Shown one piece after another: positions 1-64,000 of a stretch of 64,000 nucleotides of DNA (positions are counted from its first letter, which is position 1; the number at the start of each line of letters is the position of its first letter). The stretch is from Tetrahymena thermophila SB210 (taxonomy: Eukaryota; Ciliophora; Oligohymenophorea; Hymenostomatida; Tetrahymenidae): NCBI RefSeq assembly GCF_000189635.1, contig NW_002476250.1, forward strand, positions 525,221 to 589,220, read 5' to 3'. The position numbers were made by a program, and so were the translations under genes. The notes under the pieces were generated by a model. It was not told the origin of the DNA, did no database searches, and was given only the letters and a program-made list of their open reading frames with translations.

Positions 1-3000
1 TTTCTTAAATTTAATAGTGTAAGTCAAAATTATTAAATTAATAGTATTCTTTCAGATAAATTAATTTGGTTATTTCTTTTTCGCTTACTTGGTATACTTT
101 TTTTTTATTTGATAGGACTTCGTTTTAGACTACTGGTAAATATATTTATGGATATATATTTGTAAAGATATAAATGAAATCATAATTAACTCCACCTTTA
201 ACGCTGTATTCAAGTAGTTCTAAAATTTTTACTTCAAGATTGCATAACTTGTAGTACATCAGAATTAAACTAAATACAATTAGAAATCTTTATCTTTTAC
301 TGCAAGAAAAAGGATCAAAAGCTAAAAGCATTTACTCTTTCTTTTTAATATTCTTTTTCTAAAATAGATAGCTATAAGATTTTTCCATGTAAGGTAAATT
401 ATCTCTGTTCAAAAAGTATTAGCAAAAGATATTGTAATCGTCTTAAACAGAGGTTGCTACAGCACACTCCTTAAATTATGAATATTTCAAAGTTAAAAGG
501 ACATCTTTTATTACTAATCCTCTCAATATATCAGTCAATATTTGCTGTTGCTCTTTTTTTAAGCTTTTTAAAATTTCAAAATGGTTGTTATAAATTTTAT
601 AATAGTTGCCCGAATATTCTTGCAAACTTAGTTCTTCTTGTAAGAATATTTTAACCCCTTTTGATTAAATTTATTGTAAAAAGTTTTTATTCAATTCATC
701 TTAATTAGTATGAATTATTGGAGTTGTATATTAATAATTAGATCTGGTACTCTTTTAAGAAGAAGTAGGGCTTAAAGGTTCTCTTGAAGATTTTAAGCTA
801 TTGAAACTAGAATCTAGGTTATTCTACTCACTACTTTGATTGTTGAAATTTTATTGATCTTCAAATTAAAGCTAATCAGTTTATCTAATGCTTACTTCAA
901 AATTAATATTTTAAATCTCTTCATTTTGTATGTTTTAAAATCTATCTGTAAAATTAAAATAAGGTTAAGCTAAAGATTGCATTGCAGGTAATGATAAATT
1001 TAGAATTGGATTTAAATTGTTTTGTATTTTGTTAGCAGGATTTAGAATTTAATTTTATTAGCTTTCTTTAGAATAAGATTAAGGTTTATTAGAAGGTTCA
1101 GCTTTAAGGATATTCTTTTCTTGTACTTTATTCTTTTAAATGGTTAATTATTTATTGGATTCTTCTTACAAAATTTAATTTTTTTTAGTTGCAACTAACT
1201 AACTTAATTATTTTAAATCTAAATCATAGTCTAAATCTTCATCCTATTCTTATTATACTTAATTTGGATCTTGAGTAAACATCAATTAATTATTCAAGTT
1301 CATTTCTTATTTTTACTAAATTATCTAACTTTACAAGATATTTTTTTATTATTCTGACTAAGGAGCTACCTAATAGTTATATTTTTTAATTATTTCATCT
1401 ATTGTAGATATAGATTTTTTTGGTTTCTTTTTAATCTTAATGTCATCATCTTATTCAGGATCTGTTTCTTATTTGTTTTGTAGTATTAGAGTATCTTTAA
1501 TTTATTTTTATTAGTCTTATTTGTTTTTTCCTATCAATAAGTTATTTTTTTAAGTTTGTGGCTAATTTTAAAGCTAGTTGTTTATTACTTACTTTGTTTA
1601 TGTATTTTTTATATCAAAATTGATAAGTTTTTAATTTTAATTTAACTTTAAATTTGCATTGCCCTGTTTAACAAGCTAGTTTTAAATATCTTATTTTTAT
1701 TCTTGCTTTTCTTTTAACTTTCTTTCTTTTCTCTCTTTTACTTATTTGATTTCTTTCAAATTTGTATTTAAATTACTCTTCGTCTGTAAAATTTAATCAT
1801 CATTTTAATTTTTAATCAAACCAGAAACAGTTTGATTGAGATTTTCTCTTTTATCATCTTATTTTAATCTTTCATTTTCAGTATCTTATTTCTACGTTTT
1901 TATAATTTTATTATTTTATTCTTCAATAATCATTAGAGATTTTTAGTTTTATTTGTCTTTCTAATTACCAATTACAAAGTCATTTTAAATAACTGTTTTG
2001 CTTGTTTATTATTATTCATTTATATTCTTTTTTTAAAATGAATTATTTAGTTTTTCGTTTGTTTAAAAATCATCTAATTATTTTATTTCACTTTGGATTT
2101 AAGATTTTTAATTTTCTATTTAACAAACTAAACTTTCATTTTTTTCTTAGATTAGATCTTCATTTTTCATATCTTTCTAGCATCTTTCTCCATCATCTTT
2201 TTCTTAAGATATATTCGTTTTTTAAAATGAATTATTTAGTTTTTCGTTTGTTTAAAAATCATTTAATTATTTTATTTCCCTTTAAATTTAAGAATTTTAA
2301 TTTTCGATTTAACAAACTAAATTTTCATTATTTTTTTAGATTAGATCTTCATTTTTCATATCTTTCTAGCATCTTTCTGTATCATCTTTTTCTTAAGATA
2401 TAAAATCAGTTGCTATTGTAGTATTATCATTCATTTTTTATTCCTAAATTTATTACTAATCTATTTCAATGTCTATTTGCTAGATTGCAACTTATTCATT
2501 ATCCTAAATATCATTACTAAAGCTTTTATTAATAGGAGAAGTATTATAATCATAGTTAAAATTTTAATTTTGATTCTTTATTTCATGTAGCTCTTAAAAT
2601 TAGCTTTGGTTCAGTGTGTTTGGATGAAGAATTAAATTTGTTTCACCTTTCGATATAACTTTTTGCATTTCATCTGAAAATTATTGAGACATTTTTTACA
2701 AAATTTTTTCTTATTCTTTTAATAAATTAGATTAGAAAGCTTGCAGTTATGATTCCATAATCTATTTTATTGTTTATTATTAGCCATGCATAGATTCAAA
2801 AAATATTTACGTTTGCTTTGAGCTTGCTTATTAGTTGCCAACTTATTAGTTTGCTATTTCTAAAATTTTATCTTGTTTTGTTATTAAACTAGTTATATCA
2901 GAACCTTAGCTATTTATATTTTCATAAGTCTTTTCTAATATCTGTGATATATTATCTATTTTTTTCTTGCTTTCAAGCAGAATCTCTTCATTTAGTTTTA

Positions 3001-4966
3001 TTTTTTTAACAATTTACTCCTCATAATGACTATTTTAATAACCTACTTGAGAATTAGCAGTATTAGAAAGTTTTGTCTATTCTATTTATATTTCCTCTAT
3101 ACTTTCCTAAAATTATACCTATTTTTTTTACTATTTGATAGCTTTTACCTTGTTATTTAGATCTTAATCTTAACTTTTTACCTATCCAATTTACTATTAA
3201 GAAATAGCATTTTATTTTTATTAATTTGAACTTATTAAAATTTCTTACTATTACTTGCTTTCTTAATATTATTTATCAACCTAGTCTTTGAATACCTGCT
3301 CAGTTTAAGAATCAAAATTGTCTTAAAATGCATCTAGCATTTCATCTTTTTCAAGACTTGCTGATTTAGATTTCTGATTATTTTCTAAAAATTTACTAAG
3401 TTCAATAATTCTTTTGGTTTTTTTATCTATCTCATCTTACTATTCTCTTATTTTTTATCTTAACTCTTCCATAATTTAATTATTCTAAGATTTTAATTCA
3501 CTTTTGTTTTATTTTATTTTTAAATTTTGCTATTTTAGCTAGCCTTCTAGAGCTACAATTTCTTATTTATATTTTAATATTTCATTATTCTTATTTGATA
3601 ATTCGCTTTAATATTTTTTTTCCTATTCTAGAAAGCTTTCGCTCTAAGCTTTTAAATTTCTGATTTGCTCATCTTATATGTCTATTTGCAATTTATATTT
3701 TTTATTCTCTTTAATCAAAGTATCAGTATCTATTATTTGAAGTTTCAGCTACTTTATATGATCAGGCAGATTAAAAAATTGATTGTTTATTTAATCTTAA
3801 CAATGATCGCTTCTTATTTAGTACTATTACTAATTTATTTTGTATTAATTATCCTAATAATGGTTTTAATTAATGTTTTAGTTATCATCTTAAACATTAT
3901 TGTATTAAGAATTAACTGTGTTAGTGTTTTATTGTGCACTATACTATTACTTAGAGTCTTCATGAAATTCCTAATTTTCTTGTAATTAGTTGTATTTTGA
4001 AGACTGATCATAATAATTCTAATCCTGAAACTAAACATTTTCTTCTTCTTCCTCTTCATCAAAGTATTGGTATTAATTATCTCCTCCTTCTTAATCAACA
4101 TGATTATCTTTGATTTTGACTTGTTAATTTTACGTATTGCTTTATTGCATAATGTTATTTTACTAAAATACTTAATTAGGTTATTAGTAATTTAAATAAT
4201 AATTTTAATTTGTTGGATTATTTTAATTGCTATTTATAATATTATTATTATCATTTATCATAGTAGGTATATTTTCATTGTCATTTTCATCTTCATTCTA
4301 ATCATAATCCTCCTATCCGCTGTAAATATTTTCTTCATAATCTGTTTATGCTTGTTGACTTTCTTAGACTTCATGATTATTTCCTGAAATGTCACTGTTG
4401 TGGGTTTTTTCGTTCATTTATTCATATATTTTATCTTACTCTTAATTGAAGGGATGATCTAAATTTTGAATTTCAGGTGACATTTTAGTAGTTAAGTTGA
4501 AATTATTATTTATTTCCTTTTCAGTTTAACTTTATTCCTGCTGCATTTCTTCATTTGTGTTATTCAGCTCATTCTAAAATTTTTAATAATGAGATTAGTG
4601 ATCAAATCTTATTCTAAAATTATCTTACTATAATGACAAATAATTATCAGATAAACTAAAAACATTTGTGCCATTTCTGTACTTATCAAAAAATGGCTAT
4701 CCTAATTTTACCTAATCCATATTTTCTTGAATGCATGTTTATTCCCTTTAATTTTCAACTTCAGCAATTTGAATTTTATCCATCCCTCCTAACCTTGGTC
4801 TATTAATTGTTGATAAAGCTATCTACGATGATAAAGGAGGCTATATATACTGCTATTCTTCGTTTTAAATATCTACCTAATTATCTATCATAGAATATCT
4901 CAATAAATTATTTGAAATCTAATTAAAAGTTTTACCCTAAGATTGAATTTTATTAGACTGGTTCAT
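1..4966 (-). CDS. Large coiled-coil protein, 3' end outside window
   Basis: Not recognised by family. The minus strand is open without a TGA from the ATG at 4966 to base 1, about 1,655 codons in one exon; TAA and TAG are very frequent and are read as Gln. The N-terminus (MNQSNKIQSQGK...) is polar and Gln/Ser-rich. An acidic run of Glu lies near residue 305, and a long Lys/Glu/Gln/Leu coiled-coil-like region follows from about residue 430 to 1,100. Within it two 63-residue units lie in tandem (about residues 855-981). The last 150 or so visible residues (bases 1-480) look globular, with more aromatic and hydrophobic residues (for example FAQYFLNRDNLPYMEK), but match nothing I know. The composition suggests a cytoskeletal or scaffold role; that is inference. 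The true C-terminus lies to the left of the window. Confidence 0.8.
2024..2401 (-). repeat. Tandem 189-bp in-frame duplication inside the coiled-coil gene
   Basis: Two adjacent copies, about 2024-2212 and 2213-2401, are offset by exactly 189 bp and differ at only a few positions. Because 189 is 63 codons, the host reading frame is kept. Each copy encodes a charged segment starting SQEKDDGERCQKDMKNED. The high similarity suggests a recent duplication. Confidence 0.9.
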
Positions 4967-5138
4967 TGTAAATAAAATCAGAATATTAAAACTCTACCAA
5001 TCTTTTTACTTTTATATTTTAATGTGACTAAAATTTATAATCTTAATTGTCTAATAAATACAAATTAAAGCTCTTACAATAAAACAATTCACTAATCTAA
5101 TTTTGAATAATAATATTAATTTTTCTAATTATAACCTT

Positions 5139-5188
5139 CCTACCTACCTACCTACCTACCTACCTACCTACCTACCTACCTACCTACC
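5139..5188. repeat. (CCTA)n microsatellite
   Basis: About twelve uninterrupted CCTA units (TAGG on the other strand) stand out from the surrounding AT-rich sequence. It is a simple sequence repeat; no function can be read from it. Confidence 0.95.
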
Positions 5189-5548
5189 AACCAGTTGAAA
5201 AGCTATTACTAATATAATTTTTAATGATATGATTAAATAAATCTAACTAATTGAATCGCAAATATTCTCCAACAAATTATTAATTAATATTTATTTATTT
5301 ATTAATTAATTTTATTTACCTCATTTCAACAAAAAACAAAAGCGAGAATAATGTGTTTGAAAAATGTATTAAAATGTTTTAGATAAATAAATTATAAATC
5401 AAAATATTGAAAGACTAAAATATAGGCTAAATATAAGTAAGTAAGTACCTTAATAATATTCATTTATACGCACAAGAAATCTATCCGAAATATTAATATT
5501 TTCTTACAATTTTTGATGTATAGAAAAATTAATTATTTTTATAAATCA

Positions 5549-5628
5549 AACTCGCTTCGGCTGGGTTAGCACATAATTCAAAGCAAATTTTTTAACAAGA
5601 TTTATTGATCAGAGAGATGAGAGGGAAA
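5549..5628 (+). ncRNA. Possible U6 snRNA-like fragment (weak)
   Basis: A hairpin with a cUUCGg tetraloop (AAACTCGCTTCGGCTGGGTT, one bulged T) is followed by AGCACATA. CTCGCTTCGGC and AGCACATA both occur at the 5' end of eukaryotic U6. About 35 bases on, ATCAGAGAGATGAGA loosely resembles the U6 ACAGAGA region. The catalytic AGC triad, the internal stem-loop and the 3' part are not visible. It is therefore at best a degenerate copy, or a chance match in the Skp1-like upstream region. Confidence 0.2.
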
Positions 5629-6066
5629 AAAAAATTTACTAAAAGAAAAAAGTACAAATTTCTGAATCTATTAGAATAATTGTGAAAATTTTTGAAATTT
5701 TCTATCATAACCTTATTTAACTTATTTCTAAACGATTACCTTCTAAAAATGGCTAAAATGAAATATATTTCTATTTCTAAAGATTGAATAAGATTTAATT
5801 CATCAAATAAAAAATAATTATAAGATGAATTGCTGGTAATGAGAATATATAAAAAGTATCATTTTATATTTGGTCTCAGTAGTTGCTACACAATGTGCTA
5901 TTTGATTAATTTCAGAAATCATTAGTATTATCTCAAAAAGTCCTAAAGATATGATACTCTGATCATTAAAGGCTTAGCTATCAGCAGCAAAAAGAAATAA
6001 AAAAATTTATTAAAAAATATCATAAAAAAGATAATAAATAGTTAATTAAATAAGAAAACTTTTTAA

Positions 6067-6654
6067 ATGGATACCCTTACTACCAAGATCACTGTTAAGT
6101 CTGCTACTGGTGATGCAGTTGAATTCGATGCTAAGATTTGCGAATTGTGTGATTTAATCAACAACATGCCCGACAAATCTTAACCCCTCACCACTGATAT
6201 CTCCACTGAACTTTTAAATCTTATTAAGTCATTCGCTGAAAAGCACAGTTATGACAAGAAGTCAATGACTTACTGCTTCCCTACCATTAGCAATTCCATC
6301 AAGGCAAACATTAGTGACAAGTCTTATGAACTCCTTAAGGATCACATTGTCGAAGGTAGCATCTCTGAAACTGCCAAGAGACTTGCTCCCCTCATCAATG
6401 CTGCTGATGTTTTGAGATTCCGTAAGTTGTACACCACCTTAAACATCGTTTTGGTTACCCCCTTACACATCGACGAATCCGAAAAGGCAGTTAAGGAATT
6501 CATGGATAACCACAACTTGAAGGAAGATGAAGACTTCAATGCTGAAAAGATTAACCAAGCCATTCAAGAAAACAACGAATTATTCGAACTTGTTGTTGCA
6601 AGATTTGCCAAGAACGTTGAAGAATTAGATAGAATCCAAGGTGTCACTGATTGA
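6067..6654 (+). CDS. Skp1-like protein (SCF ubiquitin ligase adaptor family)
   Basis: A 195-aa single-exon protein beginning MDTLTTKITVKSATGDAVEF. The start resembles the Skp1/BTB beta strand followed by the 'D..I' segment. The C-terminal half resembles the Skp1 dimerisation and F-box-binding region: LINAADVLRFRKLYTTLN aligns with 'ILAANYLDIKGLLDLTCK', followed by an E/K-rich helix, then a 'F...N..' acidic segment ending in ENNELFELV. Family members bridge cullin-1 and F-box proteins. This copy is longer than canonical Skp1 (about 160 aa) and diverged, so cullin or F-box binding is not assured. Codon use is unlike most neighbours, with many AAG, AAC, ATC, GAC and CCC codons and only one reassigned stop codon. 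That pattern in Tetrahymena is typical of highly expressed genes. The ATG follows an A/T-rich leader and the stop is TGA. Confidence 0.6.
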
Positions 6655-8542
6655 AAATTTTAATATGAAACCATAATTTAAATGACTTTTTTTGTGAAAT
6701 TACTCTAAGATAAATTTAAGAATGTTTGTATATTCAATCAACATTTTGTGTTATTTTGTATTCATTAAAATGTTTACTTATTTTAGATAGCTTTCTCTTT
6801 TCTAAAACTAACATTTGATTTTCATAATTCTCGCTCTCATTCCCTTACTTTTTTTGTTAACATTGTCCTATTTTTCTAAAGCAATAAATAACTTTATTTG
6901 TTTTGTGAGCAAGCAAGCCAAAGTAATAAAAAATTGTTAGCAGCCATATAGCTCGAATTAGAATTAGCACGCTATCAGTATCCTTACCATTTTAGAAATC
7001 TAGCTTTACGTCTTAAGTAACTTACATCAAATATTTTTTGACTGATTTTTTCATATTTAATCAGTCAATAAACTTAAATAAAAGTACCACATATCTTTTT
7101 AAAAAAGATGAAAAACATAAATTTTTGAGTATTCTTTAAAGGAAATTTGATAAAAGTATATACATATTTTAGTATGGTCATAATAAAAAGTAAATATAAA
7201 AATTCCTGTCTCACTATATAAAAGAAAACATGTATAATTAATTGTTTTATAAGGAAGAAAATAAATATTAGAGTATCAAAAATAAATAAAGTATATTAGA
7301 TATTTTTTTCTCAAAATTTTTGTGATTTAGAACCGCTGAATAAGTTAGAAAAGCTATTCATTTAAATAGAAAAGATTAAATAAACATTATCAGAAATAAT
7401 TTGTTTATAAGATAGATACCCATATTAATTATATAAAAAATCTTCCCCAAAAACTCACAAAAAACAAACAAATAAAAAAAGAAACTAACTAATAAATTAA
7501 CTAACTACTTAACCAACTAACAAAATATCTATAGAGTTTAAAATTCTCTATTTATAATAAATATTAAAGCAAGCTGTTTATTACTTTAATAGTGCCAAAA
7601 ATGGTAAATAAATCATATATGGCTTAATATTGATATCAACTTAATCATAATAGTATCTTCTAATTCTAATGTATTACACTCATTAGCTATCATTAAAATT
7701 ACCTTAAATATGTAAATTAAATTTTTTACTTTCAAATGTTTAGATTAAATGAAAACATTTGGGATTACTAATTTTTATATGAGGATTGCTACTATTTTAA
7801 AAATATGATACATATTATTAAATGCTTAATATTTTATTAAAGAGTAAAATAAAATATAGCAATTTTACTTTGAACAGAGAGAGAGACTTAGATTTAAAAT
7901 GTAAATATAGCTGATCCTCAAACATCTTATTTACAAGTGAATTTCATAAAATAAATGGATGAATCAAAATATTTAATTAAGATCATATTATAAAAAAAAT
8001 CAAAAAAGAATGGAGGTTTTTACTTATTAAAAGAATTAATTATTATTTTTGATACCAATTTTATTTGGATAATTAAAAGAGAGTATCCCACGAAATAATA
8101 AAAAAATCAAAATTCTTAAAATTACTTAATTTATAAACACAATTTATCTAATAAGATTTTTATTATTATTTTATAATTTGAATTAATTATTTTTAAGCTA
8201 TTTTATTAATAAAAATGAAAAATTGTTTTTTAAATTCTAAATTAATTTTTAGAAATATCTTTTTTTTATCAAATAATATAAAAACAAATTTTTATTTTTT
8301 TTTTTTGTGAGAACAAATTATTTTTTGTTTTATATTTCTTTCTATCGAATTCAGCAAATGAATAAAATATTGAAATAATCATAATGAAATAAATAGTTAG
8401 ATAGATAGATATATAATAAGTATAAAATAGTATGTCAAAAACAAAGAATTTTCCTTCAAATAAAATATTTGATGAAAAATATACATAATTGAGAAATCAA
8501 AACTGAAAATTTGATATTAATTATTAAGCTTTTATTTGTTTT
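6655..8542. other. Intergenic, convergent side of Skp1-like and kinase genes
   Basis: 1.9 kb of AT-rich sequence between two convergent genes. It holds homopolymer tracts, a short GATA-type repeat near 8395-8412 and an AACT-rich stretch near 7480-7520. A D-arm-like string near 6950 does not extend to a full tRNA. I see no supported gene. Confidence 0.6.
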
Positions 8543-11500
8543 TCATGAATAGAAAAAATTTTAGTTGTTATTATTGTTGTTGTTGTTAGTATTACTATTT
8601 TTAATTAGTTTGTATATAGCATTTACATGAGATAAGCCTCCTTTGTTTAGGCAACGAAGAATATACTCTCGAGAGTATCCAAATCCTTCAATCTATCCAA
8701 TAATTTTTTCATCAAATTAATCACTAGATCCCGCGCTAGTTTGAATATCAAAATTCTATTAACAGTCTAATTATTATTATTGCTATTGCTTATAATGAAG
8801 CTATTTATTCTCAATACCTTCTGGAATTTAATAGCCTCTCATCCAAGCAGAGTTGGCTATTCCTTCAAGATTTATTCTTTCCTTCACTTTTAATTTAAGT
8901 ATCTTTTGGAGCAGGTCTTGTGCTTCTTGGGAAACGTTCGTTTCTCTCATCTCATCGAGAGGTAGTACACCGTTAAGTATGTTGCGATGCAATTCTGTCA
9001 AGTTATTACCTTTAAAAGGAACTTTTCCAAATAAGAGGATGTAAATTAACACTCCTAAGCTCCATAAATCACTACCAAATCCCTCGTAGCCTTTGTTAGC
9101 TATTATTTCTGGAGCAAGAAAGGCAGGAGTACCGCATTATTCCATCATCTTTTGGTCTTTTAATATAATTCTTGATATTCCAAAATCTATTATTTTTAAA
9201 TTTAGCTACGAATCAACAAGTATATTATCTAATTTAATGTCGCGATGCAGGACCATATTTCCATGGATATACCTTAAGCCGCTAATTATTTAGGTCAGCA
9301 TATAACGCACTTAATTTTCTGTGTATGGTTCACCATTACGCTCTTTCATCATTTTCATTAAATCTTAGCCTCTGAAATACTCAGTAACAATAAAGATGAG
9401 CTTTCTGTTTTCAAAGACTTCTAGGAGTTTAAGCACGTGTTTATGATTATTCAGTTTTTTTAGGATTTAGACTTCTTGCAGGACCCTCTTCTTTGCACTT
9501 TCACTTCTCAAAATCGATTTATCTATGAGTTTTATTGCAACAAATTTACCAGTAAGTAATTAAACAGCTAAGCATACTTTAGCAAATGCACCTTTTCCAA
9601 TTACATGCAAAACTTTATAGTATTCTTAGCTTGTAGATAAAGCTTTATTTTTTACCTTGAAAGTAGAGGTAATTTTCCTTATAAGCTTTTATCTTTCTTT
9701 TTTAAGTTCTTCAATATTTAAGTTTACTCCAAATACTTACTCTAAATTACTTTCAAAATTGTACTAATATTATGGTGTTATTGTGTTCGGTCTTTGTTAA
9801 TCTTAATTGCTAGCATGATGCTGTTTTTTAATATAAAAAATTTATATTAATTAAAAAAAAACTAATATTTATGTACCTAATGGATGGGTTAATTTATTTG
9901 AGTAAGCCCTTAGTCATGTAAGAAGTGCTGCTAAGTACCTTAAACTGGTATAGCTTTGCTACTGTTGTTGCTTTCATCTGTTTGACTATGAACTTCTAGC
10001 TCTTCTTCTTCATCTTCATTTTCAAAATCTTCTATATGGTTTTCCTCATCAAAATCTTCATCCTCTACATATTCCTCTTCTCTTTCTAAATCTTCGTGTT
10101 CTTATGCTTTATCTTTTTAAATCAAAATAGTTTTTAATTTTAATTTTTTTAATTCTATTAAAATATTACCAAAACTTGCATGCTAAGAATAGTTGTTTTC
10201 GGAAAATCTATTTTTATTAATTTAAGAAATTGATGGAGCATTTATTATTTGTGATTTTTTAATTTCGCTTTTAGTTGAGTTTTTGCTGTTTGCTTATGAG
10301 GAGAGTTAAGGAGAGAATGTCTACTTTTCTTGCTTTAAACTATTAATTTAAGGTGATATTTTTATTTTTTGTTATTGATTACTTGGGTCAATATGAGCAG
10401 AACCTCTATTTGATTTTTTATTTATAGTATGCTGCTATTATTGCTTTTGAAATGCATTTGAAGACGTATTCGGTTTGCTTAAATGGTTGTTAGAGGTACT
10501 TTAGAATTTGTATTTATTGGTAGAATTTTAAATACTAAACGACTTTGTATCAGTTCCTCCTGTGTGTTTATTAAGGATATTTATATTGTCAGAGGCATTT
10601 TTATTTTTATGAGTTGCTTTGGTCTTTTAATTTCTAGAAGAACTGATTTCTTATGAATCATTAAATCCTTCTAATATAAAATTACTAGAATTTTTTTTTT
10701 TACTATTTGTTTTACCATCCATATTTAACTAGACGTTACTTGATATTTTTATATTCTTTTTTAATCCTCCTCCCTAAATTTCACCATTAATACTAGAATT
10801 GAGATGTTAGCTTCCGTTCAAATTCCAATTGCTCTATGAATTATTCATTGATCTCATAACAGAAAATGATCCATATTTAGAATTAAATTTGGAATTATTT
10901 TAGAAAGATGTATTTTCCCAAGGCTTATCAGTATATCTAAAACTAAATCTTTTTGATGCAGATTAAGTAGATTTAGATGGAGTAAGGAGGTTATTATTTA
11001 AATTTATATGCTTAGTATTACTACTAATAGGGTTGCTTCCTGTGATATCACTACTTTTATTATTATGAGAAAGGATATTTCGCTTTTGATTGCTTACACT
11101 TCTTTAAAGAACACGTTATTATGATAAAATTTCTATCATGTTCAAATTACTGTTGTTTTGCCAATTCCCTTTTCTTGAACTTGTTCTTTTAATAGGGTCT
11201 TCTTCATCTTAAGATATTTATTAGTTGTCAGTTTGTTTATTTGTGCTTTCACTAACTTGTCCATCATTTGAGTTATTCATGTAATTGCAAAGATCTATAA
11301 TTAATTTTTTTGTATATTTTTCATTAAATTTATCAACAACTGTGAATCTCTTTTTTTAATCTTTTTTATCTTAGCTTTTGCTGCCTTAACTCCCAGTGCT
11401 ACTTTATCTCTTAGTGCCTGCAGAAAGTACTTTTTGTTAAAGTTCTTTTTGCTATTGTAAGTATTACTATTTTTATTGGTCATTTATCGGAAGTGCTTTG

Positions 11501-13765
11501 CCATAGTTCTATGAATATATTAATTGCTATTGAGGATTCTCCACTGCTCCCACATTCACGGAGGAATTTATATTTAATTATGAAGAAGCAAAGCTCCCTA
11601 AAACACTCCCACATTTAACACTTTAAATTAATTCAGCATTGGCTGAATTCTCACTATTAAGTACTGAAGGTCTTTTTTCTTTTAATTGATTTCTCCTTAT
11701 TTAAGAAGCTACTTTATAGTAGCTACTTTAAGAAACTTACTATTAATGTTATTAAGGTGTGGTATAATTATATGAAGAAGGACTATTCGAAGGTTTTGGT
11801 TATGCTTAAGTAAACTATTAATTATTATTTTAGTTACTATAATTATTTGAAGAAAGGTTTTTATCTCTGTTTTCAGGGGATTGACTCTCCTTGCAAGGTA
11901 ATTTTTTAATTGCATGAGAAGAAGAATTAGCAGCATTGTATAAGTAATTTGGTGATAAATAGTTGTGTTAAGTTTAACCAGTGTTTGATGATAAATTTAT
12001 GTTTGACTACAAATTATTTTGTTGATATCCTAGTTTACTAAAAGAAGGTGATGTTTATCCATAATTTTTTGAAGATTTAATATTATTAGGACTTTAAGAT
12101 CTATTTTTTTAAAGAACGATACTCTAAACTAGCTATTGCTAAGAAGGCAGCAACTATCCTTATTATTAAGTATTTCCTATGATAGTTAAAGCATTAGAAG
12201 AGGTCGAGACTCCATTCAGACTTTTTTAATTCTATGAATGTCTATTTGAATTTATTTTGTTGTGTTCTTGTTAATCGAAATTATTGTTTGCAAAACTATT
12301 TCCGACTTTTGTTGAATTTAAACCTAATCTACCAGGCGACTAGGCTGGTTAAATGAAATTTTTAGAATAAATATCATTTTATAGATTTAATTAATTTGGA
12401 TTTTTTATTTCAATTTTACCTGTATTTGATTATCCTGATATAGATTGTTTGTATGGAGTATTATTAGCTGTCACTGAAGTTTATTTATTGGAATAGCTAT
12501 AATCTTGCTTTTTTGATATAGAAGTGGGTGCAGGTGAAAAAGACTATGGTTAAATATTATTACTTTATAAGTTGTTGCTATTATTTTTTAAATTTTGCAA
12601 TATATTTTATTCATTATAATTCAAATTTTGATTGGTTGTCGTTTTTATTTGACTATTTTAATGCGAAGTTAGAGTTAAATCTTAGAAATTAAAATAATTA
12701 ACGTTAGTAATATTCGACATATCTTATGGAGTTATTATAGATAAATTTTCATTCGATGGTATTATTTATGGTCCCTAAGACTGTCCTAATATGGTATTGC
12801 TTGCTAAATTTGTATAGCTACTATCTAAACTAATCATGCCAACACCTGGACCTTGCCCTAGTACTTATGTTCTTGTATCAATAATTGTTTAATTATTACT
12901 GCTAGCTCCTTAGTTGCTAGAAAAAGTTTAAGATTGACTTTAGGCGTTATAAAGTAAATTTTAATTTTATTAGCCACCTTAAATGTTAGCGCTATTCGTA
13001 GAATTAATTTTTGATCCATTTGAGTTATTTACTCCAGCCATACTTACTTCTATTGAGGCTCTTTAATTATTTTATAATTGCTATTGACCTATATTTGAAA
13101 AAAAGGAGCTATTACCTTGTTAAGCAGACTATCCTATTGTTGAGTTAGAGCTATTAGGGCTTTTAACAAAATTTACTGAATTAGATGACCCTTGATTGAA
13201 ATTGTTGCTGCCCTATACGTTTTAGTTGCTAATACTAAAATTTGTATTACTTTATTGTACTAGTGGATTCTACGTATAACTCATTTATTGAGGTGTCTAA
13301 TTTAATTCATTTTTGACATTCAAACTATTATATTATGGTTGTTAACTTTATATGGCTTCATATTTTAAATTGCTTTCTCCTGGTTTCTGTAGTGCAGGGT
13401 TTGCTATTTAGCTATCTTTAGCACTTTAAAAGGAATATTATGCATTTATAGAAGGGTATTATTATTATTAAACAGGCGTTTGGTTGCTGTAAGAATTACC
13501 TCCTAAAACTAAATTGTTAGCTTTGCCAATATTAGGAGTTTTTAAATCATTTGGTGCTAACGATATTTAAACAGCTTAATTTGTTTACAGATTAAATGAA
13601 AGTATTGTATTTGGATTGATTCCAGAGTACATATCATTTGAATATCCTCCTTTTTATGGTGACTATAAGTTCTTCTTAAATTAATATTAAGGAAATAGCT
13701 ACGAAGTCTACTTGATAGACTAAGCCTCCTACCTATTTATTAAATTAAAATTTTAAAGCACTCAT
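8543..13765 (-). CDS. Giant N/Q-rich Ser/Thr protein kinase with UBA-like tail
   Basis: Predicted join 13765-13733, 13662-9877, 9820-8543, giving 1,698 aa; both introns (70 and 56 nt) are phase 0. Residues 1-1,270 are low-complexity and rich in Asn, Gln and Ser, ending in an acidic block near 1,190-1,235. The kinase domain (about 1,345-1,605) shows VIGKGAFAKV, VAIKLID, HRDIKLDN, DFGISR and APEII, so all catalytic residues are present and it should be active. After it comes a segment (FDEKIIGQIEGFGYSREYIL) resembling the UBA-like domain that follows the kinase in AMPK/MARK relatives. The kinase exon has no in-frame ATG before the glycine loop and is entered through a good acceptor (AAAAAACAG). 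That supports one fused gene rather than two. The very first exon (MSALKFQFNKQ) is less sure; an alternative start is the ATG at 13632. Confidence 0.8.
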
Positions 13766-15055
13766 TAGAATATTTAATGCATTTATAACTCTTAGATTAA
13801 TTCATTTAACTGTTTAACTTAAATAATGATTTTAATTTTGCATAAATCTAGATAGTTAAAATATGGTAGAGAAATCAAAAAACTAAAAATAACTTTTACA
13901 CGTTTTTAGACGCTTCCGACTATATCTAATTCATATTGAAAATGAAGGATAAAAGATTTGCAACAACCTATTTGTAATTCCTTAAATTGGTATTGTACTT
14001 TGCTATAATTAAAGTAAATACTCCTAGAAATGCTGCCTGCCTGCTTGATTAGATTTTATTTACAAGTAAATAGTTAGTATATATAATATATAATTTTTTT
14101 TGCTTTTCTCTTAACTCTTTTTTCTAAATTAAACTATTTATTACTTTAGTAGTGTTTATATTTATCAAAAATTTTAATATTCGCTTACCTCTCTCTTAAT
14201 TATTCAATTACTTATAATCTAAAAAAATATACAGTGTAAAAGAGCTTGATAATTTTATTTAACAATCTTTAATCATTTTATTCTTAATTATCAATCATTT
14301 GATTGAAATAATAACTAATTAATTGCCTAAAAAACAAGCAAGCCAGCAAGCAAGCAAACAAGTAAATAAACAAACAAACAAACTACCTTGCATATTTTTT
14401 TTTAGGCATCATAGTAGATACATAATTAAAGGCTAATATATTTTACAAAAAGCAACGATAGAAGATTATATAAATAAATAATTTTTAATTGGAGTTATGG
14501 TTTTATATTTTCCAATTTTATTGAAGTAATTTAAAACTAAAAATAGTTATCAAATATAAAAATATTAACTTATTTTTTAATTTCCTTATTCGAATACAAG
14601 AACTTGAATATTTTAATTATTTAGAAAATTTTTGCTATTTGATAATGCTAATTCTAATAATATTTTTAATTTTTTGTTGTACTAATAGATTAATTTATTT
14701 TCTACTGCTACCATCATAAAAGTTCTACATAAATACATTCAATATATATATCAAAAATTAGAATTACTAAATAAAAATAGATATTATTTAATAAAATTTA
14801 TTTAATTAAAATTATTTTTAAATTTGCAAATATTTTTATTATGGTTATGACAATTAAAGTTACTAAGTTTGTGATTATAATTAATTTTCATAAAATAGTA
14901 AATCAGTCAGGATAGCCTGATAATTGATAAAGTAAAAAAATTAAGAGTATTTGTTAATTTATAAAAAGCAAATTATTAGGCACACATAAAATTGTTAATA
15001 GTAAACTAAAATACATCTGGTTATTGAATTTTATTGGATATTCATTTATGGTTTT
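13766..15055. other. Intergenic, divergent promoters
   Basis: AT-rich sequence between the kinase gene (-) and the unknown 826-aa gene (+). It contains an imperfect CAAG/CAAA repeat. I see no coding region or RNA gene. Confidence 0.6.
14333..14383. repeat. Imperfect CAAG/CAAA tetranucleotide repeat
   Basis: A run of CAAG, CCAG, CAAA and TAAA units on the plus strand. It is a simple repeat with no visible function. Confidence 0.85.
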
Positions 15056-17536
15056 ATGAGAAGAGAAAATTTATCATATATTGGATCTATTTTTTCTGAC
15101 GAGCAAGCTGTAAATTAATAATTTCCAATATTAGAAAAGGGCAGAGATTTACTATAAACTGCAATTTAATGGAAAATATCTAAAGACTACTAATCTTTGA
15201 TATAAATTAATTTTATTTTCAAAGTAATTGATATTGAGATTTAAGAGTTTAAAGATAATAAAACTTAAACTGAATAATATTGTGCATGCAGCTAGATGAC
15301 TTAGAGGTTTTTACAATAATTCAATACTTTTAAATCATAATTATTAATTGATGAAAATACGAAATGCGTAGATAAAATAAGCGTGAATATAAAAAAGGAA
15401 GAAAACCCGTCATTAGAAATTCATATTCCATGTATAAATAAATTTTTAGTGAGTATTGATGGATTATTACTGTCTTTAACAAATTTAAAATTTGATATTG
15501 AGGCAGATTATTAATGGTCTGATTTTAATTTTTAAGAGATACTAGTATAGGCATAATCTTTGGAAATAAATGATATATACTCCTACTTTCCTCTTTCCAA
15601 TTATAAATATCCTATGCTCAAAAGAATTTTAATCAATCCTGAACCTTCTCAATAAAATATAAGTAAGTAACTTGCCTAAGGTAAAGATGATTTAGTCTTT
15701 TAATAAAAATTATAAGAAAGTTTCTCTGAATTTCTATCTTGCATAAATTTAAAATAAATTAATTTTATCTTAATTGATGGTTGTTAATACCCTGAATTAA
15801 TTAAAACATTATTAAATACTTTATTCAACACAGATAAATCAAACATTAAAAGATTGGAATTTGATTTGAATATTGATTCTTAACAATTTCATGTTATCTT
15901 TAGTTTGAGTAACTTACATAAAATTTATCCGTCCTGCTAAATATCTGTAAATTATATAATCGACTTCTCTCCTCTTTTAAACTCTAAGAAAACAATCTAT
16001 GAACCACTTGATAAACAGAGTTAAGATAAATAAAATAATTAATAAGATAGAACTGACATTAACTAAATCTAATCAGTTAGTGATTTTCCTTATTTGTTTA
16101 AGGAAATATATAAAAATTTTGAGAATATTTGCATAAAGTTGGTCTTCAAAAATTTAAAATCTCTAGATTAGCTAGAGTTATTTGATAGAATAAAAAGTAA
16201 TCATGAACATATTTTGGATTACTAAAATTAAAATTTAAATAAATTATTCAGTAATATGAAAGTTAATAATAAAATTAACTAAAACAATAAAATTTTTGCA
16301 TAATTAACTAGCTTAATCCATAAAAAAATTACTGAGATGCACTAGTAAGAGGATTCTATAGATTTAGCTTCAACTATTGATTAAAATTATGTAAAAGAAT
16401 AAAGTGGAAGTAAAATAGGCTCGCTTATGAAAAATTTAGGTCCACCGCTTCTATCCTTGTTTGGAGTAACATAACCTGCTATAGTTATATCAACAATCAC
16501 TCATTTTATGATAAATAAATAACGAAATCTTGCTCAAAAAAACCAAGAAAATAGCTAAAAAGAAGAATTCTTTCAATAATTATTCCCATCTGAACCTTTA
16601 TCTCTATTTAAAACAAAACAGAACTTTCGTTGCTAAACAAATGATTCCAACAATAATTAAAATGCACTTTAAAGCAAATAAATAGTTTAGTAATAAACTA
16701 ATCAAACCAATTAAATATTATCTAAATACTTTTTACCTTATTAAACTAATGAAATTATCACATTAGAGCTAATTTTAGAAAATACTGTTTTTGGAAGTAA
16801 TTATATAGAGCTTTTTGATTTTATTTCAAAATGTAATAATCTGAAGAAATTTACTTTACTGAATTTCTGTCTTTAAGATAACTTTGGATCTTAATAAAAT
16901 ATATCTCAACAAGTATCCTAGAGACAAAAAACTGATACATAACAGGCTATGCATGTATACTCCTCAGTTTTTTCTTTATAACCAAGGAAATCTGTTGAAA
17001 AAGTAATATCAGAATTCGTTTAATCACTAAGAAAGATCTCTCTTGTAACATTTAAATTTTCTACCAACTCATTTTTTAGCTAATAAATAGCATTCAGATT
17101 TCTATAAACTTAAGAAAATATTGTTCACTTCTATCTCAAAGATTTTAGTTCAAATGTGTCGATTTCTTCACTACAAAATATTTAAAGTAATAATAATATT
17201 TTAAGCTAAGATTTCTCAGAAGAAAAACAGCTGCTATAGGAGCAAATATTCAATTCATTTTATTAAACTATTACTCTTAACAAGTATCTACTTTCTTATC
17301 ATTTTAAAAATGGGGATGCAAATTGCATTCTATAAAACAAAGGATTTCAACAAATAATTAATTTTTACTTTCTTTTAAAAAAGATTGTTATATATTAAAT
17401 CTATGCTTCAAAGCAACTGCTGCATTCGGAAATAATTAAAAGAAAAGAAATATTTAATCGCTTAATAATTAAATTCTATTTAAACATTTAATCATAACTT
17501 AACCAAAAAATATTATAAATTTATAACACATTTTGA
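15056..17536 (+). CDS. Uncharacterised 826-aa protein
   Basis: Single exon from ATG 15056 to TGA 17534-17536, with no internal TGA; about a tenth of the codons are TAA or TAG (Gln). An ATG eight bases upstream closes at once (MVL then TGA), so 15056 is the natural start. The protein begins MRRENLSYIGSIFSDEQAVN. It is rich in Leu, Asn, Phe and Ser, with no signal peptide or membrane segment. Several stretches have the spacing of degenerate leucine-rich repeats (NNLKKFTLLNFCLQ, LRKISLVTFKFST, IVHFYLKDFSSN), echoing the LRR gene just downstream. I cannot assign a family. The LRR relationship is inference from residue spacing only. Confidence 0.8.
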
Positions 17537-18678
17537 ACTAAATTAAATATTCTATCTTTTGTAATTATAAATAACATCAACAATTTTTGTTGCTTAAAAA
17601 TTTATAGTTTTATTACTTACAAATATTTTTATATTAAAAACAATTTTAATTGTAAAATTATTTTTGTCGCCTGTTACTATTTATTTGTATTTTAAGCAAA
17701 TTTGAGCTTATAAAAGTATTGTATTGAAAATATATTCAGTATTTGGAACCTATTAAAGAAATGAAAATAAATGGAAAATTATGTCATTTCATTTTGGTTT
17801 TATTTTTTAACTTTCAAAAATATTCATAATAAAAATAATATTAATTGTTGAAATTATAAATTATTTTATTAGCTTGTTACTAATTCTTTGTAATTTTAAG
17901 CAAATTTAAGCTTTTTAAATTTATCTTGAAAATATATAACGTATTTGAATCATATTAAAGAAATGAAAATTATTGGAAAATGATATAATTTCATTTTTTA
18001 TTTTATTTTAATAATAATAATATTAAATACTGAAATTATAAATTATTTTATTAGCTTGTTACCAATTCTTATATTTTAAGAAATTTTAAGCTTTTAAAAT
18101 TTATCTTGAATATATAAAAAGTAAAAAAAGCCTATAAAAGTAATGAAAATTATTGGAAAATGATATAATTTCATTTTGGTTTTATTTTAATAAAAATAAT
18201 ATTAATTATTGAAATTATAAATTTTTTAGCAAATTGTTATTTGTTTTATAATTATCTTGAAAATAAATGAAGACTTTGAATTTTACTAATGAAATTAAAA
18301 TAAATTAAAAATGTTATTATTTGATTTATAAAATTATATATTATTTAGTTATATGATATGTAAAATTTGGAGCCAGTTTAACTAAAAGATAATTTTGCTT
18401 TTTTATGTAGCCTTAACTATTCCTTAACTCGAATGAATATATGACAGATAGATAGATAGATCCATAAAAAATAACTGGATCAAAAAAATTATTCTAACTA
18501 TCTATAGCTTTCACAAAATAAAAAAATACCATTATTCAAATAGTTCAGTGATTTTAAAACCCTAAAATTAATATACAGATTATTTTGTTATATTAATTTA
18601 ATTAGTAATTTACTATAATTATAAAGATAAAAAAAGCAGAAGAGATAATAAACTATAAGAGTTATATAAATTTTTAAA
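17537..18678. other. Intergenic with degenerate tandem repeats
   Basis: AT-rich spacer between two plus-strand genes. Most of it is a degenerate repeat of about 180 bp, listed separately. A GATA microsatellite lies near 18443-18463. I see no coding sequence. Confidence 0.65.
17640..18330. repeat. Degenerate tandem repeat, period about 180 bp
   Basis: A segment containing 'gaaattataaatt...ttagc..ttgtta' recurs at about 17849, 18031 and 18211. A second landmark, 'aatgaaaattattggaaa' followed by an 18-base identical extension, recurs near 17963 and 18143. A looser copy precedes them from 17640 and a partial one ends near 18330. The period is about 180 bp. The copies are AT-rich and have no reading frame. 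Confidence 0.8.
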
Positions 18679-21060
18679 ATGAAGTAAGCAGGTGGTAAAT
18701 TTAGAACAGAGTAGAAAATCAAAAACAATTGCCTAGAACAAAAGAGTAGAGAGGGTGTTATTCTCTGTTTTGCAAATGATCAAAAAACTGATGGCACTAA
18801 AGTATGTGACAACTGCATTTCGGATGTTAAATAAATTTAAATCAATAAAACAAAATTGCAAATTTCAAGAAATCTGCAAAATCTTCTTGATACAGAAGTT
18901 ATAAGACTATTTGATGCGTAACTTTCACTAATTACTTTTAAAATAATCCAATAAATATTTTATATAATTTTAGATTTGGCGCTAAATACGAAAAACTGTA
19001 TTCTGAGTTATGGTAAGATAATTTAAAAAATAGTCTCTAAAATAAATTGACTTTATTTATTTGAAAATATCCTAAAATAATTTTCCTAAATATATAGTTT
19101 ATCTGAGGTTTATACGATTAAAGTAAATTTGAAGTAAACATAATAATTAAAATTTCTTACAGTTCTTAAAATTCTCTTTAAATATAGAAAAAGCATACTT
19201 GAAGATTTTGAGCAATTAATATAGCAATTGATATGCTTGAAAGAATTAGAAATAACAGAAGAGTAAAAAATAACTTAATGCAATTAAGGTTAAATATTAT
19301 ATAAAATAATAGTCCAGAAGAATAGTTTGATGCTGAAACATTTCAGGTTTTATGCCAAATCTTATAAAAGCTTAATTTAGTTAGCAACGTAGATCTTCCA
19401 ATTTTGTAAGTTTTACATTTTTATTTTAATATCAAAAGATACTTTTATTATTGAAATAACACTTTAATTTAATTATAATTAATATAAAATTCAGTTCTAT
19501 TTTATGAAATACTTATTATTTTTCTTTAGCTAAAATTAGGATATTTAGAAAGTATAGTTTGAAAGAATGATTGTTAATCATATAGAAGAAATGCCTTTGA
19601 CAAAATTCTAAATTAATTTGAAGTAAGTCTAATTAAACTAAACTTCTCTTTAAAATTATTTTTATTATAGAACTAATAGAATATTAAGAGACAATAGTTT
19701 AATTGAGTTGTCGTAAGTCTTGTCAAGACATACATAGCTTGAAGATTTCGCAATTAACTTAGAGTAAAATACCTATTTTAAAGAAAAACCTTATTTTGAT
19801 AAAATAAATCAATAGAAATAATACAGCAATAGCCTAGTAAGGACTAACCGAAGTCGCTAATATTCTCAAAAATTAAAAAAAAATTTAATCAGTTGACATC
19901 AACTTTTTGTAAGTTTATTGTTTCCCAACATTAATACCAATAATATTAAATCTATTTTAATCTAAAAAAAGAAATAACCTCAGCTTTTAGGATTAGCAAC
20001 TAATTGATTTAGCAGAAGCACTTCATAAAAAAAATGATTTAAAATTTTTGAGTCTTAATTTTCAGTAATTTATTTAATGAAAGAAGTCAACTAAAATTTA
20101 TATCTATTTAATTTAGCAAAAATGATAATTTCACAGACAACTCTTTGTAAAAGCTCGCTGACAGTCTTGCTGAATTTACTAAAATAGAAAAACTTAAATT
20201 AGATTTCCAGTAATAAAATAAATAAAAATGAAAAAAAAATAATAAATTAACACATAATTTTAATTTTGAATATTAGCTATAATACCATCTTCTCCGATAA
20301 AGCTTTTTATAGTTTAACAAGTTCAATGAATAGAATGAAGGGTATTTAAGAAATGTTTTTAAATTTTTGCAAAAATAATACTTTAACTGATGAGTCATTA
20401 GCAAATCTATCAAGAGTACTTATTACAAAATAAAAGATTACACATCTCTACTTAAATTTCAAGTAATTTTAATAAAAATAAATCTACTTGTTTCTTATAA
20501 ATATTATTTACATTTAGTTACAATGAGCAATTTTAGTCTTAGTCTTTTACTGACCTTGGAGTAAGTATCGGATAAATGTCTGGATTGAAATATCTAAGTT
20601 TAGAATTTGAGTATACTTTTAAATTTATTTATTGAGATTAATTTCATAATCATTTTATTATCAAATACTCAAAGGAGAAGCAAGAACTTTGATGATTAAT
20701 CCATAGTTGACATGATCACAGGAATTAAAAGATAAGTCAATTTGAAACAAATATAATTTAATTTGAGGTAATTATTTTATATGTTTATATTAATTTAGAT
20801 TAAATTTTTGGGTAAAATTTAAGGTAAAATAACAACCTCTCTCAAACTTCTTTAAGAGAAATGGTACCTTGTTTCTCAAGCATGAAAAAGCTTAAAGACT
20901 TCACTCTTTACATTAAGTAATCAATTTTTGATTTATATTTAATTTTAATTATCAAATATTTTTATTAAGTAATGGGTATTACAAAGATGTAAAAGACTTT
21001 TTATCAAGATACCCTACTGATGAAAACAAAGAAGATGGAGAACATGAAGATTCTTCTTGA
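18679..21060 (+). CDS. Leucine-rich-repeat protein, one 93-nt exon per repeat
   Basis: Predicted exons: 18679-19012, 19163-19262, 19313-19405, 19530-19622, 19671-19763, 19816-19908, 19972-20064, 20117-20209, 20277-20462, 20518-20610, 20675-20767, 20824-20916 and 20970-21060; total 1,548 nt, 515 aa. The N-terminal exon begins MKQAGGKFRTEQKIKNN and has a few Cys (KVCDNCISD). Eleven 31-aa units follow, for example NNLSFQDQQLIDLAEALH continuing to LSLNF: a leucine-rich pattern with N.....D..L..L...L....L..L.L.F. Nine exons are exactly 93 nt and one is 186 nt, all bounded by phase-2 introns. The tail (GYYKDVKDFLSRYPTDEN) is acidic. LRRs usually bind proteins; no enzyme domain is seen. Exon 19816-19908 as read contains an in-frame TGA after an A9 run, so the copy may be damaged, wrongly read, or skip this exon. 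Confidence 0.75.
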
Positions 21061-22240
21061 ATCCTAAAAACTAATATTTCTAATAAAACAAATATTTTTA
21101 TCAATCAAAAAAATTTTCATTAAGTTATTTTATTCAAATATATAAAGAAGTAAATTCTATAATTTATATTTCTATGTTTCTTTAAATAAAAAATTTGAAA
21201 TATAATCAGCACTTTCACCACTAATTATTAGTAATATTTATTTTTCATTAAATCAAAATATTAATACTTTAGTTTTCAAAATGTACATTGTTCTTAATAA
21301 TAATCAAGCTACATCTACTTCGAACTAAAAATATTTACTAAAATAAAGTTTATGAGTAATGCTATAATTTACATTTATATGAATACTTAAATTAATTGTT
21401 GATATATAATTTAAATATTTACTATTTATTTATTATTTAATTTAATTAATTAATTTTTTATTGTATTTATTGTCATTTACAAATATGTAACATGGATTTG
21501 TGTTACAAAATATATATTTTTTCTTTTATTTTAATATATATATATAATTATAATTTCAATTTTCTGTGCTTTTGTGATCCTCACTTTCTTTTCTTCTATT
21601 GTTTTCTGGTAAAAGTTTTCATATTTTCATATGAATTTGTTCTTTTTGGTATTAATTAATTTTTTATTTATCCTTCATTAATATTTTAATTTTCAAAATT
21701 TACATTTTTACTTAATAAAGTCAATTTAATTCAATTTTCAAGCGAAAAAAATAATAATTACTTATTTAATGTGTGGAAATTATGCTATAATTTACATTAT
21801 AGCATATCTAAATATCAAAAGTTTGATTTATGATTTGCATAATTAACTATTTATTAACAATTTATTTATCCTTTACTAAATTTATAATTTCATAATTTAG
21901 TTTTCAAAATTTATATTTTACATTATAAAACCAAGTTAGTTCAACTTCGAACCAAAAATAATGATAAAGTAAATTTTTAAAGAAGATATATTTCTTTAAA
22001 AGTGCTCAAAATAATAGTGTATTTTAAAAGGATACTTATAAACCTTTACTATAATTGATATGTTAAATATTTGAAAAGAAAATCATTAAAAATCTTTTTT
22101 ATAATTTGATAATTTATATTATATTTTTATTTAAAATATCTATTTATGTTAGAATAAAGAGTGTGTACCTTATGTTTACATATAATTTTACAATAAAAGC
22201 TCTATTTAAATTTAGTTTGCTAGTTAAAATATTTGAAAAT
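21061..22240. other. Intergenic, convergent, with degenerate repeats
   Basis: AT-rich sequence between the LRR gene (+) and a coiled-coil gene (-). It contains three related segments (listed separately) and several TA-rich runs. I see no gene. Confidence 0.6.
21240..21985. repeat. Three degenerate copies of an AT-rich repeat
   Basis: 'ttttcaaaat.ta.att' followed by a stretch ending near 'ttcgaac.aaaaata' recurs at about 21272, 21692 and 21902. 'tgctataatttacat' is shared at 21360 and 21783. Copies are diverged and unevenly spaced. No reading frame is kept. Confidence 0.65.
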
Positions 22241-23020
22241 TCATTAAACTTATCTTAAAATTAACATTTCATCTAAAAAATTTTAATAACACTCAACTAA
22301 ATCTTTTGCTGTCTTAAATTTTATCTCGCTGTCCCAAAGATTTACTTCACATATAACTAAATACTGAGTGGTTTAATGATCAATCTTTTCTTAAAGCCTA
22401 TTAAAAATCAAAGTATTTTCATTTTTTTTAAATATGTCGATTTCTTCAAAAGAATTCCATTTTTGAGAAAAGTCGGACATCATTATTGAAAGATACTGGT
22501 TGCATTTTCTAAGGCATTCTGTTTTTAAGTGTACTATCATCTCTTCTTTTTTATTACTTTGTTCTCTAATACTTTTACGCTACTGCAAATCTTGAATGGA
22601 CAATCTTAATTTTTCACTCATTTGCAAACTATTTTTATTTATTCTATTTAGATTCTACTCATTTTCATTGTTTTCTTTATCTGACAAAGATTGAGATGAT
22701 GAAGTGTTGATGTATTTACTTCTTTCTTTTGAATTCGACTTATTTTATTTTTCATATTTCTCAAGCTTATGAATTAACTCCTTGTTTTATTTATCTTTTT
22801 CCTTTAACTATTTTTGCAGCTAAGCTATCTACTTTTAAAGCTCCTCGTTTGCTTTTTTAACCTATTATATGCTCCTTTTTAATAAATTTTAACAATATAA
22901 TACTTTTTCAACTAGAAAAATGAATATACATGCTCTGATATTATTAAAAATATTCACTGATATTATGTAGCTATCTTATTTAGGATTAATTTTTTTGTTA
23001 TCAAATTAATTATTTATTTT
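22241..23020 (-). CDS. Small coiled-coil protein (5' end not resolved)
   Basis: A clear coding frame ends at TGA 22243-22241. The middle (ANEELQKQIAQLQKQLKEKD) is a strong heptad-type coiled coil. A polar Ser/Asn-rich linker follows, then a more globular C-terminus (KCNQYLSIMMSDFSQKWNSF). No family is recognised. The frame stays open upstream to about 23150 but has no in-frame ATG before the coiled coil, so at least one 5' intron is expected. A possible tiny first exon (ATGAG, at 23225) with good splice sites lies upstream, but I could not connect all phases. The start given is where coding character fades. Confidence 0.65.
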
Positions 23021-23379
23021 TATCAAACATTAGAAATAAAATTAATAAAATAAGCTTAAATCTAGAAGATATTAACCAATAACATTTTGGTAGTTTATTT
23101 TAACATGTAAATAATTTAATAAAATTTTTATATAAAAACACTTCTTAAATATTCAGCAAAAATACTGTTTATTTAACTATCTATATTTATTTATTAATTC
23201 TTTTAATTTAAGCAAGTTACCTCATTATTTATTCTTAATTTATTGCTATATTCTATCAATAGAATATTAATAATAAGATTTTTTATTTATTTGTCATGAA
23301 CAAGATTTAAAGATACTTAGATTCTAATGTATTTTACTTTAATTAAATTATCATAAAGCAGACATACTTCATAAAAATT
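23021..23379. other. Divergent intergenic region
   Basis: AT-rich region between the coiled-coil gene (-) and the aldo/keto reductase (+). It may hold the unresolved 5' exon of the former. Nothing else is seen. Confidence 0.5.
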
Positions 23380-24270
23380 ATGGATACATAAAATAGCATT
23401 AAAAAATTAAATATTCCTTAAATAAATTTTAGAGAAGGTGGTTCTATACCTTTAATAGGTTTTGGAACTTATTTGATGAGAGGTTAAGAGTGTAAAAAGG
23501 CCGTTGAACATGCAATTTTATCCGGTTATACATAAATAGATACAGCTGCAATGTATGGAAATGAGTAAGATATAGCAGAAGTTATTCATTCAAAAAAATT
23601 AAATATATAAAGAGAAGATTTATTTATAACTTCTAAAGTTAATTACAATGAATAAGGATATGAAAATGCTAAAAAATCTGTTTAACAAATGCTTAAAAGA
23701 TTAAAAGTAAATTACTTAGATTGTGTTTTGATTCATTGGCCTGGTGTTAGCCATCTAGATGACGATGACCCTAAAAATGCCACTGTTAGAACAGAAACAT
23801 GGAAAGCATTGATAGAGTTAAAAAAGCAAGGAATAATCAAACATATAGGAGTGAGCAATTTCAATATAAATCATTTAGAACATTTAATCTCAAATAGTGA
23901 GTATGTTCCTGAAATGAATTAATTTGAAATCCATCCACTTTGCCATGATCTAAAATTAGTGAAATACTGCTAAGACAAAGGGATTATTGTTTAAGCTTAT
24001 TGCCCTTTAGCTCGTAATCATAAAAAAGTAATCACAAATAAACTTATATTAGAATTAGCAAATAAATATAAAAAATCTATTGCATAAATCTTGCTTAGAT
24101 GGGGATTTTAAAATAATTATGTCATTATACCAAAATCTAAAACGCCTAAATATATTGAAGAAAATTTGTAAATTCTTGATTTCTAATTTACTTAAGACGA
24201 AATGAATAAACTTAATTAGCTTAATTGCAATTTACATGTAGATTGGGATCCAATATGCATTAAATATTGA
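23380..24270 (+). CDS. Aldo/keto reductase
   Basis: A single-exon, 296-aa protein of the usual length for the family, a cytosolic NADPH-dependent carbonyl reductase with a TIM-barrel fold. The catalytic tetrad is visible: Asp and Tyr in IDTAAMYGNE, Lys in LFITSKVNY and His in CVLIHWPG. Also present are the N-terminal IPLIGFGTYLMRG, the cofactor-binding GVSNFN strand, the Gln/Glu-rich NQFEIHPL strand, and the C-terminal IIPKSKTPKYIEENLQI that binds the NADP phosphate. Its substrate cannot be deduced. The gene is intronless, unlike most neighbours. The ATG at 23380 is the first in frame after a very AT-rich leader, and the stop is TGA. Confidence 0.95.
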
Positions 24271-25084
24271 AACCTAAATAAACTTAATAATAGTCATATA
24301 TATGAATAATTTATGGCTTTATTTGTTTTATTGAAATAGAATACTACAAAATGCATGTACTTTAGTATGCTGATTATTGTAAAGTGTGTCTCTTTTTTTA
24401 TAAATAAATTCCATAATTATCAATAATTTTTTTAGTTTTAAAAATTAAATTTAGTATTAAAAAATTCTCTTTATCTTAATTAAATACTCTTAATCAAACA
24501 TCAAAAGAATTCCATATTTAAATTATTTTTTATGTTTAACTCATAAATACTTATATTCTTTTAAATAAACTAAGAAATAATTACAAAGATTATAAAAGTT
24601 AACACTTATAACTTTATAGATTTAAAATAGAGTTTAAAGAATAACTAAAAATCTTAAAATAAAATTTTTAAAATACATGCTAAGATACTTTTGAAGTTTT
24701 ATTTTAATTATAAATAAAAACATTTACCCTACTATAAAATTGAATAAACTAATGTGAATAAATAATATTTAAGCTAAAGAAAAGCTTGAAAATGTATTAA
24801 ATAATAATTACATAATTTATTATATATTTGAATTAAAGCAAACAAGGTGTTAAAGTGATATAATTTTTCTAAATAAGGCATTTCATTATTTGATGCTTAA
24901 ATAAAGGTTTTTATAACACATCAAATTGTAAAAAAATAAAGATTTACATATCATTTTTGATGAATAATTTGAAGCAAATATATTTTAATTAGCTAGCTTG
25001 TTAGTAAGTGAATATTTTTTTAATGATTTTATAATTAACATTTTGATATAAAAAAGGATACATTCAACTAAAAATACTCAGATT
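24271..25084. other. Convergent intergenic region
   Basis: AT-rich 3' flanks of the aldo/keto reductase and Nudix genes. No coding sequence or structured RNA is seen. Confidence 0.6.
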
Positions 25085-25868
25085 TCATAAGGAAGAGTTT
25101 TATAAAGATTTATTTTCTTTGAAATTGTTATAAGCTAATGCCAAGCACATTAATTTAGCGTCTTTAGTTTGAATAACATTTTTCATGTTATATTCTTAGA
25201 TTTCAATAGTTATTTATTCATCATGCTCTCCATGAATTTTGCTTGTAATTTCTTTTAATTTTTCTTCTGATAAGTCTTTTTCAACTGCAAACATGAGTAA
25301 CTCTTCATCGCATCCACCTGGAGAAGGATAGAATCCTCCTAAATCAACCAAATCTTTAATATCGATATCAATTCCCGTTTCTTCTTTAAGCTCTTTGGCA
25401 GCAACACCACTAAAGTGTCCACTTTCATCGATCATTCCTGCTGGAGCTTCAATTAACCATTTACCTACAGGAACCCTATATTGCTTACACAAAAGCATAT
25501 ACTTTTAGTTTACAATAACAAGCATGCAGACTGCCTTTCCTCTCATAAAAATGAAACCTTAATTAAAAAAATAAATAAAATTTCTATATTTTAAAAATTT
25601 TGATACCTGGTAGTTTGATATTATGCGACTGAGTTATACAGTCAGTATAAAGAATCACAAACCCTACATTAGGTCCAAACATAAAAACATAATCTATTTT
25701 AATAGACTTTACAGTTAATCCAGTAGTATCGAATTCATCTATCCAGTCTTTAAATTTTTTAGATTATTAAACCTTTTCGAATATTTCTTAAGACACGTTA
25801 TCACCTCTTACAAGAGAAACTTCAACTTGGTGTTTTCCAAGTTTAATTGTTTATCCTTATTAATTCAT
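25085..25868 (-). CDS. Nudix hydrolase, ADP-sugar pyrophosphatase-like
   Basis: Predicted join 25868-25607, 25557-25085 with one 49-nt intron, giving 244 aa (MNQQGQTIKLGKHQVEVSLV...). The Nudix box reads GMIDESGHFSGVAAKELKEE then TGI. REUxEE is present as KELKEE, so the metal-binding Glu residues are kept. The first Glu of the textbook signature is replaced by Gly, and the Arg by Lys. Upstream ApAG and downstream FYPSPGGCDEELLMF match the layout of plant-type NUDX14 ADP-sugar diphosphatases, which hydrolyse ADP-ribose or ADP-glucose; as I recall that family, it deviates at a similar position in the box. The protein is probably cytosolic. The substrate is inferred from family resemblance only. 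Confidence 0.9.
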
Positions 25869-26202
25869 AGAAAGTATCTTTTTAGTATTTTTTAATATTT
25901 ATTTTTTGATAAATAAAATTCGCAAACAAATTTTTGATTAACTATTCTCCTTAATAAAATAACTATTCTCCTTAATGAAGAATTAATTATGAATGAAGAA
26001 AATATTTATGAAAAAATTATTTTATTTTTAAAAATAAAATAAAGTACAAATAAAAGTTATTAAAAATCAATTATGAAGGGAAAATAATTATATATATTTA
26101 TCTTTAAAATTTTTTTTTATGGTTTAAACAAAAATAATATTTTAAAAACAAACACCAAATTATTTATAAAATTAAGAATATTATAAAATATACACAAAAA
26201 AT
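25869..26202. other. Short intergenic spacer
   Basis: About 330 bp of AT-rich DNA between two minus-strand genes, holding the Nudix upstream region and the 3' end of the next gene. Nothing else is seen. Confidence 0.6.
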
Positions 26203-28360
26203 TCATTATATTTTTACTTATTAATTATTAGTTAATGTATTTGAGCTAACAATGTTATTTAATGCCTTTTTTTATCTTTTAAAATACAAACTTCTATCAG
26301 TTGAATAAGGTTAGTCTTATTATTAATCAAATTTTTAGAAATCTGCTTAGTTTTAAAATTAAACTTTAGTGTCAGGCTACTAATTCTCTATAAATATTGG
26401 ACCTTTATTTTATAATTAATTATCACTTTTTGGAGATATATTTAAAAATACTTAATTTTATTATTAATTTTGCTAATTTATGTTAAAGCTTTTTATTGTT
26501 GAATTAAGCTAATTTTATGATTTATTATTACTTAGTTAAAGTTATTTTTAAAATTATTATTGTTACTATTACTACATAAACTAAAATTAGTTGACATAAC
26601 TACCAGTTTCTTTCATAGGTTCATACTAATTTGCATGTTTTTGAGTATCATTGTAATTATAATAATGATTAACGCTATCTCTCTCTGCAATAATTATCTC
26701 TTGTAAAGGAAAAAGTTTCTTTTATGATTCTTAAAAATGTTTATGACCATCATCTATATGCTAGCTTTGATTTAGATTAAATTCTTTAGCTTCTCTTAAT
26801 TAAGGACCCTAATTATTCACCTTTTATTCTTCTAAAGAAACAGTTTTTTATGTATTACTTTATTTATCTTTTGTAAAAGGAGTTGAATGAACATCATAAA
26901 ACTAACTTGTATTTTAAATTTAATTAGAACTATTATCAACTATTTATTATTGAATATTTTTCATAGGAGTTTAAAACTAATTAATTTAAAAATCATTCCT
27001 ATTATTTTAACTATTTTAAGCTAAATTTTAATTTTTTTACATATTTTATTAAGAGTGGTATATTTATTTTGGTGAAGATGCCTAATAATTTTATTTATTT
27101 TAGTTTTATGTCATTTATTATTAATTTACTCTACCGAATGACTAATGATGAAAAAATGGTATTTGTTAGGAATTATTAAAGCTGTCATTTGATTTTGAAA
27201 GTTAATGAATTTCTTATTAGAATTAATTATTATTTTTACTAAAAGTACCAAATAAGTTTTCATCAACTTACTAAATACCAAGCTACTAACTTTGCTCTTA
27301 GTTTTATAAAGTTAAATTGTAATTTTATTAAGAAAGATCTTTATTTTAAATATTTATCTACGAGTTCCTAGGATTAGCATAAACCCTTTCAACACTTGGT
27401 ATTTAATCTGTCTTTGAAATTTTGTTACTTTAGTGTAAATTTTCTTAATAATTATTAATATTATGATTAAATTAAGTTATATTGATCATATTTTAAGTTT
27501 TTAAATTGTTTTATTGTTCAAACTAATCTGTAAGTAATACTTAGTTTTTTTCTGTGCTATTTTCAAATATTTGATAATTATCTGAAAGTTTTACTTTATT
27601 TTTTTATAAAGTTGACTAATTATAAGATTGTTAATCATTAAAATTGTGTAGAGTTTAGTTGTGTTAAAAGCTGTTTTCATCTTTTTTAAATGGTGAGTTT
27701 TCACTAATAAATATATTTTGATCTCCTTGTTAATTTTGTTAACTTCTTGTGTTGATTGTAAGGTTAAAAGACTTCCTTGATTAATAATCTTTTTCATTAA
27801 CTTCAACTTTTCTGCTTAAATACTGCTAACTTATAAATCTCCTATTGCCTTAAAAGCAGAAATCTTTTTAAGTATCCTAAAAATTGTGATAATTAAAATT
27901 TAAAATATGTAATATTATCCTTCCTTAAAAATTTATTTTACATCAATTCTTTCCATAAAAAAATCTTTTAAAACTTCATTTGAAAAAATAAGTTCTAAAC
28001 TATTTCTAATATGCTCTTCAACAGTTTAAGGTTTATATTTATTGTAAAAATATGGCTTAACACTAATGCCATACTCATCAAATGTGAGTTAAATGAGATT
28101 TGAAATATTATTAAGAGGTCTTCTAAACAAAATTATTCCTGATCTTGTAAATTTTAAACAATTATCAATTGTAAAATAAAGACTATATTTCTTAATAAAA
28201 ATTTTTTGGCGTAAATGTGATTATATTTAAATTTATGTACATCCCACTCCGATCTATCAAATGATTGTGTTAAATTTTCGCCAATATTGTATATGTCAAA
28301 ATTATGAATGATTTCTTATCTTGCTTCTGATTAAGCTGCAAGACATTAATTATTGCCCAT
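26203..28360 (-). CDS. Q/N-rich protein with predicted N-myristoylation signal
   Basis: Predicted join 28360-28241, 28190-27942, 27876-26203, giving 680 aa; both introns (50 and 65 nt) are phase 0. The N-terminus MGNNQCLAAQSEARQ fits an N-myristoylation site, with Cys6 a possible palmitoylation site. The first 165 residues look folded (KYSLYFTIDNCLKFTRSG, RNSLELIFSNEVLKDFFMER) but match no family I know. The remaining 500 or so residues are low complexity, rich in Gln, Asn and Ser, with a run of consecutive Gln near the end. Membrane-anchored signalling or scaffold function is inference. Without the two introns the reading frame breaks; with them it is continuous. Confidence 0.75.
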
Positions 28361-29242
28361 CTCTAATTACTAATATTCTTTTTTAATTATTAAATCTTAT
28401 TTTTTTAATAAAGATAATTAGTATCATTAATATTAACCGTAAAAATTAATAAATTAATTAAATAAAAGTAAAGAAACCAAAGGATATATTATTTTAATAG
28501 TGAAAGTAGAATTTGATTTTATGAAAACTTCTAAATGAGCCATTTAAAGGATTATAATTCCATATAATAAATGCAATACCTTGTTTAATTATCATTCTAA
28601 TAGTTTTTAAAATATAAATGTTATTTTCTCTATTTTAAATTGCAGAAAACATAATAAAAAATAAAATCAATCAATTCAGGGATTACTAATTGCTTTATTG
28701 TAAAAATGAAAAATGTTTTTAATATAATTTTCTAATTTTTAAAAAAAATGTTTAAATTTTAAAAAATCTTTACAAATTATTTAAAATATAAAATTTTTTA
28801 CTTTATCATAAAAATTAAAATAAAATAAAATTACAAATTTCATGCTAAAGAATAGGCTTTTGCTTTCAAATAAATATTTTTAGAAATTAAAACGTTAAAA
28901 TTTAAAAATGCTTTAAAAATTAAAGATTGGTATTTTTTATTAAATGAAAAAAATATAAATTAACACTAAATTCTTATAATTCGCTTTTTTTTCTGCGAAT
29001 ATTTGTTTTCTTAATGAAGATACTTTTTATTAATTGTTTAATAAATTAGTGGTTGTGTCTCTAATAATTGATATTAATAATAAAATTAAGAAATTACAAA
29101 TAGTTGCTAAGAAAGATAGAAATAGAAGTAATTCCTAAAACAATTTAGACAAATATAAGAAGATTTAATAATAGAAATTATTAAACGAAGTGTCTTAAAA
29201 ATTTGAATACCACTACCAATATAACAAATAAGGCAATATCTA
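28361..29242. other. Divergent intergenic region
   Basis: Upstream regions of the MGN-start gene (-) and the membrane-anchored kinase (+). It is AT-rich with A and T runs. No further gene is seen. Confidence 0.6.
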
Positions 29243-31691
29243 ATGTCAATAAGAGAAATGATGTATCAGGCAGAGGAAGATGATGAAGATAGAAGGGTGG
29301 CTGATTAAATGAAAAAATGCAAAGAAAAGATGATTAACGAAAAAAGAATGAAGCAAATAAATTAAACTTTTAAATAATAAAGAGAAAAAGCCTATTTTAA
29401 CCCAAATCAAGCTTAAAACTACGGAGTATTCTAATAAATGTAACCAGCTGGATATTATGAACCTAACAGCTAGCAAATCTTTTATCAAAATTACATTAAT
29501 TAGGAAATGATAAGACGTAAAATATCTAATATTTAACATAATCTTAATTTTTATTAATTTTAAAATATGATAGAATAATAATCTGAGGGCTACAACAATT
29601 ATGACTTAGCTATACCTTAAAGGCACATCTATGATTTTAATTAAGTGCCTCCTTTAAATTTAAATTTTGAGCAGATGCAACCACTACAACAAATGATGCA
29701 ATATTATTCAACCAATCTTAGCAACTCTCAGCTCCCTTATTAGCAGTAATAAAGAAATAACTCCCTTAATTCATATGAATATTAGAATATTTATAATCAT
29801 GATGAATCTACAATTAAAAAGCAGTAAAATTACTAATAATAATATACTATTTATGAGGATTTTGATAATGAGCAGGAGGAAGAAACTCAGGAATGTTATT
29901 TTTATGAAAATAAAAATATTTATTAATCTAAGTAAAAAAGTAACTATTACCCTACTTACTAAGATAACTACTCAGCATTTAAATAAATTAAAGATAATTT
30001 CAATAAAGAGAATTCCTTCTCATCAAAAAAATCTCCTTATCTTAGTGATTTGTAAAGAATAGAAGATTCGTTTAATAAAATAAATACTCCTTAAAAATTT
30101 TTTGCTACAGATAGAAGTAATTAACCTATCCTTTCAACTCCATCAGCAACTTAAAAAATTATTAATAATCTAAATAGTATTTAATTAACTCCTAGAAATG
30201 AAAAATATACTAATGCAAAACCTTAAGATGGATATAAATCCCATCAAACAAATATAACAAAATACAACAGTCTGTTTGAAAAAGAAACAATTATTGATTG
30301 TCAGTAAGATATAAGATAAAAGTACTAAAACTCTAACCAACAAAGCAAAAGTAGAATTTTTTAAGGGAAAAAAGAACAAAAATAGAGAGTTTAAGAGAGT
30401 AATTAAAAGTATGAAAATAATAACTAGAATAAATTTAATTTTGATTAATATGGTTTCTAGAAAAACGGTGAATATTAATCTCAATACAAAAGAGTGACTG
30501 AATATAAAAATGCTGCAATAAACTTTTCTTAGAACTAATTAATCACAATAAAGGACTACTAGTTTTCAATGAATAAAAAGATAGGATAAGGAGCTTTTAG
30601 TTAAGTATTTTTGGGGCATAAAAGATTAAATCCTAATTTTCCTGTTGCTGTAAAGATAATTGATTTGTAAAAGTAATCTAAATTTCAAGAAGAAATAGAA
30701 ATATGTCTCAAAATTAATGGAAATAAAAATATTCTCCGCATATATGATTATCATCTTGAGAAAAGTAATAATAAATGTTATTTATTCTTAGAATTTTGTG
30801 AAGGAGGAAACTTAGAAAGTATAAACAACACAATAACTAGGAGACAGGCAATAATTTACTTTAGATAAATTTTAGATGGAATGAAAGAGCTTCTGAGACA
30901 TAAAATTATTCATAGAGATATTAAACTTGAAAACATCTTAATTAATGAAGGATAGATTAAAATTAGTGATTTTGGACTTTCAAAGCAAGTTTAGAATAAT
31001 CTTTTAGATGTTAATAGCATCAAATGTGGTACACCATCAACTATGGCTCCAGAAATATTTTTTTCCCATACATCCTATCCTTCATACAACAACAAAGTAA
31101 TTTAAAATATTTTTTAATTTTATGTCTTTTTTGAAATTTTCGAAATTAATTCATTAACTATTTTTATTTTTAATATAGTGTGATGTGTGGTCTCTTGCTG
31201 TCATTTTGCATGAAATGTTTTACAAAGTACACCCATTTAATATGAATAAAGAAATGCTTAGAAAATTTTAAAGGATTCAGGTTGAACATAAATGTGATAT
31301 TGTAGAAGACTTTTTAAGCAAAAGCTTGGTTTATAATTAAAAAAAAAGAATGAGCTTAGAAGAGATTTTCAATCACAAAATTTACACAGCAGATATTTCA
31401 GAATTCAAATTGTAAGAAAATCAAGTTTATCTAGCCTAAGTAGCAGATAAGAAAAGTATTCTGCAGACTGAAACAATAAAATAAGTTTAAACATAATCTA
31501 AGGTTTTAAAGTCTGGTGAAAAAAAAGATTAAATCAAGTAAAATAAAAATGGTTCAATTCAAACTTTAAGTTTGATTAAATCAATAATATTTGAATCTTT
31601 TACTTAAAATAACTTTGGGCTTGCATTATTATTATTGATTGTGGTAGGGTTGATAATAGCAATAATTTTGCTTCCATTTTTTTCGAATTGA
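29243..31691 (+). CDS. Ser/Thr kinase with Q-rich N-terminus and C-terminal membrane anchor
   Basis: Exons 29243-31096 and 31179-31691 with one 82-nt phase-0 intron, giving 788 aa. An in-frame TGA 41 bases upstream makes the ATG at 29243 the first possible start. Residues 1-435 are charged, then Gln/Asn/Tyr-rich. The kinase domain (about 440-710) shows KKIGQGAFSQVFLG, VAVKIID, HRDIKLEN, DFGLSK and a TxxAPE loop, so it should be active; it looks closest to the ATG1/ULK-like and CAMK-like group. The last 25 or so residues form a single hydrophobic helix (LALLLLIVVGLIIAIILLPF) ending three residues before the stop. This is typical of a tail-anchored protein with the kinase in the cytosol. The membrane it enters cannot be told from sequence. 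Confidence 0.9.
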
Positions 31692-33149
31692 TTAACATGC
31701 AATAAACTTAACTTCTTTCTGAATATGATTTTTATTTCTAAAATAAATAATAATAAATATGTTTATTTTCCAATATTCAAATCAGTAAATTAATAACCAA
31801 AATCAATTTCAATTATATTATTTTGTTGTTTATATAGCCTATTTATTAAGAGTCTTCATATGTAATGTTTTTAATTTATTATAAAATTACATTTATGTTA
31901 TTATATACCTCAAATAATATTATTTAATCTTTAATATTTTTATTCTTTTTACATTTATGAGGATAAGAATATAGAAAAATAGAAAAACAAAGCATAAGCA
32001 TAATTAATTAATATATACTACTTAGTCTAGACAATCTAAGATTCTATTATATTTTTAAGTAACCAAAAATAATTTATTGATAGTCATCTCAAAAATAAAA
32101 ATTGATAATAATTATGCATGAGCTAAATATTAATAATGATGGCAAATCCACTTTTCTATGTCTATTATCATACTAGATTAATACCATCTATCTAATTAAA
32201 CTCTTTAATCATTTTAAATCTATTTTTACCCATTCTCATCTGATGCTCAATCTATTTTTTTTCCCATAAAAATACTTCTTTAAAATGTACATTTATTTCA
32301 TCAAAAAAATAGATTTATTATATAAAATTAAATTACAGATTAAAAATTTTTTCTGGGAATTTAGGCGTTAGTTTAGAACTATTTTTGTAAATACTATTTT
32401 AGATTTGATTTGGTTGGCTATTTATTAAATGTTTCATTTATAAAAAAAATCATTAATTAAGAGTTTTAATGATTGAAAACAAAGATTAAAAAATATTTGT
32501 AAAGGCTATGCAAATTTCAATTTAAAAATGATGCAAATAAATAATGTAAGAACTTCTTCTTTAGTGTATGCGAATTTAAGTGTTTCTCTGTAAAATCTCA
32601 ATACTGAGAGCTATAGTTGAGAGTAACGCTTTGGCTTTGACATGAATAAAATATGAACTTTTTTTACTTTTGCTATATTAAATAAGAAATAGAATATTGA
32701 TAGAAATAAACTATGTTGAATTAATTAATTTTATAATCTTGCTATTAATTAAAAAGAATAATTAACTTGTTATAAAGTATTCAATTAAAGTAAAACATAA
32801 ATATATATATCAAATAATAAAAGATAAATCAGAAGTTTCTAATTTATTTTAGAAAATTATGGCTATCTTATAACGGAATTAAATTGTGAAGATTCTAGAA
32901 GATTTCTATTTTTAATTTAAATTTACTTTTTTAATCTAAAATATTTTCAAAATCATATAGAAAAGGCATTTGATTATCTTTTTTTCGCTAATTGAATAAA
33001 AATTCTAATAATTTTAAAAGCCAAAATCCTTTATATGCTTAAATAAAAGCCCAAAAGCTATAAAAAAAATTAAAAAGAAAAATCAAAAAGAATTTTACTT
33101 TCAGATTTTTATAAAAAAATACAAAAAAGTCTAATTATAAAAACAAAAA
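31692..33149. other. Intergenic region
   Basis: 1.46 kb between the anchored kinase and the TPR/J protein, both on +. It contains one possible small minus-strand gene (listed separately). A mildly GC-richer stretch near 32560-32640 holds a short TCTC...GAGA hairpin of unknown meaning, about 500 bp before the co-chaperone start. Confidence 0.5.
32168..32437 (-). CDS. Possible small protein, 89 aa
   Basis: A minus-strand frame from ATG 32437 to TGA 32170-32168, with an in-frame TGA just upstream of the ATG. It begins MKHLINSQPNQIQNSIYKNS. The second half is charged (WEKKQIEHQMRMGKNRFKMI), unlike the Ile/Phe/Tyr/Asn-dominated translations of ciliate spacer DNA. No family is recognised. A chance open frame of this length is quite possible in this DNA, since TGA is the only stop, so it is listed with low confidence. 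Confidence 0.35.
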
Positions 33150-35053
33150 ATGGATATTGAAGAAGATAAAGTCAAGGCTGAAGAATTCAAAACCAAGGGT
33201 AACGAGCAATTCAAGAAAAAAGAATATGCTTCCGCAGTTGAAAGTTACACCAATGCCATAAGTACGAATCAACATATTTCCATCAATTTTTAAATTACAT
33301 ATTAATTATCTTTGTCATACAAAGAAAGAGCATTTGATTTTCTTTTTGAGCACATGAAAATCTTTTAGATAAATTAGTTAAAGATATCATATTCCAAATT
33401 AATTTATATTATTAATAAACAGGTTATGGAAAAAACGAAGCTAGTTATTATGGTAATAGAGCTGCTTGCTATTTAGCAATGGAAAAATACTAACTTTGTA
33501 TTAGTGATTGCAATAAAGCTTTGGAAATAGATTCCAATTTTGCAAAGGCTTATAGAAGAAAAGCCCTTTGTTAGATTTAAATGCTCTAGTTCGAAGATGC
33601 TTTATTTAACATCAGAAAAGGTATTTAAGCTGATAGCAAAGATGATAACTTAAAGCAAGATCTTTAAGACTGTGAAAGAGTAATTATTTATTTAAATTTT
33701 CAAATATAAAATACTAAATTTTGCTTATCTCCTAAATCAAATACTTAAAATTTTATTTTAATAGTTAAAAAAATAATATGAAAGATTCTTGAAGTATATG
33801 GAAGAAAACTCCTTCAATGATGCTATGTCTGAATTAAACTAAATTACCCAAAAGATTCCTAAAAACATAACACTACTTGTCAAAAAGGTTATGTGTCTTG
33901 CTATGAAGGGTTCAACAGAATAAGCTAGATAAATTTTAATTTAAATTTAAAACCATGAAGAAGTAAAGAATGACTTGTATTACCTTCAAGGTATTTGCGA
34001 ACTATACAGCGGAAAGACGTAATATTATTTACTTTTTATCAAAACAAATAAATTAAAGAATTTTTAAAGTGATAAAGCTAAGGTTCTTTTCAGATAAGGT
34101 ATGCAATTCGACCCAGATAATAAAAAATGCAGAGAAGCCCTTAAGAAAGCATAAAGAGTTGAAGAATTAAAGGAAAAGGGTAATGAAGCTATCAAGGGAA
34201 ATAATTTTGATGAATCAATTAAAATTTATGATGAAGCACTTTAAGTAGATCCTAATAATAGAAAATTAAACTCAGTCATCCTCTCAAACAGAGCTTTAGC
34301 TTATGTTAAAAAGAAAGAATATAAAAAAGCTCTTGAAGATGTTAACAAGTCTATTGATTTAGACGAAGCATACTTTAGAGCTTACCTTAGAAGAGCAGAT
34401 ATTAAAATGAAGATGGGAGATTTTGAATCAGCTATCTTCGATTACCAAAAAGTTAAAGAATTAGATGCTTCTTAAAATGTAGATTAACTCATTAAGGAAG
34501 CTAAAATTTAAGCTAAATAAGCTAAAAAGAAAGACTACTATAAAATTTTAGGTGTAGAAAGAGATGCCTCTGATAAAGAAATTACAAAGGCATACAGAAA
34601 ACTTGCCCTTAAATGGCATCCTGATAAAAATTAAGATAACAAAGTAATTTCAATTAAAAAGATATAAAAGACACAATTTTAATTTTAATTTTTTCAATTC
34701 AAAAGGAAGAAGCTGATAAAATTTTCAGAGACATCAATGAAGCTTATTAAGTTCTTAGTGACCCCGAAAAGAAAAGAATGTTTGACCAAGGTGTTGATCC
34801 TAATGACCATGAATAAGGTGGTATGCATGCAGGTAATTTATTTTTTACAATTTTAATTTCGATTTAAAACAAGTAAGATATTTAATATCTTTTTAATCAA
34901 TAATTAGATTTCAATCCTAACGATATCTTCAAAATGTTCTTCGGAGGCGGCGGTGGCGGCGGTTTTGATTTCGGAGGCGCTGGTTTCCCTGGTGGTGGTT
35001 TCAGTTAAGGAGGTAGAAACGGTTCCTAAGGTTTTACCTTCAGATTCGGTTGA
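33150..35053 (+). CDS. TPR and J-domain co-chaperone (DNAJC7-like)
   Basis: Six exons (33150-33261, 33423-33679, 33765-34018, 34070-34643, 34706-34832, 34908-35053) give 489 aa. TPR units start at residue 10 ([20 protein letters not shown], then [12 protein letters not shown]) and recur around 240-330 ([20 protein letters not shown], then [20 protein letters not shown]). A J domain follows ([13 protein letters not shown]... to [13 protein letters not shown]) with an intact HPD in LKWHPDKN, so it should stimulate Hsp70 ATPase. The C-terminus is a short Gly/Phe-rich tail. The order TPRs then J is that of DNAJC7/p58-type co-chaperones that hand clients between Hsp70 and Hsp90. Location is cytosolic, as there is no signal peptide. 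All intron phases join cleanly. Confidence 0.95.
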
Positions 35054-36226
35054 AAAAAGCTAAAATACTAAAATAAATTTATATTTATAATAAAAAAACT
35101 ATTAGAAAGAAAGAAATAGATTTCTAAATCATTTAAAAATAAATTATTAACATAATTATTTATATAAATCACATTTTAAAATTAATAAAAATGTATGTAT
35201 ATTTTGTAACTTAATTTGGTATTATGCTAGTCAATCAATCAACTAACTAATTAACTAAATAATCATCCTCATTTATAATTTCTTCTATTTAAATTTTATA
35301 TTATTTTAACTTATTTTAAATAAAATAACGTTTTTAATTAAGGCATTCATTCTCACTATAAATTAAAAAAAAAGATTTTATTTAACACTTTATATACAAA
35401 AAATTTTAAAGTATTTGCACTTTTTTATGCTTAAAATTTTATATATTTTAAAATCTAACTCAGGTTTAATTTGCATAAGCTATAAAATGAAAAATAAATT
35501 GTAGATCCTCATATATTAACACTTATTCCACTCCTCAATATTTTAAAAAATAATTATTTCATTGGTACCTTATTAAGGGTTAATAATAGGAATAAAGAAT
35601 GCCTTAAAATATGAAACTTTACTGTATATTGTGTTTTTTAGAATTAGTAACTAAAAATAATAATTTTATCAATTTAATAATAATAATTTTTAAAATATAA
35701 ATTTTAATTATTAATAGAAATTAATAATCATGAATAAAAAAATATCTATTTTTAAAATAAAATGCTTGATATTTGTATGTAAGTCTTCAAAAGTAAATAA
35801 ATATATATTCTATTTTGTTAAATTAAAAACTTAATGTTTTGTATAAAATATTAGACTAGTTATAAAAAATGCTATGATGGTAATTATAATTATAAAAATA
35901 ATTAAATCTTAGAGATAAATTACAAACTATCATTTTTATGAAATATAGTATAATTGAAATGATTAGACTAATATCATATTTAAACTTAAATAATATACCA
36001 ATTAGGTAATCAAATATTTATTTTTATTAACTTTAGGTATCACAAAAAATATTTTTTGTTTTAGGATAGCTTCTTTATATAAATTTCTTTAAAAATTATA
36101 TCAAACATTTTATTCTAATCTAAAAATAAATAAAAAATTATAGAAAATAAGATATTAATTGAATATTTTTCAATAAAATAAAACCTTTTCTTTGATTGAT
36201 ACAAAATAAAAACAAGTATTATGGTT
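35054..36226. other. Convergent intergenic region
   Basis: AT-rich 3' flanks of the co-chaperone and FKBP genes, with an AACT/CAAT-type stretch near 35235-35260. No gene is seen. Confidence 0.6.
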
Positions 36227-36556
36227 TCATTTAAAGTCAATTAATTCTACATCAAACTTAAGGGTAGCTTTAGGAGGGATAGCTCCAGGAATTCCTCTTT
36301 CACCATAGGCGTAATTGTAGGGACATGTTAAAATGGCTCTTTATCCCTTTGATAATTTTAAAATACCTTCATCCCAACATTTAATAACCTATTATACACC
36401 AACAGTGAATTCAAAGGGTTTGCCTCTGTCTCTGCTTGAATCAAACTTAGTTCCATCTAAGAAAGTACCAGTATAATGGACTTTTACATAATCCCCTCTT
36501 TAGGGGAAGTTCTTTTTGTCACCTTCTTTTACAGTTTCTATATTGAATCCAGACAT
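36227..36556 (-). CDS. FKBP12-type peptidyl-prolyl isomerase
   Basis: A single-exon, 109-aa protein ([20 protein letters not shown]...), the length of a minimal FKBP. It accelerates cis/trans isomerisation of prolyl bonds and is the class of protein bound by FK506 and rapamycin. The usual active-site strands are visible: [36 protein letters not shown], and [18 protein letters not shown] with FDVELIDF at the end. It keeps Tyr26, Phe36, Asp37, Phe46, Val55, Ile56, Trp59 and Tyr82 equivalents. It has no signal peptide, so it is cytosolic. Four TAA/TAG codons fall where Gln is acceptable, supporting the code. Confidence 0.97.
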
Positions 36557-37579
36557 TTTCAGGATATTATATACTTTTATATTTATTTTAAAATTGATAG
36601 AAGTTTCTTAAGATTTTCTTAAAATATCTTTATAAGATTTAAAGGCTATAAATCAGTATTTAATTGCAGTTTCTGATTTATTATTTTGTTTAATAAAAAT
36701 ATCTATTTCGTAAAATAGAGATGTTTCAAATATTGAGAAATTAAAACATTTTTATTAAAAAGTATTTTACAAAAAAATTGATTTGCTTGTGAAAATTTAA
36801 ATTAAATTTTATTTTAGAGAATGTTTTCAAATATGATGAGAATTTTTAAATATTCTAATTGGATATTTTGGATATATTTTAATTCTTAAATATACGTCTA
36901 TTTCTGATCTAAATAATTCAAATAAATTAAATAGACTGAATAATTAGATCTAAATATCTATTTTAATAATTAAGTTTATTTTGTTTTAGTTAGTTTTAAG
37001 TTGTCCTAAAAAAAATTTTATGTGATAGAAAATTTCTTAATTATTATCTGATCATATATTCATCAGGCTCTATCATGTTTCCTTAAAATAAACGAAAACT
37101 AGAAAATTAGGTTAATAGAGAAAAAAAAATTTTGTAAATTTAACTTAAAAATTAAATATGCTTTTTTTTTGGCTATTATTGGTGTAAATTGTAATTTAAA
37201 CTTGTAGAAGGAATTCCCAAAATATAAAAAATTGAATAAAAAATAGCTAAATATTTGGATGCCTCTTAATTCGAACATTTAGATTATTTTTGTCAATATG
37301 TGTAAATACTTCAAAAAAATATATTTGACTGGAGTATATCTCTATATATCTATATTATGAGTATTAAAGTTGAGAATAAACTAATAATTAATCACAAAAA
37401 AAAGAAGTATAATGGCTATCAAACGTTCGTTTATTTTGATTTGTTATTAAAAAAAATTATTAATATAATATAAAAAATTAAGCAAAGATAAGAAAATAAT
37501 TAGAACATTATTGTTTAGGGTAATTAAATTTTTATACTACCGTATAAATCATTCGCATAAAGGATTATATAAATAATTG
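36557..37579. other. Divergent intergenic region
   Basis: Upstream regions of the FKBP (-) and PTEN (+) genes. AT-rich; nothing further is seen. Confidence 0.6.
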
Positions 37580-40002
<2,423 letters not shown>

Positions 40003-41165
40003 TTGTCAAGCATTTATAAATAAAACTGAAATTATTAATCAAATTAAGTTAGTTAGTTAGTAAGTTCGTTAGTTAGTTAGTTAGTAAGTCAGTGTAAATA
40101 TAATTATATTAATAAGCAATTAAAATTCATATTAAATTTTAAAACTCTCACAATTTTATTTATAATTTATTTTCTATCTATATTAAATTGTATTCATTCA
40201 TTTATTCTTGTTATTTTTCCATTTTTAGTAATAAAATTTAGTACTATTCAATCATCATTAATATATTCAAATATTTATTAATTCTTAATACATTATTACA
40301 TTTATTCTTAGAAATATAGTAATGGATTCTTGTATTAGCTTTTTATTTTAGTCTTTAAATGTACCTAATATTTTCTAATTTCAATTATATAAAAAATATT
40401 GCTTTTAGGTAAAAAATAAACAATGATAAGTCTTCTAATTTTATATATAAAACTATACTTAACTCAAATTTATGCAAAAAATTCAAAGTGAAGACAATTT
40501 CCTTTATCAATTATAAATCTATTTAATATTTTCAGAATTTAATTATCACAGATTCATAATTTTAAGTGAATCTGCTAAAATATCAGATTTTATAGTGAAA
40601 TATAAAAATTTTTCTTTAGAAATAATTGGTCATTTTATATTTTTTTTCAATTTGTTTATTTTTAAAAAATTTCAAGAATGGATCTGTTATTGCTAATAAA
40701 TCTTTAATCTGAGGTAAAAAAAATATTATTTTTTTACAATTTTTTTGATTATTTTCTTTCCTGATTGCAGCTAAGAAATAATAATTAATTTATTTATTGC
40801 TAAAATTTCCAAATAAAATAAATATTATATATTAAGTTATATAGATTTTTGATAAGAAATAAAACTGAATTGTAAAAAGGCTTCATCTTTTTAATAGTAG
40901 AATATGTAATAGAAAGTAAAAACAAAGTATGTAAATATAAAAATATATAAACAATAGACTGACTTTAGGTAAATTTATTTAGATTTTGATAACTAAAGTT
41001 ATTTCTAAGAGGCCTAATTCTATTATATATCCTATACTTGTAATTATAACTTGATTAAAAATGAGAAACCTTTAACTAACAATAATTTTTAACTCATAAT
41101 TAATTATTCTCTTTAATATATATCTAATTTTTCAAAAAATTTATTTTATTAAATCTTTTCTTCAC
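40003..41165. other. Convergent intergenic region
   Basis: AT-rich 3' flanks of the PTEN and RPB6 genes with a TTAG array near the PTEN stop. An Ile/Phe/Tyr/Asn-rich open frame starting at 40471 was not accepted (see rejected list). Confidence 0.55.
40046..40090. repeat. (TTAG)n microsatellite, imperfect
   Basis: About ten TTAG units interrupted by TAAG and TTCG, starting 44 bp after the PTEN stop and so probably inside its 3' UTR or just beyond. Confidence 0.9.
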
Positions 41166-41986
41166 TCAATCTAAGACTTCTAATTCATCGAGAGCCCAAT
41201 CTTCATATTCTTTATTGGGAAGATATCTTCTAATAATAAAGGGGATCTTTTTCTAGACAAACTCTTTTTCGGCAATAGCAATAGGATCATAGTCCTCTGT
41301 TTTATTTAAAATAAATAAATTATTTTATTTATATTCAAATTAAAATCAAATTTTTGCTTGAAATAAAACTATCTTTGTTCATTCCTTTTAAAAAATTTTG
41401 TTTTTTTTTATTATTTATTTTCATCATTTTCATATTTGTTCCATAAATTTAAATTATTTTGCTATCTCTTGCAAATAAATACTTAAATTGTTATTTATGC
41501 TATCGAAATAAGGAAAATACTTAGCTATTTTCATTAAATTGCAGTTTGGTATTCTAAATATTCTTGTTTTCTAATTTCGGTAATCTATTTCTGTCAAGCT
41601 TAAAAAAAAATAATTTTTATATTACTGTCATCTGTTTCTACATAGATTGGAGAGTTTTGAGCAATTTATAAGGCGCGTGTTCCAATAATTCTGGCTTTTT
41701 CATATTTTGTGAGGAAAGGAGGTGTTACTTTGGTTTTACTTGCTTATTAATCTCTATCTTAATCTTTTATGATAACCATTTCTTCAGGATATTCGTCCTT
41801 ATCGACTTCAGATTAACTTTCAGATTCAGTTCCAGAGTGATCAGAATCATCAGCTGAATCACCCTCATCTCCGGATCTGGAAGAGGCTTCTTCAGATTCT
41901 TGATCTCCATCATCCATGTCATCTCCCATATTATCCTCATCAAAATTACCAGGATCAGAGTAATCGTTATCACCGTAGTCGCTCAT
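41166..41986 (-). CDS. RPB6: RNA polymerase I/II/III shared subunit RPB6 (RPABC2)
   Basis: Predicted join 41986-41626, 41296-41166, giving 163 aa. The first 90 residues are acidic and Ser-rich (for example MSDYGDNDYSDPGNFDEDNM), as in other eukaryotic RPB6 proteins. The conserved core follows: LTKYEKARIIGTRALQIAQN, then after the intron DPIAIAEKEFVQKKIPFIIR and RYLPNKEYEDWALDELEV at the C-terminus. This subunit belongs to all three nuclear polymerases and clamps the largest subunit. The intron (329 nt) is clearly longer than most others here and splits the codon before DYDPIA. The core match is unambiguous. Confidence 0.96.
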
Positions 41987-42626
41987 ATTTATATTTTTAT
42001 TTAGTTTATCTTAAATATTTTTTGCTTCTTAAAAAATGAATTATTCTTATTGTTTAAAATTTTTAGTAAATAATTATTTAGCTTATTATTTTATATTGAT
42101 GAATAATTTTAAGCAAATCAATTAAAAATATGAATTTTACTTAGATATATTTTCTCTTCTTTTTAATTAATAACTTTATTGTTTGTAAAATCAATGATAG
42201 AGCAAACAATATAATACATAATATGCAAGCGCCTTCACATCGATAATTAAAGGTAAATTAACATAGAGACACATAAAAAAAAACATGATTATGTATAATT
42301 TTATGAATAAATTCAATGCCTAAATAGCCTATTCAAGCTACTTCTAAGCTAGATTAAATTTTATAATAATTGTTTCTACTTAATCAATAAATAAACAAAG
42401 AAAAAGTATAAAAGTATTTAAATAAAATATTTTTTTAACTTTGTTAATTTATTTGAAAAATATTTATTTATTTTAGAGCATAATTTAGTTAAAAATAGTA
42501 ATAATTTTAGCTTATATTTTGTGTTTAATTATTAAATAAAATAGTAAGTAGTATCATATATTAGTATTAAATATTTTAAATAAATTTTATTAGAAAGTAG
42601 TTAGCTAGCTGAAGTAATAGTAAATA
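41987..42626. other. Intergenic spacer
   Basis: AT-rich sequence between the RPB6 upstream side and the 3' end of the TPR gene, both on minus. Nothing else is seen. Confidence 0.6.
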
Positions 42627-44039
42627 TCAGTCGATAAGAAGATCCCAAATACTGTACTTTTGTTAGAATTATAGGCTATTTTTAATTATTTTCTCATAGG
42701 AAGTCAATATTTGTAAAGTTTGTGATATTCTCAAGTATTTTTCACTTAGTAATTTGTAAATTGAATAGTAAATTTATCTCTTGCTTGTCAGAGAATAATC
42801 TACTTTTGTTGTTTCATCCTTCATTTAATAATATATGGAATTTATAATTATGTTATTATTTAAACCATTTAATATCATTTTTTGCATAAAGCTTTCAATT
42901 CTTTAAACAGGTATTTAAAATCCATGATCTAATACAAAACTTGCTATCAAGCTTCTATTTTTATTTTAAGTGTTTAAAATAGATTGTTCAAATACATCAA
43001 GGAAGCCTGTGTAATTTTGCTTTTGAAGATAAATCTTCATTATCTACTTATATGAACTATTGTAACTTTTGTCTTCAACTATTGATTTCTCAAAGCTTTA
43101 AAGTGCATTATCTAACTGATTAAGCTACAAATAGCATAAGCCTATATTGTAATATTCTATATTACACCTAATAAAATCTTTACCTTTGCTAGTATCCTTA
43201 AGTTTTTTTTCTATACCTGTCTTAATTGATTAAATAGCTTTCTCAAATTAACCTAAACCAAAAAGAGCATTTCCTGAATTTACGTGACCACTAAATTACT
43301 CAGAATCAATTTTAATAGACATTAATGCATATTTGTAAGATATCTCAAATTAATTTAATTCAAAGTAGCATTAGAAGTACAGCTAGTAGATGTCATAGAC
43401 TTACTGATCTTGAGTAAATTTAGCTTCGATTTACGTTATAATCTTCAAAGCTTCATTGACTTTGTTAAATGATAGTAAAAAATAAATATAAGTATAATAT
43501 AATTTGAATAATTCAGGATTTAATTCAATAGATCTCTTATAGTGATACTCTGCATTTTAAAAGTCTTTAATATCTTCATATGCTGTAGCTATGTTAAAAT
43601 GAGCTCGATAGTAATCTTCTTTTATCTTTAATACTTATTTTAGAATCTCTATATATTAATGTTTTTATTAGGGGTTTAGCTCTACTATAATACACGCTAG
43701 TGTGTTTAAAGCCTTATAATTTAATGGATTTACTTCTAAAGACCTTTTAATATATAACTCAGATTCTTTAAACTTGAATTCTTAAAAAAGACCAAGGCCT
43801 ATAAAAAACATAATTTCTGAACTATTATTAAAACAATCATTTCCTAATGGAGTGACATATTTTTCAAGGAAGTCTTTATATTCAGATTTCAAATCAAGCT
43901 CATAATAAACCTAAGAAAGCCTCTCTATTACTCCTACTTTCTCTTTTAATTAATCTATTTTCGCTTCCTTGAGCTAATTTTCTAATATTTACTTCTCTTG
44001 TTACAACTTTCTATTTTCAATTTCGTCGTTCTTTAGCAT
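42627..44039 (-). CDS. Tetratricopeptide-repeat protein
   Basis: Single exon, 470 aa, from ATG 44039 to TGA 42629-42627. The first 35 residues are a Lys/Glu/Gln coiled coil (MLKNDEIENRKLQQEKQILE). At least six TPR-like helical hairpins follow, among them YRAHFNIATAYEDIKDFQNA (with YHYKRSIELNPE after it), SGHVNSGNALFGLGQFEKAI and EYYNIGLCYLQLNQLDNALQ, with the TPR pattern W/Y-G-Y-A-A-P. TPRs mediate protein-protein contacts; no partner can be inferred. The frame stays open upstream of the ATG into very A-rich sequence without another ATG, so 44039 is preferred. No signal peptide or membrane segment is seen. Confidence 0.9.
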
Positions 44040-45242
44040 CTTCTTTTACTTATTTTTTTTGATTCTGACTTTTGATAGTTTAGTTACTAATCAAACAAAT
44101 TTTGATTGATCTTTCTTAATTAAATAGAGTAGTATTAATTTACTTATTATTTATTTAAGGTAAAAATTTAAATTTATTGTATTCAAAAAATAGTTTTTAT
44201 AGAATAAAATACAAAGATTTTTTGATAGTATTTAATCAAATATAATTTTATAATTTACAATTAAAAAAGAAAAATAAGATAAATTAATTTTATTGATATT
44301 TCAACTATTTATTTTTATAAATAATATAATAGAAAATTAATAAAAAACATTTTGCTCAATATTTTAACAAAAAGATATAATACATAGATATATAGAGATA
44401 ATAAATATTAAATACTTCAAGGATAGACGACCAAGTAAAAACTTAAATCTAATATTCACTAATTAAGAAAGAAAAGTAAGAAAAACAAATTTAAATTATT
44501 ATTTAGCATAAGTAAATATTCGAAAATAATTAAAAATTGTTGATAATATAACAAAAACTTGAATAAATATTTTAAATATCAATTATTCCATCATATTTAT
44601 GTAAATAGATTATATATTTTAATTAATATACCTTTGTAATTTAGAAGTAAAAAACCTTTATCTGAAATATATAATCTAAAAAATAAAGGGTTTTATTTTA
44701 TAACATTGAATTAAAACATTTTTTTCAGTATTTTTCTCTATCTTTTTTATTACTTTCTTTTAATTATTTATTTGATTTTTTCTAATTTTGTATATTTAAA
44801 AAAATTTTAAATTAATACTTTTTTTGTTGATAAATAATACTGTAAAAGTATTTACTTTTATCATAATACAGAATGATTAAAAGCATTAAACTTTCCATTT
44901 CAAGAAACAAATTTTTGATAATTTTTGAAATTAAAAAAATGATTAAATACATAAATTTTCTGTTATGATTGTATTATTATTATAATTGATAGAGAAAAAA
45001 GATTATATATTTATTTTAAAAATTTATAAAATGATGTTTTACCATAAATGAGTAGATATTTTAATTATTTTTTACAAATCTTATTTATATATTAATAATA
45101 AAATAAATTGGATTTAAATCATTAAAAATAATAAAATTTATTTTTAATTTGATTTGCACATAAATAAATTAATCAATAAAGTTCTATTTTTAAATGTATT
45201 TTTCTCTTACTGTATTACTGTAGTGAATTCATCTTTTTTGTC
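44040..45242. other. Intergenic spacer
   Basis: 1.2 kb of very AT-rich DNA with T and A runs between two minus-strand genes. No coding sequence is seen. Confidence 0.6.
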
Positions 45243-48200
45243 TCATTGCTAAGTAGTATTGTATCTTCTTTCTGATAGCAGCTTCTAATAGAAAGCTTCA
45301 TTTTCATTATATTTTTAATCAAAATAGTCAAATTTAGGAATATTAATTCCTTATTACTTAGGATCAAGCTCAAATCTAACAGATTTTCTGTGTTTTCTTA
45401 CATTTTCTTAAGATTAATTAGTCTTTAAAGTTGACTTATTATAGTTTGGGGAATTAGATTTAGAAGATGGAGACTTAGAATTTCTACTTTAGTTACTTAA
45501 AAATCTTGGGCTTCTCGAACTGTGTTATTTTGTTTGTGAATCCATGGAAATAAAATTATTCTGCTTTAGCTCATCAGTACTTTCATATTATTATTGTTCT
45601 TTGAATTAAGATTGATTTTCAATATCTTTCTTATTTAAGCTCTAATTCTCATCATTTTAGATTCTTTGAGTTTGTTAATTATAACTTTTTAGTTATATTG
45701 TATCTTTGGAAAATACTTAATCAGATAATTATCTACTGTGTTTAGATTTCCTATTATTATGCAAATTATCTGTAGTCGAATCTATTTTATTTTAATATAC
45801 ATTTTGTTTTGATGAGTATCTATCAAATACAATATCTTATTGTTCTTCTTCTTCAAATTAGGCTTAATTTTTTAAAGATAACTTTTAATTATATTTATTT
45901 TACCAAGAAGTAAAATATTCAATCAATATTTTTCTATTATGGAATTTTTAAATTCTTGCTTAGATAAATTTAATACTCTTTTATTTAATAGCATAAGCTC
46001 TCCAGTAGTGAATTATCTAAAGAACTTCTTACAATTTTGGATTTAAGTGGGGGTCAGTTATAAGTCTTTTTAAATCATACTTCTTTTAGTATTAAATTGC
46101 TTTAAATTCAAGAGCCTTTTTGTTTTATATAATTTTTAATCTTGATTATATCTTTCTGAGTTTAAGTGAATTGAATGCCCTTTTTTTAATGTTTTTTTCA
46201 GAATACTTTTAAAGTTTTATCTTCAAGAGCTTTTTACTCTTCTTCTTTTATGTGTGTTTTTGCCAAAGCAGAAGGCAAGTTTGCATAAACTTTTTAATGT
46301 GATACAAAAAGAATTTAGTTGACTTTTCTGTTTTAGCTCTCTCTTTCATCTAAAGAAGTTGATGGTAAATAATTGAAGTAAAACTTTTTTTTACTAATTT
46401 TCTACTATAAAAGTTGCGGGGTAGAATTTCCTAATTATGTTATTACTAAACTTTCCAACTATAGAAAAATTTCTTTAAAAAACAGTTTTCAACCATCTTA
46501 TTTTATAAATATTTAATTTTCAAGCAATGGAAAGCCTTAAATTTAATATTCATATTCGCTTTCCTTTTAAATGTAGAAATTGCACTTTTTTATTCTGCTA
46601 CAGCACTCTTCCAAGGTTGTAATATTTTTTTAGCAAACATCTTTTAAATTACTTTGCTTTCAAAAATCTTTGATAGCTTTTTTTTAATGTTTAGAAAATT
46701 GACCCACTAAAAAAAGGCTTTTGTCTTTTAAACAACTGCCCTGTGATTAACTGCAGATTTTAATGCAAGTTTTTGCTTCATTGTGTTTTCATTATCTATA
46801 ACTATACCTCTCCAAGATTTCAAAATATGTTTCAATAGATTTTTTTTATTTCCATATTTCTCAAAAAGAATTTCATCTGGGCTGTAGAGTATTTTTTTCC
46901 AAAATTTACGTAAAAACATGATTTTTGAAATATATTCAACCCAGTTATTGAAATAGCGTCTTACAAGAGCATTTTTGTGTTTCTTTCTAACAACTTAATT
47001 GCTTTTAGATATTTTGTCCCATTAATTTAAAATTTTCTTTTGAAGATTTTTTCTATGGATGCCATCAGCTACTCTCTGTATCTTTTTATATGTTGAGTAG
47101 TAAAGAATTCTCCTAAAACATAACTTTTTATGAAATATTTAGAGCTTTTCTTAATTTGCTTAGCTAGTTTCAGATGCCATAAATGACCATGATTAAAATA
47201 TTTCACTTTTTATTTTCTCTTCTCTTATTTATTATTTTAATGTACAAATCTCATTATTTTCTCTGTATTTTTTTTTAAATATTTGTAAAATCGATTTGCA
47301 CTTTTTGAGAGAATTTAGTAGAGTTATTTCTGCATTTAAAGTTCTCTCTAAAAAGACTATTTTCCAGTGATAGAATAAAAAGCTTATTGTCTTCTTTTTT
47401 TCATTCTCTTCAATGCGTTTAATCATTTCTTGATGTTCTTGAAGAGGGTGTGGTATATTCTTTTACGATTGTTTTCCGTTCATTTATTGTTTGGATAAAT
47501 TATCACCTGAAGAGTAGAAAAATGAATCTTTATTCAGTAAAAGCTGAACTGGATTTTTTTGTTAGAATATTGTCTTCTTTTTTGAAAGCTTTTTTAATAC
47601 TCGTATGATTTATTTAATATGTTATTCAAGAGTCACTATTGACTTACAATCTTCTTCTAAAATATTTTGATCATCAATTAAGCTTTAGTCGAAATTTTTA
47701 AGTTCTTTATTATAATTAATATTTTCAGCTCTTAAGATCTCTTCCTTAATTGGAGGAATTTAAACTAAATTCATCTTAGTATCAGATTCTTAAATATTTA
47801 ATGGTTTTTCATTGGAATATTCATAATTTTCTCTAATTATTTCCTAAACTTTCTCTTTGTTTTTTTAAAGAAATGAAGATTAATCTTCATTTTATACACT
47901 CTAAGCTGTTAAATGTTTCAACTTATCTAATTTATCTAAAGCAATCTATCTCTTGGTATCTAACAAATTTCTTGCACTGCTTAAGAATTCTTCTTCACAG
48001 TAGAAATGCTTTTAAAATTACTTACTATCGTATGAAACATCCTCTTCACAAAATTGGTCATCATATTCCTAAAAATTTAGCTACTTCTTAACTATTTAAG
48101 ATTTATTTTCTGATTATTTGAATTATTAGTTTTCATCAATAAATTAATTATCTAAAATATTGAATTAATTTTATATAGTAGCTTCTTGGTTATTGTATTC

Positions 48201-50821
48201 TTCTCCATCATCATTTCTTTTAAATAAAAATTTCAATTTTATAAAAATAATAAGTCAAAACAAATAAATTACTGTCCAGATAAAATATTCTATTGTCGGT
48301 TTTGATACATTTTATGAGATTTTTCTTCAAAATGTTCATCTTATAAATTATAATCTTACAATTCTTATCTTACTCTGAAAGAAGAACCGGCTTGCAATAC
48401 TACAGATTTTAATTCAAGAATATACTAAATGGAAATATTTTTAGCTGTCATAGTTTATATGCTTGTATTATTTTTTTTTCTATTACAAAAAGCTTTTAAA
48501 ATTAAATAAGACTTAGTAATTAAATGAGAGTTGTATATTTATTGGCTCAGATAGAGTTATTTCTTTTCACTTTTTTTGCTTTAACAATATTCAAATAGAG
48601 CATAAAGTGAATTTTGCTTTAAAACTTTTCTTCTATTTGATCTGATAGCTTAGATGAAAGGTTTATAATATATATTTTTATTGCTTTTTTATTTTATAGC
48701 ATCAAAGATTTTCTTTAGTTTTTTTAGCTGTATTTCTTGCTTCGTAATTTTTTGTAGTTAATTTTTATAGGATCTAATTTTGGCGAAGTATTTAATCATG
48801 TTAAAAGTGAGAGTAAGTCTTAGTTCATTTTATACCTTTTCAAAGCTATCTAATTATTTAATAATTTCTTTTTTGTATCCAGACTATACTTTGAAAAGAT
48901 ATATAAAAAATATTTTTTAAGCCATTCTCATTTACATATCTTTAAGTACCTGTAATGTTTAGAGCTCTTTTTCTTATTAAATTGTGGTTTTTAAATGCTT
49001 TCTATTATTTTAATTAGCTTATATTTATTGAATATCTTGAGTGATAGTTTCATATGAGTCAGTTAGGTCTATTGTTTCTTTTATATTTGAGAATATGTCC
49101 TTAATAGATAATTTATTTACAACTTAAATTTTTTCTAACATGTTCATATCATAAAAACTCATTATCTTATGTTCATTAAACAAATCTTTTAATGTACTCA
49201 AATAGTTTTGTGTTTCATTAGAAAACTTAACCTTTTCTATTAAAAATCTGTACTTCTAAATAATGTTTTATTTTATCAAGCTGATATCATATTTTTTTAT
49301 TTTATTTTCAAGCGCTTAGAATTAAACTGGATTTAGAATAAATATATTGCTTAAAGATATAATTTACTATGATTCAAAATCAATTGATAAGGCTGACCCA
49401 TTTTAATTTAAAAACCTATTATTTGCTTGAGTTGGTTTTTTTAAAGCATTCTTTTGTAATTAAGTAATCTTTTCATATTAAAGCTCCTAAGATTTTTTAA
49501 GTTAGTTTTAAGATTTAGTTTGTATATTTCCTTTAACCATCATAGTGTTAATATCCTATTATTAATGTTCTTAGATCTCTCCTGCTTAAATTAACTAATT
49601 TGGTAGATCGGTTTAGTTTTCTTGATTCTCATTCAAGGTATCTGCTTTACTGATTTAAAATTATTAAACAGATTTAGAATGATTTTCATCTTGGTATCTC
49701 ATATTTTATTTGACTGTAGACTATTTATCCTATCTTGGAGTTTTATTTTCTCCTGCTTTATATGTGCTAATTACAGATTAAGAATTTTGTAAGATCCTAT
49801 TATCTGATTATTATAAAACCTATTTATTTTATATAATGTTATTTTATGGTGATTTCTTTCTTAAACGAGAGGTGCTACTAGATTTTCTAATCGGAGAAGG
49901 AGAAGTTACAATTGATCTATTATTCTGATCCTCCTTTTTCTTAACAGCTAATTACCTATAAAAATGAGCTATTTCATCTAGCAATTTTTTTTATTTTGAG
50001 GCTTTTATTTTTTCTTCAGAAAGCTATCTTTATTTTTGCTTGAGATGAGCTATTTCGCCGTACGTTAGTTGAACCATACCCAAACTTTCAGGTTAAGGAG
50101 GAGGATTGTTTCTTTGCATTTCATTGTCTTCAGATTAAAAATTTTATAACATTTACGAACCTTCATAAGCCGACATAGCACTTGGCTAAGAAGTAAAATT
50201 ATTAATAGAATTTTCAGTATTTTTTAAATAGTTAGTGTTATTCATCATTTACTAAAGATATGTCTGAATTTTTGAGTCTTTCATAGGATTTTACCTATGA
50301 GATCCTTTATAATTTTTATTTCTAGAGCTGTTAGCATTTTACTATTATTGATACTGTTATTATTCTAAGATATATTAGTTTTATTGCTATAGTATTTATT
50401 GTTGGTGTAAGGTGTCTTCATTATATTCCTATGATTTAGAATAGAGTTCATTTGGATTTTAGATCAACTCTTAATTAGCTTATTACTATTTATACTAATA
50501 ATTATCAATTATATTATCATATGATTCATCTCTCTGGTTAATATCATCTTTAATGATCATTTCTGGTGAATAAACATTATTGTATATCCTTGGTAAGTCT
50601 TGATTTTTTTCTTGCATTAAAATATTATTATTATTATTTTTGAGAAGATTTTTAAAACCACCTTATTGCAGTTCAGTCATTCCGAAAGATGCAGTGAGAT
50701 GATTCAAATCTGAATTTGCAGTTTCTTGTAATTTTTACATTGTGCTTCTTTATTGCTAAGAAGAAGACTCAAACTAAACTGTTTTCTTTGGAAGAGATTA
50801 AGGAGACTAAAATTTATTCAT
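45243..50821 (-). CDS. Sfi1-like centrin-binding repeat protein, 1,840 aa
   Basis: Predicted join 50821-48273, 48216-45243 with one 56-nt intron; an in-frame TGA lies 15 nt upstream of the ATG. Residues 1-850 are Gln/Asn/Ser-rich with coiled-coil stretches (for example LAVKKKEDQNN). From about residue 1,130 to 1,615, short helices carry a Trp every 30-70 residues in an LLxxWxxxx setting: FLFYHWKIVF, ILNQWDKIS, YFNNWVEYI, ILKSWRGIV, AFFQWVNFL, ILQPWKSAV, FFYSWKVQ, LLLWQKHT, IIHYWRAYA, YFTSWQNKY. This is the pattern of Sfi1 centrin-binding repeats, which form a long helix coated with centrin in basal-body and contractile fibres. The C-terminal 230 residues are Ser/Asn-rich (SSRSPRFLSNQSRNSKSPSS). 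The role at ciliate basal bodies is inference from family. Confidence 0.85.
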
Positions 50822-51554
50822 AACGCAATCTTAAACTCAAAGAATTATCCTAATTATCTTTCAAATGTGAAAAACTAAAACAATATTTTATTTCAATCTG
50901 ATTAAATTTTTAAACAGTATTAAATTCAATAAAATATTTGTTTCTTTTGCTACCAATATGTCCTAGATTTGAATTTTATTACTTTATTTTGAGATAAACT
51001 ATATGGTAACTTAAAAGATAAATAAATTAATTGAAGTCTTTAAATTTTTCAATAAAAATTCAATGTTTTTAAATTAACATTCATATAAAAAAATTTTGAC
51101 TGATTCAAAGATTTAAGAAAATCTAATAATTTTTATTTGAAAATATCCTTATTCAATTATCATAAGCTGTATTCATAAATTATTACCATATATACAAAAC
51201 CACTACACTAATTTTAAATTCAAACTGTTTCAACTACTATTTCCTTAAAAATATTTAAAAATATATAGTTTATTAAAAAAAAAATTTTTTCCAAAAAATA
51301 AAAAAATATTTTATATTAATCTATTAAAAATTAGCTTAAATTTACTTATTTAAAAAAATGATTTAAATTGGTAATCAATCAATTAAATAAGATAGATTTA
51401 TTAAATTTAAAAAAAACAAGAGATCCTATCAAATTTATCCAAAAGTAGCATTATTTCCTACTACTACATATTCTTTCCTAAATTTATGATTTTAATTAAG
51501 AAAAGATTAAATTATTAATAGAATTTTGTATTTTATTATTCATTTTTGTATTTA
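50822..51554. other. Divergent intergenic region
   Basis: Upstream regions of the Sfi1-like gene (-) and the exonuclease gene (+). AT-rich; nothing further is seen. Confidence 0.6.
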
Positions 51555-53660
51555 ATGGAAAAACCAAGCTAATAAGGAACATATGTTTCAATATTCTAGT
51601 AACTACAAAGCTAAAAAAGCTAGACAACAGGAAGCTCATCAATATTTAGTGGCTTAATGAAAACATAGTCTAGTGATATTATATAAACATCTTCATAAAA
51701 GTCTAGCAAAAAAAATAAAAAACCTAACTTATAAGATTTAGGTAGAAATAAGTTAAAAATATAACGAAATTAATATATCTTTTTAAAATATATAAGAATA
51801 AAGCTCAACTACTCTGAAAAAGATACAAACTAGTTAAGATCAGGCACCAAAAGATGAATGTGAAATATCTTAGGAATCAATCAATAATAAATAAACAAGC
51901 AAATAGGAGATAAAAAATAAAATTGAAATAGTTGATCATGCTAAACCCCGCAAATAAACATCAACAAGAGTATTTTAAAGTTTACTGTAATGGTTATTTA
52001 CTAAATAAGGAATAAATCCACTTTGGATTATGATAGAAGTAAATCATATTCGAGAGTTAATTTTTATTTACTTATTAATTCTTAATATCTAAAGGATAGA
52101 CACCTAATTTAGAATTTTGTATATATTACATTAACTGTACCTCCTGATTTTGAAAAGCGCTTGTTAGCTAAATAGGATTTTCCTTTTTTAGGTTAATATT
52201 ATGATTAGAAAAATATTGCAGTTTTTAAAGAAAGAACAGTTCAAAATGAAGATAATTATTGGCATTCCCTATTCTAAACAAAGTTAACAGAAGATATTTC
52301 TCTTCCACTCTTTAACAAAAATACAGTCTCTCCCTAATAATAAATAAACTAAGAGTAGTATTAAGCAATGACTTATGAAGAAAAACTATATTATAAATAT
52401 TCATAATTTTGTCATTCTAAATAGACTCTTAAGAATAATTTGTATCCTACTGAGAGTGAAGACTTTCCTAATTATGTTAGCTCAACTGAGAGTACATTAA
52501 AATTTGACACAGTTAAATTTGAAAACAAAATTCTTGGATTAGATTGTGAAATGGTATTCGAAAATTATTATTAATAATAAATAAATAAATATTAAAGTGG
52601 GTTAATTAAATATTAGGTTTCAACTGAGTATGGTTTAGAGCTTGCAAGAATAAGTTTAGTTAATTTCGATGGTGAAGTTTTGATAGACTAACTGGTAAAA
52701 ACGCCAAATAGGATTATAAATTATAACACTTAATATAGTGGAATAACATAAGAAATGTTAAAAGATGTAAAAGTAGATTTACAGTAAGCACAGAAACTAC
52801 TATTTTAGTATGTTTGCTAAGACACCATTCTCATAGGACATTCTTTAGAGAATGATTTAGTAGCTATGCAAGTATTTATTTAGTTATTTTTTAGGTCATA
52901 ATTATATATAAATAATCTCATGAAAAAATTAAAGGTAATTCATAACAAGGTTATAGACACAAGTATATTATTTTTGACAAAGAATGAAAGAAAGCTAAAA
53001 TTAAAGGATTTGGCCTAAAAATTTTTGAATTGCAAAATTTAGTAAGGTTCTCACTGTCCTTCAGAAGATGCAAAAAGTGCATTAAGCTTAGCAAAATTGA
53101 GAATTGAAATATTAGAAAAGTTTGATAATTCTAAAATAATAAGTGGAACCAGCTAAATTACACTAGATTTACTCGATTAAATTATAAAAACAAATAACAC
53201 TATTTTAATCTTAGACGAAACTGACTAATTAATGAGGTTACTTTAATATGGAGTACATTATGATGAGTTAAAGCAAAATAGTAACGAATAAAGTATTTTA
53301 CACTAATTAATTAATGATATAAGCTAAATAAAATTTTATTTTAAATTAGGATTAGATAAAATTGTTAAATGGGTGAAGAAGAAAAAGAAAGAAAATTGCA
53401 TCATTCCAAGAATAATAATGACATAATTAATAAAAGAGAAAAAATAAATGAGCTATAAAGACTTAGATAGTAAATTCAAAGAAATAGTAGATAACTCTCC
53501 TTAAAATTCAGGTATATAAATCCATATCTGATTCATTCATTAAATCTTAATTTTATTCTAAAAAATAGTATTTGCTTTCAATTTTGAAATAGAAGATGAT
53601 AAATCTTTAAACAACAGTTTAAATGTATCTAACCCATTTTGCATATTTGTGTCCATTTGA
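51555..53660 (+). CDS. DEDDh 3'-5' RNA exonuclease (REXO/Rex family)
   Basis: Six exons (51555-51741, 51797-52038, 52095-52553, 52617-52871, 52935-53511, 53569-53660) give 603 aa. The exonuclease domain shows all metal ligands: Asp and Glu in ILGLDCEMV, Asp in ILIGHSLENDLVA, and the final His and Asp in GSHCPSEDAKSAL. The intervening VIDTSILF and LKLKDLAQKF are as in Rex1/REXO1/REXO5 proteins, which trim the 3' ends of rRNA, tRNA and other RNAs in the nucleus. The N-terminal 280 residues are Ser/Gln/Lys-rich with no known domain. The C-terminal 190 residues contain a basic KWVKKKKKENC patch and a short hydrophobic end. The first intron falls within codon 63. Two other introns fall exactly after DCEM and after LVAMQ. 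Confidence 0.9.
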
Positions 53661-54172
53661 TTTTGCTATATTCTTAAAATTTAGCATACAGTCAGTATAT
53701 AGTGACACTCTTAAATTATTATTATCATTTATTTTAGGCTTATTGTAAAATTGTAAAACATAGTTTATCCTAAATTTAATGAAATAATACTTCAAATAAT
53801 TAATTTAATTTTAATTAAGTTTATAATTAATAACTTAAATGTAATGACTGATCCATGTTTCTTGCATAATTATATCCATTTAATATTTATTATAAAAAAT
53901 GATACAATTGTTAATTACTTTATCTTTGGTATTTATACAAAATAAATCAGCTTTTATTTATCAAAAATATATAATTAAATTTATTAACCAATTCAGAGAT
54001 TTTAAATAAGTTTTGGCGTTTTAAAAAATTAATTTAAATCTTTACAAGATTACTCATAGTATATTTATTATACATTAATTTAAAAAAGATTTTAAAGTTA
54101 ATTGTAAAATACATTCTTAACAAACCAACATAGACAGACTATTATTTTATAATCCAACTAAAATTTTGAAAA
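53661..54172. other. Intergenic spacer
   Basis: About 510 bp of AT-rich DNA between two plus-strand genes; it must hold the promoter of the EML-like gene. No distinct motif is seen. Confidence 0.6.
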
Positions 54173-57100
54173 ATGGGTAATTTTCTAAATTAGTTGAAAT
54201 ATACTCCATAGGCTAACCCACTGTTAAAAAGCTCTTTATCAAAATTAAGAGAATATCATGGTTCGTTTAAATCAGTTTGTGATACATTCTCTATAGATTT
54301 AACAGAATATGAATAAATTTTTGGATCAAATGAATAGATATTTAAGATTTGGGATACTGATAACAATGGTTTAATAGATGCGTTGGAGCTGTTTTCTGGA
54401 CTTATATTATTTTCTGACGCTTCTTTTGATGAGAAAGTTAGATTCTTGTTTGATATTTTTGATTTTAATGAATTAAATGTACTTACAATTATTGACCTAG
54501 AGTTTATGCTCATATCTTGTGCAAACGCAACACTTAAAGTAAAAAATAAATTTCAATTACTAAAACTAAAATAATATAAATATTTTATTGGTGTGTATCA
54601 ATTTTTAGTGTCATTTATGAATCTGAATGTATATTAATCTATGTTTAAAGTATTTTTGTTTATATAAAGATAGTTAAATAGAACTTAGAAATCAAAGAGG
54701 ATGAAATAAATGAATTTTTAAATAATTACTTTAGCGATGATTCTAAAATAGATACTAATTAGCTAATAAAATGGTGTAGTAAAGTTCCAGAAATCATCAA
54801 GTTCTTAACAATTATAGAATAGAAATCACCTGAAACTAAAAAACCCTATGAAAATTTGATAAAAACTATAAGTGTTGAGCACGAGCCTAATTACATAAAA
54901 AGACAGACTTATTTTTTTAACAAGAGTTTAGGTGATATAATAAATAATTCTTCTTATTAAAAGAAAATTGAATGGATAGCTGAAAAATCAAAAAAAATAT
55001 TTAATATGAATCCATCAGATCAAAATTATAACACTAAAGATGTAAGCACTAAAATAAATTGGGTTTATGGCTTTTGTAGTGAAGGTGTTAAGAAGCCGTA
55101 ATTTTAATTCTTTCCATTACTTATTTAAAATTTTAATAAAAAGTTACATTTTAAATAATTAGTTTAGAATATATAAAAACTCCAGGAGAAAAGGCTGCTA
55201 GTGAAAAAATTTTATATTTTACAGCCTGTATAGTTGTTATTTATTTTCCTAAACTATATGAGTAAAAGCATTACTTAGAGCATGATGCAGAAATTTTATC
55301 TTTAACTGTTGCCAAAAATGCTTCTCTTGTTGCAACTGGAGAGCTAGCTCCAAAACCTGCAATTCACATTTGGGATTCCAACACACTATAAAATTTAGGT
55401 GTTATAAAAGGTATTCACTAATAAGGTAAATTTTGTTTAATCTAACTGGGTCACTTCAATAAATTTTTAATGATTAAGGTGTGCATCTAATGAAGTTTTT
55501 TAAAGACGATGAATATTTAGCAACCTGTGGTATTAGGGATAATTCGCCTATTTTAATATATAATGTAAAAGATTCTACACTTGTATTATCTACCTTTATG
55601 ACAGAACTAGCTGTCGAATTGATTTCGATTGATAACCACTCAGATGAGCTTATTAAGAAAACAGATTAAAATAGTCAATTAGATATGGATTATTTTAATT
55701 ACGATAACACTTTTATTGTTTGCTCTGCAAAACAATTAATATTATTTCACTACTTTGATGGCCACTTTATAACTTATGATATAAATTTTGGCTACTTTGA
55801 TATTGAAGAAGATTTGACTTGCGCTACAAGTGTCCGTATACCCTATTCAAAATATAGTAAAGTTGAAGATAAAAAATAGTAAAATTTTATTTTAAATAGT
55901 TTAAAAGCTTATTTATGATTAATACATAAATGAATTTAAATTCTCCATAAAATTAAATTTTTTATATTTAACATTTTATAAAAAGAGAAAATCTTATTCT
56001 TATCATTACTGGTCATTAAAATGGAAGAATCAATATTTGGAAAAACTTTGAGAATTAAAATTAATTTATTAAAAAATACGAAGATGACATAATAAGCATG
56101 GTAAATTTTGTTTTTGGTATATTAGTAGCTACGTACAACAAAGTGTACTTGTGGGATATTGGTATGTAAAACTAATTAAAAGAAATCAGCTTTGCCTAAA
56201 ATGAAATTCACTTCAACTTAATAAGCTATGACATTGTTTAGATAAAATCATTCAATACTAAGGTCTTAGCTGCTACTAAGGTATGCTTAATTTAATTTTT
56301 AAAATTTAATTATAGATATTTAAAAATTATGTAAAAATTTAGGAAGGAGATGTTATTTAGTTTGAATTCGTTACCTAAAAACAACTTTAGCAATTAGAAA
56401 AGCTAGCTGAAGAAAATTTTTTCCCTGAAAAAAAGAAGAAAAAGAAAAATACTTCTTCAAGTGATGAAGAGGCAGATGAGCAAGGAGAAGATGGAGAAGA
56501 TGATGAGGAAAATTCAGAAGAGGAAGAATTAAAACACATCGAAGTTTACAAGAAGACCTTTTAGAGAAATAATTACATTTCTAAGCTAAAAGGAAATTTA
56601 AATGCACTAGCTCTTCTTTAAAAGGCTGACAACGATGAAAAAATTTTGTATGCTGGAGGCGATGCAGGTATAGTTTATGCCTTTTCGTTAGAATCTCATG
56701 AAATAATAGACATGTGGTAATACGATGGAGAAATATGTAATTTTATCATTTAATTAATACAGATTTATTTAATTTAATCTATGAATTATAAAGCTTCCCT
56801 TGACTATCTATACTCTGAAAAGCATGGAAACATATTTGCAATAGGTTTTCGAGATGGTAGAATAAACATTAAATACTAGAATAAAATGAAATAAGAATTA
56901 TACACACCTGAAAAATATTAAAGTTTTGATTATAGAAATTAAATTAATGATATAAGATTTTCTGGAGATGGTAACACTCTGATAGCTGCTTGCAAAAATA
57001 ACTCATTGTCTATTTTTTCATTTAGTGTTACAACATAAAATTTTTAAGAAAAAAAAGAAATTATAACGTCTTTCTTTGCATAAGATAAAAAAGATATATT

Positions 57101-60100
57101 TTTAGCAAATGAGGAGCCTATTTCTATCGAGTTTTCTGATGATAATAAAAGCTTTTTAGTGAGCACAGCATAAAACTTATACAAATTTGAGCTGCCTGAT
57201 TTAAAAAAGAAAAATTTAATCTCAGAATCTGATGAATAAATAAATTGTACTATTTGGAACACAAGGTAAGTTTATTTCTGTAGAAATCAAATTTAAACAA
57301 ATTTTATTTTAGGTATTGGTAAGAAAGAGAGGAAAATTAAATCGAAGACTATTATTTACCCGTAATTATTGGTGGTGACATTAAAGTAATCAAATTTATA
57401 TTTTAAACTTTTATTTGAAAAAATTGTATTTAATTACTAGATATTTTTAGCAGCTGGTGTTAATGGATATATTCATTTTTGGAAAGATAAATACTAGCTA
57501 GAATAAAACTGTGGTGGATTTTTAAGAGGTCATTCTTCAAGAGTATCTCGTTTATGCATGGCAAAAACACAAGATTTTTTCTTCTCATTAGGTTCAACTG
57601 ATAACACACTTATAGAGTGGAAAATAGACTTTAGCTAGGAGTTTGAATAAAAGAATGTGTTCGGTAATATGGATAATATGAAAGTATAGCTATTTGATAC
57701 TAATATTTAACAGCTCAATGGTTTATTAGACGAGAATTTAGTTAGAGAAATAGTTTATAGTTATACAGCTGATTCTAAATATCTAGAATAAGATAAAGAT
57801 TCTTTCATACTAGTTAAGGGAATTAATAATAAAACAATCTCTTAAATTTACTAAGTAAATAATAATATATTTAAAAGTTAAAAGTACAAATTGCAATTGA
57901 TTGATTGATTTTGCTTAATTAAGCATTTACTTATTTTTATGAATAAATTTAAGTTAATTTTATCTCTCTTTAAAAATAGGAATATATCCCAAAGTTTGAA
58001 GCCTCTTCATATTTGATGAAGAGACCTCCTTCTATAAGCATTAGTTTGGAATATTTATTTGGATTTTAAGCTTATGACAAAAGAAGAACTCTTTGCTATG
58101 TTCATATATATTATATGGGTCTCCCTTAAAATAAAAAGAAAAAAGATAAAATGGGGAAAAAGAATAAAAATGATTAAGCTAATTAGAATAAGAGTATTCT
58201 CATTCCAGTTTAGTATTAAAAAGAAATGTTATTTTCCAAAAGATAATTACTACCTTACGATGAGGTATAAATTTTATAAAAAAACAAATATCATATTAAA
58301 TCACTTTATTTTCTTGTTTTTATAGGTTCATGAAAACTGTTAGAGACATTTTGTATACTTCTGTGGAAGAATTGGAGTTGTTTTTAATCCATTAACTAAT
58401 CAATAAAAATTCTATGAAGGCCACTAAAATAAAATATCTTGTATTGCAATACATCCACTGAAGTTTTTTGTTGCAACTGGCGAGAGTGCTTAAAACCCTA
58501 AAATTCATATTTGGAACGTTTTTAATCCTGAACCATTTAAAATTCTTAAAACATATCATAAAAATGGTATTATACATATGACTTTTTCAAGAGATCGTGA
58601 TTCTAGCTTGCTTATATCAGTTGGTGTGGATGTTTAATTTTCAATTTAGGTAATGAACTGGAAGACAGAAGAAATTGTTGGAATAAGAAACACAGGATCT
58701 TAATAGATTTTCGATATTATATTTAATCCTTACAACAAGTAATAAAAATAAAAATTTAAATTAAAAATAATTTGAATTGAATTATTTAATAGATATGAGT
58801 TTGCCTCTTGTGGATATAAAAATATTACCTTATGGGAAATGAGTGGAAGAAATCTATTAAGAAAGAAGGTTGTGAATGTTCAAGAAGAGACAACTTCTAC
58901 TTCCATTTGCATTACATGTCTTTCTTATATAAGCTACAGTTTGGGTGATTAAATAGAATCTGATATTATTGCAGGCAATAACGTTGGAGACTTAATATTA
59001 GTTGCATGCGGTAACACTTGTCTAAAAATAATATCAATTTATATGATTATTATTTATAAAAATCAAGGAAAGTATATTGTGGCAAAGGAAAGAGCTCATT
59101 CGAAAATGATAAACTGCTTAAAAATTACAGAATTATTTTAAGACAAAGTCTTGATTATTACATGTGGTGAAGATGAAATTGTAAAAATTTGGGATACTAA
59201 ATTTAATTTAATTAAGGATATACCAATCAGACACACGGGTCATTTCAACGATATCCCTTAAACAAGAAACCTTTCAGCTTAAAGTTTGGACATCTTTTGT
59301 TGTAAATATCCGAAGAAGGCTGATAACGAAAGTGCTCTAGGAGATAGAGATAGTGATGTTGTATATCCTATTATTCTAATAGGCACAAGAAATGGAGATA
59401 TTCTTGAAGCTTCATTCACATTAGAGTAAAAATAGTTAATTAGAAAAGCTTCTAAAATTTTTTAAAATTAAGATATCAAGGAACTAAGAAGTAAGTAAAT
59501 GTTTAGAATAAGATGAGTTATGGAGAGTAAAGTGCCAGTAGTAGTGAGTCTAGTAGTGCATCAAGTGATGAAGACGAAGATATTAAAAACAGTAACTCTA
59601 GGAAAGGTGATCATTATGGTTAAACAGAAAGTTTTAAATTTAGTTATGAAATCTGCATGAGAAATAGCTCATCATAAAGATTTACTAGTAAGTAGAATAC
59701 TAAAAAATTATTCTTCTCCCTCCATCCATTTGAAAATTTGATGGCAACTGTTGGTGAAGATTAATAGATGACTATTATAGATTTTGAATAAAATAAACTA
59801 ATGATATCTAAAAATTTAGAAGAAGGAATTCCTACAGCAGTTAGGTTCTCACCAAATGGCAATCTTTTTGTTATTGGGTTTAATAATGGTATGTTAAAGC
59901 TTTATTTCATAGAGACAGGATCAAGCAAATCTTCAAAAGAGCATAGACCTATACCTACTATAACTGAATTTTAAGAAATCCGTGATCAAAAAACTGCTGT
60001 GTTAAACATAAAGTTCTCAATTAAAGAATACCTAGAAGCTAAAGAAGATAAAGAATTGCTTAATGATAGAGATGATATTTTTGCAGTCTCTTATGAATCA

Positions 60101-63100
60101 TAATCATAATCTGGAGACAGTCAATCGGTTGATAAAGAGTAATCGTATATAGGAATCTATAGACCATAGTAAACATCCTTATTTAATTATTATTTAAATG
60201 AATAAAAATTTTTTTTATTAGGCTAAATCAGCAAAATCAGTTAAATTATAAGCTGAAAGAAATTCTTAGAAATGATTAAATAATAAGAAACGAAAATAGT
60301 ATTAATCTAGGTGCCTACTTTATGAGTTTTTCTGAAGATGCTAAATACTTAGTAGTTTATTATTAGGAAATAGAGAATTAGTCAATTAGGATAACAAATT
60401 CAAATCAAGGCTTATTCTGTTTATGGGATGTAGCTTCTCAAAAAATACTTTAATAGTATGACCCAACCAGAAATTGGGTTGACCTTATTTTCCCTTGTGC
60501 ATTGAATTGCTAAGATATTCCATACTTTTAATCATTAGTAGATTAAGATTAAAAGAGGGAAGTTATTGCCCCAGCAAATAGCGATCCTCAACCAATTATT
60601 ATGACTTTCATGAACCAAATTAAAAATATAATTATGCTAGGTTCTTCAAAGGGAAATATACACTTTGTGAAACATTTTTCATTATCATCTGATTAAGAGC
60701 ATAATGACTACAAACTTAAGGTTCTTATTTTATTGAATAAATGTACAATTTAAAAAAAATATTTTAAATTAGGAAAAAGATATGTGTTATGCAAAGAGTT
60801 ATTCAGCCCATATTTCTTATATAAGCTAGCTTGAATTTGATAGTTAATATAGGTATTTGTTTTCTTCTAGCATAAACGATGAGTGTATATTAAAATGGAA
60901 GCTTCATATAGAAAGACCATTGTCAGACTATGATAATTTAGATTATCAATTTATTGATGAAAATCAAATCAGCTTAAAAAACTAAGAAGTATTAGCTGAA
61001 ATCTTACCTAAGGATTAATTTGAACAGTTTATCAAGGATGTTCTTCCTTTAAGAGATTAAGTTGCAGATGCAATTTAACATGTTGATGAAGATAAAGATA
61101 GAGAAAGTGAACTCAAATTAATAAATATAATCGGACGTAAAGCTCACAATAGACACCAAAACTTATTCTATGACTTCGATGAAGTAATTTTTTAAATTTT
61201 ATTTATTTTTGATATGTAATTCTTTCTAAAAATTATAGAGATTTATTTATATTGCTGGAAACAATTTAGTAATACACACTATACAAGATTCAATCGAAGA
61301 TAAAGAAGAAGAAGATTAATAATAACAACAACATGATTAACAAGCAGAGGAATTAGATGATGACGATGAGCCTTTTGTTAAATAAGAGTTTATTAAATTA
61401 GATTAATCTCCTACAACGATAAATCCAGAAATATCCTGCTTTGTATTGAGCAAAGACAAAAAATTGCTATGTGCAGGAACTTGTTAAATATAAGCTAAGA
61501 TCATTATATGGGATATATGCAGTTAGACTTGTTTAAAGTAAATGATTTTAACTAATTCAAATTACATTCTGCATATAAAAATGGCATATGATAACCGCCA
61601 TGTGGTATGCGTTGCTCTTTCTAACGATTACACTGCTATCATATATTTAATTGATAGTCAAGAATCAAAGGTCTTGGGTCAAACTAAGCTTACTAATAGT
61701 GTACCCTACAAAATTAAAGATATCGAATTTTTCCCTAATTCAATTTACAAATTTATTACCTGCGGAATATAGCACATCTCTGTTTGGAATTTGAAAGGCA
61801 ATATTCTAAGCTACTAAAATCTTGAAATATAAATACCCTAGGATCTTGCTGATAATGAAAAAAGTAAAGGCACTTAATCATCTTCAATTAAGCAAAAGAA
61901 ATAATCTCAAAGGAATTTAAGCTCTCCTTTTAGGCAAAAAAAAAAAGGTGATGATGCAAATTTCGAAGAGGCAGATTATGATGAAGCTAAGGAGTAAATT
62001 AAAGTCACATTCGTATCTTTGATTTTTGTGAACGAAACAATAATAACAGCTGGAAGCGATGGATTTTTATATGTTTGGCACGACCTAAAGATAGTAAAAA
62101 CTTAAAATGCTCATCCAATCCTGTGTCTTAATACAACGAAAGACAGTAATATGTTTGCTTCAGGTAAGCATTTAAATATTTTATTGAAATTAAAATAAAT
62201 AAAATAAAAATATAAAAGGTGGTATGGATGGAAAGGTAATTATTTGGGAATTAGGAAGTAGTGAGTATTCGTTCATGCTTGAAAAAGTTTATGAATATCA
62301 CATCAATCCAGAAGGTGCAAAAGAGCATTACCCAGAAAGCTGTTATATTTAATCAGTCTGCATAGGATCTAAGTATATATTGGCAGGAACAAAGAGTGGA
62401 GATATTTATGAATTAATTAGACCTAATGAAAATGAAATTAAAAATCCAACAAGCAGCAACAATAAGCAAAAGCTTAGATATAGTTGCCATGATTAAGAAA
62501 TAGTAAAATCAATTTAATTCAATGGTAACAGCGACAAATTATATACAATAACTGAAAATGGTCTTTTCTGTGTATGGGATGTAAGAAAAATTAAGAGAAT
62601 TAAAATGATACACTTCCATTTGAAAATACATTCTATTATTGTACTGAAGAGATACCAAGTGATTGTTGTTGCATCAGAAAAAAAGATTTAATTCTTTAAC
62701 TAAACTGATTACACTGAAAGAAATAAAGCTATCATTTTTGATAATAAAATAGCTGATGTAAAACTATCTTTTAATGAAGAGATGCTTGCTGTAGCTTTAG
62801 ATCCTAATTAAAAAACAAATGCAAAAATCATTATTTATAAGTATGTGGGAACTGACTAAGATGTTTTTATTGTAATTTTTTTATTAATTAATGAATATAT
62901 TAAACATAAAAATAATAAAATTAGCATTATATTCCTGTTCCAATCTAATCAACATCCCTAGAATTTGTTGATTTTTCAACTGATAACTTCTTCCTTCTCT
63001 ACAAAGATAATGTAGATGATGTTGAAATAATAGATTTTAGAAATAGAGAATTCAAAAAAGTCATCAAAGGAGAGGTAAATTGTTAAATTTAAAAATCGAA

Positions 63101-63507
63101 CAAAACTTTAAGAAGCTTATTAATTAATATAGGTTGAATTTAACATGGAATGGTGCACAGATGGTATTAAAGTATCTCCTAATATGAAAGGTGTGTTGCA
63201 CACTTATTATTCAGATGAAAATAATATATTAAAAGTGCAGAAAATAGGTGATAGGTAAATTGCTGTCACAGATGAAATGGGGTCAATTAGATTATTCAGC
63301 TACCCTTGCACTAGCTAATCAAAAGGCTATTTCAAATGTTACACTGACCATCTTAATTTCATTAATTAATGTATACTAAGTCCTGATAAAAAGTATCTTG
63401 TGACGAGCTCTTAGAGAGATAGGTGTATTTTGATATGGAGAGTTACATATGAAGATATCTATGAAGGGGAAGAGGATGAAGAATAAAGTGAAGAACATTA
63501 AGATTGA
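54173..63507 (+). CDS. Giant EF-hand plus EML-type HELP/WD40 protein
   Basis: A gene of about 9.3 kb with more than twenty exons, estimated at 2,600-2,800 aa; not every splice was fixed. It starts MGNFLNQLKYTPQANPLL, a possible N-myristoylation site. An EF-hand loop DTDNNGLIDALE (ligands at 1, 3, 5, 12) follows, then a weaker EF-hand-like helix pair (LLFDIFDFNELN type and DSKIDTNQLIKW). Three blocks of WD repeats come next. Two are introduced by HELP-type segments typical of EMAP-like (EML) proteins: INWVYGFCSEGVKKP...LYFTACIVVIYF near 55060-55240, and ISLEYLFGFQAYDKR...YFCGRIGVVFNP near 58040-58380. Each leads into HDAEILSL/ATGE or GHQNKISCIA/ATGE strands. A third begins near 61240. Acidic linkers (56460-56540, 61300-61370) separate blocks. 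EML proteins bind tubulin, so an axonemal or cortical microtubule role is likely. It ends at TGA 63505-63507. Confidence 0.85.
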
Positions 63508-63946
63508 TCAACTTTTAATAAAAATGAATTATTTTTTAATATAAATAAAATATGAATGTATTATTTGTTAAATTTTTGTATATTTTTAATGTTCAAGTAT
63601 TTTAATTAAAATAATAATAGGGTTTTATATCATAAGTATTTAAAATATGTTTTTTAATTTATTAAAACAAACTTGATATTTAAAATGAAAATTAATGTTA
63701 ATGTAATATTTTTTTTCATTTTTTAAGATAATATGGGATATATATTTTAAATTTCAATCTTGATTATTATAATTGTTTAATTGGCTATTTTTTATTGTCA
63801 ATACAATTTAAAAGCAATAATTTTTAAACTTAATAAAGTTTTTAACTATGATGAATGTCATGTATTTTTATAAAATTTTTAGTATAAAATTCAATTTAAT
63901 TGATATTTTGAGTGTTATTATTAAAATAATTTTGATGAAATATTGT
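63508..63946. other. Subtelomeric spacer
   Basis: About 440 bp of AT-rich DNA from the stop codon of the EML-like gene to the telomere. No subtelomeric repeat or extra gene is visible. It must contain the 3' UTR of the gene. Confidence 0.8.
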
Positions 63947-64000
63947 GGGGTTGGGGTTGGGGTTGGGGTTGGGGTTGGGGTTGGGGTTGGGGTTGGGGTT
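63947..64000 (+). repeat. Macronuclear telomere, nine GGGGTT repeats
   Basis: Nine perfect GGGGTT units run to the last base, with the G-rich strand pointing 5' to 3' toward the end, as expected for a right chromosome end. This is the Tetrahymena telomere sequence made by telomerase after developmental chromosome breakage. The junction reads TATTGT then GGGGTT. The true telomere may be longer than the window shows. Confidence 0.99.

Follow-up and report, generated by a model that had tools for sequence, protein, structure and literature searches.

A leucine-rich repeat gene of Tetrahymena thermophila predicted to carry an array of 93-nt phase-2 exons

Background

In the genes of ribonuclease inhibitor and of NLR proteins, exon modules encode the leucine-rich repeats (LRRs) with constant phase, and each exon (about 171 nt) carries two repeats of 28-29 residues. 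LRR arrays of equal phase-2 exons are known from thousands of genes in the genus Tetrahymena (Xiong et al. 2019, PMC6564038). According to the main text of that paper, an exon length of exactly 90 bp is the mark of these arrays and is taken as evidence for their clonal origin from one or few exons; LRR group III has nucleotide-level repeats (CRS-masked) and long introns near 257 bp, and one possible fused LRR exon pair, and no more, is reported for T. thermophila.

We analysed a window of 64,000 nt of T. thermophila SB210 (contig NW_002476250.1, positions 525,221 to 589,220), which closes with GGGGTT telomere repeats (63947-64000) at the end of the 589-kb contig; because of these repeats, the contig is regarded as a macronuclear chromosome. 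The telomerase RNA encoded in the genome does not differ from that of T. thermophila. About 43 kb from the telomere repeats lies a predicted LRR gene (hereafter, the window gene), which shares the ribonuclease-inhibitor-like (RI-like) repeat with ribonuclease inhibitor and the NLR proteins but encodes one 31-residue unit per exon. As in groups II and III of Xiong et al., insofar as the main text describes them, equal exons stand in tandem (at least three consecutive exons with phase 2 on both sides), each exon encodes one LRR, and the units are cut at the same place; the short introns are shared with group II. The window gene differs from both groups in the exon length, which is 93 nt instead of exactly 90 (one more loop codon), and in the unit signature (F.D.SL..L in the window gene and IGDEGA..L in the 90-bp arrays). 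From group III it also departs in the nucleotide identity of the exons (42%) and in the length of the introns (48-124 nt). Under the rule in the main text of PMC6564038, a gene with neither a 90-bp exon nor CRS, such as this one, would be assigned to the old group I, or missed. No paper on 93-bp LRR exons in Tetrahymena was found, and the term is absent from the main text of PMC6564038. The exon-array design is known, and the 93-nt version alone looks new. An earlier note on this DNA had called the arrangement unusual in a compact ciliate genome, which was wrong: equal phase-2 LRR exon arrays are described in the main text of PMC6564038 as a hallmark of Tetrahymena, and 90-nt arrays are present in the same T. 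thermophila genome (L041, L048, L071 with 13 exons, and L072 with 18 exons).

Structure of the predicted gene

The gene model was re-derived from the DNA under the ciliate code (code 6). It runs on the plus strand from the ATG at 18679 to the TGA at 21060 and consists of 15 exons and 14 introns; splicing at these boundaries is predicted from the sequence. TAA and TAG account for 30 of the 42 glutamine codons, and the frame is open under the ciliate code. The GC content is 0.28 in the exons and 0.14 in the introns, whose median length is 55.5 nt. The phase-2 introns that the earlier note had seen in the array were borne out, and the rule is wider than the note said, as all 14 introns, inside and outside the array alike, are of phase 2. 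The internal exons 5-14 comprise nine exons of 93 nt and one of 186 nt (in order, six consecutive 93-nt exons, the 186-nt exon, and three 93-nt exons), which together encode eleven 31-residue units. Thus, the ten exons of exactly 93 nt claimed previously are nine plus one of double length, although the coordinates and lengths stood; one 31-residue leucine-rich unit per exon with a constant cut was also a correct description, with the 186-nt exon carrying two units. The exons are as follows.

18679..18917, plus strand: exon 1, N-terminal 80 residues with four cysteines (C-x11-C-x12-C-x2-C), without a family match
18974..19012, plus strand: exon 2, 39 nt, putative portion of a degenerate leading repeat
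19098..19133, plus strand: exon 3, 36 nt, putative remainder of the leading repeat of exon 2 (39 + 36 = 75 nt)
19188..19262, plus strand: exon 4, 75 nt, putative shortened LRR-like unit with the end LKELEIT
19313..19405, plus strand: LRR unit 1, 93-nt exon
19530..19622, plus strand: LRR unit 2, 93-nt exon, the least typical (H at column 17), missed by the strict core scan
19671..19763, plus strand: LRR unit 3, 93-nt exon; another in-frame acceptor gives 84 nt; internal GTAAG at 19713
19816..19908, plus strand: LRR unit 4, 93-nt exon
19972..20064, plus strand: LRR unit 5, 93-nt exon; another in-frame acceptor gives 81 nt
20117..20209, plus strand: LRR unit 6, 93-nt exon
20277..20462, plus strand: LRR units 7 and 8 joined in a single 186-nt exon
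20518..20610, plus strand: LRR unit 9, 93-nt exon
20675..20767, plus strand: LRR unit 10, 93-nt exon; tandem in-frame acceptors at AAGGAGAAG give 93, 90 or 87 nt
20824..20916, plus strand: LRR unit 11, 93-nt exon
20970..21060, plus strand: exon 15, acidic C-terminal tail with the TGA stop

Note that further in-frame acceptors lie near three of the nine 93-nt exons (those starting at 19671, 19972 and 20675); because of these and of the internal GTAAG, the lengths of the three exons are partly a choice. None of exons 5-14 is of 90 nt in the model, and one is readable as 90. For the N-terminal part of the protein, a 500-aa search with 50 candidates scored gave its own place as the sole match. The 186-nt exon is a candidate for a further fused LRR pair, arisen by precise intron loss or from an intron that was never gained. 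An open double unit, of 180 nt, is also found in L046 (C205).

Chains of equal exons were searched for in 18601-21100 with the following rule: exons were equal, open, bounded by AG and GTA, and of single or double length, and 25 exon lengths were considered. The longest chain had 11 units at 93 nt, as against at most 6 at the 24 other lengths; in the printed 11-unit chain, the last member is a spurious double exon tied with the true one. Among 300 dinucleotide shuffles, none reached 11 units, and the maximum over the 25 lengths was 9 (once) and was 3 or 4 in 230 of them. With single-length exons alone, the plus strand of the window gave a chain of 6 at 93 nt and of at most 3 at other lengths; when an LRR filter was added, the chain in the window gene was of nine exons at 93 nt. 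The pattern TTTAG-N-GTAAG was counted genome-wide (391 for N = 93 against 410 for the control, and 472 for N = 90 against 406). However, these counts are unusable as a test, because the first ~100 of the 472 places at N = 90 include, on C24 and C73, a group of mutually similar copies that were judged by eye to be non-LRR, and because 19530-19622 is the sole exon among the nine of 93 nt with both flanks.

Repeat units

The unit consensus is xNxxFxDxSLxxLxxxLxxxxxLxxxxLNFx, and columns 5, 10, 13, 23, 26, 28 and 30 are occupied by L, I, V, M or F in all eleven units. The alignment of the units to each other, which the earlier note had proposed, gave a sum-of-pairs score of 1230 in register, whereas random rotations gave a mean of -1232 (s.d. 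101). The divergence that the note had seen among exons and among introns was confirmed: the mean identity of the units is 19% for amino acids and 42% for nucleotides, and the introns vary in length and have no common sequence above the shuffled level.

The protein had no LRR match in Pfam or NCBIfam, and phmmer with the whole protein against PDB gave no result. A profile was then built from segments of two units each, of which eight came from the window gene and three from the C244 array described below, and was compared with PDB. The best match was 4r5d, named leucine rich repeat protein (whole-sequence E-value, 6e-7); ribonuclease inhibitor was also matched (best, 3e-4), as were, more weakly, NLR chains and LRRC34, and a few non-LRR labels appeared at E-values of 0.015 and weaker. 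L015, a relative without introns between units, matched LRR chains in a plain phmmer search (best, 4e-8). On the basis of the profile matches and of this match of L015, we read the units as RI-like LRRs of 31 residues. They carry the LxxLxL motif and are related by profile to solved LRRs, the combination by which the LRR superfamily is recognized, while the Pfam models miss them. A 61-residue double unit submitted to AlphaFold as a single sequence was modelled as two helices (pLDDT, 70.8) and not as an LRR fold, a result that carries no weight either way. The product would probably bind a partner protein through its predicted LRR solenoid.

Survey of LRR exon lengths in the genome

LRR loci of the T. 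thermophila genome were chosen by similarity to queries (seven regions from 77 candidate places); out of nine additional places, six were examined and C81, C78 and C309 were left out. In the strict core scan of the sampled loci outside the window gene, 131 of the 138 LRR exons had the 90-nt acceptor and none had the 93-nt acceptor; in the window gene, the acceptor was found 13 nt before the core in eight of nine cases, and the exception is the second unit within the double exon. One more core elsewhere in the window, outside the 138, has a donor but no acceptor. The donor is situated 2 nt after the core in 90-nt and 93-nt exons alike, while the acceptor offset is 10 nt in the former and 13 nt in the latter. 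Because the donor place is common and the acceptor is shifted, a 93-nt exon corresponds to a 90-nt exon plus one loop codon after the acceptor.

Some exons that the strict filter dropped were seen by a looser scan, among them a single 93-nt exon of L071 and a pair of them in L073. Counting exons whose donor occupies the standard place, the looser scan yielded 168 at 90 nt and 12 at 93 nt; the latter were distributed over C244 (7), L073 (3), L071 (1) and L072 (1), of which that of L072 is a spurious alternative and one of L073 is ambiguous (90 or 93 nt). The paralogues L071 and L072 lie on C91 at a distance of 20 kb, and their eight paired exons are 78-90% identical in nucleotides. In one pair, the exons are of 93 and 90 nt, differ by one loop codon (NNYVISSLGA and NNNISSLGA), and are 90% identical over the last 88 nt. 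L073 (C266:14500-17739) is an LRR array in which 90-nt and 93-nt phase-2 exons are mixed. In total, the length is clearly 93 nt in three of the 41 exons of these three diverged 90-nt arrays (one overlapping noise row of L072 was omitted from the count, and one exon of L073 is ambiguous). Two 105-nt phase-2 exons, which encode 35-residue units starting with WGY, were noticed in the LRR gene of L079 with L085/L086 (C412:13001-19500) and make a third exon-length class; their donor is placed 5 nt after the core in place of the usual 2 nt.

The search for 93-nt phase-2 paralogues, also proposed in the earlier note, found a second array among the sampled loci. C244 (L084, minus strand) has seven consecutive 93-nt phase-2 exons, two of which have an in-frame alternative of 84 nt. 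Upstream of the array on the same strand, a protein kinase domain was matched (PF00069; E-value, 2.8e-15; two joined pieces), and the domain and the array appear from their positions to form one gene. The unit signature is similar to that of the window gene, and the kinase domain takes the place of the cysteine-containing exon 1. Against the units of the window gene, the C244 units scored 21.4 (19.9 for the window units among themselves), young 90-nt exons 14.6, and diverged 90-nt loci 12.3-20.7 (five of six, 12.3-16.8). The score of 20.7 belongs to the 90-nt locus L081 and is level with that of C244 within error; the 93-nt genes therefore do not form a cleanly separate clade. Since C244 was met among the six extra places, more 93-nt arrays may exist, and since the loci were chosen by query similarity, the two uniform 93-nt genes are a lower bound and give no frequency.

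Origin of the exon array

We consider it probable that the window gene is an RI-like LRR array that was extended through tandem duplications of a founder exon of 93 nt together with its intron. Each exon would encode one LRR, with a phase-2 intron cutting directly after the beta-strand motif LxxLxLxF; compared with the 90-nt exons, the founder exon would have carried an extra codon in the loop that leads from the strand end to the next helix, and hence a length of 93 nt. Repeated duplication of exon plus intron, perhaps by unequal crossing over, would then have lengthened the array, and the 186-nt exon may reflect the loss of one intron. The growth by exon duplication that the earlier note had suggested is supported in this way by the uniform length and phase, the constant cut and the second 93-nt array. 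The uniform length of 93 nt in both the window gene and C244 fits copying from one founder exon. That a 90-nt array gained a codon ten times independently is not credible, because 93 nt is the length of 3 of 41 exons in the diverged 90-nt arrays (probability, 4e-12 under this rate), and this candidate was rejected. Adjacent units do not resemble each other significantly more than distant units do (the observed value was reached in 1412 of 5000 random orders). As excess likeness is absent both between neighbours and among the introns, the duplication would be old or scrambled and is not directly visible. The presence of uniform 93-nt arrays in no fewer than two genes points to an exon length that was set by the founder and then copied, as clonal duplication predicts; it also suggests that a 90-bp filter leads to an undercount of the Tetrahymena LRR array genes.

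We regard as rather unlikely, with roughly one chance in a handful, the more specific history in which the 93-nt arrays preserve the ancestral condition, with the window gene and C244 as survivors of an older wave. The first wave of exon arrays would have used a 93-nt exon corresponding to the 31-residue unit, the commonest one in the sampled T. thermophila LRR arrays without introns between units, and the 90-bp wave (thousands of genes) would have begun when one 93-nt exon lost the loop codon; the older wave would have been overlooked because of the 90-bp definition and because Pfam is blind to the repeats. Should 93 nt be the ancestral length, a comparison of species would provide a test of how a very large gene expansion originated.

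Alternative explanations

An intronless array of 31-residue LRRs could instead have gained introns, one in every unit and always at the same point; the equal length of the exons would then be that of the repeats. Among the sampled loci, arrays that lack introns between their units and have a spacing of 93 nt are common: the spacing was 93 nt in 81 of 152 cases, 90 in 60 and other in 11. Because intronless genes thus often have 31-residue units, the repeat length alone does not require exon duplication. The 152 spacings come from 20 printed arrays, of which thirteen were found by similarity to the window protein, favouring 31-residue units, four came from a 90-type query (all but one spacing of 90), and three are weak chains (L075/L076); within each of the pairs L023/L026, L018/L029 and L035/L036, the loci overlap or are neighbours and may be non-independent. 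The units of an open frame on C53 encoding a kinase and LRRs scored 21.9 against the window gene, as close as those of C244, and the 186-nt exon could be a boundary that was never split. However, intronless arrays mix lengths of 93, 90 and 87 nt. This is the case in L011, L015, L018, L021, L023 and L031, unlike the window gene, although, as in that gene, the 31-residue unit is the commonest in all of them but L015 (4 of 8). Eleven of eleven at 93 nt would have a probability of 0.001 at the overall rate (81/152) and of 0.02 if the rate is taken from ten 93-rich arrays (59/84), these rates being rough; the ten arrays leave out L026, L028 and L029, and the rates come from arrays found by query similarity. 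The length argument is moderate evidence and is not decisive. In addition, insertion would need about ten events of one phase at one site, and this twice (window gene and C244). We judge intron insertion to be improbable as the source of the array. The frame on C53 (L011, C53:119461-123141, minus strand) contains the kinase domain and the 31-residue LRR units in one uninterrupted frame; by eye, its catalytic motifs look degenerate, as in a pseudokinase.

The proposal that equal, phase-neutral exons are kept for the production of isoforms differing in repeat number seems less probable still. With all 14 introns of phase 2, any exon can be skipped, duplicated or exchanged without loss of frame, as the earlier note stated; the frame-neutrality of skipping follows from the symmetry of the exons and is a matter of geometry, not evidence of use, and exon duplication yields such symmetry without selection for skipping. 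Against the proposal, alternative splicing is reported for 5.2% of T. thermophila genes with 1,474 events, of which 139 are cassette events, fewer than the 832 of intron retention (PMC3274533). In its favour, a cross-species study reports that T. thermophila alone among non-animals resembles animals in a bias of skipped exons towards 3n lengths (p = 2.18e-5; PMC6142364). This bias may itself stem from many 90-nt or 93-nt exons, which is a suggestion only.

Finally, the idea that the equal exons are an artefact of picking sites in AT-rich DNA, where AG and GTA are common and additional in-frame acceptors exist for three of the nine 93-nt exons, was rejected as very improbable, as none of the 300 shuffles attained 11 units, the GC contents of exons and introns are two-fold apart, and acceptor and donor keep a constant distance from the LRR core in each of the eight 93-nt exons detected by the core scan.

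Other open reading frames in the window

A 1,417-codon open frame at 9508-13761 (minus strand) had no Pfam match at an E-value of 0.001. Of the 14 frames scanned in the window, an aldo/keto reductase-like frame at 22939-24270 (Pfam, 1.1e-49) follows the window gene most closely on the downstream side. Frames matching a protein kinase (29207-31183; 2.7e-37), TPR repeats (42627-44090, minus strand; 3.2e-22) and an RNase_T exonuclease (51936-53531; 3.8e-8) were also found. The neighbouring frames at 56232-57908 and 60708-62264 matched models of EML-type WD40 beta-propellers (second and first propeller, respectively) below the curated cut-off and are perhaps parts of EML-like genes. A large open frame at 32646-35957 combines TPR repeats with a DnaJ domain (Pfam TPR_1, 1.5e-22; DnaJ, 8e-16).
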